A DNA stretch of 64,000 nucleotides from Rhyzopertha dominica (Eukaryota; Arthropoda; Insecta; Coleoptera; Bostrichidae). Where the stretch lies: NCBI GenBank assembly GCA_025024175.1, contig QCXZ01000045.1, positions 5,249,533 through 5,313,532 of the forward strand. Reading direction: 5' to 3'. Below are positions 1 to 64,000 of this stretch, one piece after another. Numbering within the stretch: position 1 is the stretch's first letter; every line of letters begins with the position of its first letter. The translations under genes were made by a program, and so were the position numbers. The notes under the pieces are model-generated. The model searched no databases and was not told the DNA's origin. It saw only the letters and a program-made list of their open reading frames with translations.

Positions 1-1697
1 AAGGACGAAGTTTTTCTACTGCCCAAAGCACCGCAAGACATTCTCGCTCCGTGGTACTATACTGTCGTTCTTGTCTGGTCAATGAACGGCTTAAATAACA
101 GATTACTCTCTCTCCATCCTCGGTAGGTTGTGTTAGCACCGCTCCTATGCCAAATCCCGACGCATCTGTCTGAACTTCAAATGGCAAATCATAGTCCGGA
201 CAACTAAGCACAGGAGAAGCAATTAAGGTCTCTTTCATCTGGTTGAAAGCGCGATCACATTCCGGAGACCAACAAAATGCCTTAGATTTCTTTAGCAAAT
301 TTGCTATGGGAGCCACAGTCGTTGCAAAATTAGGTACGAATCTGCGATACCACGAGAAAGATCCTAGCACCCTGCGTACTTCTCTTACCGTTTTCGGCAC
401 AGGCAGCTCCAACATAGCTTTTACCTTTTCAGGGTCCACATGTAAGCCATTGCGATCCACAACATAACCCAAATATTTCATCTGTGGTCGGCAAAACTGG
501 CATTTCTCAAAACTGATCACCAAATTGGCTTCGTGCAAACGCCGAAAGACTTCCTCTAATATTTCCAAATGTTTCTCAAAAGTTTTTGTCACTATGACAA
601 TGTCGTCAAGGTAAACGAACACGTATGGCTCAAGGTCGGCTCCCAATACTTGGTCAATGATTCTTTGCCAAGTCGCTGCCGAATTATGAAGCCCAAAGGG
701 CATCCTTTTAAACTGCCACAATCCTCGATTCGGTACGGTAAACGCCGTGTACTGCTTGCTACTCTCGGCCATTGGTACTTGCCAGTATGCAGATTTTATA
801 TCCAAAGACGATAAATAATGAGCGTTCCGCAATTTATCTAACGTATCGTGTACTTGTGGAAGTGGATAACAGTCTCTAACCGTCACCGAGTTCAATTTCC
901 GAAAATCTACGCAAAATCGGTAACTATTATCTTTTTTCTTCACTAGGACTATCGGAGACGCCCACGGACTGTTAGATTTTTCGATGACATCTAATTCCAA
1001 CATTTCTTTTAAAGCGTTATCGATGTGCTGTTGAATGACCGGCGACACCCTATAATAACGTTGCTTAATTGGCGGCGAGTCCGTCATTATTACATGTTCT
1101 CCAACATTTGTACAACCGAGTTTATTCGTCATTGCTTCCATGTTTTTGTTTATCACGGCATTCAGTTTAACCCTTTCTACCGGCGACAATACCGTTTGAT
1201 CATAAACGCTTTCCACCGCATTTACCGTCTCACCGTTTTGTGAAAACTGCCATTCGTTATTTCTCAAATCGGGTACGATTCCAATTTTTCGCCAAAAATC
1301 TGCCCCTAATATAAGTAAATGTGGCAACTCCGGCACTACTAGTACCTCGATTAAACAAATTCTACCTCGCACTTCAATAGGGATTTCACAAACACCTAGA
1401 GCCTCACACTTTTGGGCATTCGCTACGGTACAAAATATAGATCGCGTTTTATCAAGCGTTATTCCTAATCCACTGACAAATTCCCATCCTTTACTACCCA
1501 AGATGGTTCTTGAAGCACCCGAATCTAACAAACCTAACACAGCATGACCTAAGACATTAACTTTCAAATACGGGCGTTCATCATTTCGTGCGTGATCTAA
1601 AATATAATCTAATATAGCACTAATATCCGAATTGGTCGAGTTAATAACAGGGCCGCTTCCATCCCGACCGACTAAAAGCGACGCCTGGCGTTTCCCG
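1..1697 (-). CDS. Ty3/Gypsy pol polyprotein, partial (protease, reverse transcriptase, RNase H)
   Basis: This minus-strand frame is open from about 1697 to the window edge, so the 3' part (integrase) lies outside. It begins in the -1 frame relative to gag and overlaps its end. Reading inward there is an aspartic protease with the active-site motif LLDSGAS at about 1514-1531, then a reverse transcriptase with the catalytic box YLDD at 602-613, then the start of RNase H with a TDASGFG motif near 150-170. This order is that of Ty3/Gypsy elements. The polyprotein would process gag-pol, copy the genomic RNA into DNA and degrade the template. I see no stop codon in the frame by eye. Identity as Gypsy is secure; the clade is not. 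The long gag and PBS type suggest an Osvaldo-like insect lineage, which is inference. Confidence 0.88.
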
Positions 1698-2988
1698 ATG
1701 AACCTTTGTTGCAATCTGGGCAAGTTCGTTTAGTGTATCCCTCTTTTTTACATCCGTAACAAATTCTTCGCCTCTTTTCTAAACACCCAGCGGCCTTATG
1801 CCCAGGTTTACCGCAATTAAAACATAAAAACTCGGACGTATTATGTTGTGTACACTTTAGCTCCGCAACGGCAACCCTATCCACGTCTTCATTTACTCCC
1901 ACGTATGCTAAATCGGGTTCTAACGCAATAGCCCTACGAGGCGGTGGTTGAAACGCTTCTACCGACTCTCTTTTTGCTTCAAGACGCCTACAAAGGTCAC
2001 GTAATTGAGCTATCGTCTTAACTTCTACCAAACCTAACTGACTTTGGTAAAACGGTGCAATATTTCGAAGAAGAATTTTCAATTTAGCCTCTTCCGAGAT
2101 CGAACATGTGAGCCGCTCAAATAAAGATGACATAATGGCTAAATAAATACCTATAGTTTCATCCGCGCCTTGTGTACGATGCCTAATCTCATCTAACAAT
2201 TTTTCGTTATAATCTGCGGGTTGGAATTCTACTCTCAACTGTTCTACCAGTTCTCCCCAACTACTAACGTACTTCCGCGCATCTCTGTACCAACATAACG
2301 CTTTCCCTGAGAACAGATCAATCGCGCTATTGAATAGAACATCTTCTGAAACATTCCGCGCACCGCAAAGTTCTTGCACCCTTTGAATAAAAGCATTAAC
2401 ACTTAATCCCTTTTTATCGCCTGAAAATTTGACGTCCCACTTATTTACTGGTACTGGTTTAATATAAGTTCGCGGTATTTCGATCGGTGTAGATTGCCCC
2501 CTAGACGGACCTGGTAAATCTATCATAGGCGACTCTAATATACTCAAGGCAGGCGGCACATCAACCCGTTTCTTACTAAACTTTTCTGCTTTATCTTCCA
2601 ATTCTGACATGCCATTCAACACAGACGCTAATAATTTTGATTTTATTTCCAGTTCCTTATCAGTCTCGGCCTTCATTCTATTAATCCTACCCATGACATG
2701 AAATAGCTTTGACTCTATCTTTACAAAACTAGCAGAACTGCGATTATCTTCAAATTTATTTAGCAAGTCCGTTATTTCAGTCAATTTTTCTTCAACCGCC
2801 CTTTTATCCTCTTCATACGTGTACGGATATTGCGGTACCGTAAAACTATTCCCGGTTTCTTCCAACTTCATCGCCCGATTCAAATTTTTTCGCATTTCGT
2901 CAACCGTTCCGATAGCAATCCCACGTACTGACAATTCGTAATTCAATTCATTCTGCGTTAATCTATAAATATTCATTTTCCCAGACAT
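1672..2988 (-). CDS. Gag protein of the Gypsy element, two zinc knuckles
   Basis: Structural gag of about 438 residues. The frame is open up to 3081, but that would start inside the LTR and read through the primer-binding site, so the ATG at 2988 (MSGKMNIY) is preferred. The N-terminal half is rich in charged heptad-like stretches, probably coiled coil. The middle resembles the retrotransposon gag capsid family, with WY and QLRVEFQP motifs. The C-terminus has a CCHC zinc knuckle (CFNCGKPGHKAAGC) and a second, degenerate one (CYGCKKEGYTKRTC) in which Tyr replaces the usual Gly-His part. These bind the RNA genome. The stop TAG at 1672-1674 sits inside the pol overlap, so pol is presumably made by a -1 ribosomal frameshift. 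Gag looks intact. Confidence 0.85.
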   Translation of the reverse strand: MSGKMNIYRLTQNELNYELSVRGIAIGTVDEMRKNLNRAMKLEETGNSFTVPQYPYTYEEDKRAVEEKLTEITDLLNKFEDNRSSASFVKIESKLFHVMGRINRMKAETDKELEIKSKLLASVLNGMSELEDKAEKFSKKRVDVPPALSILESPMIDLPGPSRGQSTPIEIPRTYIKPVPVNKWDVKFSGDKKGLSVNAFIQRVQELCGARNVSEDVLFNSAIDLFSGKALCWYRDARKYVSSWGELVEQLRVEFQPADYNEKLLDEIRHRTQGADETIGIYLAIMSSLFERLTCSISEEAKLKILLRNIAPFYQSQLGLVEVKTIAQLRDLCRRLEAKRESVEAFQPPPRRAIALEPDLAYVGVNEDVDRVAVAELKCTQHNTSEFLCFNCGKPGHKAAGCLEKRRRICYGCKKEGYTKRTCPDCNKGSSGNARRRF

Positions 2989-3049
2989 CTTGGAAATAAT
3001 TTTAGAGGAAACCAAATAGATACCAAACAGCAACAATAAAAAAATGATG

Positions 3050-3067
3050 GCCCCACGTTGGGCGCCA
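3050..3067 (-). promoter_or_regulatory. Primer-binding site of the Gypsy element, tRNA-Lys type
   Basis: On the minus strand the sequence reads TGGCGCCCAACGTGGGGC. It is complementary to the 3' end of an insect tRNA-Lys(CUU) as I remember it. It sits four bases inside the LTR edge (TGTGACG starts at 3072 on the plus strand), exactly where minus-strand DNA synthesis is primed. This fixes the element's orientation and the inner LTR boundary. Confidence 0.75.
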
Positions 3068-3071
3068 AATA

Positions 3072-4070
3072 TGTGACGCAAAAAAATTATAACAATTAAA
3101 TACTTGTATTAAAACTAAAACAAGGCAATAAATCCCCTACCGGAGTATGATACACGGGGTAGATGCCAGCTAACCCAATGGAGATGGGCTGGGTTAAAAA
3201 CAAAGACTTGCCTGAGCGCCACTTGGTTTAACTACCCCCTTGCGTAGCGGAATAAACCAAGAAATTCCAGGTAGGTATAAAAACGATTTGTAATGACTGA
3301 TAAAAGCACTAGTAATATATAAATAAATTTAATATCTCCCGTGGATGAAAGTATAATTACAGGTAAGTATGCAACTAAATATTAGGGCGATATTCACAAA
3401 AAAATTACTAATCCGTAGCGCAAATCGATGACTAAAAGTTCATCTAAATAATCAACAAAATAATTAAACGCATCAAAAAATCTCCGTCGATTTGATCGCT
3501 CGGATAAATAACTATTCAATTATTGAGTCAATACTTTTCTGACAAAACAAAAAAAAAGAAACAAACAAAATGTTCAATTTCTTCACCGTACGTGTACACG
3601 TTCAGTTTACAAATAAACGTTTTCTACAATTACTTAATGAATCAAACAATTACCAATAGTTGCGCGTTTCGATAAATCCAGATGAACTATAGCTGATTTA
3701 ATTAAATGCAAACGTCTATAAATATGCTGTTTTCGCGACTAGTCAATAAAAAAAACTGTACAACACATTTGTCATGCAACTTATCTGGTTTTCCTATAAA
3801 TGCTTTACGAATTTTAGGGCGAATTGTGGCTCTCTAGACGGCTTCGGGATGGGCAGCGATGACAATCGTACGGGCTGTTAATACGGTGAACCAATCCTTC
3901 AGGATGTCCCACAGATCCGACGGTCAAACGGGAACAGGAGCGCACCTCCCTGACAAGGGCACGTAGATGATAGACACCGCGATATAAAAGCGATTTATGC
4001 CGGGATTAAAAACCCTAAAATAGGATAAGACAATGCGTATTGGCCCTAGACACAGCAATGACAGAAAAAT
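3072..4070 (-). repeat. Putative LTR of the Gypsy element (outer edge unresolved)
   Basis: The inner edge is set by the primer-binding site: on the element's strand the LTR ends in GCGTCACA. The stretch beyond lacks coding capacity, contains short TATA-like runs and is of the size expected for long-LTR insect Gypsy elements. Only one LTR lies in the window, so the outer end cannot be fixed by comparison. The end coordinate is a guess: a 600-1300 bp LTR is plausible. Confidence 0.45.
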
Positions 4071-4547
4071 ATTAAATAGTTACCTCTTCTGTCGAGGGTT
4101 TTGATTGGAATCCGTTATTCTGCTCTGATTTCCGCGGGGAACGTGGTTTGTGAATTTGAATCCTGTCGAACGACAGATCGAAGATCCAGTACCTTAATCT
4201 CAAAACAACCAACTGGACACTTCCTTGAGCGAATAGGGCAGTACCTCCCTCAATCATAAGGAATCTTAATGAAGATTTTACACTTGCCCTATCGCTATTC
4301 ACGCTAAACCACAAGCTGTTTTCGATTCTAATTCAAAGCATTTTTCTCGCCGAATCCCTGGCTTATCAGCGCGTAAAAAAGACCAGTCGAATACAGAAAA
4401 AGCCCATGTCCACAAAACATACGCCTAGAGCCATCTTTCTCGTGACGAAGAATACACACAAATAATAAAACAGTTATCTTTAACTAGAAATTTTCTAAAT
4501 TGGTATTTGGAAATATTAAGACCTTTTTTATAAACGGTGTCAATGAG

Positions 4548-4912
4548 CTATAGCTTCGAACGTGGATTTTGAACCGTTACAACCATATCACATTTCTTAG
4601 AAGTGGAGTTAGGTGCCTGATTGATTTGGACATTGTGGCATGGTGCATTGTCGATGACGATTACTGATTTTTCAGGTAGGTTGGGGATTAACCTTTCTCG
4701 GACCCATTTACCATAATTTTCGGAATTCGTTTCATTATGGTAATCGCCTGTTTTCGTTCCCCGCTTGAATATTAAAAGACAATTCGGAACAAAGCCCATT
4801 TTTCCACCTGCATGTACCATTATTAAACGATTGCCCTTTTGTATGTTTTTAAATAATCCCTCGTTGCTCCCGTCGCTCCAACCCTTGGTACTAGTATGTA
4901 CTGTATAAAGCT
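4548..4912 (-). pseudogene. Tc1/IS630-type transposase fragment (DDE domain)
   Basis: A minus-strand fragment of about 120 residues with KGWSDGS near its start and VIVIDNAPCHN in the middle. The second motif carries the second catalytic Asp of the Tc1/IS630-like DDE superfamily; the following TSKKCDM resembles the conserved TSNTRKxD stretch of an insect-wide group of such transposases. A TTTTTTGCAG acceptor directly precedes the fragment at 4913, so it was probably an internal or last exon. The first Asp domain and the C-terminal Asp/Glu are missing, so this is a relic. Confidence 0.6.
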
Positions 4913-5277
4913 GCAAAAAATATTTGCAGTAATACTCAAATGTTACATCAAGGAAAATAATTTCCGCTTTACAAAGNTATTAAAAATTTGTTTTGCTACT
5001 AAATAATATTATATTTGAACTAGAATTATTTGTTAAAACAAAATTTTCTTGTTTGGTTGTAGTACAACCATTGATTTCATAATTAAGCAAAATTCTGCAG
5101 GCAGCAGGACATGCTGGAATAATTGTGGCCCTTTTTTTCTAAATAACATGTTGCTGTGAACACTCTCTCGTTCAATAGCTGAGCTACCGGCTTAACGTTC
5201 ATAATATTGTTAGAAAAATTAATATGCTTGTTCGTTAATTTACTCGTAGTTGCTAAGGTCCTTTTGACGACTGTAAA

Positions 5278-5835
5278 TTATGCAGTTCTTTTAAGTAATG
5301 CCAAATAATCGCGTTGGTGCCTGCATAGATTACATTTCTGCCTTATAAAGTATTTCTTAGAAATTTTAACGTATGCAATGCATCTAGAAATTTTCTCGTT
5401 AGTAACTGGGTTCAAAAACCATGGTTTAATATCGGGTCCGTAAGGAAATTTGCACCGAAAACTTTGCCCATATTTTAGATTAACTGGTGCACATAAACAT
5501 TTATACAATGTAACTGTGCAAGAAATTTTTGCAAAAGCTGTGCCCTTTGAATTGCATTTGATGATTTTATTAGGAAATAGCCTGAACGTATATTCCAACA
5601 TCTATTTAGACTCACTGCAATAAAAACTAACGCATTGCTTGCTTTTGGAACATTATAGTCTTGTGGCATCTCCGTTCCTAAATCTACCCCTCCATAAAAT
5701 TTAGAGCCATCAAAAACAATTGTTCGCGTATGAACATTTCATCAACGACAATATTTACAAAAGTATTTTTTTCATTTGTTTGATCCTATATCGCTTGAAA
5801 TGCTTCAGCGGTTAATCCTGGTTTACGATCGACGG
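5278..5835 (-). pseudogene. P-element/THAP9-like transposase relic
   Basis: The minus strand reads, with frame changes and one stop, a series of motifs typical of the RNase-H core of P-element and THAP9 transposases. These are VDEMFIREQL (first catalytic Asp), DGSKFYGGVDLGT and ALVFIAVSLNR. In order they match the start of the catalytic domain. At least two frameshifts (near 5700 and 5600) and an in-frame TAG break it. The THAP DNA-binding domain and the C-terminal catalytic Glu are not seen. A longer P-like ORF lies at 62.1 kb and another relic at 23.3-24.1 kb. Confidence 0.55.
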
Positions 5836-5850
5836 TGCTGTACCAGTTCC

Positions 5851-6620
5851 TCAATGTTGTTTGTTTGACGCACAAATTGGTAGGTTTTTTGGTGAATAAA
5901 AATATAGAGTTAACGTTGGAAAGTAGGGATTTGTAATTTTTGCATCGCAAACAAACAAATTGTACAATCTTAGAGACAATCCTAGCGAATTCAGTCCATA
6001 TAAACTGAACAATGTGAAAGTTTTTATTGTACTACATGTATAGTTAGTTTCAAGCGGCTTATTGCGATGAAAATCCGTGTCCTTTGTTGAATTTATCAAA
6101 TTTTAAGAATATATCTCCAACTGCTGTAGTTAATTACCGACAACAAAACGAACAGATTAAGACGGGCTCTATAAATATTAAAGTGGAGTTTGAAACGGGA
6201 AGTGGAGGCATACCAGCCAATAGGTCAGCGTTCTGTTTATTGCTCCATGATAGAATATTCGATTACTCCTCTACTCACTGTGGATGTGATACGGTTGATA
6301 TAAATGCTCGGTCGAAATCGAGGAATGGATAGCTTTTATTTCTCTTCGTTGATATCCTGCTAACCATGGCTCGAGCGTCATCGTCAACAACGAACTNGAT
6401 TGTGATGTACGTCTAGGATCTAAGAGGAAAGGACAACGATTTTATTTTTAAAGAGGTTGCAGGTTGCGGTTTCAACAGCTGTTGGAACTTCTTCTTTCTC
6501 CATTTCTTCCATCATTGCAGGGTTGCTGGTTACGTTCGTACATTGACCTAGGACATTCTGTGTCTTTCTGGTATATCTATTGCAATTTCTTGTTCTCCTG
6601 CGATTATGGGATGATCTATT
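5851..6620. other. Unassigned stretch with a short coding-like ORF
   Basis: No family recognised. The plus frame at 6084-6332 (82 residues) contains NIKVEFETGSGG and SAFCLLLHDRIFDYS and looks protein-like rather than random: it has alternating hydrophobics and balanced composition. It has no partner and ends without a visible domain. An N at 6397 marks an uncertain base. It may be a fragment of a mobile-element gene. Confidence 0.3.
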
Positions 6621-6622
6621 AA

Positions 6623-7099
6623 TTATTCGGTCGGCACCTCGTCAGTATACTGTTCTATTTCTCCCATTTCGATGTCCTCTTCAGTTGGCATTGGAGTGTA
6701 TCCTTTGTTTCTGTTAAATAAAACTGCAGCACCAATAGCAGGTGTTCCAAATGCAGCAGCAGTAGCGGCTATTGTTGTATTTGGATTTCCATTAAAATAT
6801 TCACTTTCTTCAGGCAAAGTTTCTCCCGGTTCCCGAGTAATATTATGTGCGATTGCGTATGTTTTATATGCGTCTTCAGCATTTTGTAATACGTTCTGGT
6901 TTACACTACACACGTACACGTTAAATAAATTTAATGCACTAAAATCGCGAATTTGTACTCGTGTTAATTTAGTATAGTAAAAATCACCATCACTCAAATC
7001 AAATTCCTTTGTTATCCACCTTTGCTCTTGTTCGCTTAATTTTGTACCGTTACCATCATAATAACTGTGAATATGCTCTAAATCCATAATGGCCGTCAT
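6623..7099 (-). CDS. Unidentified ORF, 158 aa, with a small-residue hydrophobic segment
   Basis: A clean minus-strand ORF starting at ATG 7099 (an internal ATG lies four codons on) and ending in an acidic tail (EEDIEMGEIEQYTDE). The first 100 residues are mixed charged and aromatic. They are followed by GNPNTT and a run rich in Ala, Gly and Thr (about residues 108-128) that could be membrane-active or a flexible linker. I do not recognise the family. Possible identities include a structural protein of an integrated virus-like element or a piece of a transposon gene; neither is supported by a motif. No flanking repeats were found. Confidence 0.4.
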   Translation of the reverse strand: MTAIMDLEHIHSYYDGNGTKLSEQEQRWITKEFDLSDGDFYYTKLTRVQIRDFSALNLFNVYVCSVNQNVLQNAEDAYKTYAIAHNITREPGETLPEESEYFNGNPNTTIAATAAAFGTPAIGAAVLFNRNKGYTPMPTEEDIEMGEIEQYTDEVPTE

Positions 7100-7494
7100 G
7101 TTTTCAAGTCTCCGGATACGCGTATATTGAATTTTAATCGTAAGTACATTAGTTTATTAATGTTATAATAAATTTCATTTATTACTCTAAAAGTATATGC
7201 GTGCGCCATCTAGCGGTCAGTAGTCGTCGTCACAGAGCGTCGAGAGCACCGAGTAGAGCGACCTGTAATACCCACCCACCCTGCTATACTTTCTAACTAA
7301 GTTTAGATATCGTTAAGATTTTTATATTAGTCTCTAGGCCTTGTTTTTTTCGATCATTATGTATTCATAACAACTTACACGTACATATTTTCTCCTCCGT
7401 GATTTTTCTTGAACACCCTAATTTACAGTTTCCTCCACATGGAAGTCGCAGTTGTTTGGCTCTCATTTCATTCTTGGTTTTTGACGCGGATATA

Positions 7495-8828
7495 CAGGAT
7501 GCTTCAAAAAAATGTATACACACTTTGAACTTCCATAGAAAATTTATTTACCGTTCTACAAAGTTAAATTTCAGGAAAATAGAAAGCTGAAAGTCCTTTG
7601 TAAATGAAACATAAATAACAAATGTTAATACTGTTCAAATTGGTGACCTGCAGCATCAATACAATTCTGAGTACGAGTCACCACTGATTCTGTACATCGT
7701 ATCAAAACGTCCAATGAGATTTCTCTACACACTGCTTGAATCTCATTCCAAAGAATGTCTAGGTTACGTGGTTTACGTTTGTACACCTCATCTTTTACTG
7801 TGCCCCACAAGAAGAAATCCAGTGGTGTAAGGTCTGGAGAGCGTGCTAGAAACTCGATTGGCCCCCTGCGTCCTATCCACTGGCCCGACAAATTTTGATC
7901 CAGGTAAGCTCGTACGTCCCTGTGATAGTGCGGCGGAGCACCATCTTGTTGAAAATAAAAATCATCATTACGCTATAATGCACGAATGGCAGGAAATATG
8001 GAATCAGCAAGCATTGTTAGGTAATTAATACCAGTTACAGTGCCTTAAAATCGAAAAGGTCCAATGAGTCCCCTTGAAGACAAACCGCACCACACATTTA
8101 CACCAGGCAAATTTACAGCTTTTTCAATTGTAATGTGAGGATTTTCTTCACCCCAGTAAACACAATTGTGCCTATTGACAGTTCCATTAAGTTTGAATTG
8201 GGCTTCATCCGACCAAATGATGCTACCCATAAATCCCGGTTCACGTATCACCATCTCCTGAATCCATTCACAAAATTGCAACCTTCGATCTGGATCGTCG
8301 TCATTTAGCTGTTGCACCAGCCTTGGAATGTAAACACGATACTTGCCTCTCTTCAGAATGCGTAGCACGCTGCTAGCACTTACATCACTTTCACGTGCCC
8401 CTTGCCTTGAAGATTTGTTAGGAGAGCGTTGAAACAGTTCCAAGACTGCCGTTGATGACTCATCACTTGTAGCTGTTCGAGGCCGACCTGAATGACCTTT
8501 ATGCACATCACACACTGTTCCATGAACTTCGAATTTGTCTCGTATGCGTGTAATTGTTAATCTTGAAGGTGGTTCTGTATCATACTCCCTTCTCCACTGT
8601 CTTTGAACTTCATTTACATTCTCAAACTTCCAGTACCACTTAATAATCTGCTTACGTTCTTCAAAACTCAAACGTACGTCCCCCATGTTGATATTACAAA
8701 TTCCAACTGATAATATAACATAGAGGGACGATTATGCTGGCACCTGGCGAAGAAATATAACATTAGCCTTGTAGAGCGGGAAAACTACAATAGTTTAAAG
8801 TGTGTATACATTTTTTTGAAGCACCCTG
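7495..8828 (-). mobile_element. Complete Tc1/mariner element, DD41D (rosa-type)
   Basis: The 1,334-bp element is bounded by near-perfect 36-bp TIRs: CAGGATGCTTCAAAAAAATG at 7495 and its counterpart CAGGGTGCTTCAAAAAAATG reading inward from 8828, with two mismatches overall. It is flanked by TA on both sides (7493-7494 and 8829-8830), the invariant Tc1/mariner target duplication. One transposase gene fills the inside on the minus strand. It is inserted in an older coding-like sequence whose pieces flank it. Confidence 0.9.
7625..8686 (-). pseudogene. DD41D mariner transposase with two nonsense codons
   Basis: A single frame of 354 codons from ATG 8686 to 7625. It has an N-terminal helix-turn-helix region, a GHSGRPRT linker, then the DDE/D core: first Asp in IIWSDEAQF, second in YFQQDGAPPHY, third in SPDLTPLDFFLWG. 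Counting from the second to the third Asp gives 41 intervening residues, the DD41D spacing of the rosa group. The frame is broken by TAA at 8045-8047 (after GPFRF) and by one TAG near 7970, with no frameshift. So the copy is dead but recently so. A trans-active copy could still mobilise it because the TIRs are intact. Confidence 0.85.
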
Positions 8829-8832
8829 TATA

Positions 8833-9045
8833 TGCCAGTCCCGAATTTCGTTTGATTTTTGATCGTCTAATAGCTCAGGTTTCTGGATTAGCTTTCCTTT
8901 TTCTTGATTTTTTCTTAATGGTTGTTTGGTCGTCAGAATTGGTATCCGAGGTATCTGATTGTTCTATAGTTTGACTTTCAAACTCATCAGGATTCTCTGT
9001 TTGGTTTAGATCATGGTTTTCAGATTTATCAGGTGTAGAGTATTA
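8833..9045 (-). pseudogene. Coding-like flank interrupted by the DD41D insertion
   Basis: The minus strand reads an acidic, Ser/Thr/Asp-rich stretch followed by a basic KKKSRKRK cluster and RRSKIKRNSGLAY. Across the mariner insertion, at 7400-7470, the same strand continues with MRAKQLRLPCGGNCKLGCSR. The Cys-rich part recalls a region found near the N-terminus of a widespread insect transposon protein, but I cannot name it. It was decayed before the insertion, with a stop and frame changes. Confidence 0.35.
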
Positions 9046-9600
9046 TACGCGTGGTTGTTCGAGTTAATCGAACGTTCGCGAAACCGGCGCACAAGCGGCT
9101 CTTTTTAAAGTACACTTGCGTCCCATGCACTGAATAAAATTATTTAATAATATAAATTACAGATAAAATTGAAACACTACTACTAAACTTCTCACAACCA
9201 ACAATCTTTGAGGTTTTACAATATTTCGTATTCGGCTCTTGAAAAGTAACTAACTATATGAATGTTTGTGCCCTTACAAGTAAACTCCTAGTTGTACACT
9301 ATTGGTTACCCTACCCTTTCTCGCAAACTGAAATAGCCAATCGGAAATAAATACGTATTGGAAATTTGGTGAAGGTAAAATTGTGGGGAATTCCGTTATA
9401 AGGTATGAAAGGGTAGGTTTACAGCACCAGATGCGGGGTTGAAAAAACCACTAGTCTACGGGTTAGCTGAATTGACCGACGACAAAGGGACCGTCGTTAT
9501 AAAATATGGTAAAATGCAAACTTTACAAATGGCATATGACAATAGTCGGCAAATATCAAAGAGCATAAGGGTCCGCGGAAATGAGCAATAAAATATAAGG
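9046..9600. other. No gene seen
   Basis: AT-rich spacer. The only notable feature is a short palindromic cluster around 9058-9082 (TTCGAGTTAATCGAACGTTCG). No coding frame or family resemblance was found. Confidence 0.3.
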
Positions 9601-9613
9601 TTTAAAATTGGGA

Positions 9614-9614
<1 letters not shown>

Positions 9615-9652
<38 letters not shown>
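9615..9652. repeat. (AT)n microsatellite at the left end of the first PLE
   Basis: A pure AT dinucleotide run of about 38 bp. A shorter AT run bounds the other side of the same element at 11206-11220. Open frames here encoding Ile-Tyr repeats are artefacts of the repeat. Confidence 0.9.
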
Positions 9653-9655
<3 letters not shown>

Positions 9656-9752
9656 ATCTTTAAGATTTCTGCGAGTATAGCATGTGTTATTATTAACATA
9701 CCTTTCAAAGTTTTCTCGCATGGGGTGTGAAAAGCTCCGTGCAGAGTCTGTT

Positions 9753-9794
9753 CCACGACGTTTCGATGAAATATCATTCATCATCTTCTAGTGG
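9753..9794 (-). ncRNA. Hammerhead-ribozyme-like motif in the PLE tail
   Basis: On the minus strand CCAC and GTGG close a 42-nt unit. It holds a 6-bp stem (GATGAA/TTCATC, 6-nt loop) followed directly by GAAACGTC. PLE terminal repeats are known to carry minimal hammerhead ribozymes with this layout. The CUGAUGA core is not canonical here (TAGAAGAT), so activity is doubtful. The inverted arm at 11110 carries only the second half. Confidence 0.4.
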
Positions 9795-9836
9795 TAAATT
9801 GTTAAGTTTTTGAAATCTTTTTGACAATGTCAAAAT

Positions 9837-11125
9837 CTATTGCGTGTTGATTTTTCGTGTTGCAGCTGTCCTTGCTCGACTGCGGGTGACTGGCGCAGTG
9901 TATGCCGATGCATTTTGATCCTGACCTGATGTGATGTCTGTATGACGTGAAGATCCTGGAGAAGGGGCTACAGCATTGTTTGAAGATACACTCGATCCCA
10001 CAGTCAACTTGTACTCTTCTAATACTGGTTTCCAAGCCGTTGGCAAGCGCAGGCTGTCATCTCTCCTATTTAGGTTTTCTTGTCTTTTCTCAATTTCTAT
10101 TGCCTCCCTTGTTATTCTGAATAGGAAATTGTCCACACTAGCTATCTGTCTTGCTTCTTCTTGTGACCCGTCGTCAGTGTATGCTGGAACAGTGCCGAGG
10201 TGGTCTGCTTCTGTTTGACTAGGTTTTTGTGTTCTTGTATTCTTGCTGATATTTTTCTATTTGTCTGGCCTACATATTGTTTCTGGCAGTCCAAACAAGG
10301 GATTTGATAGACTCCTTGGTTTTCAAGCGCAATTTTGTCTTTTGGGATTTTCAAAAAGGAGCCAATTTTATTGCCTGCCTTATATGCCGTTCTAATGTTA
10401 TGTCTCTTCAAAACAGTTTCTATTTTCGTTGAAACTCCTTTTACATAAGGGAAAACTACCGTTTTTTGTTGTTCTTCTGTTGTCTGTGTTCTTTTAGCTT
10501 GCTGTCTAAATGCTTTTTGAATTGTTTTATTTCGATAACCATTTCCTTGTAAAGCTGCAGTTATTTTTTGTTTTTCTGTATTAATATTTTTCTTATCTGC
10601 CAGTCGTAGTGAACGTGTTACCAAAGTTTGAACAACAGAGAATAGCTGACGAGGATGGTGGTGAGAATTTGCATTTAGGTACCGGTTTGTGTGTGTTGCT
10701 TTTCTATATACCGTATGTTCGATGTTATTATGGCTTCTCTTTAAAAGAACATCCAAAAATGGTATTTGACCGCCTTGTTCCGTTTCCATTGTGAATTGGA
10801 TTTTGTTGTGTATACTATTAATGTGTTGTAGAAATTTTTGAAGCTCATCTTGTCCATACCGCCAAATTACAAACGTGTCGTCAACATATCTTAGCCACAA
10901 AGCTGGTTTCTTTGGTGCTGTTCGCAGTGCTTCTGTCTCAAAGTGTTCCATGTATAAGTTTGCGATGACAGGTGATAATGGTGAACCCATAGGAGCGCCT
11001 TGTACTTGTTTATAACGGTGTCCGTCGAAAATGAAATAAGTATTGTTGAGACAATGTTTTATTAATTCCATGATATGTTGTGGGGGATGGTATTTTTGTT
11101 GAATTATATTGAATGATATTTCATC
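9837..11125 (-). pseudogene. PLE reverse transcriptase / GIY-YIG endonuclease, truncated and frameshifted
   Basis: The minus frame starts mid-RT (QQKYHPPQHIM) because the 5' end was replaced by the inverted tail. Visible motifs are GAPMGSPLSPVIANLY (motif B), the catalytic LRYVDDTFVIW (motif C, about 10860-10890) and FLDVLL. The C-terminal GIY-YIG nuclease follows (GVYQIPCLDCQKQYVGQTNR, then R and H of the domain). Near 10142-10160 a small deletion shifts the frame; the C-terminal stretch (REAIEIEKRQENLNRRDD) continues in another frame to 9837. Motif A with its catalytic Asp is lost, so the enzyme is inactive. Confidence 0.8.
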
Positions 11126-11220
11126 GAAACGTCGTGGAACAGACTCTGCACGGAGCTTTTCACACCCCATGCGAGAAAACTTTGAAAGGTATGTTAATAA
11201 TAACATATATATATATATAT

Positions 11221-13329
11221 TGTGTTAGCGTACCAAATGGCATCCGCCCTACCGCCCGGCACTTTGGCATCCACTGATATACACGCCGTATATCCCATGT
11301 ATTTTGTTGTACTGACTACGGCCCTGTTGACGTCCGGTACAGCTAGCGCGTGAGGTTGCATCCTTCTATACATATTATACAAAAAAAGGTTAGGTTGGCA
11401 GCCGTATATTACAAGATGGCATCCTTCGCGCTGTTGCCGGATAATTTTCGTAATGCGCAACACCCGCACTAACCATATTCTAAGCAGTTTAGAGTTTCGC
11501 ATTAGTTGTGGCATATAATTATTTTCATTTGGAAGCTTATTTATTGCACACAAATATTGTATTAATTTTTGAGACCTGTTGCCTAAGTTTAAACGTGGAC
11601 AGAGTCATTTTAAAGTCGGCGTATCCTAAAAACACCTGGAAGGGAAATGACCAACAGATATTCGATAAAAATAGTTTAGATTTGCCTTGTCTATCGCAAA
11701 GGGTCGCAATCGCTGAAGTAAATTGAAAAGAATGCAATTTAATTAAAAGTTAAAATATTAAGATGGGTTTAAAACCCATCTCCTAAAATGTATGCATTAT
11801 TTAACACAAATTTTGTCTGAAAGATTTTATCTACTAAGATAAAGCTCCTAATATGTTTTAAACTATTAAAACTAGGTTTACCAACTTATTATGTCTAAAA
11901 CAGAATGTTACTCAACAATTTATTTCGTTATCATTTCATTTGCAAAAAATCAAATAGCAGGATATGTAAATGGGAATAAATTTTACACAGATTTGATGAA
12001 TATCGTCATTTTCTATCTAAAACAAAATTATGCAGAAAAAACAAACAGAGAATATATTTCACCCTAGGTTAATGGTTCTTGGCATCTTTCATATTACGAA
12101 ATTGATACTCTTGAAACAGAGGTTCCAAATCTGATGGGTAGGTGCTGGTAGCTTATATGAGAATTATTAATTTTGCATTACATTTTATTTTTTTGCACAT
12201 AAAACGACTTATATGCTATTCTTGCATCAAAAAACAACATGCTATCAACAAATAAGAATGTAAATACTAGTGCCTGTGTGCATCTTTTTTTTGGANCCTT
12301 ATCACATTCAAACATGTATACTGAACATGAGATAGAAAGACAAGATATAGGAGCATTAAATATAAGTTTTTAATGTGGTCTGATAAAGTTTATAACAAGA
12401 AACAAGTAGTAGATGCACTATTTTTTAAAAATTAATTACCGCTTTTCAGTTTCAATATAGATTAAATTTCCTACTTTATTTGTCGCTCAAGAAGTCAGCT
12501 ATACTCTATACCTTAAGAAAAATCATATTTATTGGAACTGAAAATTCTTGATTTTGTTGGTTTATATTAAAGTACCTGTCCCTTCTCGCCATCTTGCCGT
12601 AAAAATAAAAGATAAAAATGTGATTCGATTGCACATTACTTATAATTACATTTATTTAATATTACATTTTGGTTATTGGAATGAAAGCGATATCTATTAA
12701 TTACAAAACAGAAATTGAAAAACATCATCCTTATCCTCTACATCACAATAATTGGATTTCTTCTGTATCAGACAAGTTTTCTCAAACCAGTTCCAAGTTA
12801 TTAAATATTAAATAAGCAGCTATAGCTCAAATTCATATATGTTTTAGCCGCACTGATCACCATTAGGTTCAACCTCGTCTAAGCATTAACAATCCCTAAA
12901 TATAAAAGGTAACGTTGACGCAGTTATCACCTAATTTGTGTGCAGAGTGCCGAAGCAGTTTGTTAAGCAGAACGTATACAATTTTTCTTCCAACAGCACA
13001 AATTGCTTTAAAAATAACTAAGCAATTAAGAAATAAATATATATATTAGACGCCAATCACGAATTTTATTATTTCTAGGATATCATATATAACTTGTTGC
13101 ATCTCAAGTCTTTGTAAGTAAAACGTAAAAACACGTACAAATAGCGAAATAATAACATCAGCCATAATTTATGACAATGCAATGAAGCAGTTATAATAGA
13201 ATTGTGGGCCTGTTTTGCCGACTTGCCTGCCGTTGGCCGTAACAGATATTTAAATTCGGACTATCAACCATTTTATGACAGGGACCGCAATGAGTCTATA
13301 AGCTCATACAGTGCTCATGTTGACAAATG
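11221..13329. other. AT-rich spacer, nothing recognised
   Basis: No ORF above background and no repeat pair detected. One N lies at 12296. The first 200 bp carry a few ggcatcc words also seen near 16950-17030, next to another PLE and AT run, which may reflect a related insertion context. Confidence 0.3.
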
Positions 13330-15590
13330 GTCAATCAATTAGGTAGCTTGGAAAGAAGCTGTCTCGCTCGATTTATCAGATAATTCTAAAGATCGTTTCG
13401 ACCTCAAACGATCATTATCATTATAGCGTTAGATGTGCAAAATTTTGCTTCTGTTGCATATTTTACAGGGGTTGTAAAGTAGCGTTGTAAAATCCTCTGC
13501 CCTGGATTTTGAGGGCCGATTTCCTAGTTTCGGCAAAGTCAAAGGCGTACTGGACGTGGGAATTTCTATTTTCGTATTTGCCAATTGTGTTTTCTGATGC
13601 TGACCTATTTTATTTCTAAAAGATCTAAAAAGTTTTGTTTTTTACTTTTCCCTTCGCAACGTAAGATTTTGATGTCGTTTTCAGCAAAACCTGTTTTGCT
13701 TTTATTTGAATATTTCGACCAAGATTCAACGTAAAATAACTTTGATGCATGCAAATTTCCACACTATTTAATAGTTATGTTTTCTGTGTTTGATAGGTGG
13801 CAGTTTTCTATTAAATTTTTGATAGAGGTATAGAAGCGAAAAGATTAGACACATCAGAAGACACAAGGAAAGCATTATTTGGTACTGATAATTATTTTAC
13901 CTTTTTCGCGAAACCTATTATGGAATTCTTCAAGCTGAATAGATTGGCATTCAATTGAACCTGTTAAAACGTTGTTGGTAAATTTGCGTAATGGATCATT
14001 AATGTAAAAAACGACCGGTCTGAGAGTTGAATTTTTGGGAGACCATATAGAATTGGAATACAGGGGTTCATTATTCTTAATTTGTACTTTTCTTCGTTTA
14101 ATATCAAGTGTTTCAAAGATTTTACAATGCTAGTGACATCTATTTGGATCTAGCCTGTGAGATCTGAATCAAACTTAGAAAAGCTTTTTGTATTCAATAA
14201 ATCATTTAGTTTAGTTCGGTATTCATCTGGTTTTAATAAATAGTGAATTATCTGTACATTTTTGTTTTATGCTTTTTTCGATTTCTACATTTTATACGAA
14301 TAGCAGCGTTGTATTCATTTGATATCGTATCTGCATCCGCGTACTTTTCGTCTTTCGTATCTTCAGTTGACTTATTAGTCCAACGCTAATTCTGATTTCA
14401 AATTCTTTTTTAGACACTGGTAAAGTTGAGTTACATTTTCGATTTTTATTTAATTATTTTTGTTTTGCTTGTGTAAAATGTGCATTCGTAAGGTTGACTA
14501 AACGATTATTGAATTTAAATTCGCACTGGGGATTAACCGAGTTGATTTTAATTCTATTTTCTATTTGATGAGCAAACTAGCATTTGAACATCGCTGTAGA
14601 TGTCGTTAGTTATCTCATAAAAATTATGTTTAGCAGTTTTTATGTAATTATTTGTCAACTAATTTTAAATGTTCACCCGGGTTTTGCTGACGTGTGTGCC
14701 ACTTTCTGATTTCCAAGTCGATCCAAATGGTTATTGCTCGCTGTATGGCCCTTTTTTCACAAGTTATTGTTACACTTAATATTCATATAGCCTGCTGTAA
14801 AACCATAGAACTTACATTGATTATTAAACCAAATAGGATTAGATCACATTTACTTTAAGTAAAGTCTCTTTGAAGACAAATACCAATTTACCCCACTGGC
14901 GGTGAGACTACAAAGAATGCCGTACAATGTTAATATAAATGATAAATAACATATTTACGCCGCAGAAAATTATTTTAACGGTGTTAGTGTTTGCGTTAAA
15001 AATAGGTTGAATAGATTCGGAATAAAAGTAATAGAGATAATTAAGTGCAATTTGGGACGTCTTGTTAACAATAAACCAAAAACCAAAAGCGGTATTTACC
15101 AACTAAAATGTATGCAATGCGATATTGTATAAATAGGACAATCAAGTTGAGCTATTAAAATAAAAGCACAACAGGTGCCATTGCATAAAAAATAATCATT
15201 ATACTTACATGAAAACGATATTTCGAAAGGGAAGGTAAAAAAATGAACCTTTTGGAGCTTTTGAAAATAAAGCAGTCTGAATCAGAAAAAACATTTGGCA
15301 AATAAGGAAATAAAAATTCCCACGTCCACCACACCTTTGATCTTGCCGAAACTAGGAAGTCGGCCCTCAAAATGCAGGTCAGAGAATTTTACAACGCTAC
15401 TTTACAGCTCCTGTAAAATAGGGGACGTAAACAAAATTCTGCACATCTGAGTTTAGTATAATGTTGTTATCTATCTGGTAATGTCTGTTTGAGGTTGAAG
15501 CGATCGTCAGAGTTATCTCATAAATCGAATGAAGTAGATAAAGCACATACATTCAATCGGCCTCAATCAGTTTTCAAGCTAGCTAAATAG
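13330..15590. mobile_element. Old, decayed Penelope-like element, head-to-head pair
   Basis: Diverged inverted arms lie at about 13330-13700 and 15180-15590 (tagtttcggc at 13525 pairs with gccgaaacta ending 15354). Inside, the minus strand at 13800-14430 reads an N-terminal PLE RT (MNPCIPILYGLPKI, LVSSDVSNLFASIP) with many stops. The plus strand at about 15070-15130 reads a GIY-YIG start (GIYQLKCMQCDIV, then IGQSS). The left half is thus a minus-oriented copy and the right half a plus-oriented copy, with tails outward. The arrangement is the same as the two younger PLEs beside it. Confidence 0.6.
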
Positions 15591-16950
15591 TTTCGAGATA
15601 ACTGCACTACAACACCCTGTAATGCTTTCCGTCCTAACATCGGATGAAATGTGCCCTTAAATTTAAATTTTCCTACAACAATCGCCAGTATCTCATTCAT
15701 TACTAGCACTTGTATTTGGACAAACGTGAAATTGCTCTTTCCGTGTTCCAACACAGACGCCAAAGAACTATTTTTACTTACAGGCTAACGATGACTTAAC
15801 GAATACCTATTGAGCCCACAGAAGCTCTGCTTATTATCATTTTACTAAGTTATTGTTTGTCGGTTATTTATTATTACATACAGTGGTAATTTCACAATAA
15901 TGATTTATGTACTGTAGTTACGCTGTTTACCACCAAATAATTCGAATGCACAGTTTTCTCATTTCAGTACTACTATACTATAGTATCAAACCAGCAAATA
16001 TTTTAGTGTAATACGTGAGTATGATGTAATGTAAAAATGGCGTTCAATTCGCTTTAATTGACCTTGAATAGCAATTTTTTCGTTTATTTTAAACAATTTG
16101 TATTAAAAAATGTTTGGATTTTAAGTGAAGGTTTCGATACTTTAATTATAAAAATAAAATTATTAAGCGAGACGAATAAGTGTATTCGATGTGATTGCCC
16201 TTTTTTGCAAATGCTTAAAATACTGAGGTCTTGTCTAAATCATCTCATAATTTTTTTAAGCTTTCTTCTATGTCATAATGTATTTACTAAATAATTTCGC
16301 TGTGGAAAATGAAAGGTGCAAGAGAATTCATATGCCCTCTCAAAACATCTACTTATAATATGAATCTTTGTTTTTGGCAGATTTTGTTTTAAACACGCTT
16401 ATGCAGTTGTTCTATCTGGCCGCGTATGCTTTGGGCTTTTTGATGAACTCCTATCCTATTTTACGCAGATACTTTTATGCATTACCGTTTCACCCTCGTT
16501 TTGTGAGAAATTAAGCGCCTATTTTTTAAATAAACTGTAGTAAAAGGCTATTGCATCATAAAAAAAACATAGCACCGAAAACACTATAAACGTGTGGTAC
16601 GACAAAGGCCTGCTTATTCTTTTTAGTACTTCTTAGACAGTTTCAATTCATATTTATTCAAAAATGCTTAACGCGACCCATAAAAGAGCACAAATCTCGC
16701 TAACTTTCCAAAATACAACGTACCCAGCAAGTACGCATAATTGCCAGTTTTCCTGGATGCCATTCTGAGTGCAATCTCGACCGCTCATGTATATACCGAA
16801 TGCGATGGTCGCGCCAACTACAGAAGACTGCGCTGAACTAGGCAATATACAAAGAGTCGGGGTTGGTGCAAAATAACGTCCGGCTAAATTTTGCTTCATT
16901 GGATGGAGAACAACCCATAGTAGCCGTCCTTAAAATATTTCATGTGAGTC
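15591..16950. other. Spacer, nothing recognised
   Basis: Short ORFs at 16058-16294 (plus) and 16654-16899 (minus) have no recognisable motif and are not supported by context. No inverted or direct repeat pair was seen by eye. Confidence 0.3.
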
Positions 16951-16981
16951 AAGGTGGCATCCGTATATCGGATGCCACCTT
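16951..16981. repeat. Perfect 13-bp hairpin
   Basis: AAGGTGGCATCCG, a 5-base TATAT loop, and CGGATGCCACCTT form a perfect inverted repeat, about 60 bp outside the AT run of the young PLE pair. Purpose unknown; it does not look like a TIR because nothing matches it elsewhere nearby. Confidence 0.7.
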
Positions 16982-17038
16982 ACCCCGGACGCCAACTTTA
17001 CCGCTATTTTAACATGGGAGGATGCCAACTTGTGCGCG

Positions 17039-17039
<1 letters not shown>

Positions 17040-17112
<73 letters not shown>
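17040..17112. repeat. (AT)n microsatellite, left border of the PLE pair
   Basis: A pure AT run of about 72 bp directly abutting the tail of the minus-oriented PLE copy. Confidence 0.9.
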
Positions 17113-17114
<2 letters not shown>

Positions 17115-17175
17115 TGTGAAACTTTTCCGGGTTGTATTCCGTGTAGTAGCTTGATCCTCAGGAGGACCGTTCTTC

Positions 17176-17214
17176 CGACGTTTCGGCAAGGTCGCACTTG
17201 CCATTTTCAAGTGG
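17176..17214 (-). ncRNA. Hammerhead-like motif, PLE left tail
   Basis: The mirror of the motif at 20118-20156: a 6-bp GGCAAG/CTTGCC stem with a 6-nt loop followed by GAAACGTC. The core before the stem is CTTGAAAA, which deviates from CUGAUGA. It is the same position and layout as in the first PLE. Confidence 0.35.
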
Positions 17215-17292
17215 TAATCTTTCACTCTATTCTTCGCAATGAAAGTTCCATTACGGTGATTAATTGCTATGTTGTCAATTTGCTGTCACCCG

Positions 17293-18747
17293 TTACGGTC
17301 CGGTATGCCTTTGCTGTGACTGTGCTTGTTGGCGTGTCCTACTCCGTGTTCTAGGCAAACTGGCTTGTGCCCCCCCTTGAGACAATATGACGCTTTGCTG
17401 CCTGCTGATAACCGGTACATTATGGGAACTTTGATTGTTCAGCATTGCCTCGGCTCCCGTAGCAGAATCATTTTCTGTATTGAGATTGATTGTGCTTGTG
17501 ATAACTGGTTCTATTACCGTGGTCCAGGTGTGTGGCAATCTTTGTCCGTCATCCCGTTTGTTTAAACAGTCGGGTCGTTTTTCTATTTCTATAGCTTCCC
17601 TTATTGTTCTTATTGTTCGGTTCTTGGAAATTGCCAGGGTTCGCGTCTTCTCAAAGTTTATTTGGTGACCCGTAATTCTTACGTGTGCCGCTAGAGAGGA
17701 ATTCTTGTCATCTTTTACTACCGCATTAACATGTTCGGCTCTTCTTACTTCAATCCTTCTGTTAGTCTGACCTACATACGACTGGGCGCATGTACCGCAT
17801 GGTATTTCATACACCCCTTGGGCTTCCAATGGTATACGTTCCTTAGGATTACGTATTAGCGTATTTATCTTTTTGTGTGGTCGAAAGACGGCCTTGATCT
17901 TATGCCGTTTTAGTATCCTACCGATTTTGTCAGTTGTTCCTCTGATATATGGTAAGAAGGCAATTCCAGTTGGTGGTTCGTCTGTATCATTACGTTGTCG
18001 TCTTGGCCTGAGTGCTCTGTTTATAACTTTTTTAGAAAATCCATTGTTAAGCAGTGTAGATTTGATGTATTTCATTTCAGCGTCGTTACTTTCTTCGTCG
18101 GCTAAACGTTTCGATCTCGTTAAAAGTGTTTTAGCCACTGAGTATATTTGCGCTGGATGATGGTGGGACGCAGCGTTAAGATAGCGATCCGTATGTGTTT
18201 GTTTTCTGTATACGGTGTGTCCAAGGGAACCGTCACGTTTTCTTGTCAAGAGCACATCTAAAAACGGCAATTTGTTGTGCTCTTCTATCTCCATTGTGAA
18301 ACGAATTTTGCCATGTTGACTGTTAAGGTGATCCAGGAAGTTCTGTAGGGCTGCCCTGCCATGCGGCCAAATTACCAGTGTGTCATCCACATATCTTAAC
18401 CATAGGGTCGGTTTTTGTGTGGCGGTGGTAATCGCCTTGGTCTCGAAATCTTCCATAAATAAGTTTGCTATGACCGGCGATAACGGCGAACCCATTGGTG
18501 CTCCTTCTATCTGTTTGTAGCGCTGTCCGTTATAAATGAAATAGGTATTATTTAAACAATGCTGGACTAAGTTTAAGATATGGGATGGCGGTTTGTATTT
18601 TTCTTTTATTATCTCCAACGCTTCTTCCACTGGTATTTGGGTAAATAAAGATACCACGTCAAAGCTAACCAAGAGGTCGTTATTTGTTATGGGTGTGACC
18701 TTCAAGATGTTAATAAGGTGATCAGCATTGCGCATACAAACCGCCAT
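17293..18747 (-). CDS. PLE reverse transcriptase / GIY-YIG protein, left copy (5'-truncated)
   Basis: An open frame of 484 codons with no internal stop. It includes RT motif A (LVSFDVVSLFTQIP, about 18655-18695, encoded in the spacer), motif B (GAPMGSPLSPVIANLF), motif C (LRYVDDTLVIW, about 18375-18405), FLDVLL, then the GIY-YIG nuclease (GVYEIPCGTCAQSYVGQTNR with its R and E/H residues). A basic, Gln/Arg-rich tail follows. The N-terminal third of a normal PLE protein is missing, so the annotated ATG is only the first in frame. PLE proteins copy RNA onto nicked chromosomal ends; the palm and nuclease motifs look intact here. Confidence 0.85.
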   Translation of the reverse strand: MAVCMRNADHLINILKVTPITNNDLLVSFDVVSLFTQIPVEEALEIIKEKYKPPSHILNLVQHCLNNTYFIYNGQRYKQIEGAPMGSPLSPVIANLFMEDFETKAITTATQKPTLWLRYVDDTLVIWPHGRAALQNFLDHLNSQHGKIRFTMEIEEHNKLPFLDVLLTRKRDGSLGHTVYRKQTHTDRYLNAASHHHPAQIYSVAKTLLTRSKRLADEESNDAEMKYIKSTLLNNGFSKKVINRALRPRRQRNDTDEPPTGIAFLPYIRGTTDKIGRILKRHKIKAVFRPHKKINTLIRNPKERIPLEAQGVYEIPCGTCAQSYVGQTNRRIEVRRAEHVNAVVKDDKNSSLAAHVRITGHQINFEKTRTLAISKNRTIRTIREAIEIEKRPDCLNKRDDGQRLPHTWTTVIEPVITSTINLNTENDSATGAEAMLNNQSSHNVPVISRQQSVILSQGGAQASLPRTRSRTRQQAQSQQRHTGP

Positions 18748-18836
18748 CCCATATCTTAAACTTAGTCCAGCATTGTTTAAATAATACCTATTTCATTTAT
18801 AACGGACAGCGCTACAAACAGATAGAAGGAGCACCA

Positions 18837-20039
18837 ATGGGTTCGCCGTTATCGCCGGTCATAGCAAACTTATTTATGGAAGATTTCGAGACCAAGGCGA
18901 TTACCACCGCCACACAAAAACCGACCCTATGGTTAAGATATGTGGATGACACACTGGTAATTTGGCCGCATGGCAGGGCAGCCCTACAGAACTTCCTGGA
19001 TCACCTTAACAGTCAACATGGCAAAATTCGTTTCACAATGGAGATAGAAGAGCACAACAAATTGCCGTTTTTAGATGTGCTCTTGACAAGAAAACGTGAC
19101 GGTTCCCTTGGACACACCGTATACAGAAAACAAACACATACGGATCGCTATCTTAACGCTGCGTCCCACCATCATCCAGCGCAAATATACTCAGTGGCTA
19201 AAACACTTTTAACGAGATCGAAACGTTTAGCCGACGAAGAAAGTAACGACGCTGAAATGAAATACATCAAATCTACACTGCTTAACAATGGATTTTCTAA
19301 AAAAGTTATAAACAGAGCACTCAGGCCAAGACGACAACGTAATGATACAGACGAACCACCAACTGGAATTGCCTTCTTACCATATATCAGAGGAACAACT
19401 GACAAAATCGGTAGGATACTAAAACGGCATAAGATCAAGGCCGTCTTTCGACCACACAAAAAGATAAATACGCTAATACGTAATCCTAAGGAACGTATAC
19501 CATTGGAAGCCCAAGGGGTGTATGAAATACCATGCGGTACATGCGCCCAGTCGTATGTAGGTCAGACTAACAGAAGGATTGAAGTAAGAAGAGCCGAACA
19601 TGTTAATGCGGTAGTAAAAGATGACAAGAATTCCTCTCTAGCGGCACACGTAAGAATTACGGGTCACCAAATAAACTTTGAGAAGACGCGAACCCTGGCA
19701 ATTTCCAAGAACCGAACAATAAGAACAATAAGGGAAGCTATAGAAATAGAAAAACGACCCGACTGTTTAAACAAACGGGATGACGGACAAAGATTGCCAC
19801 ACACCTGGACCACGGTAATAGAACCAGTTATCACAAGCACAATCAATCTCAATACAGAAAATGATTCTGCTACGGGAGCCGAGGCAATGCTGAACAATCA
19901 AAGTTCCCATAATGTACCGGTTATCAGCAGGCAGCAAAGCGTCATATTGTCTCAAGGGGGGGCACAAGCCAGTTTGCCTAGAACACGGAGTAGGACACGC
20001 CAACAAGCACAGTCACAGCAAAGGCATACCGGACCGTAA
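18837..20039 (+). pseudogene. PLE reverse transcriptase / GIY-YIG, right copy (lacks RT motif A)
   Basis: 400 codons identical to the corresponding part of the left copy, starting at the MGSPLSP methionine. Because the inverted arm begins at 18734, everything before motif B, including the catalytic Asp of motif A, is absent. Motif C YVDD is at 18939-18950, the GIY-YIG segment at about 19515-19580. It is a truncated gene fragment despite the clean frame. Confidence 0.8.
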
Positions 20040-20117
20040 CGGGTGACAGCAAATTGACAACATAGCAATTAATCACCGTAATGGAACTTTCATTGCGAAG
20101 AATAGAGTGAAAGATTA

Positions 20118-20156
20118 CCACTTGAAAATGGCAAGTGCGACCTTGCCGAAACGTCG
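20118..20156 (+). ncRNA. Hammerhead-like motif, PLE right tail
   Basis: CCACTTGAAAAT, stem GGCAAG, loop TGCGAC, stem CTTGCC, then GAAACGTCGG. The stem II and GAAA box are good; the CUGAUGA box is degenerate. PLEs are known to carry such ribozymes in their terminal repeats. Confidence 0.35.
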
Positions 20157-20248
20157 GAAGAACGGTCCTCCTGAGGATCAAGCTACTACACGGAATACAA
20201 CCCGGAAAAGTTTCACACCATACTCAATCCGTGAAAACCTAAAATCTA

Positions 20249-20365
<117 letters not shown>

Positions 20366-20369
20366 ATCG

Positions 20370-21097
20370 TCCGCATCACTTTCTTCACTGTGTATGGGGG
20401 ATATGCGATATTGTCGAGGTGAGACTCTTCTAATGCGAATTTTTGTAGGCTGATTGGTGGCGTTCCTCGTGCAGGTCCATTGTGATGTAATGTCTCCCCC
20501 ATCTCTACCGAATTCGTTTCCCAGATATCCATTTAGATACTGGCCTGTGTTTTCGTTTGATGCAATTCTGCCAATTCTCCTGATTACTACGTCAAGCTGT
20601 AACAACGCAGCAATTTCTCTAACCGTGGGGTCGGAGGCGGTCATCATCTTGAGGCCTCGGATAACGGTAGACACATGGTTCATGTCAGCCATGCGGATGA
20701 CATCTGTCACCCTTGGAGTTGGACGGGTATATAATTTCTGCAAGGGCTCGGGAAGGTAGGTAAGTCCAATCCTTGATTAGTTTTTTGATGATAGCATCAA
20801 GTCGCCTCCCTCACCGTTGTTCCTCTAAGAATGAAACCCAGCTTTGGTATTATGAATGTGTTTATCGCGTCTATCTTCTGCCAAGGTGTGAGTGGGCTCT
20901 CTTTGATTCTTTGTACTCCAGACATCATCCGGCTGATGGAGTCTTCCGGTGTACTGTCGATATGATAGCTTGTGGGTATACCTAGATATTGGTATGCTTC
21001 GCCCTCGACCAGAGCACGAATTGCCTGATTTTGAATATGTAGTTTTGACGGATGACAGGTGTTGTGGTTGGTGCAGTCTAGATCGAGCGACACTCAT
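20370..21097 (-). pseudogene. Non-LTR retrotransposon RT C-terminal fragment (R2-like)
   Basis: The minus strand from 21093 reads AYQYLGIPTSYHI, then SPLTPWQKIDAINTFIIPKL and FILRG. These are the conserved thumb-side motifs after the RT palm in R2/NeSL-type non-LTR elements. At about 20797 the frame shifts (LDAIIKKLIKDWTYLPSRAL follows), and again near 20740 into DMNHVSTVIRG and DPTVREIAALL, before the AT run cuts it at 20370. There is no endonuclease domain or upstream palm. It is a 5'- and 3'-truncated relic; the clade is tentative. Confidence 0.6.
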
Positions 21098-21580
21098 TTG
21101 GCAGCATTGAATCTTATTGACTAGCTCTAGGCTCGTGTGTATTGAAGCGGAGATGCGATATAAAACATTTTTCTTTTATAGTACATTTAATTTGAATAAC
21201 AAATAAACAACATATTGCATATCACAATAGTACATAGGAAAAAACAAATTGTTTTTTTTTAAATATCTGAATATTTTTGTGAATAATCTGAGAATAAACG
21301 ACTACCACTGTCTTTTATTTGTCAAATGTTCTACATAAATATCTCTCGACCACTTGATTACCTACTACTACTACTACATTATATACTACATTACCCATAT
21401 ACACATAATCTACAGTACCAGTCTATATCAGATACAAAATCTGATCCTGATTAGGAAGCTGTATCAATAGAATATTTTCTATATACCCTCATTTGAGTGG
21501 CTTCCCAGCATTGGATTCCTGAAAAGGGCTTGAAGTTTGCGTAGGTTGTTCATATGCTATTAAGCCAGTTCCTTTGAGAT
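21098..21580. other. Spacer, nothing recognised
   Basis: AT-rich, with a short TAC/ACT-rich patch at 21360-21400. No coding or repeat structure was seen. Confidence 0.3.
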
Positions 21581-21589
21581 GCCAACAAT

Positions 21590-21869
21590 GTTAACTAACT
21601 CACTCAATTTCACTTTACGGTCACCCAAAACAATTTTTACGAATTTTCGCGATTTTTTTCTGGCGTTACTGCCTCTTGTGGCCTTCCTGAACGGGGTGCA
21701 TCATTTGTGCTGGTACGGTTACGACGAATTTCAGCAAACGAGTACTTGACCGTTGAAAATGCTGGGGCAGATTTCCCGTAACACTTATCAAGCCATTGCT
21801 TTGCAACAATGGTGTTTTTTTCCCATCAGGAAACAGTGTTTTATTAAAACACGAATTCACTTTTTCCAT
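21590..21869 (-). pseudogene. mariner transposase N-terminal relic
   Basis: With frame changes, the minus strand reads MEKVNFRVLIKHCF, AKQWLDKCYGKSAPAFSTV and RRNRTSTNDAPRSGRPQEAV, the classic N-terminal HTH and GRP linker of a mariner (DD34D) transposase. Two frameshifts lie within the first 40 codons and stops follow downstream. There is no catalytic core and no TIR was identified. Confidence 0.65.
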
Positions 21870-21899
21870 ACCAGAGGTAGCATCACTTTGAGACCAGTA

Positions 21900-23255
21900 A
21901 CTTGAGAACGATTGGATGAAATTTCATGAAACTTTGACAGTATTCTAGTTAAGGTTAGTACTATAAGACAACGATACAGAGATTTTTTGTTTGTAGCGCC
22001 ATCTCTCGGTCAGGCCAAAGACTTTTCAGCCCATGGGGTAGACATATTGTGATTTTATATTTTTGTACATGTCATATATTTTCTCAGCATCAGAAGTTGT
22101 ACCAGATCTAACTGTAAACTCCAGCAGGCTAATAACTAAATCGGTGTCTAGACTACCTTGATGATCTAGCAATTTTTTGGAGTGACGGGTTTGCAATTTG
22201 TATCAGCCCAGGTGATATTTTCCTTGAACTCATGACAGTTATTTAAGTTGCAGCTGCCAGATATGGGTAATGCAACCTAGATTGTCCATAAAATTGGTGT
22301 GGTTTTCTTGTAACTATTTACTTTATTGTCTTATAGTACTAATATCTTTTAAAATGCGGTTGCATACAAAAAATGAAACATAAAAGAAAAATGGTTCAAG
22401 ATACATAATCAAGATGTACCTTGGACCATCCGGTTATGTACCTTAAACGTAGTGCGTGTTTTGTAAATATAATTTTCAGCTGCTCTTTCATATTAACAAG
22501 TTCGCACTGTAATGTCCGTGTAAGTACTGATCGTGACATCATCTTCAGTCTTCCTCCAGTAAACCTTAAAAAATAAAGTAAGCGTCCACAAAATGCATGC
22601 AAAAGCATCAAAAATAACCATTTATCAAATCAATAAAGCCATTTTCTTCTATTGTGCTTAGCGGATGTAAATAAATCTTTGACTACTTTGCAGTTTGCCG
22701 AGTTTATATAAACAAGTGCTGTAAGCTTAAGTACAACCACTACCAAAAAGAAATCGTTTAGCTGTGTAATGGGAATAAAACGCAGGGAAAAAACAGATGA
22801 AAATTAGAAGCTGTTGCGATATCAGTGATAAATCACTTTCTATACTCACTTGTTATTGTGTTATTAATTAATCAATATTAATAATTAAAATCGACGAAGC
22901 TCACAACAGAAAGCAAAAATCATTACCACCTAATAATAATATAATAATAATAATTAAATTCAATGTGATTCATAACCGTAGAACAGGGAGCGTTACCTGT
23001 ATTATTTGGTCACCTAGCTGTTCACTGCAATTGAGGATCAGGGTTGAATAAAAATAGCTTAGTTTGATTTCTCAGAATGCTTTTTTTGAATCCTCATCTT
23101 GCGTGACTCCAACTCTACAAGAACAACTGAACTTCTACAACTACTTAATATACCTACTGGTCATATTATCTACAACATTTTACTATATTATACATTGCGA
23201 ACGAATTTCATGTTTTGTAGAAAAAGAATGGCTTTATTCTAAAATTCAAAATGTG
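21900..23255. other. Spacer, nothing recognised
   Basis: Short ORFs only (for example 22396-22611 minus, 23064-23264 plus) with no motif. A poly-ATA patch lies near 22925-22960. Confidence 0.3.
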
Positions 23256-23259
23256 GGGT

Positions 23260-24125
23260 CTTAATGGATTTAGAGGCTCTGGTTTGACTATTTGAGCTAC
23301 CAAATAATTTATCCATAAAAAGGGCAAATTCAGCTGTGCCAGAACACTGAATAGCACCAAGCTTATCCAATATTAACAACCTAGCATAAACAGAGCGACT
23401 AAACACTTGGGTTGCAAATTTAACCTTCAGGAATTGCAGTTTTATTTTCGAAATGAATGCCTTTGTTTATGAAATTATTTTATTAAGTGGGGTACATCAA
23501 ATAAATGTAAAATTTCTTTACTACTGTCTACACTGTAAGAACAGCCTGAACTGCAGCCACTTGCACTACATGGACTTGTTAAAAGTGCAGCACTCTGGTC
23601 ACAAACTGTGGCAACAATAATTGTAAAATCAGTTTTTTTGATGAACAACTTTAATAATTACCTGCAATTGTTTGCATCTGTTATTTAATCCTCTCAACAT
23701 AAAAACAAGCACATGATTGTAATAACAGACAATATTTATGCAGTTTCTTAAGGCTCTGAAATATTTTGAACGTGATTTTAGCAATGCTGATGGCAAACTA
23801 AATAAAGCGACAGCTCTTAGGGGAATGCTTTTACAAAGCCAAGGCTAACGACTTTTCCTCCGCTGTCCACTTAATAGAACGGTTTTTTAATGTTCTTTAG
23901 GTGCGACAAAATAAATGTGTTTTCAACATCAGACAATTTAACCAAATTTTTAAAATAACAACTTTTTAATAATTTTGTTGGATCATCTTTTGGAAAAAGA
24001 TTTTTAAATGTTGCACTCTTTTTCAAGAGCCTAGATTTTAAAATCGAAGTTATTTTTTTTGCCTGATTTAATTCAACATAAACTTTTTGTGACACGACTT
24101 TGTAGTGTTTATGCCTTAATTTCAT
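23260..24125 (-). pseudogene. P-element/THAP9-like transposase relic
   Basis: The minus strand shows separate pieces in the order expected for THAP9-like proteins. First is a basic N-terminal region with KNLFPKDDPTKLLK (24125-23871). Next is KWTAEEKSLALAL and HSPKS (about 23870-23810), resembling the helix-turn-helix segment before the catalytic core. Last is KVKFATQVFSRSVYARLL with GTAEFALFMDKLFGSSNS (about 23425-23290), resembling the conserved region before the terminal catalytic residue. The middle is deleted and several stops occur. The assignment rests on motif resemblance only. Confidence 0.4.
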
Positions 24126-24312
24126 NTTTGTCCGCTGTTTTCCGAAAAGAAAGTTTGCGGTCCAAAANTTCAGCTATAGTTGATGACAACTGGTGTACTA
24201 TAATGTGTAGATNGGCNCTGCAAACGTTGGGAGATCCCTTTGACGTGCCGTCGAAATACCGACAGAAGACGGATAACTTCCAACGGTGGCGCCAACTTTG
24301 GTACCAACACTA

Positions 24313-25420
24313 CAGGGTGCGGCAAAAAAACCGTCAATGACAATTTTCTCAATAAAATCTTTATTAATAACGAAAATTGAATATCAACAAAAAAATAACG
24401 ATAGGAAACAACTTGGACCATAACATAATCAGCGGGTTTCAGAATGGCCACCTGCGGCGGCGATGCAGAGCCCCAACCGTGACTTGAAATTTTCAGCGAT
24501 GGGCCGCAGGTCTTCTGGCGACAATCGGTCCCACTCCTGACGCAACCACCGCTTCAGCGACTCCAAAACACAGGCCCTGGCCTTCAAAATGAACCACATG
24601 CTGTAGTCCTTTGGGTTCAGGTCCGGCGAGTAGGGCATCCATTCTAAAGACGTGATGAAGTCAGGGAAATGGGTCTGGCACCACTCTTGAGTCGTTTTTG
24701 CCTTGGGCGCCGGTGATGAGTCTTGCTAAGTCCGCATCGCCGAAGTGTTGCTGGGCCCACGGAAGTACGACGTCCTCCAGAATGTCCCGACGGTAGACTT
24801 TTTGGTTGATTTTGATCCCTTGATCCACGAAAACGAGGGGGGTCTTGCCGCTTGCACAAATTCCGCCCCAGACCATCACCGCAGCGGGATTTTGACGGTG
24901 CTCGACAATGGCCGACGTACCGGGAGCCTCAGCGGACCAGATCCGGTCGTTTTGGTGGTTGTGCGGTTGCTCGACGGTGAACAGCTTTCTCATCTGTGAA
25001 GAGGATGCCCTCCCATCGCTGACCAACGGCCCGACGCTTGAGTTGGCGCCATCTTTGCAGCCGTACACGTTTGTTGTCGTCGGTGGAGGACCTGGACTTT
25101 TTGGAGCTTGTACGGCCGGAGGTTGAGTTCCTCTTTAGCCATTCGGCGGACTGATCGGTCTCACGGGCGATTTTTCTCAAGGAGACCCTCGGGTCTTGCT
25201 TGACCCGCTTCTTGATGAGCTGGCGGTTGACGGACGTGTTAACGGTGCGCTCTTGCCGCTTCCCGGACGGCGACCATCGTGACTAAGCTCCTTGTATCGT
25301 TTGATCGTTCGGCAAACGATTGCTGGGTCGATGCGGAGCGAACGCGCGATCTCGCAGGTGGGGTTTTTGAGCTCGTGCAACGCCAAAATTTGAGCACGTT
25401 GATCTGACAAAATATTGAAC
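24313..25420 (-). mobile_element. Decayed maT-type (DD37D) Tc1/mariner element
   Basis: One terminus is visible: TA at 24311-24312 followed by CAGGGTGCGGCAAAAAAACC. The matching opposite TIR was not found up to 25560, so the 5' end is truncated or replaced. The interior is the transposase described separately. Confidence 0.65.
24429..25410 (-). pseudogene. DD37D (maT/mori-like) transposase, frameshifted
   Basis: Reading minus from about 25410: the HTH (RAQILALHELKN, IARSLRIDPAIVCRTIKRYKE), a second HTH (SLRKIARETDQS), then the first Asp in GILFTDEK and VWGGICASGK. The second Asp is in DSSPA (after a 4-base deletion that removes the usual TFQ), the third in YSPDLNPKDYSMW. The second-to-third spacing is 37 residues, hence DD37D. 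At least three frameshifts (near 25180, 25000 and 24720) make it a pseudogene. The sequence is distinctly GC-richer than its surroundings. Confidence 0.75.
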
Positions 25421-25814
25421 AAAATCAGAAAACATGAACATGCACTAGATTGTATAGAAAAATACGGAGAATCCAATAACATAAAAACTAGAACAAAGGT
25501 TTTACAACAAATCGCGTCAGAACACAAATATTTTGTGTGGTGTGGTTCTGGGGTAATGCGGAATAATGTAAGTGCACTGTAATTCCTGAGGGGTCAACTT
25601 ATTAGGTATAACTATATCCGACGACAGAGAAGACAAAAAACAGACACTTCAAATTGGAAGATTCCAATAGTTTATCAGGAACCCTGAAGAACCAAAAGTA
25701 AGAGCAAGCGATCTAAATTAATAAGGGTACATTACCTTAATCAAAATTGTAGGTACACCATAAATACCGGGTGACGGTTAAGATGGTAAGGCTAGTGAAG
25801 ATGGCAGCGAAATG
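25421..25814. other. Spacer before the long-TIR element
   Basis: No feature recognised. Directly left of the 6-bp duplication the sequence is ordinary mixed DNA (aagatggtaaggctagtgaag). Confidence 0.3.
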
Positions 25815-25820
25815 ACCAAT

Positions 25821-27470
25821 AGTAGGGGAAAAGCGCCGTTCTGGTGTCACATTTGCATATTTGCATATTAATAAGGGTAATTAAAACAATGGGTAATTAA
25901 TTAATTAAAACAATTAGTAATTAATTAAGACAATGGGTAATTAGCGATTTTGATGAACTAATTAGGGTAATTAGCAGTTTGATTAGGGTAATTAACGGTT
26001 TGATTAGGGTAATTAATAGTTTGATTAGGGTGATTAGCAGTTTGATCGGAGTAATTAGTGATTCTGATTAATTAATTAGGGTAATTAATAGTTTGATTAG
26101 GATAATTAGTAGTTTGATTAGGTTAATTAGAGATTTGATTCGGGTAATTAGCAGTTTGATTAGGGTAATAAGTGATTATGATTAATTAATTAGGTTAATT
26201 AATAGTTTGATTAGATGAATTATCAGCTCAATTAGGGTCGTTCTGGCTTCACATTTGCATATTAATTAGGGGTAATTAGCGGTTAATTAAGTTAATTAGC
26301 TGTTTAATTAGGGTAATTAGCGGTTTAATTAGGGTAATTGGCGGATTAATTGATTGATTAGGATAATTAGAGTTTTGATTAGAGTAATTAGACTTTTATT
26401 AAAGTAATTGTCTGTTTTATTAGGGTAATTAGAGTTTTGATTAGGATAATTAACGGTTTTAATTGATTGATTGGCATAATTAGAGGGTCTAATTAGCGTA
26501 ATTCGCGGTTTTGATTGATTGATTAAGTTGATTCGCGGTTTTAATTAGGCTGATTCGCGGTTTAATTGATTAATTAGGACAATTAGCCGTTTAATAAGGG
26601 TAATAAAAGGTTTATTTACGGTACTTAGCTTATAGCGGTTATAATTGATTGATAACGATAATTAAGGTTTTAATTCGCGGTTTGGATTAATTTATGACTA
26701 ATGATATGGAGGTAATTAGCGATTTAATTATAATTAGCGATGTGTACTTACACATTTCTTACTACAGCCGTACAACGTCAATTCATATATGCCAAGCTTC
26801 GAGGCTGGTTTGTATATATAACCTCGGACAACCCCACCTTATCGACAAAACCTATAATTTATGGGTATAAATCACCTGTCAAGGAAAGGTAAGGTCCTTT
26901 GTTCCCTAATCCACCCTCATTAAATCACCTTTGTTGTCTAATTTATGGGAGACCCGTTGTAACAAAAGAACATCTGCTCCTTTGTGAGTGTACCTACGTT
27001 AAATCGCCTGTCAAGGAAAGATAAGATCCTTTGTTCCCTAATGCATGGGAATGTGGGTGGTCTACATTAAATCTCCCGAAACTAAAGACCTCCTGCCCCT
27101 TTGTTCCCTAATTTATGGGAGACCCGCTGCAACAAAAGAACATCTGCCCTTTTGTTCCTTAATTTATGGGAGACCCGTTGCAACACCTGCCCTTGACCAC
27201 CCATCGAGAACCCTCATTAAATCACCCACAACAAAAGAACATCTGCACCTTTGTTAAACTACCTGCCTGCTCCTTTGTTCCGGACCTGACAGGTTCAAAC
27301 CTGCCTTTTATCCCCTAGCTCTCCCACGCTGTAAACTGTATATAAAGCGCCCGCTTCGGTATACCTGTTAGCTAGTTTGCGTGCTTGGTGACTATACGAG
27401 TATATATACGAACGTGCTTTATATGTGTAGTGCTACAAGTTACTAAAAGGTAAATTAAAATGGATTCACT
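25821..27470 (+). repeat. Left TIR (1,650 bp) with two minisatellites and a promoter
   Basis: In order: a 40-bp unique tip; about 890 bp of a degenerate roughly 22-bp unit (core TTAGGGTAATTAG...GTTTGA); a unique block; several copies of a roughly 53-bp unit (TTTATGGGAGACCCGTTGCA core, about 26930-27250); then a TATA-box promoter and ATGGATTCACT. Homology to the right TIR stops at 27470. It is longer than the right TIR because of extra copies of the 22-bp unit. Confidence 0.85.
27339..27346 (+). promoter_or_regulatory. TATA box in the left TIR
   Basis: TATATAAA, about 120 bp before the conserved ATGGATTC start that both TIRs carry. In the left TIR the reading frame ends at once (TAGTAG after four codons), so the promoter is orphaned here and would drive transcription into the element. 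Confidence 0.5.
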
Positions 27471-27486
27471 GTAGTAGAAGGCTGTC

Positions 27487-27990
27487 ACAGCAGCTGTCTC
27501 ACTCATTTGCATATTAGCCTATATGAGCATGTGTAATTCGCTGTTGCAATTAAAAAAATTGAAAAAAAAATAGATTTTTTCTTTTTGCAGAATTCTTGCA
27601 TATGGTGGTATTGGATGTGGAATATGATATTATGACTAGAATTTGCATGTTGATAAATAGTATTAGCGAGTTCATTAGGCGTATTTTCGCAAAAAAAATC
27701 ATTTTTTCTCGGATTAATGAGCTGTTTTTTTTTCTTTTTAAGAGGATAATTTTTTATCTTCTCTGTATAAGTTATAGAAACGGGATTTGATCCGAATGTT
27801 TTTTGTCTAAGGAAGCTTTTTTTGAACTCATTTAAATATTACTTACCCTTTTTCAGTGGCATATACACACTTGAAAACAAAAACTCAGTTTANNCATCAC
27901 TTTTTTCGAGCTGGAATGGTAGGACAACAGCGAAAGACATACATGTAGACTAGGAATNTTTTTTTTTATTTTACTTACTATTACAAAACA
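27487..27990. repeat. 3' flank of the RING gene, shared with 37655-38124
   Basis: Long words such as tttgcatattagcct, gagcatgtgtaattcgct and tcgagctggaatggta recur in the same order and orientation at 37655-38124. There they lie directly beside the second RING gene. This shows that the 18S-ORF segment was inserted between this flank and the gene. N bases lie at 27893-27894 and 27959. Confidence 0.7.
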
Positions 27991-27997
27991 ATTATAT

Positions 27998-28800
27998 ACG
28001 GCTACCACATCCAAGGAAGGCAGCAGGCGCGCAAATTACCCACTCCCGGCACGGGGAGGTAGTGACGAAAAATAACGATACGGGACTCATCCGAGGCCCC
28101 GTAATCGGAATGAGTACACTCTAAACCCTTTAACGAGGATCAATTGGAGGGCAAGTCTGGTGCCAGCCGCCGCGGTAATTCCAGCTCCAATAGCGTATAT
28201 TAAAGTTGTTGCGGTTTAAAAGCTCGTAGTCGAATCTGTGTCCCGCGCCACCGGTTCATCGCTCGCGGTGTCTGACTGGCGTGTTCGTGGGACGTCCTGC
28301 CGGTGGTGCCGTGCGGGGCGCCGGTGCGGCTTCGTCCCAGGTGGTCGTTGTCCGTGTCGTGCGTTTCCGTGCGGCCCAACTCTAAAATCCCGCATCGGTG
28401 CTCTTGACTGAGTGTCGAGGCGGGCCGGCACGTTTACTTTGAACAAATTAGAGTGCTCAAAGCAGGCTAAAACTTCGCCTGAATACAAGTGCATGGAATA
28501 ATGGAATAGGACCTCGGTTCTATTTTGTTGGTTTTCGGAACCCCGAGGTAATGATTAATAGGAACGGATGGGCGCATTCGTATTGCGACGTTAGAGGTGA
28601 AATTCTTGGATCGTCGCAAGACGGACAGAAGCGAAAGCATTTGCCAAAAACGTTTTCATTGATCAAGAACGAAAGTTAGAGGTTCGAAGGCGATCAGATA
28701 CCGCCCTAGTTCTAACCATAAACGATGCCAGCTAGCGATCCGCCGACGTTCCTCCGATGACTCGGCTGGCAGCTTCCGGGAAACCAAAGCTTTCGGGTCC
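27998..28800 (+). rRNA. Partial 18S rRNA (central part, about 800 nt)
   Basis: Unmistakable small-subunit rRNA, sense on the plus strand. It runs from ACGGCTACCACATCC through GTGCCAGCCGCCGCGGTAA and a GC-rich V4 region to GAGGTGAAATTCTTGGATCG and GAAACCAAAGCTTTCGG, then stops abruptly at 28800. Both ends are truncated, corresponding roughly to nucleotides 400-1150 of an insect 18S. It is highly conserved (a few substitutions, such as GGTTTAAAAGC), so the capture is recent or is an assembly join. It cannot function as a ribosomal RNA. Confidence 0.93.
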
Positions 28801-29875
28801 AAAATTCATTGAGCTGGCCAGACGGTAATTCCATCATGGCATAATCGATGTTACCATGTTGATCATTTACTGCATCGGGATTGCGTAACCCATCGGTGTA
28901 ATAGTTACTCATTAACAGACTATGACAGCCAGGCGCAGTGGAGGTGTAATTAAGAGCGCTAGAATTGTCAACATACTTGACGGACTTTCGCGCACAGAAT
29001 CCGAGTAGATTCTTTACTCGATTAGCGTCCTGCTCAAGCATCTCAACATCATAATCTTCAGGCATGAAATCGTCCGGATTGAGCAGCAATGGGAAATCAG
29101 GATGATGCTGTTGGTCGGCTCTTCTCCTGTGTCCGGGGGCTAGAACTGGTCCCCATCTTGCTCCGGGTAGAGGGCTACTTTGGTAAAACCTCATCCTCAC
29201 ATGTTGTGGCGTGGCTCTTAGCGAAAGTGCAACAACTACTTGACGTAGTGTGCCGAAAGTCACGAGATGCGCTTCAGGCTGCATCACGTTTGGGCGTGGT
29301 AATCGTGGATAATAGACAGTATCTGCATATTGGAACTGTTCTACAGCATTTACGATATTAGCTAGAGGCCCGAAATTGACAGGTGTTCCCTGTATGACTT
29401 CACGTACGTTAATATCCNCTTGAGGGCGGTAGTACAAGTTGTCGTCATTGGGGTACGGCATAATTTGGGATCGCTGGGTGTTGATAAGTTTGACCTCAAG
29501 TTGGGCGAGAGTCAATCGGTATAGTTCATAGACAGAACACTGAGGGATATTCTTCAAAGTTTGATAAAGTTTAATAAACACGGCTTGACTGAAGAACCCT
29601 ATGCCACGGGTTGAAACTGGAACAATCTTAGCTTGTTCTGTCAGTTCAATAACCTGGGCGGTGGCTGCCTTTACTTCACTTGCGAATCCGAAATATAAGC
29701 GCTTGTCCAATTCCTTTTGCAATTCGGCCATCACCTTGTCGCCGGTAACCTTGCGGTTATGTTCCTGACGTATGCGGTCTCTGGTCCGTTTTGCTTTCGA
29801 CTTCGGTTTTGCTTCTTTCGGTTGGTCTACGGATGTAGACGGTAAGTTTGAGTTTGCTTCGCGTTGATTATTCAT
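28789..29875 (-). CDS. Unidentified ORF inside the long-TIR element, 3' end fused to antisense 18S
   Basis: The frame is open from 29938 to 28712. The preferred start is ATG 29875 (MNNQREAN), because upstream codons are AT-run. About 355 residues are genuine; the last 25 or so (after QLNEFW) are antisense 18S and not native. The N-terminus is Lys/Arg-rich (KPKSKAKRTRDRIRQEHNRK), followed by a mixed globular region with FGPLANIVNAVEQFQYADTV and a Pro/Arg-rich linker. I do not recognise the family; a structural or nucleic-acid-binding protein of a virus-like element is possible but unproven. One codon contains an N (29418). The composition is more balanced than the surroundings. Confidence 0.45.
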
Positions 29876-29947
29876 CTTCACGTTGCAGATTAGCCGGAAG
29901 TCCAGACTAAATATATATAAATGCATATATACATACATATTTAAATA

Positions 29948-31739
29948 CTAAAAGAAAGGATATGGATGATAAGGAGGAGGAGAAGAAGGAGGAGGAGGAG
30001 AAATTCTGGCATAGGGATGCGGATGATAGCACTCAGGTTCTGCAACAAAAAAAGAAAAAAAAACATGGTTTAAGTATTAACAAAAATTATATAGAAGAAA
30101 AACTTTCACCTCTATGACAATGCTGTTTCCCTAACCGCATTGGCCCTACATGCGGCAGTTGCTGATACTCCTGAGACGCCAAATGTTGTATTACCATGTC
30201 GTAAAAGCTATCTAATGAGAAAAAAAGCATGGGATTAGGTTTTTTCTCTAAATTAAGAAAGACTGATTTACCTTTAAAAGGATAGCTCCCTACCATGGGC
30301 TGCCACCGATGCTCATGTATCTGATGTGGAATGGTTGCATCTAATGAGAGAAAAAATGGAATTATATATGTCTAATAATTCTCTAACGACTTACGGTGAG
30401 CAGGAGGGTTCCCTGCTATTGACGATGATCGCGGTGACAGCGCATGCTGCAGTGGAATACTCGCATCTAATGAGAGGGGAAAAACATGAAATTATGTTTT
30501 CTCTAATAATTCTCTAACGACTTACTGTGCATATCCCAGTGTTCATGTATTGGAGACGGTCGATATAACACAGGCTCCAGCGGGTTTCTATAACCCTCAT
30601 CTGCATCTATTGATCAAAAAAGAAACAAAATTAAGTTACTAAAATTAAAAGGAAAAAACTGTAAATTTAATAACTTACTGAAAAATGGCAGCGGCTGTAG
30701 CATTTGCCTATGGTTAGCAAGAACGATCGCCTCCACATCGGGGTGTTCTGCAATTGTAAAGAATGGAAATTGTAAAAAAAATAAAACGATCCTTTAAGAA
30801 TAATAAAAAAACAGGCAGTATTAATTAATTATATTTCTATGTCAAAAGATTACCTACCATTGCGGTTATCCCATTCCCTCAGCGGATGCGCATCATCTAA
30901 TACCTCGGNGGTGGGCATATCGTCTATAGCTATACATATTGGAAAAAAATTTTTTCTTAAGAAATTGAACACTTAAAAATAAATTTAAATAATATTACCC
31001 ATTTGAGGATGCTGGCTATTGACCCACTCTCGGACATGAAGTTCCCTGGCGGCCGCAAATTCAGCATAATCTGTGAAAACCATAACAATTCTTTAAGGAT
31101 AAAGAAAAAACTAAAACTGCTTATATTTACTATCAAATTGTACAAGTTACCAACCATTATAGAGCTCTTGCGATGCTTGATGCTGCGGATCGCCAACTTC
31201 GAATGACTCTGTTTCATCTTCATCACTTCATCACACGAAGTTGCCGTGTTGTCATCATCCGGCAAGGTGAAAATATATGACCGACTTGATGACGATCCCG
31301 ATGCCATGAATTCGTTCAGTGGTCTTATTTCCATTTCGTCAGGGTCAGCGTTCAGTCCCGCTGGAAAGAAGACCTGACAAATGTTTTCAACGAAATTGTT
31401 AAAACGATCCAGCGGAACCTTTTCGACCCTACAAGTCGGACAGCTAATCGTCTTCGAATTCGCTGGCTCCCTCAGTATTTTTTGCGAATGCGCACACGTA
31501 TTGCACACGTTGTGTGCTCTGGGGCAGTAGAATATCCGCTTTGGCGGTGCAAAGGGTTGGAAACACACCGGACATTTCAGCGACCCCCCAACGGCATGTA
31601 ATAACATTACATACCTTACAATTCTGCAAATTAAAAATAATTATAATAATAAATATTATCGACTTTTTAAATATATGTGTACTTACATGTCGTAAGCGGT
31701 GAGAGCATAGCTCCTCAGTCTTCTATTAGCATGCTCCAT
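29948..31739 (-). CDS. Ten-exon RING-finger gene with modular Pro/His-rich tail
   Basis: Reconstructed by splice sites. Exons are 31739-31687, 31623-31151, 31070-30999, 30929-30858, 30747-30679, 30606-30526, 30466-30395, 30340-30272, 30211-30110 and 30039-29948, giving 384 residues, open throughout. Introns are 52-110 bp with GT..AG ends; all but the first are in phase 1. Residues 35-82 form a C3HC4 RING (C35, C38, C51, H55, C58, C61, C79, C82), resembling the SINA/SIAH type; such domains usually give E3 ubiquitin ligase activity. An acidic Ser-rich linker follows. Exons 3-10 encode 23-34-residue modules ending in a Pro/Tyr/His-rich tail. There is no signal peptide or membrane segment. The gene looks intact and is the main cargo of the element. 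Confidence 0.75.
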
Positions 31740-31965
31740 AATAATAAGAAAAATCGTGTGTATCTCAAGGAAACGAACGATATATTCTAAGTTTCATTTT
31801 TTGGTTAAATTTATAACATCGCACACCCCCTCTAGACAAAAACATCTTCTAAAGAGGGGTGTCAACGAAAAATTTGATAGTCTGTCTACATTTGAGAGGG
31901 TGTATTCAGATAAGCGAAAAGTTGCCTTAAATAAGAAACACCTGCACTTTCAATAATTCAAAAGA

Positions 31966-33200
31966 AAATTATAAAAANGCCAGATGACTATCTCACACGT
32001 CGAAAAAAGATAANATCACTCTGATTTAACAAGACCNCCCCATTGCTAAAAAAAAACTCCTGTGTCACATAATTCCGNGGGTGAGTCGTAAAAAAGTATC
32101 ATCTCGAGCATTGGAATTTATCTATTGTCCAGCCCCCCCTCCCCCCCCCGCTGTTCATATATCTAATTCCAAGCCGTCGAGTCTATGCGATATCTCAAAG
32201 GTAGGTCGTTTGTTATTTTTATACCTGGCTACGGACAGCGGTCACCCCATAAACCGACTGATTAAATGCTGACCATAGATTATCAGACGAATATTCAAGC
32301 ATGTATAAAAAAAGAGATCAAAATCTTTTCTGAATAATGAAACTGCTCATTATTAAATCGTATCCCGTCTAAAACGCGATTAGAGAGAATTATACTTAAC
32401 ATTTGCAGAGCGGGGGGTCAGTTCTATAATCATACATGTTTGAACTCTAACATTAATGAGATGCCCTTTGTATTGTTAAAATATATATAGCCTGACATCT
32501 TATAACTTTAAAATTCCAGTGGAAAGATACAATCTTTTCACCTCTAAATAAATACTTTATTCATTGTGACGCAGATAAAATTTGCATTAAGCAATATCAA
32601 TAATGAAATCGGGATACATTTCGGAGAAAACACCTGCGTTTTCAATGGTTAATTTTTAAATAAGGTAATACCATACGTCAAAAAAAGATAATGGAATGAG
32701 TTTCTCCTAATGTACAGCTTTGAATTCCGGCAAAAAGATACGATCTACATTTTTTTTACCCTATAAAGCCCACCCATTGCAAAGCAACTAAAATTCATAT
32801 TGGATGGTATCAATACGGCAATCAGGGTGAATCGGCAGGTTAAGACATGTTTGAAGCTCCTTTTATTATTTAATGAATGCCCTTCGAAGAAACGTGTAAC
32901 ATTTTAGAAATGCAATCTAATACGTCAGAAAGATAATGGAACTAGTTAAGCTGATAGTATCACATCGTGAAAAAAATATAAAAAATACTGTAGGTAATAA
33001 ATTCCAATTGTCAGACTTTTTTTTATCAGAATATACTTACATGCCATATATATCTGTCAGGTATCACCTGCTCTTAGACAAGTTCTAACAAGTTAGAAGT
33101 TTTTTTCTTCTCATGAATGCTTCCCAGCAAAGCAGCTGGTTTTTATCGCCATAATACCTGTCATGTATGATATAACATGAATTCCACATTAAGATCTTTA
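31966..33200. other. Non-coding interior of the long-TIR element
   Basis: AT-rich with N bases at 31978, 32014, 32037 and 32079. A word of about 30 bp (ttataaaaangccagatgac...) at 31970-32000 recurs at 33586-33616, bracketing a duplicated block. No gene was seen. Confidence 0.4.
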
Positions 33201-33210
33201 TCGAATTAAT

Positions 33211-33504
33211 TTAAAAGCAGCTTATTTCTGTATATAAAGACGGAAGGCAGCGTCCCGCTGGAAAGAAGACCTGACAAATGTTTTCAACGAAATTGTTAAA
33301 ACGATCCAGCGGAACCCTTCCGACCCTACAAGTTGGACAGCTAATCGTCTTCGAATTCGCTGGCTCCCTTAGTATTTTTTGCGAATGCGCACACGTATTG
33401 CACACGTTGTGTGCTCTAGGGCAGTAGAATATCCGCTTTGGCGGTGCAAAGGGTTGGAAACATACCGGACATTTCAGCGACCCCCCAACGACATGTAATA
33501 ACAT
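33211..33504 (-). pseudogene. Duplicated RING exon fragment
   Basis: The block 33251-33576 is a direct copy of 31353-31678 with only a few substitutions. It encodes the same RING (all eight Cys/His ligands kept) from MLLHVVGG to VFFPAG, then runs into unrelated sequence. The upstream first exon and all tail exons are missing. This is a partial tandem duplication of the RING gene rather than a second gene. Confidence 0.75.
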
Positions 33505-33609
33505 TCCATACCTTACAATTCTGCCAATTAAAAATAATTATAATAATAAATATTATCGACTTTTTAAATATATGTCAAAATAAAATTATAAAAAAGCCAG
33601 ATGACTATC

Positions 33610-33775
33610 TCACACTCACACTAACTCCATCAGAAATTTCTTGGGCAGTATTCGTCTTGTGGAGATTGCTTCTAGTATGGGCTGGGAAAAGTCTACGTTG
33701 TACATTCAGCTTGCAGTTCTCACAGTATTTGAATTCACTGGATAGCACAGCGTTTTCCTTTGACTCACTTGCCAT
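33610..33775 (-). pseudogene. C2H2-like zinc-finger N-terminus (fragment)
   Basis: From MASESKEN (33775) the minus strand reads KYCENCKLNVQRRLFPAHTR and SNLHKTN, a single C-x2-C-x12-H-x4-5-H finger. Similar lone fingers open several insect mobile-element proteins, including (from memory) replication proteins of Polinton-like elements. It then runs into a short ACTCAC repeat and stops. With no polymerase following, it would be the stump of a deleted gene. Confidence 0.4.
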
Positions 33776-34419
33776 TATACTGAAATAAATCCAACAATAG
33801 AAAAAGAGTGGGGGTGGCATAAGAGATAGAGGGTTGGTCTGCCAGAAATCAGTACTAATGTTCAGTGGTTTACGAGAAGACCTATAAATACTAATGGTAA
33901 GTCTATATTACGATTAAATATGTTTATTATATCTCCTTATTTTTTTTCACTAGGTGTATTCAAAACGCAAGTCTACATCCAAGGCAGCTTTAAGGCGTCA
34001 CAGTGTCAGTATTAACAGAAGGCTGGCATATCTACTTAATAATATTAATAAACTTAAGGTTGAATTAGCAATGTATGATATTAATAAAAAGCTTAATATC
34101 TTAAAGTTGTAACTGGAAATATTTTTAAAATAAATGAATGTATATATACCAGCATTTGTACTTAATTCCAGCGCAAGCTGAATGCCAAAGTAACAGATCA
34201 TTTTTTTAACATATTATTTTAGCTAATTATATACCAAGAAAAAAAAATCCTATAAGCAAATATTCAAACAGTACTCACCTTTTCTAATGACTGGAGCTAT
34301 AGTTGAAAAGTATGCGTCTATTGTGCGGGCTTATATATACGAGTATGCTAAGTTATACTTATAAATTATTTAATATTATTGAGGTAATTAAACTACTCAT
34401 ATGTGCAAGCTAAATACAA

Positions 34420-34763
34420 TTATAATTCTCCAAACTGAAATAGTTGTGTGGCTTTTGCACCTTCATAACTCTTTTTAGACCCTAGATATTTTAAATACTT
34501 CGATTCGGGCCGTGAATTAAACGAGTTAATCACTTCTTGCGAGAAACATTTATTTAGCCTACTGGGTAGGAATAAAATTCGCTCGTCAACACTTTCGTCG
34601 CTGTTCTGAACCTTAATAACCGCACTTGTGCATAACCCGAATCTAGTCTGCATTTGCTTTATCTTAACAACGGGGTATATAGTACCAATTTTAGGATCAT
34701 CAGGTTTTATTTGATGATTTTCAAATTTTGGGACCTCGGATGATAATTCATTTAGTGAATCAT
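34420..34763 (-). pseudogene. Small conserved gene starting in the right TIR, start codon region frameshifted
   Basis: The frame that ends at 34420 (SKYLKYLGS, then ATQLFQFGEL) aligns with the ORF at 44495: shared features are MDSLN-LSS, TRFG-CT, IKV, ILFLP-LNK-FS and IN-FN. The ATG at 34761-34763 belongs to this gene, but one G is missing right after it compared with the left TIR and the second copy. Translation from there hits TAA at once; the next in-frame ATG is 34653. Ancestral length was about 115 residues. The fold is not known to me; the pattern recalls small OB-fold ssDNA-binding proteins, which is speculative. The promoter lies in the TIR. Confidence 0.6.
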
Positions 34764-36230
34764 TTTAATTTACCTTTTAGTAACTTGTAGCACTACACAC
34801 AAAGCACGTTCGTATATATGCTCGTATAGTCACCAAGCACGAGAGACGCAAACTAGCTAACAGGTATACCGAAGCCGGCGCTTTATATACAGTTTACAGC
34901 GTGGGAGAGCTAGGGGATAAAAGGCAGGTTTGAACCTGTCAGGTCAGGAACAAAGGAGCAGGCAGGTAGTTTAACAAAGCTGCAGATGTTCTTTTGTTGT
35001 GGGTGATTTAATGNGGGTTCTCAATGGGTGGTCAAGGGCAGGTGTTGCAACGGGTCTCCCATAAATTAAGGAACAAAAGGGCAGATGTTCTTTTGTTGTG
35101 GGTGATTTAATGAGGGTTCTCGATGGGTGGTCAAGGGCAGGTGTTGCAACGGGTCTCCCATAAATTAAGGAACAAAAGGGCAGATGTTTTTTTGTTGCAG
35201 CGGGTCCCCCATAAATTAGGGCGCAGATGTTCTTTTGTTGCAGCGGGTCTCCTAATAATTAGGGAACAAAGGGGCAGGTGGTCTTTAGTTGCGGGAGATT
35301 TAATGTAGACCACCCACATTCCCATGCATTAGGGAACAAAGGATCTTATCTTTCCTTGACAGGCGATTTAACGTAGGTACACTCACAAAGGAGCAGATGT
35401 TCTTTTGTTACAACGGGTCTCCCATAAATTAGACAACAAAGGTGATTTAATGAGGGTGGATTAGGGAACAAAGGACCTTACCTTTCCTTGACAGGTGATT
35501 TATACCCATAAATTATAGGTTTTGTCGATGGGGTGGGGTTGTCCGAGGTTATATATACAAACCAGCCTCGAAGCTTGGCATGTATGAATTGACGTTGTAC
35601 GGCTATAGTAAGAAATGTGTAAGTACACATCGCTAATTATAATTAAATCGCTAATTACCTCCATATCATTAGTCATAAATTAATCCAAACCGCGAATTAA
35701 AACCTTAATTATCGTTATCAATCAATTATAACCGCTATAAGCTAAGTACCGTAAATAAACCTTTTATTGACCTCATTAAACGGCTAATTGTCCTAATTAA
35801 TCAATTAAACCGCGAATCACCCTAATTAAAACCGCTAATCAACTTAATCAATCAATCCAATTATGCCAATCAATCAATTAAAACCGTTAATTATCTTAAT
35901 CAAAACTCTAATTACCCTAATCAAACAGACAATTACTTTAATAAAAGTCTAATTACTCTAATCAAAACTCTAATTACCCTAATCAAACAGGCAATTACTT
36001 TAATCAAAGTCTAATTACCCTAATCAAACAGCCAATAACTTTAATCAAAACTCTAATTATCCTAATTACAACCTCTAATTATCCTAATCAATCAATTAAT
36101 CCGCCAATTACCCTAATTAAACCGCTAATTACCCTAATTAAACAGCTAATTAACTTAATTAACCGCTAATTACCCCTAATTAATATGCAAATATGCAAAT
36201 GTGACGCCAGAACGGCGCTTTTCCCCTACT
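34754..36230 (-). repeat. Right TIR (1,477 bp)
   Basis: The reverse complement of the left TIR: tip 36191-36230, the 22-bp unit over about 35630-36175, the 53-bp unit over about 34975-35470, TATA at 34882-34889 and ATGATTCACT at its inner edge. It has fewer copies of the 22-bp unit and more of the 53-bp unit than the left TIR, so the two repeats have drifted in copy number while the unique parts stayed similar. Confidence 0.85.
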
Positions 36231-36236
36231 ACCAAT

Positions 36237-37650
36237 CTCCACGAAAATAGAGGTCGAAAAAGCTTAAGAAGAAACAATACAAATGCACGGGCGGAACGAC
36301 AGCCTGATTGGAAACAACCAACACCACAGATAAATACTGCATGTGTACAAATATGGTGGTTTGAATTATTTAATTAAGCGAAAAAACTGAAAGTTACAAC
36401 ATGTCACTAATTATATTAATAAACTTTAATATCTACATGATCCGTGTTCATGTCAATGTAATGTTCAGGACACGCCGAAGTTTCGGTTTTATGAAGTACG
36501 GTTCTAAAGGTCTTCTGTAGTATCAAACATACATCTCCTTTTCATTATATTTGATACAGTTTTCAATGAAGCATTCGAGTGGAGTGTTCTTAAATCAGTG
36601 TCGCTAACAATATTGTTGCTGATACACCATATCGACAGTAACATGAAGAGTATCTTTACCATTTAAACTTATTTAAGACATCCAGAATTTCTCGAGTTCC
36701 TGTAAGTGACTAGCCCTAGTTGAAGATGTTTAGAAGGCTTCAATTTCCTCTTTGTTACTGCAAAAATGCTATCTTGTTCAAGCGCATCCATTCTTACATT
36801 GTCACCTCCCATCTCATTTTTTATTCGAGCCGGACCGTGAAATGAATTGGAAAAGCAACATTTAACTGAATTTGAATATCACATTCACCTGGAAGAACAT
36901 TTTTCAATTGTAAATTATTGGTAGATATTGTTTTTTCTAAATTAAAGATATCTCGGAGCAATTTAAATGCGACGTTATGTAAAACAGTATTATTGCAGTT
37001 GCACACAGCAAGGATCAGTTGAAGTATTTTCTATTAGCAGAATTAAACAAAAGAGTTGGTTTAACTGAAATTTAATTATTGTCTTAAACCTTTCAAATAC
37101 ATTAGATAGCAAGTATATCTATTATTAATGCTATTATATATGAAGCGAAAACAATTTAAAAAAATGATTTCAGTGACGAAATTATAACTGATTTCGCAAA
37201 CAAAACACTCGAGTATCAGCCGCGTTCACGGCGCCGTGAAAACGTTTATAGGAAAAAACAGCAAAAAAAAGAACGACCTATCTGCTAAATATTTAATTAA
37301 TATTTACAAAAAAGAATAAATTACTATAGTTTCCTCTGTTTCTGAGTTGCAAAATGTTTTTTCAAACCCCAAACCGGACATAAAATACTAATAACCCCTA
37401 AATCGTATTATATAAAAAAAGTAATCGTAATCTGGCCTTGAAATGTTAAGCTGATCAGCGTGGTCTTAGTGTCGTGGGTCAATACAGCTGGGTTTAGAAG
37501 ACATCATGTCCCACCGAATGGCGAATGCACTCCAAACCAACCCTCGTCTACAATATGGACGATTCGGCCACCGAAAAAGTTGAAGCACGCTACTACTATC
37601 GCAGCACTCAAACGCAGAACCAGGAATAGAACAGTAGGCCTCTGATGGGC
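36237..37650. other. Spacer between the element and the second RING unit
   Basis: No gene recognised. Short overlapping ORFs at 37460-37723 on both strands have no motif. No copy of the TIR minisatellites occurs here. Confidence 0.3.
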
Positions 37651-37654
37651 GAGC

Positions 37655-38124
37655 TGAACCAATTTGCATATTAGCCTGTGTGAGCATGTGTAATTCGCTA
37701 TCGCGATCAAAAAATTGGGGCAAAAAAATTTTTTTTTGATTTTTTTTTACATGTGAAATATGACTGGATTTGCATGTTGATAAACAGTATTAGCGAGTTT
37801 ATTAGATGTTTTATTACTAAAGGAATCATTTCTACTCAGGCTAAAAATGATTAAATACTATAATTATTGAAAAAGAACACTTTTCAAGCGGTTTATTTTT
37901 TCTTTAACTCGTTTCTTATAGACTAAATGTGACTTATTTAATGAGATAACTTTTCCACTTTCTCTGTATATGACATAGAAACAGGAATTCGTTTAAATAT
38001 TACTTACCCTCACTTTAAACAAAAAAAAACTCACTTTACACAAACGCACATCACTTTTTCGAGCTGGAATGGTAAGACGATAATAGAAAAAGAAACGCAT
38101 GTATACTTAATATATTTTCTATAT
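37655..38124. repeat. Direct repeat of 27487-27990 (3' flank of RING gene 2)
   Basis: The same order of conserved words as the first copy, immediately downstream of the second RING gene's stop codon. It supports a common origin of the two RING units from one larger element. Confidence 0.65.
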
Positions 38125-39394
38125 TTAACTAACAAAAATAAACAGTTCAATAAAATGGGGGGGGAATGGATAATAATATTCTGCAACAAAAAGAAAAACA
38201 TGCTATAAGTATTAATAAAAATTATATATAAAAACTCTCACCTCTATCGTATGGCCGACCTGCCATCATTCCCAGCGGCCCTGCATAAGGCGGCTGGGGG
38301 TAATATACCGGCCATATGGGAGGNTGGATGTGGATTGGTTGCGGCATCTGCATTGGCGGCGGCGGCATCTGGATTGGCGGTGGCATAGGCCATCCGATAA
38401 ACCCATCTAATGGAAAGAAAGAAAAGTATGAAATTAGGTTTTATCTAAAAAAATAAGAAGGAATGACAGTGACTTACGGTTTACCGGATAGCCACCTCCG
38501 TGGATAACCGTGGCATATACATGTTATCAGCGTCTAATGAGGGAAAAAAAAGAAAAATGGAATTATGATTCTCTAATAATTCTTTAATAACTTACGGGCA
38601 AAGACATGGTGTCCTGCTTGCGGTGGGGCTGGGTAGAACACCGGCATATACGGGTTTCTATAACCCTCATCTACATAAAAAAAAAATTAAAAAATTATAA
38701 CAAGAGCAAATGCGATGACTTACTGAATACCGGTGTCCTCCGTCCTGCATTCAGGTCCACCGTGTCATCGTCGTTTAGGAGACCGGGTTGTTCTGAAATT
38801 GTAACAAATAGAACATTAAAACTTGCTAAACAGTGGGTTTTTTTTAAAATAAACTCACCTATATCGGCTTCAGCCGGAATATCATCGTCGTCATCGGAGA
38901 GGGCGATGACTAGAGACCCCTCCGATAACGGCGGTGTCGGCAGTCCAGGATGCATAGCTTCAACATTTTCTTCGTGATGAGCTTCGATTTCGAGCTCACC
39001 ATCCTCAAATCGGTCGGCTCGAAACAGCTCATCCCGTACTGCTTCGGCTAAAATATTGAAGCCGTCCCTCCGTATCCGGGATGATCTGCATACCGGACAG
39101 AGGACATCCCGGTGTTGCATCTCTTCTCGCCCCAGCAAAATATCAGCGCAGTCCCCGCAGATACTGTGCCCCAGTCCGCAAGACACTATCCGCACCGGAG
39201 GCGCGAATGCGGTAAGGCAGATGGGGCACTTTAGTACCCGGGTCATTGCATTCAATAATGCCATGGTTTTTAGGTATCTGTAAACAAATTAAAACAAAAA
39301 AGTTGTAGAAATTATCCAAGCTTTAAAAACAACAGTAAACTTACACATTGTACAGGCGAGCTGTATAATTTCTCAGTGGGCGAACTGCTTCCAT
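38125..39394 (-). CDS. Second RING-finger gene, seven exons, one-base deletion in exon 5
   Basis: Exons: 39394-39345, 39277-38859, 38792-38724, 38670-38596, 38533-38478, 38406-38242, 38180-38125. The first intron is phase 2 and the rest phase 1, exactly as in the first RING gene. The RING is C34, C37, C50, H54, C57, C60, C77, C80. The linker is acidic (SDDDDDIPAEADI), and the tail exons are rich in Pro, Met and Tyr; both genes share an EGYRNP module. Exon 5 is 56 bp where 57 is needed, so the frame breaks there; correcting it gives about 296 residues. This may be a real mutation or a consensus error. Proteins of the two copies are clearly diverged, so the duplication is old. Confidence 0.7.
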
Positions 39395-40370
39395 TTCTGC
39401 CACGTTGAATAGAATAACAATAATGTCATATTTCGTATTCATTTTTAGTTTTTATAAAATCGGTAATCCCTTCCAAAGAGGGGATGTTACTATGATCATT
39501 TCACAGGGTGTGTCCGAAAACGGTAAAATCCAATCACCTACACGCCTGAATGACCATAAAATCAAAACTTTTTTCTGTCCGAAAAACCGAGAAGACCTGC
39601 TAGTTTCCCAAGATTTCGTTATCAAGCGATCCATCGCCTTTAGTGAACACCTGTGCCTAAGCACGCAAAAGAGAAAATTAAGGAAACCGCCAACTCACCC
39701 TATTATTAATTGCATGACGCTGCTTCGAATGGCAACAATAGCACCCCGTTTACCTGTGAGGGCCCTCAGAATTCCGAGCTGGCGCCGGGTGGGCCTATTA
39801 ACGCTAGTCGCTCTGTTAAGCTCTATAACTGCTCGGCGAGCCCTTATACCTTCCCAATCAGATAAAACGATGCTCTTATCATGCAATGGATGTGAATAGT
39901 TAATCTTTTTTATAAATACATGCATATAAAGCATTTGAGTTTCTTTTTGCAGTATAAGTTATAGCCTATACATGTAAAACGGGGAAAATTAAGGCGACCG
40001 TTCCTCCCTATTATTCGCGCGATGCACTCTGTGTGTGTACTTTAGATGTCAAACCTTCATCCACTTGATCCGCCCTCTAAATTCTTAAGTATAGGTGAGA
40101 CTATAATTTCCAGCATACACTTAATAAGCATTCGTAGTCATATAATAAGATACCCGATCCGCCCTCCAAATTTTTAAGTATAGGTATGCCCTGTAATTTT
40201 CGGCAGACGCTTAATAAGTCACCTTTTATAAATACATACCTAGGAAGCAATAAATTATTGTCTAATATATATCCATAAACAAGTTTAAGCGCCTCTGTAT
40301 ACAATCATTTCAAAAGAAGCGTAAAACATATGTTCTAGTATCTGCATTGCATTAGATTGTAGCCATGTAA
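39395..40370. other. Spacer upstream of the second RING gene
   Basis: A plus ORF at 39405-39899 has no motif and is judged a chance frame. The words cgtaaaacatat near 40320 and near 44198 sit on both sides of the inserted TTAA element. They may be remnants of one local repeat. Confidence 0.3.
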
Positions 40371-40781
40371 TTAAGGGTCCTTTCTAGTCAGGTAAAATCT
40401 CAGAACTCAAAATTCTGCAACCAGCACAGCACTGGGCTGTCAACCGTTCGAAGACCCACAGAGGATTAACGTCTCGGCACGCTACTCCATAAAATGCAAA
40501 TTATGGGCACGCCAGGAACTGTTTGAAATACAAATAAATAAGATTTTCTCTTGGGTTCAAACGATTGTGGGATCGTGAGTTAAACGACATAAAAAAAAGT
40601 TCATACTAGACATTTATTTATATACATATACACACAATGATAATAATCAAAACAATTCTCACAACAATAATATATTTACAAAAATACAAAAAATAAAAAT
40701 AAAAAATAATAATAATAATAATAATAAATGTAAAATATTAGGTTTTATACAAATTATAAACAACAATTTACCGAAATAAAA

Positions 40782-42165
40782 CTACAAATCAATGCATTTA
40801 ATATCTCTAATTGGTAAATTCCTATTAATTCTGGAATCTAATAATTCTGGTAACAGTGCTGAAGTATAAAATTTTTTTAATTTATCAATTATCAAATTGT
40901 TCCAAAAATCTCTATTTCTTTCAATTATTTCACAGTGATGATCTAAATGTGTATATATAAAAAAGTAACAAAAATTTCTATTAGTAATTTCCAATAAACC
41001 CTGAATTTGGTACATATAATCGTGGTTGTGTTTTAATTTTATTTTACCCTCTGAATCTATATAACAATATTGAATTTTTTTTTGCTCAATGGCACATTGA
41101 ATATTCATGTCTCTTGCCGAATATGGACATTTAACTTCTATTATTGAATTTTCATCTACAATACCGTCCGGTGAAGCAGCCAGAAATTTATAAGTGTTAT
41201 GAATAAACAAACCACAGTTTCTCACTACTAAATTAAATTTTTCTTCGAATAGATCTATTGCCCGACGTTCGTTACATATCCCATGTTCCAAACTTTTTAC
41301 TCCAGATTTGCAGGTAGAATATAATAAATTCTTTACTAAATTTGCTGTGGAAGTTGTCGGCCTCATTTTGCAAATTTTACCAAAGTTACTGCCTGTAAGC
41401 CTGAAAGATTTTTCACTGAACCATTTTGGATTACTGCTCTGACCGCGTGTAATTTGTTCAATTTCAGAGCAGTTTGCTAATTGTAATTTATCTAAATAAT
41501 CTTTTCTAATTTCTGCAAATTCTTCGTTACTTTTGTCATCAATTTCTTGAGAATCGCCGTTACCGTAGTCCGCATCCGGATCCTGTATTTTGAAATTTTT
41601 ACGATATGTTTTTTTATTTTTGGGTGCAGGTTTTGATGTGCAAAATTTTGTTGTGAACTTGCCTAATACCTTACTTGTGAATTTATTTTTATTAATCACA
41701 TAAAAAAAGGGCAGTTTAGAATTAAAATTTATCGAAGCAGCAAGACACCTAGTTTCGTACGAGGCGCCAAGTGAAAAATTTATTCGTTTTCCTCCAACTA
41801 ATTTATTTACTGAACTATTAAAAGATTCTGCATGATTTGTGTCTACATCATGGAGTAAACTAGAAGAATGGACTGCAAGTCTATTAATAATTTTTTCAAA
41901 ATCGGCATAAACATGACTCTGACAAAATAGGGTATATAAATTATCTTCGCCTACTTTTGGTCCAAATATTCTTGACAATGATCGTGATGGCCTAAAATGT
42001 GTTTCGGGCTATTTAAAATGTCCAATTTTAACTTTTCGATTTTCAGATGCAAAGGCATGTTTTTATTTTTATAATATCGAAGGGCACTAACCACCGCAGT
42101 TCGAAAGCGTAAAATATTGTTTCGTAAAAACAGTCTTAATTTTCCATCCAGCCGGGAAGTATTGG
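40782..42165 (-). pseudogene. Transposase with C-terminal YqaJ-type exonuclease domain
   Basis: The clean frame is 41978-40782 (398 codons). It extends upstream to about 42165 in a second frame (AVVSALRYYKNKN, HILGHHDHCQEYF), joined by a one-base deletion at about 41962. The first part, with HHDHC and NHAESFNSSVNK, matches the end of the insect Mutator-like/Kolobok-type transposase domain. The second half is a lambda-exonuclease/YqaJ fold: RLTGSNFGKIC, SLEHGICNERRAI, then AASPDGIVDEN and IIEVKCPYS (the D...E-x-K metal site), then YQIQGLLEIT. YqaJ domains are 5'-3' exonucleases. The N-terminal catalytic part of the transposase is missing, so this copy is dead. Confidence 0.7.
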
Positions 42166-42479
42166 AAATTTCGCGAATTTTTCGGCGAACTTATTGAATT
42201 TTGAGAAAAAGTTTTTAATGAAAGTTTTTTCTTACTAAATATGCTATCACCAAATATACTTCCTAAAATTCTACGATCGCTAGATTTTCTGCAAATTTAT
42301 TTAACATCCAAAAATGTCTACACCATCAACTTAACTTTGAGTTTTCCAACTTCTATAAGAGCTGACTTACTTGAATTGCTATTTAAAAAAATATTTTTTT
42401 TATTCAATTTTGACATTATAAACATTATAACGCGCTTGTTGAATAAACTTTCTTCTCGCAAATATACAATGGTTTAATT

Positions 42480-44150
42480 CACTTGTTGTATAATATTTAT
42501 TATTTCTTAATTTTCCAAAATTATCTTTGAAAAAATTATTATAAACAAATTTAAAAAGTAATTACTAACTGCATGATTAGTGTATGTAGTTTGGAAGGAT
42601 GGTGCTATGAATTTAGAAAATAAATTTTTCATTGGGGATAATTGTTTCAGAGTTATGAAGTGGGATTTAACTCAAAAAGAAAAAAATGTCGTTTTTTAAT
42701 CGGTGTTTACAACGTCATTTCTCAATTGAATTTTAATTTAATTTAATGCTCTTTCTTTTTTCTGATAAACACTTTTTTGACAGTAAACGCGGTTTCGATG
42801 TTCTAGCCAAAANTACAAAAAAGCGCATTTTTTTTATTCTTTTGCTATAGCTATCAGCTTCCATAATACTTTGAAATTCGAAAACTTGGCATTTTACTAG
42901 TCAAAATGGTCTCATAACATACCAAAAAATCGAAATTACCCGACCTTTTGCACAAGTGGCCCTTTTTTAGAATAACGTGACTGGCTTTTTAAGTCGTTTT
43001 AAAAATTGTCAGCATTTTGAATTTTTGTACTTGTGAACTTATTGAATTAGATGCCATTTGAAAATAAAAATGGTGGCTTAAAGTCCATAAAAATAATAAT
43101 AATAATAAATAAATAATAAATAGGAGTATAAAAATATAGTCCATATTATAGACTTTTAGTAACCCCTCGTATATGACATATTACTTATAAAGACTCGATA
43201 ATAACTGAAGTTGGTAGATAGTTTTGCGTTTTTTATCTTACACCCAGTATAAGCAGACTAGAATCATTGTTTCTAAACTAAAGCATCAGTGTACTTACCG
43301 GTAGCAACGAGGTTGTTTGGTAGAACGTTTATTCTTCCTCCGTCGAGCACCACAAGTTAAATTTTTTTTTGAATGAAGACCCATGGCACATATACACAGA
43401 AACACACGTTGTCGGAACAGTTCGAATGTCACAAGACAAATGAAAAGAATCTTATTTCTGCACCCTTTAAATAATTGTGAAAATGGAATTACCCTGTGAA
43501 ATAACTGTGTACTTAGAAGAAGCCGGATCTAATCTGATCCTTTTAAGTATATAGTTTCCAGGTATTTCTAAAGTCTTTACATCCGGTACGGGAAAAAGAT
43601 TACATTATCAACAATCCACACTTTCCCCAACCCTCGTTTATTAGTCCATGTACTGACAAATAAATAATAATACCTTCGAGGAATTGATTCCGAATAATTT
43701 ACCTAGATCCAAAATGGGGATACCCAAATCGGGGATAATTGTTATGAATGAACTGCAGTTAGACCCAACATCTTGGGGGGTCTTAAGTGACGACCTGCGG
43801 TAATAAATCATCCTAGTATATTCGGTCGGGGCGGATTGGCTGTTAAATGTGTTGCCTATTTACAATTTTTTTTTATCAATGAATACACAAAAAAACAAGC
43901 AAGTTTAGGAAAAACCAAGCCGACAGCGGACTGCAGTTTTGCTGGATCTTTACAATGAGTATAAATTTTAACAAATATCTCAATCAGTTTTCGAGAAAAA
44001 GTGTTATAAAGTTTTCCAGTTATTACTGTTTTTTATGGAAATGAGTACGCAATTCAGATTTTTTTCCGTGAGCGGAGTAAAATTGTTCGATTAAAACTGT
44101 TCTAAAAATGTGCCAATTTTGCGTGTGTCTGACCATTGGTAGAAAGGACC
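42480..44150. other. Non-coding half of the TTAA element
   Basis: AT-rich, without coding frames; one N at 42813. It presumably held the now-lost 5' part of the transposase gene. Confidence 0.35.
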
Positions 44151-44494
44151 CTTAACTAAAGATTACTATCTGCAAGTAATCTTTCTAACAAAGCGTAAAA
44201 CATATACCTGTCAGTTCTATTATCAAATTATAGCTTACAATATAAATTATATGTCAAGATTTAATTGAAAAAGTCGTTTTTCCCACGCAGGGGAGCTATA
44301 AAAACCCTCTCACAATCATGTTGAATTTAGTTTACGTGTGTTGTACGTATAACAACGTGGCTATCCAAACGTTCGTCTGTGTTTACCAGTAGTGCAAAAG
44401 TTTGTGGTTATAAGTGTTTTTTTTTTAATATTGTTGTGGCTACGAGCGTATTGTATTTTTAATATCGCTACGACTTATAAGGTATATATTTCAA

Positions 44495-44758
44495 ATGGAT
44501 TCGCTTAATAATTTGTCGTCACAAATCCAACAGACGGAAATTAAAAAAATAGCAATTGCCGAACTTAAGATCGGCGAGGCCTACACTATCGTGAAAATGA
44601 AACAAAGTCAAACGAGATTTGGTGTCTGCACATACGCGATAATAAAAGTTTGCGATGCTAACGAAACCGTGAATAACCAAATATTATTCCTTCCGGCCGG
44701 GCTAAATAAAGGCTTCTCCCCTGACACAATTAATATGTTCAATGCCAAGCCTGAGTGA
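44495..44758 (+). pseudogene. Second copy of the small conserved gene, 3'-truncated
   Basis: 87 codons from ATGGATTCGC. A TATA box (CTATAAAA, about 44296) lies 200 bp upstream, as in the TIR copy. The protein matches the 34.4-kb gene along its length (MDSLN-LSS, KIG--Y--VK-KQ, TRFGVCTYAIIKV, ILFLPAGLNKGFS, FNAKPE) but stops at TGA where the other continues with SKYLKYLGS. About 25 residues are therefore lost. Conservation of sense codons between two otherwise diverged copies suggests it was under selection. Function unknown. Confidence 0.6.
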
Positions 44759-44759
44759 T

Positions 44760-45545
44760 GACAACTTTTTACAATAATATTTGATTATTTACTAACAAAC
44801 CATCAATAATTTAAATAATTACTTAGAAAATACTATTTAGTACATTTACTTTGCCAAATGAGCAAATCGTGTATAAGTTTAATGTAATGCATTGGCTACG
44901 AGTATAAGGTGGATATGCTAGATTTCATTTAACAACGATTTGTTTTTGAAAATATAACTATATTATTGGCAAGATAGATTTGTTACATTTTGTACCCAGA
45001 ATGTTTAAATAACTCTTTTGGTCTGCTCATGTTCTGCATTCTCCAATCACTTTTGAATCCATTTTTTTAACAAAAATTCCACATCTTTAATTTCTAAAGC
45101 TTTAATTTTTTAAGATTCCAGATGTATTACTAAAGTATCTTACATAAAAAAGATATTTGATATTACTAGTTACTGACAGTTTAAGTCCTGTGATGAAAGA
45201 GTAACCCCTTGTGCGTTTAAATGATACACAGCTACTTCGTTGGTAGAACTTCATTCGCAGGCAAAACTAAACAAGGAAAATGACAAAACGAAATTCGTTT
45301 TAATGGACAATAAATTCAATGTTAGTTGTGTCTTGTCTCGTGACTTTTTTCGTTCCATCGCTTACTCTGTATTTTTCGTCCAATTGCTTGCAAAATTCGC
45401 CACGCACACCCCTCATAATCACATACAGTAAAACTCTCCACAACGGTCACCGATGGGGAATAAGAAATTGTCCGTGTAGAGATGTCCGTTGTTAAGAGGT
45501 TATAAGAATTAAATAAATAAATATTTTTTTAAGCATTTATTAGTT
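44760..45545. other. Spacer, nothing recognised
   Basis: AT-rich; small ORF at 45240-45431 without motif. The Gypsy fragment to the right is truncated at about 45545. Confidence 0.3.
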
Positions 45546-45566
45546 AATTTGTAATAATGTACATAG

Positions 45567-46282
45567 TTATTTACAAGTAGCATCTTTAAAATAATCATTG
45601 AGTTTTGTTTGCTTTTTGTTTGAATACTGATTTTTTATAATTTGGTCTTCTACACTTGAAAGTAGATCGGAAAATTTTTGCACACTTTGAGGACGTACTA
45701 TACGGAGAGCACTTTCCTCGTCTATGGCAGTATTGAGTGCCTCTGAAAGTGTAAGGGGTTGTTTTGTGCGCAAACACATTGATATAGAAAGATTTGAGTG
45801 ATAGATGGATCGTCGTAACGCCAATTGTTTGATCATATAGGTAGCGCCTGGCCGTTCAACTTCGCTAGGTACAGTTAAGGAATTTAATAATCGTGTTTGT
45901 AGATGATCTATGCGATTATAGAAATCCATGATGGATTGATTCATTGGTGTTTTGTCGCGTATTATTTAATTCTTCTATCAACTGGACAGAATGTTTTTGA
46001 TCTGAAAATAGAGTAAGCAAGGTGGTTTTTAATTCATCCCGAAGGACTTGTCGCGCAGCTGTACGCGTGATAATAAAAGATAGCAAAACCGGTTTTTGAT
46101 CGTTCGTTGTCAAACCAATAGCTTGTTCGCAATTACTGATAAATTTATGAATTTCTGGTCTATTACAATCGAATGGCGCCGGTATAAAACTTTGCAGGAA
46201 CGGTAGATTGTACGTTTCAGAATTTTGCACGATGACATTTGTACTGCCAACAGAAGCAGCGGAGGTTGAGGGAGTAGACATA
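45567..46282 (-). pseudogene. Gag of a second Gypsy-type LTR element, frameshifted
   Basis: Two overlapping minus frames (46356-45916 and 45944-45567) make one gag. The native start is probably ATG 46282 (MSTPSTSAAS). Motifs: FIPAPFDCNRPEIHKFISN, TRTAARQVLRD, then FYNRIDHLQTRLLN after the shift near 45940. This resembles the gag of 17.6/tom-type insect Gypsy elements. There is no zinc knuckle. It ends in a Lys-rich tail before the element is truncated near 45545; pol is absent. Confidence 0.65.
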
Positions 46283-46481
46283 GTGATCACAAAATAAATG
46301 AGATAAGAAAAATAGTAATAAGAAAAAAAAACACGAACGCGAAAGAGTCGTTTCACTTAGAAATAGGAATAGAAAAGAGTGCACTTGCCTTGAACCTGGT
46401 TGGTTGTTTCTGGATGTCTGAGATGTCCCTGGGTTCTTCCTTCTCGTGATTGAAATCACAATTGCCGATTGCAACGAAGGA

Positions 46482-46499
46482 ATCCTGTTCGCAGCGCCA
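46482..46499 (-). promoter_or_regulatory. Primer-binding site of the second Gypsy element
   Basis: TGGCGCTGCGAACAGGAT on the minus strand, four bases inside the LTR. The TGGCGC start is typical of tRNA primer sites in this group; which tRNA it matches I cannot say. Confidence 0.55.
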
Positions 46500-46503
46500 A
46501 ATA

Positions 46504-46860
46504 TGTTCTTGCCCAGGTGTGTTAGATGTAGAAGATTCTTGATGTAAAACTCGAAGTGTACTTTTACACGTTTTATTATAAGTTACTAAAATACAGTGGA
46601 CTTAGTACAAACTTGAAATAGCAGAAATAGTAGAGCGCGGAGCCGACACTTGCGAATAGAATTTCGAAAAATGAATTAATATTGATTTCAAACGGACCCT
46701 TTTTATATGTTGTGATTTGTAACAAACAAAACTATTTAGATATGGCGACAGTCAAGGGTCTAATTAATTTAACAGTTTATTGAATTAGGAAAGACACTGC
46801 ACGTGGTCGGCTCGAGGAGTTTGATGACAGAAATTAGGCGCAATTCTAGGGATCATAACA
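46504..46860 (-). repeat. LTR of the second Gypsy element (357 bp)
   Basis: On the minus strand it begins TGTTATGATCC (46860) and ends GGGCAAGAACA (46504), giving the standard TG...CA termini. The inner end abuts the primer-binding site. Only one LTR is present, so the target duplication cannot be tested. Confidence 0.65.
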
Positions 46861-48225
46861 CTATCCTGAACTAAACGCTAGTCATCTAGTTTATAAAGTG
46901 CAGGATCATGACATAACGAAGTGGGAAGTATCAATCGTTTTTGAACTATTCTTTTTATTGAACTAATTCAGACTGAACTATTCACTAAAATGAACTAGAA
47001 CGCCCATCTCTAATATTTAGCAATTTCTGTGCTTCCGCTTTTACTTCAGCAGGCAACTTCCTTTGCTGTGGCAATGCATCGAATAAACTCTAAAAGTAGT
47101 TGTAATAATTGATAAAACTAAGGATAAATTGATTGAGAAAATTATGTCATAAGGAGGCAAGTATATATTGTAGGTACAATACTAGGGAATGTCATAAATT
47201 TTCACATTTTGTTATAAGCCTACGAACTCACTTTGCTGATCATATGATTATGTTTATTATTTACTGTAATCACAATAAAATCATATCCACTGGACGAAAT
47301 CTTCATTCTTATTTGTACAGAACAAGGTTTTTCGTATGTGAAGTTCCTACAAAAACAATTTCGTTAACCGTTGTAAAGCTTAATTTATAATGATATTTAT
47401 GTACTTTGAGTAACGAATTCCATTGCTTTGAAATCTAAATTTCCTCCCTCCACATAGGGCGATTATAATTTGCTAGTTGGCAGGTCAGCTGCAGGTTAGC
47501 AGGTTACTCTGTAAAATCTTTGCTGATTGACCAAAATTCCTGCAGGTCAGGGTGTATCCTAATCATACATATCATAATCATAACAAGATTGGTCGATATG
47601 TTTGGTAGGGGCATATTTTGCATGAAATTAAAAAAAAATACAAATTATTTTACCCCGTTTGGCCTTCAGAATGTATGATTTTTTTGTATCAGCTATTTTC
47701 AAATACAGATTGTTTTAAGCGTATACGGGTGTTTTTCTTCCTTCGTCTCGGCGGCGTTGATATTTAGAAGCAAAGAATCACATTCGGTACATGTGTCTTA
47801 CCGTGGTATCCGAAGTGGATATTGAAGACTTTTAATACTTTCTAATAGACTTTGTAAGGTACATTTATGCGATACAGTGAGAGGAAAGCTGAATGTATAT
47901 TTAAATCCTCAGGCAAGTACCTTCGATTAGGATTATGTCTATGGGAGTAGTGCGATTTTCTAGCTGGGTATGACTGTGTATGTTCTTCGATTAACTTTAT
48001 TATTGGGTCTAGTACTTGGTTTGGCCTGTTTCCATACTTTACGCGTTTATCTGATGGACAAGTCCCATTATCATCACAACCATCTGTGTACTTACTTTTT
48101 TTCTAATAAATCCACTGAAACTGAATTTGTATTATTTCCGCCTAAACATAATCATCAATCGATGTAGTAACGCCATATATTATTCGTAAAACCCTGTTTC
48201 GTCAACGTTTGCAATAATAAAAAAC
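46861..48225. other. Spacer, no convincing gene
   Basis: A plus ORF at 47970-48167 (65 codons) begins with a hydrophobic stretch (LRLTLLLGLVLGLACF) but has no start context or partner. It is probably chance. AT-rich otherwise. Confidence 0.3.
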
Positions 48226-48230
48226 ACATT

Positions 48231-48563
48231 TTAAAATTTCACGAACTTTATATTTGTGAAGAAATATTTTTTGACAACTACATTACGAGTATTACGCCCC
48301 CGTCTCCGGCCTCGGCGGCCGCCCCGGTGGCCCCCACGCCGCGTCCCTGAGCCGCCGGCCTTGGCCACTTCTTGGCCTTCCGGCGGCTGCTGCGGCTCCG
48401 GCTCCTGGGGGCGGCTCTCGCCTTCTGCAGGTTAGTGGACTGTTGCTGCGTTCTCTTCTACAAGAGAAAATTCAAATTACTAAGGCGCTAACGGCATTTT
48501 TCGACAAATTTTACTTCAAGCATTTACCTAATTCAACAAACGTGACTTACCTTTGTCGTCCAT
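48231..48563 (-). CDS. Small two-exon gene for a basic Arg/Gly-rich protein
   Basis: Exon 1 is only MDDK plus one base (48563-48551), followed by a GTAAGT donor. The acceptor TGCAG leads into exon 2 (48424-48231), giving 68 residues. After an acidic/Pro-Gln segment (RPQEPEPQQPPEGQE) comes an Arg/Gly block (RRGGHRGGRRGRRRGRNTR), then an aromatic tail. The exon is strikingly GC-rich in an AT-rich region. RGG-type blocks bind RNA or act as nuclear signals. The splice model is mine; an alternative acceptor upstream would cause a stop. No homologue recognised. Confidence 0.45.
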
Positions 48564-48700
48564 TGTTGGGCACTGTAAACAATTAAACAAACACCGGTCG
48601 CGTATCACGGCACTGTAACCATTGACGACCCGTCTCTTGCAACAAAGTGCACGAATCACAATTGATAAAAAAAAATAAACTGTTTTTTAAATAACTTTAT

Positions 48701-49136
48701 TTAGAAACGACCATTTTTTATACGTCGGAAAACGGCCACCTCCGGCCGCGAGGCCCTGGTGCGCTGGTACTCTCTGCAAATAACAAAAACTGTGGCGCCA
48801 CACGACAGACAACATTTAAAAAGTACCTTATCGTCTCGACGTTAAGCCGATACTCACGCACCACCCCCTCGGCCCCCGTGTATTTCTAAAAAAATAGAAA
48901 CGCATTACACCTATTTACCGGTACGACGGGTAAGAAGGTCTCTCGCCATGTGCCTGCAACTTTGTTGTTATAAATAAACATACGGCTAAACGCGTTCGTC
49001 TTACCTAAGCCAGGTAGTGGAGATGCCGTTGGCATTCACATAATTCAACGTCTCTTTGACTATCTGCAATAAAAAAAACCGTTAATTATATGCACGAAGG
49101 GGCTTTTCGCAAATGACTTGCCTCCTCACCGCTCAT
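48701..49136 (-). CDS. Small five-exon gene, 69 residues
   Basis: Exons 49136-49122, 49063-49005, 48953-48919, 48885-48858 and 48773-48701 join to 210 coding bases with no stop. The first donor is GC (GAG|GCAAGT), the others GT; acceptors are TGCAG or TTTAG. The protein begins MSGEEIVKETLNYVNANGIS, has a GGRGGG loop and ends basic (VFRRIKNGRF). An AATAAA lies just after the stop. It lies directly upstream of the Arg/Gly gene on the same strand, with similar tiny exons and GC-rich composition. I do not know the family. Confidence 0.45.
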
Positions 49137-49419
49137 CGTGACACTGACACTAAAGGGAGTATTTTCGCCACACCATGACGACGGATTTTAGCGAACAATC
49201 ACATACAAAAATTATACCTTACGTATCTGGCAGCTAAACGTCAGATCACTCGAAATTTTTTTTTTCAACTGGAACGCTTTCGGATGGAATTTGGAGCGCA
49301 AAAATGCAAGGGTGGCCCTTTCGACGGTCTAATGAGAATGTTTCGCTACAAAAACAACTCAAATTCACATAGAATGCTACACATGTCGGGAGTGTAGGAA
49401 TCTGCGATGGGTAGGTAAT

Positions 49420-49480
49420 ACAGGAATTTTCAAAATCTGTAATGCAGGAATTTTCAAAATCTGTAATGCATGAACTCGCA
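49420..49480. repeat. Short tandem repeat, about 26-bp unit
   Basis: The unit AATTTTCAAAATCTGTAATG is repeated about two and a half times just left of the hAT insertion. Confidence 0.6.
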
Positions 49481-49515
49481 AGTCGACAATGCACGAATTT
49501 GCACAACGTTGTAAT

Positions 49516-51397
49516 TAGCGATGGGAATAATCGAGATGCAATAATCGGTTTAGTCGATTATTAAGACTTCTCGAAATAATCGATCATGCCATCCAAATTA
49601 GTAATACTAATATTAGTAGTCACGCGGGTCAACGCTAGCGCTGGACGAACGAATACTTCCGAGTCGGGATGCGAGCAATGGAGATGCAATAATCGGATTA
49701 GTATGTAGGTATCGACGAACTTACATACGTAGAATTTCTCGCGCGTGGATCGATTATCATTCGTTCCGACCAACTAATACGACTTCTCGTAATGGACTGC
49801 AGATCAGTTATATTATGATATTGTGATTATTTTCTCAATTATTGTTGAGCAAGAACATTTAATGTAAAATTTTAATGAGATTATAATTGATTATTGGCGT
49901 ATTGTTTAACTAAGGATAAAATACAAAATATTGAATTTAATAAATGGGGTAAAAGGTAGTAAAATGACAATAGATATAATCTATATATGTATAGAATTTA
50001 TTATTGACCTGCTGATTTACAGGTATGATAGATATTCTAATAACAAAATAAATGTAAGAATTCCTTTATGAATTAGAATATGTATAAAATATGTAAATGC
50101 CATATGCCAAAAAAATAATTTAATGGAAAAACAACCGAAATATGAGTCTTAGAAAATAAAATGATTTTATTGTTAAACACAAAATTAAACAAAATCTTTA
50201 ATGCTGTTTAAAAATAGAATTTGATCCAGGTTTTTTGGCGATAATCTATTCCTTCGCAAGTTAGTAAGCTGTCCAGCTTTTGAAAAAACACGTTCCGATG
50301 GCACTGAAGTTGCAGGAATCGATAAATATTTTTGCTGGAGTTGAAACAGCTCTGGCCAATTAGAACTGTGTTTTTGACAATATTCCAGTGGGTTTTGGTG
50401 TCTGTCAACATAAGGTTGCTCAATATATTGTCGCAGAAGTACAGACGCAGTTGTTAAAGGCGTCGTGACACTTTTTTTTGTGGCGATGGTCTCATCGAAA
50501 ACGCGCCACAATGATAATGATTCTACACTATTATGAATTAAAGGCGTTGCATCTTTAGTTGATGTTGATGGTTTAACGACTTGTGAAATACTTAAAATTG
50601 TTTGCAGTACGTCAGAAACAAACTTTTGCGCATTCCTAGCATTATCTTGGTTACCAAAGCCGACACTTTTAAACCTAGGGTCCAGAAATACAGCTTTTGC
50701 CACAATATGATTAGTCTCTAGCGAGTCTAACCTTTTAGATATCGTGTCAATCAACGACTTTTTTAATTTTTCCCCGCATTGTAGTGTAGTGTGTAGTTTA
50801 TAATTATGGTGCATGCTTTAAACTATTTTGTTTATTTAAATCCTATATTATTCGTTACTTAGTAAATATACGGGTCAAGTTTATTTTCTAATGAAGTACA
50901 TCCAAAAGGACGACCACAATCTCATCGCATGTTTTTATGGACATGCAGTGCGCACAAGTCTTCTGAATACGGATCTGTACGCGCGCATCGTAGCGATGAT
51001 TTATAGACAAAAAAAACGTGGCTTTGCCTCGTAAAATAGTTGTAAAGGAAGCCGCCTGCCGCACAACGTTGACAGACTTACATTATATCTCCTCCTATAG
51101 TGACTCGGTACTAAACTTGTCACTTTCATGAAGTGATTAGATATTATTTATACTATAATATACTTTACTGCAAAATGAGAAATATCTTGAACAGTAGTAA
51201 GTACTCAAATGTAAATTCGTGAAAATTTATATAAAAAATTCGAGCATTCGCAATGAGAACGACAACGATCGCATCTATGCCCTACAAAACTAAAGATGTA
51301 GTACTACTAATGTTTAACTACTAATATTAGTCGATTATTAAAATATATGAATACGAATTAATCGATTATTGAAATATCCCGATTATTCCCATCACTA
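49516..51397 (-). mobile_element. hAT element with perfect 8-bp target duplication
   Basis: The 1,882-bp element is bounded by TAGCGATGGGAATAATCG at the left and, inverted, TAGTGATGGGAATAATCG at the right, flanked by GTTGTAAT (49508-49515 and 51398-51405). An 8-bp duplication and TAGNG tips are diagnostic of hAT. Only the C-terminal transposase remains, so it is a deletion derivative that would need a helper. Confidence 0.92.
50185..50814 (-). pseudogene. hAT transposase C-terminal fragment
   Basis: 209 residues containing KAVFLDPRFKSVGF and the hAT dimerisation domain (YLSIPATSVPSERVFSKAG, then RRNRLSPKNLDQILFLNS). This is the last third of a Hobo/Ac/Tam3 transposase of the ZBED/zinc-finger type. 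The BED finger and catalytic DDE core are absent; the rest of the element upstream is non-coding. Confidence 0.85.
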
Positions 51398-51791
51398 GTT
51401 GTAATATAGAGACCTGTTTTGCCGACGCGGTGTTGTCGGTACGTGCACTTTTTATGATTTCTTGGGGAAACCGACGGGGGAATCCCGGTCTACGATTTTT
51501 AGCGTCTGGATTGTTCTGGAAATGGTTCTGGAAATTTATCGAACAACTTTATAATGTAATTCCTATACGCTAATCCCAACAGTTGCTTTATTCTTCTCAT
51601 TCCGATTTGCGACGTAATACAAATCACCAAAACATATGCCAATATAACTTTATTAAGCCAAAATACATAAAAAAATTAAATAATGTTACAGTAAACATTT
51701 TTTGATACTTCTGCATGGCCATCATAACCCCGCCTGTTTGGGGTAATACCGGCAGTGCCCCGCATTTCCTCATTACGTTTCAAAAAAATAC

Positions 51792-53533
51792 TTATACACA
51801 AAAATCGCAAATAAACTTAGAGCCTTTTTGCATATTCGTACATGCCTTATGAGCCCACTGTCCACATGCCAAACATCTTAGCCACAATTCACGATTTTTT
51901 CCAAATTCTCCGTAAACGAGGCATACATCGTCATCAACATCATTTTCGCTGTCTTCATCTTCAATTTCTTCGGCAATTTCGTCATTGGCCAATGTTCTTC
52001 ATTTTTTGAGACCGCTTTGCAATTTCTTGAAGGTACAATTTTTTTTTATTCTTACCATATCCTCTTTATTCTCCTCTGCTAGTTTTCTCTAAACACTTCT
52101 TTCATTTGTTCTCTTTTTATTTTCTAATCTTTTCTTCTTATTATTTTCCTTCTCTTCCAGTNCCTTTTCATTTGGTGTAGATGTAATAATTTCTGNATGC
52201 TGTTTTCTAGTTTGTGACTTTTTCTNGTGATTTGGCACTGACGATGGTCCAGGCAGTGACAGAAGTTGCTCAAACAACGAGGTTTCACCTTCGGTCGGTT
52301 CTGGAGTTTTATTTTCGCGAACATTTGCATCCAAATGTTGAATGCTAGAGTTAGATTGAAGATCTGCAGGTGCAAAATCGTCTGAAGAAAAAATATCTGG
52401 GCTATAAGGAAAAATACCAGTGCACTCAAATCCTTTAATGGCTTTTTGCGGAGTGCTAATCCTAATGAAAGCATTGTTAAATAGCTTCGCAACTTCAAAT
52501 GGAGTAATTTTTTCAAAAGGATGGTTTTTCATGTATTTGGTACATTCACAATTATACGCAGATTTCAGAGCGGCATAGAATGTCACATCTAATGGTTGCA
52601 GGCGGTGGGATGTGTGAGGTGGAATGGTTAATAAAATGATTCCATTGTCTTTACAAAATCTATAAACATCTAATGTGCAGTGTGTTGAATAATTGTCCAT
52701 AATAAAAGAACTGGATCTTCAATGATGGCTTTACAAATTGTTGGAAATGTTTTAACCACTCTACAAAGAGAGCTTCAGTTATACATCCTTTTTCTGAACA
52801 AGAATATAAAGCCCCTGGAGGACCTCCTTATTGTAGTTGTGCATTCATTCTCTTTCGGTTGAAAATAAACATTGGAGGTACATAAATGCCAGAGGCACGG
52901 AATGTACATACTAAGGTAATGTTTTTACCTCTTTCCCAACTGGTCGCCATGCCTACTTGTTTTTGCCCTTTTTCAGCAAGTATTTTGGAAGGTGTGTGTA
53001 CTGTTGTTATTCCTGTTTCATCTACATTAAATATTTTTGATTGGGGAAAATTATATTTGTTTGGGAAAACCTTTGAAACTTCTTTATTAAATGCTGAAAT
53101 TCTATTTAAACTAGTTGCCTCGGGCTTTCTCAAGGAAATGTTGGAACTTCGTTATATAAAACCTCACAGCCAATCTTCACCAGTACACCGCAAATTTTTA
53201 TTAAAAGTGTGCTTTATATTTTTTTTTGTTCAGCATATTCAAACGCAATTTTTTTTATTTCTTGACGAGTAATACCGTAAAATAATTCCGACAATTTAAT
53301 AACGTGACCTGAAAGTTCTTTTTCTTCATTTTCAGTAAATACTGATTTACGACCAAGTTTAGGACCATTTTGCAAATTTGCTTTTTTCTTGTTTGCAATG
53401 TGCTACGAGGTATTCCAAAGGACCTTGATACTTCTCTCGAAGACCTAACACCGTCTATGGCAGAAAGTGCTTCAGTTATATTTTCTGCCGACCATTTGGC
53501 CTTATTAGTTACTCTCCGGTAAGTTCTAGGCAT
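51792..53533 (-). pseudogene. pogo/Tigger-like transposase gene with PHD-like C-terminus, frameshifted
   Basis: Pieces in order on the minus strand. The N-terminal psq-type HTH is VTNKAKWSAENI with SREVSRSFGIPRSTL (53533 on). The first catalytic Asp is in [10 protein letters not shown] (52828-53133 frame), the second in MDNYSTHC (52700), the third in PPHTSHRLQPLDVTFY. Then comes GIFPYSPDIFSSDDFAP and a Cys/His finger (CLVYGEFG, CLACGQWAHKAC, FICDFC). PHD-like fingers are known at the end of insect pogo-type proteins. At least three frameshifts (near 53370, 53130 and 52750), three N bases and a stop inactivate it. The word GGGGTAAT occurs repeatedly around it and may be part of the element's ends. 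Confidence 0.75.
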
Positions 53534-53539
53534 CTGTGA

Positions 53540-55470
53540 AATAATTTGATTGTTTATTACAGATTTAGCATGGGGTAATCACGGCCGGCCACTATTACCC
53601 CCATATAAGTGTCCATGATTACCCCAGAATAACACATTTGTTTTACAGTCATATACATTTTTAAGATCTTATGAAATATGTATTTGATTATAGAAGTGTG
53701 AACCAGAAGCTTAGAATAAAAGGCTAAACACAAGGTGCCATAGAAATTAGTGAAAACATGACTGATTTACCTTACAGATAATTGACAATTCTTAGATGAA
53801 ACAGGCTGAATTGTAAAAATTGTGTATCACTCACAAACTATACACACTAGAGCAGCCATGCTTTTCGTATGAACTCAAGTAGGCGTGTAGAGATGGCAGT
53901 ATTAGTCAGATTTCAAATATATGGAGAACTACTGTACTAACTTTGGTGGCCGAAATTACCCCAGCGGCCATCATTCCCCATACTTCCCCTACACCTGCTT
54001 AACCTACAATGAAAATACTGCACAAACAAAAACAAAATCAGACAGAAACAACGTAACACAGAGTACTTTTTTATATTTATTTTAATTTGCAATTCTTACA
54101 TATATAATAGTTCGATGCCTTCACATAGGTAGTGTAACCAATGATTGCAAACGTTCCAAAAAAATCCAGCGGTCCTTTTTGGTAATTGTTTGTATTTTGG
54201 TAGCACACCATTGTATTACCTCAAAAAGTATTTACTAAGTCTGAAAGACAGTTAATGGTGTCTTCTTCAGGTACTAAGACAGTTGATGATATTGCTTTTT
54301 CCCTAAAGTTTTTGATCACTTCATCTAGTTTCTGGACGTCTAAGCTCTATTTAGCGGGAGCTAAAAACAATAAATTTTAACTAACAGCGTACAAGTAGAG
54401 AACATCGCATTGTAGTATTGTAGTTAATGTTACGTACGTGGTATATTATATTCCAGCAATTTACGCAGAACAATTCGTCTACAGGAATGCATATTTGCTT
54501 CGTCGTATATTTTATTACCTCTACACTTTGGCGTATTATAATTTCTGCATACAGACAGCAAAATATACCGCAATCGTAACTGTTTTATGAATGCAGTACT
54601 TCCCAATCTACTAATGGTCCCATGCCGTAGAATTCAAAGTAAGCATTGTAGAAGTTTACAATGTACTTTAAATGTTTGTCTGGTATATGTCCCTTCAAGC
54701 TATTCAGATATAGTATCTGCTTTCTTTTTTTTAATAGTTACTATTAGAGTGCAATGGTCAGCGTAAAAAGTTCGATTCCTCAAAGCTGACGAACAATTTT
54801 TCACACGTCCATTGGCCTGTTAACCCAGCATAAAATATTTTATACGATGTATCTGTATTGAAGGGATAAAAGAAAATAATTACTCAGCTGTTTAAAAACT
54901 ATGTATTGAATGCACCTATAAGGTGGTTTTTGTTTTTACTTGCTGACGGACCTAGATGCAGTAGTGTATGAGTGGAACACTCATGAAATACCTGAAATTA
55001 AGAAACAGCGTTGCTCCTACTGGTAGGCCAGTCATGTTTGAAATAACAAAACTCTATGGGACCAGCAATTACTTGGTTTTACTGAAATCGAAAGCTTAAG
55101 GTGGCTAAGCTGTTGCTTCCCCCCACAACTCCTTAGAATAAGTCCTTAGGTGTGCCAATTGCCAAATGTACTTGAATCTAGTACTGATTGTTATTGGCAC
55201 CATTATGATAGCACCGCGGAGCGAGATTGTGAAAGAACAGGTTGTCATGGCAACTAGCTACGAAATGTGTCACAAAGTTTAGTTCATTTAGTATCCACAG
55301 ATGTAGCTAGGATTACGATCGAACCATTTCATGGCGTACTTTTGAACTGAAATTCTCAGTTGGCGATGTTGACAACCAGTTATCAATTTTAAAGTTGGTA
55401 AATGCCATTTAGTGAGGACTCAAATGGCTCTGTCATAATTCTAGTGACATTTTATGGAAATTGACACCGT
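53540..55470. other. Spacer, mostly unassigned
   Basis: Contains a GGGGTAAT...ATTACCCC inverted pair (about 53573-53605) and further TTACCCC words near 53625 and 53955, probably from the pogo-like element. No coding frame recognised. Confidence 0.35.
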
Positions 55471-55479
55471 CATCTGATG

Positions 55480-55750
55480 ATGATTTCCTCCGGGCTGTTA
55501 TGCTATGGTCCAAGGTGTCCCTCTTTCTCCTCAAACGTTTCGCTGCTCTTCGCTGGCCCATCTTCAGTGATGTTCAGATTTGGCTGGTGTAATCTGGACT
55601 GAGTTTGGTTGAATATCGGTTACCACAGCACCTTCTTCATAAGTATCGTTAGCTACAGCTGCATCAGCCACTTCTATAACTTCTGTAACATTCTGATTCC
55701 TGTCTTCAGGTATTACCAATTTACTTGTGTGTTTCTTGTTTGTAACAAAA
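55480..55750 (-). mobile_element. Penelope-like 3' tail fragment
   Basis: On the minus strand: a C-terminal coding-like stretch (KLVIPEDRNQN, EEGAVVTDIQP), then CACTGAAGATGGGCC and GCGAAACGTTTGAG. The CTGAAGATG...GAAACG pair is the usual signature of PLE tails and of their hammerhead-like ribozymes. The fragment is cut by the PIF/Harbinger insertion at 55758. Confidence 0.5.
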
Positions 55751-56102
55751 TAAAACCTTAAAGGCCCTACACACTGCGGTTTTTTCGCACAGTTTTACTC
55801 GAACGGGCAAAACTGTCGGTTTTGCACGTTTAAAGGGCCCCACAGACGTCGTTCTTTTCTGGCAGTTTTACCCGGACGGGTAAAACCGTACGGGTATAAA
55901 CGGCGGTGTGTGGCCGAAAACCGTCCTTCTTGCCGGCGTTCAAAAATATCTGCTTCGGCTTGATTTTAACCGTCCGTTTTGGAACGTGTTCGTCATGTCG
56001 GCGCGTGTGTGTGCCTATGCGGGTAAAAACGATGGTTTAGTTCAGTGTCGGTGCCAGTATTGCCCAAACATTGTCCCTGTTTTTGTTGTTTTTTTTTATT
56101 AA

Positions 56103-58219
56103 TATGGGTGATTTAAGGAATTTCTCAAAACAATTTATAATCGAGTTCATAGAACGTTACAGAAGCCATGCGTGTCTGTGGAAAATTAAGTCCGCAGAAT
56201 ATTCCGATCGGGAAAAGAAAAATAAGATATGGTTCTTAAATTAAAAGAAGCAGACGAGTCTGCAACAAGAGATTCGGTTAAAAAGAAAATTGACTCTCTT
56301 CGTGGCTGCTTCCGAAAAGAGTTTAAAAGAGTCAATGCTTCTAAGAAATCGGGTGCGGGCACTGATGAGCTGTATGTGCCCCATTTATGGTACTATGAAC
56401 ACCTATTATTTTTGACAGACCACGAAATGCCAAGAGAAAGTGTATCGAATATTGACGATACTACCTCTCATAGTCAAGTAAGTACTCATAATAATTTGTT
56501 ACATAAAGACAGTATGTTGATAATAGTGGGGATGTAGCAGGGTGAAAAAGAGAAAAGAATCTTTTAGGTTTGTGCGTAAAAGCTTTATATATTTATTTAA
56601 ATATCAGAAATCATAAGAAATTGGAGACATGCCTACATACTAAGCAAATTTATCTTGCCAAGGTATGGCCCCTCGTTATTTAAATAATTCATAAATAAAT
56701 TACGAACTCTCTTCGCTTCTTCAGATGCATGTCGATTGTGTCCATGTCGTAAATTTATAGTTGCTGGTTCAGCACTTAAACCGTTTTCTATACGTCCTGT
56801 TCGAGGTTCTTCTGAATAAAAACAATTTGAAGGTGCGTAATTTTCTCGGCGCTTCCTAATTAGAAAATTATGTAAGGTACAACATGCCATAACAACTCTA
56901 TCAATATTTTCCAATTTTAAATTAATGGCACTATGAAAGATCCTAAATCTCGCAACCATTATCCCAAATGTGTTTTCTATAATACGGCGTGCTCTAGATA
57001 ATCTGTAGTTAAATATTCTTCGTTCTTTGTTTAATTCTTTTTGACCAAATGGCTTCAAAAAATTGTCTCTCATCGCGAAAGCTTCATCTCCAATAAATAC
57101 ATACGGTAGTGGTCCATTACTGATGTCTGTTTTACAACTTGCTGGGAGTCTAAGAGTACCATTTTCAAGTTTATGATAAAACAGGGTATTCTCTATTACT
57201 CCACCGTCCGACACTCTACCATTTGTACCACAATCGCACATGATAAATTCATACTTAGCGCTAGCAATTGCCATCAATACGATACTATGTCTGCCCTTGT
57301 AATTGTAGTAATAGGAACCACTTTGTGGAGGTGGGACTATATTAACGTGCTTGCCATCTACGGCCCCCAGGCAATGTGGAAAGTTCCACCGTTCTTCAAA
57401 TTCTTTAGCTATGGCTATCCATTCTTCTTCGGTTGAGGGAAACTAAAAAATAATAAATTGTTAAATATGTAAAATGTACCGGGTGGCTCAGGATGTTGTT
57501 ACCCCCCATTTTTTTCGTAGTTTTTGAATTAAAATTTTAAAAATTTTAGGATATAGTAAAACGTAAATTGTCATTTTTTGACGAAATTAGAAGATCAAAA
57601 TAACTTGCGGTTTAACCGGAAGCAATATCAACTTTTATTTCAAAAATTACGAAAAATATTGGGGGTAACAACATCCTGGGCCACCCGGTTTACATATACT
57701 TTAAGCTATTAGAGAATATTTTTTTAGGACAGCGATGATAATATAGATGGGCAAACAAATTCTCCACTATCTTCTGAAATTACGAGCACACCACGTTCAA
57801 TGTCAGCAGCTTCTAATAAGACCCCTTCAGTAGGTAGTAACACAAAAAAACGTTTAAGGGACAAAGCGGACGAAGTGTTGAATAAAGTCAAGGCCAAGTT
57901 GGATATGCAAGAAGACAGCTTTGACATTGTGGGAAAAATGTTGCCAGTAAATTAAGAAATCTTCCTCCTGATGCAGCATTAATGGCGGACAAATTGATTT
58001 CCGACATTTTGTTTGAAGCTGCGCTGGGAAATATTACAATACAGACAAAGATGTCTTTGACAAATAATGACAATCATCAGCATTGGCAATCCGCTCCACA
58101 TTCCCAAATGACATTAGGCTATGCAGGTGTGTCCCATCACAATGAAGTTGATGTTTCCCAAACAACCTGTGCGAGTGCATTTTACTCGGGGTTTGCAACA
58201 GACATTCAGAATTTGCCTT
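56103..58219 (+). pseudogene. MADF/Myb-like accessory gene of element A
   Basis: Exon 1 from ATG 56103: FIIEFIERYRSHACLWKIKS, then after a small frame break near 56229, DSVKKKIDSLRGCFRKEFKR and LWYYEHLLFL, the MADF domain. A splice near 56475 leads to the second exon (about 57728-58219) with SSEITSTPRSMS, KKRLRDKADEV, LPPDAALMADKLISDILFEA and a Gln/His/Ser-rich end. In Harbinger elements such a protein binds the TIR and brings the transposase to the nucleus. The break at 56229 makes this copy non-functional unless it is a sequence error. Confidence 0.65.
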
Positions 58220-58761
58220 AAGCCGTTATATTATCATACTTTCAGAATTACTTTAATTTGTTGAATTGTTTAACATGTGTTATTTTCAGTTTTGAGACTA
58301 GTTTTGTTTAAATATTTGAAATAAAAACTTATTCTTACCTTTAAATAGTTATATTTTAAAACAGAAGTAATAGCCTTGCATGTTTCCGGAATAATTTGTC
58401 CAAGCGCCTGGGGCGATATCGCCACGGAAAATTTCAAGTCTTCGTAGCTTCTTCCTGTCGCTAAAAATCTTAATGTGGCAGTAAGCCGCTCGTGTGGTGA
58501 GATACTTTGTCTCATACAGGTGTCCTGTTTTTGAATTAATGGTGTTACCAATGTAAGTAGTTCTAAATATACTTCTTCGTCCATACGCAAGTAATTAAAC
58601 CAATCTCCTGGTTCTAGCCGTAATTCATTTAATAGATTTACATGGGAAAATTTTCTTCGTTTAAGTAGCCATTTTTTGGCCCACTTTGAACGTGTTTTTT
58701 GCTTTTCCAATTGTCTTGCAGCCAATGCCGCCGCCACTGCCAATGTCGTCGTGGCATCCAT
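56633..58761 (-). CDS. PIF/Harbinger transposase of element A (two exons)
   Basis: Exon 1 runs from ATG 58761 (MDATTTLAVAAAL) to about 58342; it holds WLLKRRKFSH, LEPGDWFNYLRM, SPHERLTATLRFLATGRSYE and FGQ-like QIIPETC. Exon 2 (about 57440-56633, acceptor before FPSTEEEW) holds the DDE_Tnp_4 core: LGAVDGKHV (first Asp), FIGDEAFAMR (second), and RRIIENTFGIMVARFR (Glu), then VVMACCTLHNF. Both exons are open; the shorter 57277 start lies inside the real exon. About 408 residues, so probably an intact endonuclease/transposase. Confidence 0.8.
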
Positions 58762-58981
58762 CGCGTTTCACGTCCGAATATTTAAATTGAAAAGAACAAA
58801 CTGAGCGAATTTTCACCGTGCATGTGTGGATACAGTCGTTGTTCGTGTTTACCCGTGCAGTTTTACCCGTCCGGGTAAAACTGCCAGAAAAGAACGTCTG
58901 TGGGGACCTTAACGTCGGCGCTATACACACTACAATTTTATAAACAGTCTTACCCGAGCAGTGAACGTATAAAGAAGTGAG

Positions 58982-60950
58982 ATGAAAAATTCAAATTTAT
59001 ATGCAGTGGCGGCGGCAATAGCTGTCAATAACAAAATTAGAAAAAAACGTAGCAAGTGGGTGAAGGAATGGCTTTTGAAAAGAAGCCAATTTTCTCACAT
59101 TAATTTATTAGATGAATTAAAATTGGAGCCTGGGGATTGGTTCAATTATTTACGAATGGATTACGAAACATACTGTACTCTGTTGAAGTTAGTAAGCCCG
59201 TTAATTACAAAACAAGATACGCAATTAAGAAATGCTATCTCACCTCATGAACGCCTCACAGCAACTTTACGATTTGTTGCAACCGGCAGAAGCTACCAAG
59301 ATTTAAAATTTTCGGTTATTATTTCACCCCAAGCATTTGGACAGATTATACCAGAAACGTGTAGTGCAATTTATTCAGTGCTGAAGAAGGATTATATGAA
59401 GGTAAGTTTTTGTAATTTTTAGGTTAGATTAAAAATTAACATTTTGACGTAGACACAAATTTTATTTCCAAACTTATTACATTACATGTTATTAACTAGT
59501 GGGCTGAAATTGAGAAAAAATGTTCTCGTAGTTATACTGTCGTCATGATTTAATTCTAATTCTGATGATGCATGCATGGGTTGTGATGGGGCATAAGTAA
59601 GCACAGGAGGAAGTGCTGATGATGTATGCCAGGGTTGTAAATTGGTATAAGAAGACATAGTAGGATGTACCACAGATGGCTCAGCGGTTCCTTGAGAAAT
59701 AGTGACTTTCGATTGTCTGTTAATATTACCTACATGTGCTTCAAATAATACATCCATAAGTAGCTTTCTGTGACTACAGCTGTTTCTTTTGATAACTTTC
59801 TCAGCTTATACGCAATATTTTTTCCAATCACGTCAAACTCATCCTCATTTTCTTCATCTAGTTTCCGGTCCACCTTTTTTAGAATATCATCAGCAGAAAT
59901 TTTGGTTCTTTTTGGTCTTGATTTTGGAGTAATTGTATCTGAAGATCCTGAGATTCTTGATTGCGAAGTTGAAGCACATGAAATTGGTCGAGACTGCCAA
60001 GTACTTTCATCAAGTGATGCATTTGAAGGAGACTGTATAGAATTTTCCTCGTGATTGCTCTCGTTCTAAAAAATAATAATAACTACCTTTATATGTATAC
60101 ATTTAAGCAAATGATACATTTAAATGATTTATAATTGTTGCAGTTCCCTAAAACAGAAGAGGAATGGAAACGTATTGCCAGAGATTTTGAGGAGAAATGG
60201 AACTATCCGCATTGTGTTGGAGCAGTTGATGGTAAACACGTGCAAATTATTCCACCACCAAATAGTGGCTCCTATTATTATAACTACAAAGGTTACCACA
60301 GTCTTGTTCTTCTGGCTATTTGCAACGCAAGTTATGAATTCATTTTATGCGACTTCGGAACCAACGGTCGAGTTTCTGACGGCGGGGTAATAGACGAAAC
60401 TTTGTTCTACGCGAAACTTAAGAATAAAACTCTACGGTTACCAACACCTTCAAAAGCAAGAAATACAGAAAAACTGCTACCATATGTTTTCGTCGGCGAT
60501 GAAGCTTTTGCTTTAAGAAACGATTTTTTAAAACCTTTTAATCGAAAGCAACTTGATAATAGTAAGAGAATATTTAATTATAGGCTTTCAAGATGCCGAC
60601 GTATAATAGAAGATGTATTTGGTATTTTGACTGCCAGGTTCCGAATATTTCACACGGCTATACACATGAAATTGGAAAATATCGAGAAAGTAGTGATGGC
60701 ATGTTGCGTTCTACATAATTTTCTACGAAAAAATCGTCAAGATTATTACACGCCAGTCACATGCTTTGATGTTGAAAATCCATACACCGGTGACGTAGAA
60801 CTTGGTTTGATATCGGAACCCCATACTTTGCTTGATCTTCAACGTGGACCTAGCAGACATGCATCTTTAGATGCAAACAAATGGCGGGATCTATTCACAA
60901 ATTATTTTATTCATGAAGGTGCTGTTCCTTGGCAACAAAACTTTGTATAA
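58982..60950 (+). CDS. PIF/Harbinger transposase of element B, intact, two exons
   Basis: Exon 1 58982-59401 (140 codons) ends in a GTAAGT donor; exon 2 60144-60950 follows a TTGCAG acceptor, in phase 0. Total 408 residues. Motifs: SPHERLTATLRFVATGRSYQ, QIIPETC; catalytic triad in VGAVDGKHVQ, VFVGDEAFALR and RRIIEDVFGILTARFR; then VVMACCVLHNFLR. All key residues are present and no stop interrupts the frame. The enzyme would cut at TTA/TAA targets together with the MADF partner, which in this element is broken. Confidence 0.85.
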
Positions 60951-61385
60951 TTTTATAATGGTTCATGTATGAATATTGCAATTAAATAATGCAAACTAAT
61001 AATTTGTTGTTTTTAATAATATCTACTCACCTCTTGTGTTTCTTGATTACTATCGACTTCAGTGTCTAAAATGACAGTTCTTCGTAGTACCATAACCGGG
61101 GTATATATACATCATCACTTCCGGTACCTGTTCTCTTTGACTCCTTTACTTTTTTAAGTTCTTTCCTATAACAACTCCGTAAAGAATCTATCTTTTTTTA
61201 ACAGTCTCCTTCGTTGCATCAGCATCAACCTGTTTTAATTTCTCTATTAAGTGTTCATATGCCTTATCCTTTTTAATTCGGTCACTATATTCTCGAGACT
61301 TGATTTTCCATAAACAGGTATGACTCCTATAGAGCTCTATAAATTCCAGTATAAACTGCCTATTCATATGCCTAAGGTCTGTCAT
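59482..61385 (-). pseudogene. MADF/Myb-like accessory gene of element B, with homopolymer frameshifts
   Basis: From ATG 61385: MTDLRHMNRQFILEFIELYR, HTCLWKIKSREYS and AYEHLIEKLKQ. The frame is lost at a run of seven A's near 61195 (one A short), regained as [12 protein letters not shown] with LWYYEEL, and lost again at a T run near 61073. After a GTGAGT donor (61030) the second exon (from about 60066) reads SNASLDESTW, SADDILKKVDRKLDEENEDE, breaks at an A run near 59760, then VLFEAHVGNI and a His/Ser-rich end. All breaks are single bases in homopolymers, so the gene may in truth be intact. Confidence 0.65.
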
Positions 61386-61689
61386 GTTTAAATTGCTTGA
61401 TTGTTATTAAATATTACTGGATATATTTAATAATAAAGTGCTATTCGAGTTATTGCNACTGCACCACTGAAAAATCCGTACGGTTTTCGTGTACATACTA
61501 CAGACTTGTACAGACACGCGTCAAACGGACGGGTAAATATCAGGAATCGTCGGATTATTTTCAGCCGTTTTGTTCGCCAGCAAGAAGGACGGTTTTCGGC
61601 TACACACTTCAGTTTTGCAACCTTCTTACTCGCACAGTTTTGCCCGTTCGAGTAAAACTGTGTGAAAAAACCGCAGTGTGTAGGGCCCT

Positions 61690-62050
61690 TTAGCAGCGCC
61701 TTCTTAATATCCTGGCCGTCAGGCAGAATTTGTGACGTCACCCATTGGGTCGGGCAATAGCCGGGCGCTTAGCGCGAACGTTATCCAAATCGTGACATTT
61801 ACCACAGAATTTCAAACTATTTTATTACTCCATTCCACACCACCCCTGAGGTTGAGTACAAGGTGCGTTTTTTTTTAGGTGGTTTCCCCGGTAGGCCTAG
61901 TCCACACGAATATGAGTAATTAGGTTCATGATTAAGTACATGAATGTCGAGTAAATGTGGCACTAGATTAACCAAACATCTTTGTTGTACACCACAACAC
62001 ATTTAATTTGACACAATTTATGCAAGGTTGCAACAAAAGGATTGCTAGCC
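61690..62050. other. Spacer, nothing recognised
   Basis: Mixed sequence to the right of the Harbinger insertion; the small minus ORF 61817-62002 has no motif. Confidence 0.3.
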
Positions 62051-62056
62051 ACGACT

Positions 62057-64000
62057 CTATTGCTTGAAAATATTTAACTTTCTATGTTTAGTTTCAATTT
62101 CACGAGAATTATCTTTTGCATTGCTTTCCTGAATTAAGTTTGTTTTAACAGCAGTATAATTTTTTAAAAGTATGTTAACCCATATATTTATGCAGTAATT
62201 ACTTATTTCAATGAATGACCTTTCACAATCTGTACACGATTCTTGATTTTCAACGTCCAGTTTTTCTAGCAGCAATCCTTTAAGTGCACTTTTCTGATTC
62301 GAACAGTCTAAAAACAGTCTCTCACACTCATACTGTTCATCAATCAATATATGAAATACTTTATAAACATATATGGAGAGATCAATAGATAATTGGGACG
62401 GATATTTTAAACCTCCTCTGTTTAACAAATTTATATATTTGGCTTCATCTGCGAATTCATAGTCCAGCTGTTTTTCTTGGACTAAAATTGTACGGCACTC
62501 AGGGCATTTTAATTTCTGAGAAGCTTTGTCCGCAACATATCCCGCAATGAAAATTATAATCTGTAATGTCTCTGAATCCAGTTCGATATTATTATCATTT
62601 AAAACATCATCTATTTTGTCAAGTACAATATGTACATTTGTGTCGATGTCGCTTGAGTCATCTATCTCATTAATCTGATGTATCACATCTTTAACGTGCA
62701 ACCTGTCCGTAACGGTGCAACTCAATTTTAATAAACTTGTGACTTTCAATTTCCTTTCTGATTCAACTATCTGCTCAACAGAAACATTATAGTTGCACCC
62801 ACTCATTCTTCTGTATTTTCCGAATCTTCGTTCTAATTCGTCGGTTTGAAACGTCCCTAGCAACACATACGAAAATTGTAAATTGTTAAGTAAATGAAGA
62901 CACAGCTTCAATAACGTTTCTGTAGTATGCAATATAGCAAAATGTGTCTCTCTGCTAAGTTTACACGCACGTTTTGGTCTACCCTCAACTTCAATGTCGT
63001 TCCAACTTCTCAGCCAATTGCAAAATTTAGATAAGTACTGAGCGTTTTCTTGATTCAAATTGCGTATTGGTTCTGCATATATATCTCTCAAATGGGCACC
63101 TTTATAAGGATGTTTAACATTTACTGTTTGCCACCACTGTCTAATAACTGTCAGCCATTCTGATGTGCCCGAAGAGTCGTGATCGAACATATGTGACAAG
63201 CAATTAATTGCAGCTATCGTTTTCTCATCAAATATTTGCAGAGCATGTTTAACATTCTGTCGTTCTAATGCATTCGGGAAACATACTTTATATGTTAAAC
63301 CAGGCGCATGTTTTATTACGGAAAGCTTCTGATGTTCATATATTTTTTGAATATCTGTGAAGCGACTTGTTTTTGTAGTTTCAAAATCATTAAATGATGG
63401 ATATATAAATGTTTTCGTCTTTTCATTGATCCAATTATTTCTTAAATTCTTTATTATATGTACTGTGTCAAAAAGCAGGAANATTTGTTTACTGGCATCA
63501 ATTGGGCTCTGTACACAAGACTGTATATTGTCACCACCACATAATAACTTAAATAATTTTACATTCACTTTGTTATTGTCTGTTACAATGCAAACAACTT
63601 CGTACCCCGTTTCGTGCAGTAAATTTAGAACCTTTAGAGTTGAGTCATATAAAAAATTACTTTCTAGTTCCTTCACTGGTATTAGTGCCACAACATCCTT
63701 GTTATTAGACAGCAGCGATTTTATCATAAACGTCTGGATTGTTGTAGCTGCTGTTATCTCGGACGAATTATTAGCGACTCCTATAACTTTATTTGCTTTG
63801 TAAGTAATTTTTGGCTTAACATATATTTCATCAAGCAACAATGACACGAGCCTTTCGTGTGGTTGAATGTTGGAATTTTTCTGCTGTAGGTATTTTTTCA
63901 ATGAACTATTCATGTTTGTACCAATATTCGACAAGTTAAATGTTTTTAAATACGTGGGGTGTGGTAAAATAAATATATTCAGTTCCCTCAAAAATCTGTA
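62057..64000 (-). CDS. P-element/THAP9-like transposase, long ORF running off the window
   Basis: The frame is open from the edge to 62057 (at least 644 codons; the first ATG at 63991 is probably internal, since a THAP finger is expected upstream). It has SLLLDEIYVKPK (first catalytic Asp), CIVTDNNKVNVKLFKLL (second), LFDTVHIIKNLRNNW, a GTP-binding-type insertion region, and LLGTFQTDELERRFGKYRRM with VSVEQIVESERKL (terminal acidic residue region). Near the end a Cys pair (KCPECR) and CTDCER are seen. The length and unbroken frame suggest a recently active element; one N lies at 63482. Its ends are not visible here. Confidence 0.8.
   Translation of the reverse strand, partial: YRFLRELNIFILPHPTYLKTFNLSNIGTNMNSSLKKYLQQKNSNIQPHERLVSLLLDEIYVKPKITYKANKVIGVANNSSEITAATTIQTFMIKSLLSNNKDVVALIPVKELESNFLYDSTLKVLNLLHETGYEVVCIVTDNNKVNVKLFKLLCGGDNIQSCVQSPIDASKQXFLLFDTVHIIKNLRNNWINEKTKTFIYPSFNDFETTKTSRFTDIQKIYEHQKLSVIKHAPGLTYKVCFPNALERQNVKHALQIFDEKTIAAINCLSHMFDHDSSGTSEWLTVIRQWWQTVNVKHPYKGAHLRDIYAEPIRNLNQENAQYLSKFCNWLRSWNDIEVEGRPKRACKLSRETHFAILHTTETLLKLCLHLLNNLQFSYVLLGTFQTDELERRFGKYRRMSGCNYNVSVEQIVESERKLKVTSLLKLSCTVTDRLHVKDVIHQINEIDDSSDIDTNVHIVLDKIDDVLNDNNIELDSETLQIIIFIAGYVADKASQKLKCPECRTILVQEKQLDYEFADEAKYINLLNRGGLKYPSQLSIDLSIYVYKVFHILIDEQYECERLFLDCSNQKSALKGLLLEKLDVENQESCTDCERSFIEISNYCINIWVNILLKNYTAVKTNLIQESNAKDNSREIETKHRKLNIFKQ

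Follow-up and report, generated by a model that had tools for sequence, protein, structure and literature searches.

Within the 64,000-nucleotide stretch of the Rhyzopertha dominica genome that we analysed (the window), an element about 10.4 kb long lies between two copies of the 6-bp duplication ACCAAT (Table 1). Direct reading gave its tips as AGTAGGGG...CCCCTACT. Global alignment of the two terminal inverted repeats (TIRs) yielded 1,290 matches, 36 mismatches and 475 gap columns, corresponding to 97.3% identity over aligned bases; many of the gap columns arise because the outer ~500 bp consist of AT-rich tandem repeats that differ in length. A chance origin of the TIRs is ruled out by ten base shuffles, which scored at most 162 compared with 1112 for the real pair. 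The perfect duplication, the AG...CT tips and the inverted TIRs of 1,650 and 1,477 bp, all reported in an earlier sequence-only reading, were thereby borne out.

Table 1 Features of the element, in positions of the window
Feature	Positions	Strand	Basis or remark
Target-site duplication ACCAAT, left, 6 bp	25815..25820	.	Read directly
Left TIR, 1,650 bp	25821..27470	+	Outer part is AT-rich tandem repeats
18S rRNA internal fragment, ~800 bp	27999..28800	+ (sense)	SSU_rRNA_eukarya E 2e-155; ends set by eye
Capsid-like ORF, 353 codons, open	28801..29881	-	Protein relatives come from contigs of 1.2-1.7 kb
RING gene model, ten exons, 384 codons	29948..31739	-	GT-AG introns and open frame; exon ends picked by eye
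RING exons 1-5	31739-31687, 31623-31151, 31070-30999, 30929-30858, 30747-30679	-	Gene model
RING exons 6-10	30606-30526, 30466-30395, 30340-30272, 30211-30110, 30039-29948	-	Gene model
Partial second RING exon copy	33252..33575	-	97% identical to 31355-31678; present also in C44 and C137:34.08
Internal deletion junction, few filler bases	33615..33623	.	C44 has ~4.2 kb more here
Polymerase-gene start remnant	33626..33880	-	85 of 214 residues of N-terminal ORF, 94% identical
Small gene read out of right TIR	34423..34761	-	113 of 116 residues, 92%
Right TIR, 1,477 bp	34754..36230	-	Global alignment with left TIR
Target-site duplication ACCAAT, right, 6 bp	36231..36236	.	Read directly; right junction and flank also in sister copy C44, 99%

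The ten-exon gene model between the TIRs is predicted to encode a RING-finger protein. Intron 1 is in phase 2 and introns 2-9 are in phase 1, and the frame is open, with one N. The spliced ten-exon RING gene proposed earlier is thus confirmed as a model, with 384 open codons and nine GT-AG introns. Pfam placed the predicted protein below the cut-off for Sina_RING (E = 3.5e-5; 24.3 bits, cut-off 29.3), and the duplicated RING exon at 33211-33504 scored 29.4 against the same cut-off. With the full-length protein as query, a search of 5.8 billion proteins returned no relative at E ≤ 0.001, and we therefore read its function from the domain. A scan of viral_contigs with the RING query likewise returned no relative.

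The 18S rRNA fragment, for which the model match itself extends over 27882-28868, abuts the capsid-like ORF. This ORF lacks ~50 C-terminal residues, and its frame continues into antisense 18S. Twelve relatives were found, none carrying a virus name and some located in the Pieris and Ignelater genomes. The family gave no Pfam match at cut-off except through a Myb/SANT domain in one relative (P0007), the ORF matched no PDB sequence, and a viral_contigs scan with it returned no relative. Two structure models of the family (pLDDT 39.9 and 48.2, poor) gave no match in a PDB fold search (best E = 7.3). We regard the ORF as putatively of the RNA-virus-segment type, a candidate endogenous capsid of a partiti-like (segmented RNA) virus. 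By our reading, Penelope-like sequence lies at or near the chimera site in two related copies.

The right part of the element contains the polymerase-gene remnant and the small TIR gene, whose start appears shifted in the window copy and is present in other copies. No working core gene was found between the TIRs, and the window copy gave no integrase, ATPase or jelly-roll capsid match. The polymerase remnant, the 18S piece and the capsid-like ORF had been overlooked in the sequence-only reading.

Core-gene relatives and the internal deletion

A TIR query on the genome gave at least 109 matches, from which 13 other insertions were paired by eye; copy numbers are therefore lower bounds. Three loci stand outside the pair count: C136:41.19, which has two left ends and showed no partner; C44:869.7, where a left end alone was found; and C44:617, a right end that belongs to the sister of the window copy. 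Six-base-pair duplications and the same tips, proposed earlier as a check on other copies, were present in the window and in 13 of 13 other pairs, one duplication containing an N. Copies are 10.4-31.6 kb long, some being swollen by other insertions.

Copy C64:54.96, whose right arm is 94% identical to window positions 33623-35680, encodes a predicted integrase with rve (6.5e-14; 52.5 bits, above cut-off) and Chromo (1e-6) domains, an ATPase (Pox_A32, 6.4e-8), a double-jelly-roll capsid (DJR-like, 1.1e-68) and a phospholipase A2-like protein (Phospholip_A2_4, 6.1e-12), a domain known from parvovirus VP1. The rve match of C137:34.08 falls below the cut-off (29.7 bits, cut-off 32.6), and two further copies have integrase matches at 59-61% identity, with stops. 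The polymerase candidate is a 979-residue ORF with YTDTDS and other motifs that we take to be those of B-family polymerases. Pfam gave it no polymerase match (best, Endonuclease_7, E = 0.067), PHROGs yielded no polymerase, its matches being weak ones to endonuclease VII and one to a family of unknown function, no PDB sequence match to a polymerase was obtained, and a viral_contigs scan returned no relative. Because no library names a polymerase, the putative PolB identity is read from the motifs. Among the candidate ORFs tried, Pfam gave no match to an adenovirus-like cysteine protease.

With an rve and chromodomain integrase, a Pox_A32-type ATPase, a double-jelly-roll capsid and a motif-recognised polymerase in related copies, the family is, to judge by its predicted proteins, a Polinton family. 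Another transposon class with 6-bp duplications could be entertained from the window copy by itself, which has no diagnostic enzyme; since copies with the same tips encode an integrase with chromodomain, an ATPase and a jelly-roll capsid, we give this reading next to no probability. The earlier description of a Polinton-type element stripped of its core genes is supported to the extent that the family has core genes and the window copy none that works. The search that it suggested, for a copy with a retroviral-type integrase or PolB, found the integrase; it also found a polymerase, assigned to the B type from its motifs only.

The sister copy in contig C44 has a right end 99.4% identical to that of the window copy with the same flank, and another 2.5 kb of flanking sequence matches at 99.0%. 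Its additional interior of ~4.2 kb includes the polymerase gene start. Because C44 shares the right junction and retains this stretch, an internal deletion accounts for part of the gene loss in the window copy. In C137:34.08, the nearest copy after C44, the integrase match is full-length and the polymerase gene is partly preserved. In light of these comparisons, the window copy belongs to a core-gene lineage and underwent a deletion of its own; it is not a purpose-built carrier.

Contig C45 carries the window at its end, a near copy is present in C44, the window sequence includes 24 N's, and the deletion joint occurs in C45 only. These circumstances would suit an assembly artefact, with a false join at the 18S/capsid-like stretch or at the deletion joint. 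In C44, however, the 18S/capsid joint and the RING region recur at 99.2% identity to the window, and C44 is a distinct sequence, with an undeleted interior and its own DDE_Tnp_4 (Harbinger-type) insertion that the window copy does not carry. As C44 shares the joint yet differs elsewhere, the 18S/capsid joint has been assembled in two distinct sequences, and we consider a mis-join highly improbable.

RING lineages and the core-less subfamily

Core-gene copies carry the RING gene too. Across four RING lineages (A, B, C and D), the first exon is 50-53 nt long and ends in phase 2 at GTAAGT. Ten of ten further copies of lineages A-C passed the same test, compared with a background of 3/1020 stretches in the window and 9/2028 stretches of 13 loci, RING genes included. 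Eight residues that we take to be the zinc ligands are invariant in all four lineages. When small phase-1 exons were sought by motif, five of the seven small internal exons known from the window gene were recovered; lineage C gave candidates at two positions and lineage B at one, so that conservation of the downstream exons is supported within subfamily A alone. Between C44 and the window, exons 1-9 of RING_A differ by 4.5 synonymous changes over 226 sites and 5.5 non-synonymous changes over 830 sites.

The lineages are strongly diverged (30-32% identical over the exon, 40-49% over longer matched stretches), which would fit a host gene family captured several times by Polintons. We find repeated capture rather unlikely: the four lineages have the same kind of first exon, the RING gene lies between the left TIR and the capsid gene in 3/3 subfamily B copies, and in lineage D a relative of the small TIR gene of the family is found ~5-6 kb away from the RING gene. 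The placement of the gene in the left half in A and in the middle in C favours neither view.

The zinc ligands and the small first exon common to four lineages indicate that the RING gene is not casual cargo. Its earlier interpretation as cargo of a stripped element was not borne out, as core-gene copies share the gene and its first exon; late capture by a stripped element is ruled out by its presence in those copies.

A stripped class is nevertheless present in the same genome. Subfamily C is a young group of nine copies, 10.5-30 kb long, whose searched stretches showed no core gene (nine copies, with C64:35.39 covered over 9.65 of ~17 kb). Inverted arms of 2.7-6.1 kb were seen in seven of the eight copies examined, and 14 ends of the nine copies are 94-99% identical to those of core-gene copies. 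The RING gene is present in 7/9, its exon having one- or two-base gaps in three of these seven. Across five aligned places from four copies, three have one gap base and one has two; the one ungapped pair shows no synonymous and two non-synonymous changes. Several independent insertions with one core-less interior were found for subfamily C and not for the window copy. As far as their sequences go, subfamily C copies are non-autonomous, gene-carrying Polintons, forming a subfamily separate from the window copy.

The absence of a working core gene between its TIRs, together with the existence of a comparable class in subfamily C, could suggest that the window element itself represents a purpose-evolved non-autonomous class spreading with a captured host RING gene. 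We judge this improbable. The window copy holds a polymerase-gene remnant, its sister C44 retains the missing part, and core-gene copies have a RING gene with the same kind of first exon. Moreover, the two subfamily C copies compared match C137:34.08 and the C44 interior in TIR-type sequence only, and the left end of the window copy is 83% identical to a subfamily B end, compared with 94-99% for subfamily C ends. The new non-autonomous, gene-carrying class proposed earlier thus does not apply to the window copy, given the polymerase start of C44 and the integrase match of C137:34.08; such a class does exist as subfamily C.

Proposed origin and relation to known systems

Very probably, the window element is a damaged Polinton copy with an internal deletion, a chimeric 18S/capsid-like insertion and a RING gene found in four lineages, with the following origin. 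A Polinton integrase would have inserted the element, with a protein-primed linear DNA copy as its substrate. The 18S/capsid-like chimera may have been made by a reverse transcriptase switching templates between 18S rRNA and viral RNA. The RING protein, to go by its domain, could act as a ubiquitin ligase to the element's benefit inside the host cell.

A broader reading is possible, though we hold it to be doubtful: a satellite-like Polinton class whose inverted arms of up to ~6 kb would stem from snap-back errors of protein-primed replication, and which core-gene copies would mobilise in trans through a shared ~490-bp end. Such elements would tend to keep the spliced RING ubiquitin-ligase gene because it is protective, for example against host silencing, and the window copy would be evidence, in addition, that capsid-type genes of RNA viruses can reside in a Polinton. 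Counting against a RING gene kept for use, the exon is gapped in 3/7 subfamily C copies having it and absent in 2/9.

If true, the conserved multi-exon RING gene would be a Polinton accessory gene for host interaction that needs nuclear splicing; intact vertebrate elements are described as intronless in the part of the report available (PMC8097293). The young core-less class with long inverted arms would form a satellite tier under Polintons, whose trans-mobilisation is directly testable. The 18S/capsid-like joint suggests a route for RNA-virus genes into a DNA-virus-like element.

Polintons sit between transposons and DNA viruses. Like non-autonomous derivatives of DNA transposons, subfamily C shares termini with core-gene copies, no core gene having been found in it; unlike the usual derivatives, its copies are 10.5-30 kb long, carry a spliced-type gene in 7/9 and have long inverted arms. 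Palindromic defective genomes are known from adenovirus. Subfamily C also resembles AAV snapback genomes, as described in part of a report (PMC8235507), in that core genes are gone and the arms are inverted repeats. Compared with snap-back defective virus genomes, its copies are integrated, have target-site duplications and keep a gene, and the mechanism would be a presumed one.

The family resembles Polintons/Mavericks, in the portions of the sources available (PMC8097293, PMC4028283), in its 6-bp duplications, AG/AGT-starting ends, long TIRs, rve integrase, ATPase and jelly-roll capsid. Intact vertebrate Mavericks are reported there to lack introns and to have TIRs of 46-1,447 bp (PMC8097293), whereas here we find a ten-exon RING model, TIRs of 1.5-1.65 kb in the window copy and subfamily C arms of 2.7-6.1 kb. 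Intronless genes are a reported trait and not a defining rule; the RING model, with nine predicted GT-AG introns, departs from it. Mavericks of Spodoptera Sf-RVN cells have POLB and a CAP resembling parvovirus VP1 (PMC5803895, in part), and the present family likewise has a phospholipase A2-like protein; in the accessible part of that report, ring fingers are mentioned for the virus database only and not for the Maverick. Finally, insect endogenous non-retroviral RNA virus elements, in the section available (PMC10689555), also place a capsid-like ORF in the genome; here, in contrast, an ORF of putative viral identity is joined to an 18S rRNA piece inside a Polinton.

Polinton copies with and without core genes

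ACCAAT borders the window element, a Polinton-type insertion at 25821–36230, on either side, and the element starts with AGTAGGGG and ends with CCCCTACT. Its terminal inverted repeats (TIRs) of 1,650 and 1,477 bp align with 1,290 matches, 36 mismatches and 475 gap columns, the gaps arising largely because AT-rich tandem repeats differ in length. Across the 479-Mb genome that contains the window, the TIR query yielded at least 109 matches, from which we paired 13 other insertions of about 10.5–31.6 kb, named here by contig and position. The window copy and all 13 others carry these tips and are flanked by a matching duplication of 6 bp (one base of it at C64:36.71 is N). The sequence-only reading had suggested that the element might represent a new non-autonomous, gene-carrying class; we file it as a Polinton copy and its family as a variant of known Polintons.

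Integrase, polymerase and capsid matches occur in all three subfamily B copies, and ATPase matches in two. Pfam identifies the C64:54.96 integrase (rve 6.5e-14, Chromo 1e-6), ATPase (Pox_A32, 6.4e-8), capsid protein (DJR-like, 1.1e-68) and a phospholipase A2-like protein (6.1e-12). Motifs mark the polymerase as a putative family B member; no library searched names it. Many stops lie within the integrase and polymerase matches of C64:25.44, while C137:46.08 has stops in its integrase match and a polymerase match spanning 198 of 979 residues. In subfamily A, the integrase match of C137:34.08 spans all 325 residues and its polymerase match 301 of 979, the latter containing 7 stops; this copy also holds retrotransposon and DDE_Tnp_1_7 insertions. 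Capsid and ATPase matches were absent from the subfamily A sequence searched, which covered the C44 copy in part.

From 33623, the right arm of the window copy is 94% identical to that of C64:54.96; at its start it encodes 85 residues from the first ORF of the polymerase gene. The sister copy on contig C44 shares the window's right junction and the same flank at 99.4%, a further 2.5 kb of flank at 99.0%, and window positions 28383–33615 at 99.2%. Between its two matching blocks, C44 has ~4.2 kb extra, including the polymerase start, so the window copy has lost this stretch through an internal deletion, with a few filler bases at the joint. A DDE_Tnp_4 (Harbinger-type) insertion lies further to the left in C44, and the 5 kb compared beyond it do not match the window. 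The window extends to the end of its contig, C45; part of it recurs at 99% identity on C44, and the two copies may be alleles or a duplication.

Features in the window and copies of the Polinton family
Feature	Position or copies	Strand	Details
RING gene model	exons 31739..29948	minus	ten exons, nine GT-AG introns
18S rRNA internal piece	27999–28800	sense orientation	
Capsid-like ORF	28823–29881	opposite to 18S piece	353 open codons, one N
Lineage D RING gene	38851–39394	minus	diverged; outside the element, starting ~2.6 kb to its right
Lineage D small first RING exon	39394–39345		
Small gene	44495–44758	plus	87 residues, open; 56% identity to the family's TIR gene; right of lineage D RING
Decayed Polinton jelly-roll capsid match	6030–6272	plus	32% identity, with a stop
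Subfamily A	window copy, C44 sister (C44:617), C137:34.08		
Subfamily B	C64:54.96, C64:25.44, C137:46.08		core genes present
Subfamily C	C86:11.89, C64:36.71, C137:21.03, C136:82.49, C136:67.18, C136:51.31, C136:38.29, C136:52.71, C64:35.39		nine insertions
C inverted arms	C64:36.71, C136:51.31		about 6.1 kb, in pieces
C inverted arms	C136:52.71		5.8 kb, 99.5%
C inverted arms	C136:67.18		about 5.8 kb, 97.9%
C inverted arms	C136:82.49; C136:38.29; C137:21.03		4.7 kb; 3.0 kb; 2.7 kb

Structure of subfamily C

The nine subfamily C insertions share a common interior, mostly 96–99% identical with some stretches at 91–94%. Searched with the B proteins, none of them showed an integrase, polymerase, ATPase or capsid match: six were covered by a search that detects these genes in B and partly in A, and three by a second search (C64:35.39 over 9.65 of ~17 kb). 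Compared with the outermost ~490 bp of one B copy, all 14 C ends tested across the nine copies are 94.4–99.2% identical, and two A ends 82–83%. Further inward, similarity to B in the two C copies compared is limited to repeat-type sequence and a stretch of ~400 bp at 93%. Among the eight copies in which inverted arms were sought, C86:11.89 has scattered arm pieces only, with retrotransposon sequence inside. The C copies may have been mobilised in trans by B copies and, by analogy, could have originated like the snap-back defective genomes of protein-primed replicons.

The 18S rRNA piece and the capsid-like ORF

Within the window element, the 18S rRNA piece directly adjoins the capsid-like ORF, which is ~50 C-terminal residues short of its longer relatives. 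A first search found eight related proteins, and a profile of the window ORF and seven of these found 12. Nine of the 12 sit on contigs of at most 1.2–1.7 kb, barely longer than the ORF; of the rest, one is from Pieris rapae and two are from Ignelater luminosus. Such a distribution is consistent with a single segment of a segmented RNA virus plus endogenous copies, and we suspect a putative partiti-like capsid, a name that found no support in library, PDB sequence or fold matches; the sequences could instead be transcripts from an uncharacterised gene or transposon. In P. rapae, the predicted host protein LOC110997957 (P0012) fuses a PF05903 domain with capsid-like sequence, which may reflect an annotation that continued over an endogenous fragment.

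Two related copies depart from the window sequence close to this joint, C137:34.08 at 27883 and a separate left end, C44:869.7, at 27998. We read the sequence beyond both departures as Penelope-like and, because both copies depart into it, the 18S/capsid-like joint would have been made by reverse transcription with template switching.

Elsewhere in the window, 11205–17108 is 90–97% identical to an insertion in C137:34.08 (L009:1064-7182) that we also read as Penelope-like. Two oppositely oriented ORFs, at 17293–18747 (minus), which matches a reverse transcriptase, and at 18837–20039 (plus), share one protein sequence along most of their length. Pfam assigns the ORF at 40782–41978 (minus) a YqaJ-like viral recombinase domain at 8e-17.

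A predicted multi-exon RING gene within the Polinton family

The ten-exon RING gene proposed in the sequence-only reading is borne out as a gene model: its GT-AG introns lie in phase 2 (intron 1) and phase 1 (the remaining eight) and its 384 codons are open, with one unread base. Nine of the ten exons align to their edges with splice signs in the C44 sister, where exon 5 ends 3 bases early. Seven do so in C137:34.08, the exceptions being an insertion within exon 2 and early ends of exons 7 and 8. Exon 10 differs in length from the window in both copies.

RING sequences fall into four lineages, A–D, of which A–C are also subfamilies of the Polinton family. RING is found close to the left end of all three B copies, within the left half of A, and in the interior of seven of the nine C copies; the lineage D gene probably belongs to the remains of an older Polinton that surround the window element. 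RING exon identity to A is 30–32% overall and 40–49% over longer matched stretches, and all eight zinc ligands are invariant across the lineages. In every lineage the first exon measures 50–53 nt and ends in phase 2 at GTAAGT. This exon is present in 10/10 further copies of lineages A–C, against a search background of 3/1020 stretches in the window and 9/2028 over 13 loci, RING genes included. The small downstream exons are demonstrated in A alone. A search with the full protein, requiring shared 5-residue words and similar length, returned no relative at E ≤ 0.001. Because the zinc ligands are invariant and the first exon is common to the lineages, these sequences are best explained by a RING gene resident in the family, with an old, selected and spliced ancestry within Polintons. 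In subfamily C, the absence of RING from two of the nine copies and the gap bases in the RING exon of three of the other seven (C64:36.71, C136:51.31 and C137:21.03) speak against kept RING function.

We found no report of a RING gene inside a Polinton in the passages compared from the open-licence literature (PMC5803895, PMC4981718, PMC8715426, PMC3630058 and PMC7786948; the comparison also covers passages of PMC4028283, PMC6431247, PMC6035795 and PMC2836005), and PMC11071308 does not use 'ring' as a separate word. Non-autonomous Polintons or Mavericks were likewise not found reported as a named type in the open-licence literature covered. According to PMC8097293, vertebrate Mavericks have TIRs of 46–1,447 bp and intact copies are intronless, whereas the inverted arms of subfamily C reach about 6.1 kb.
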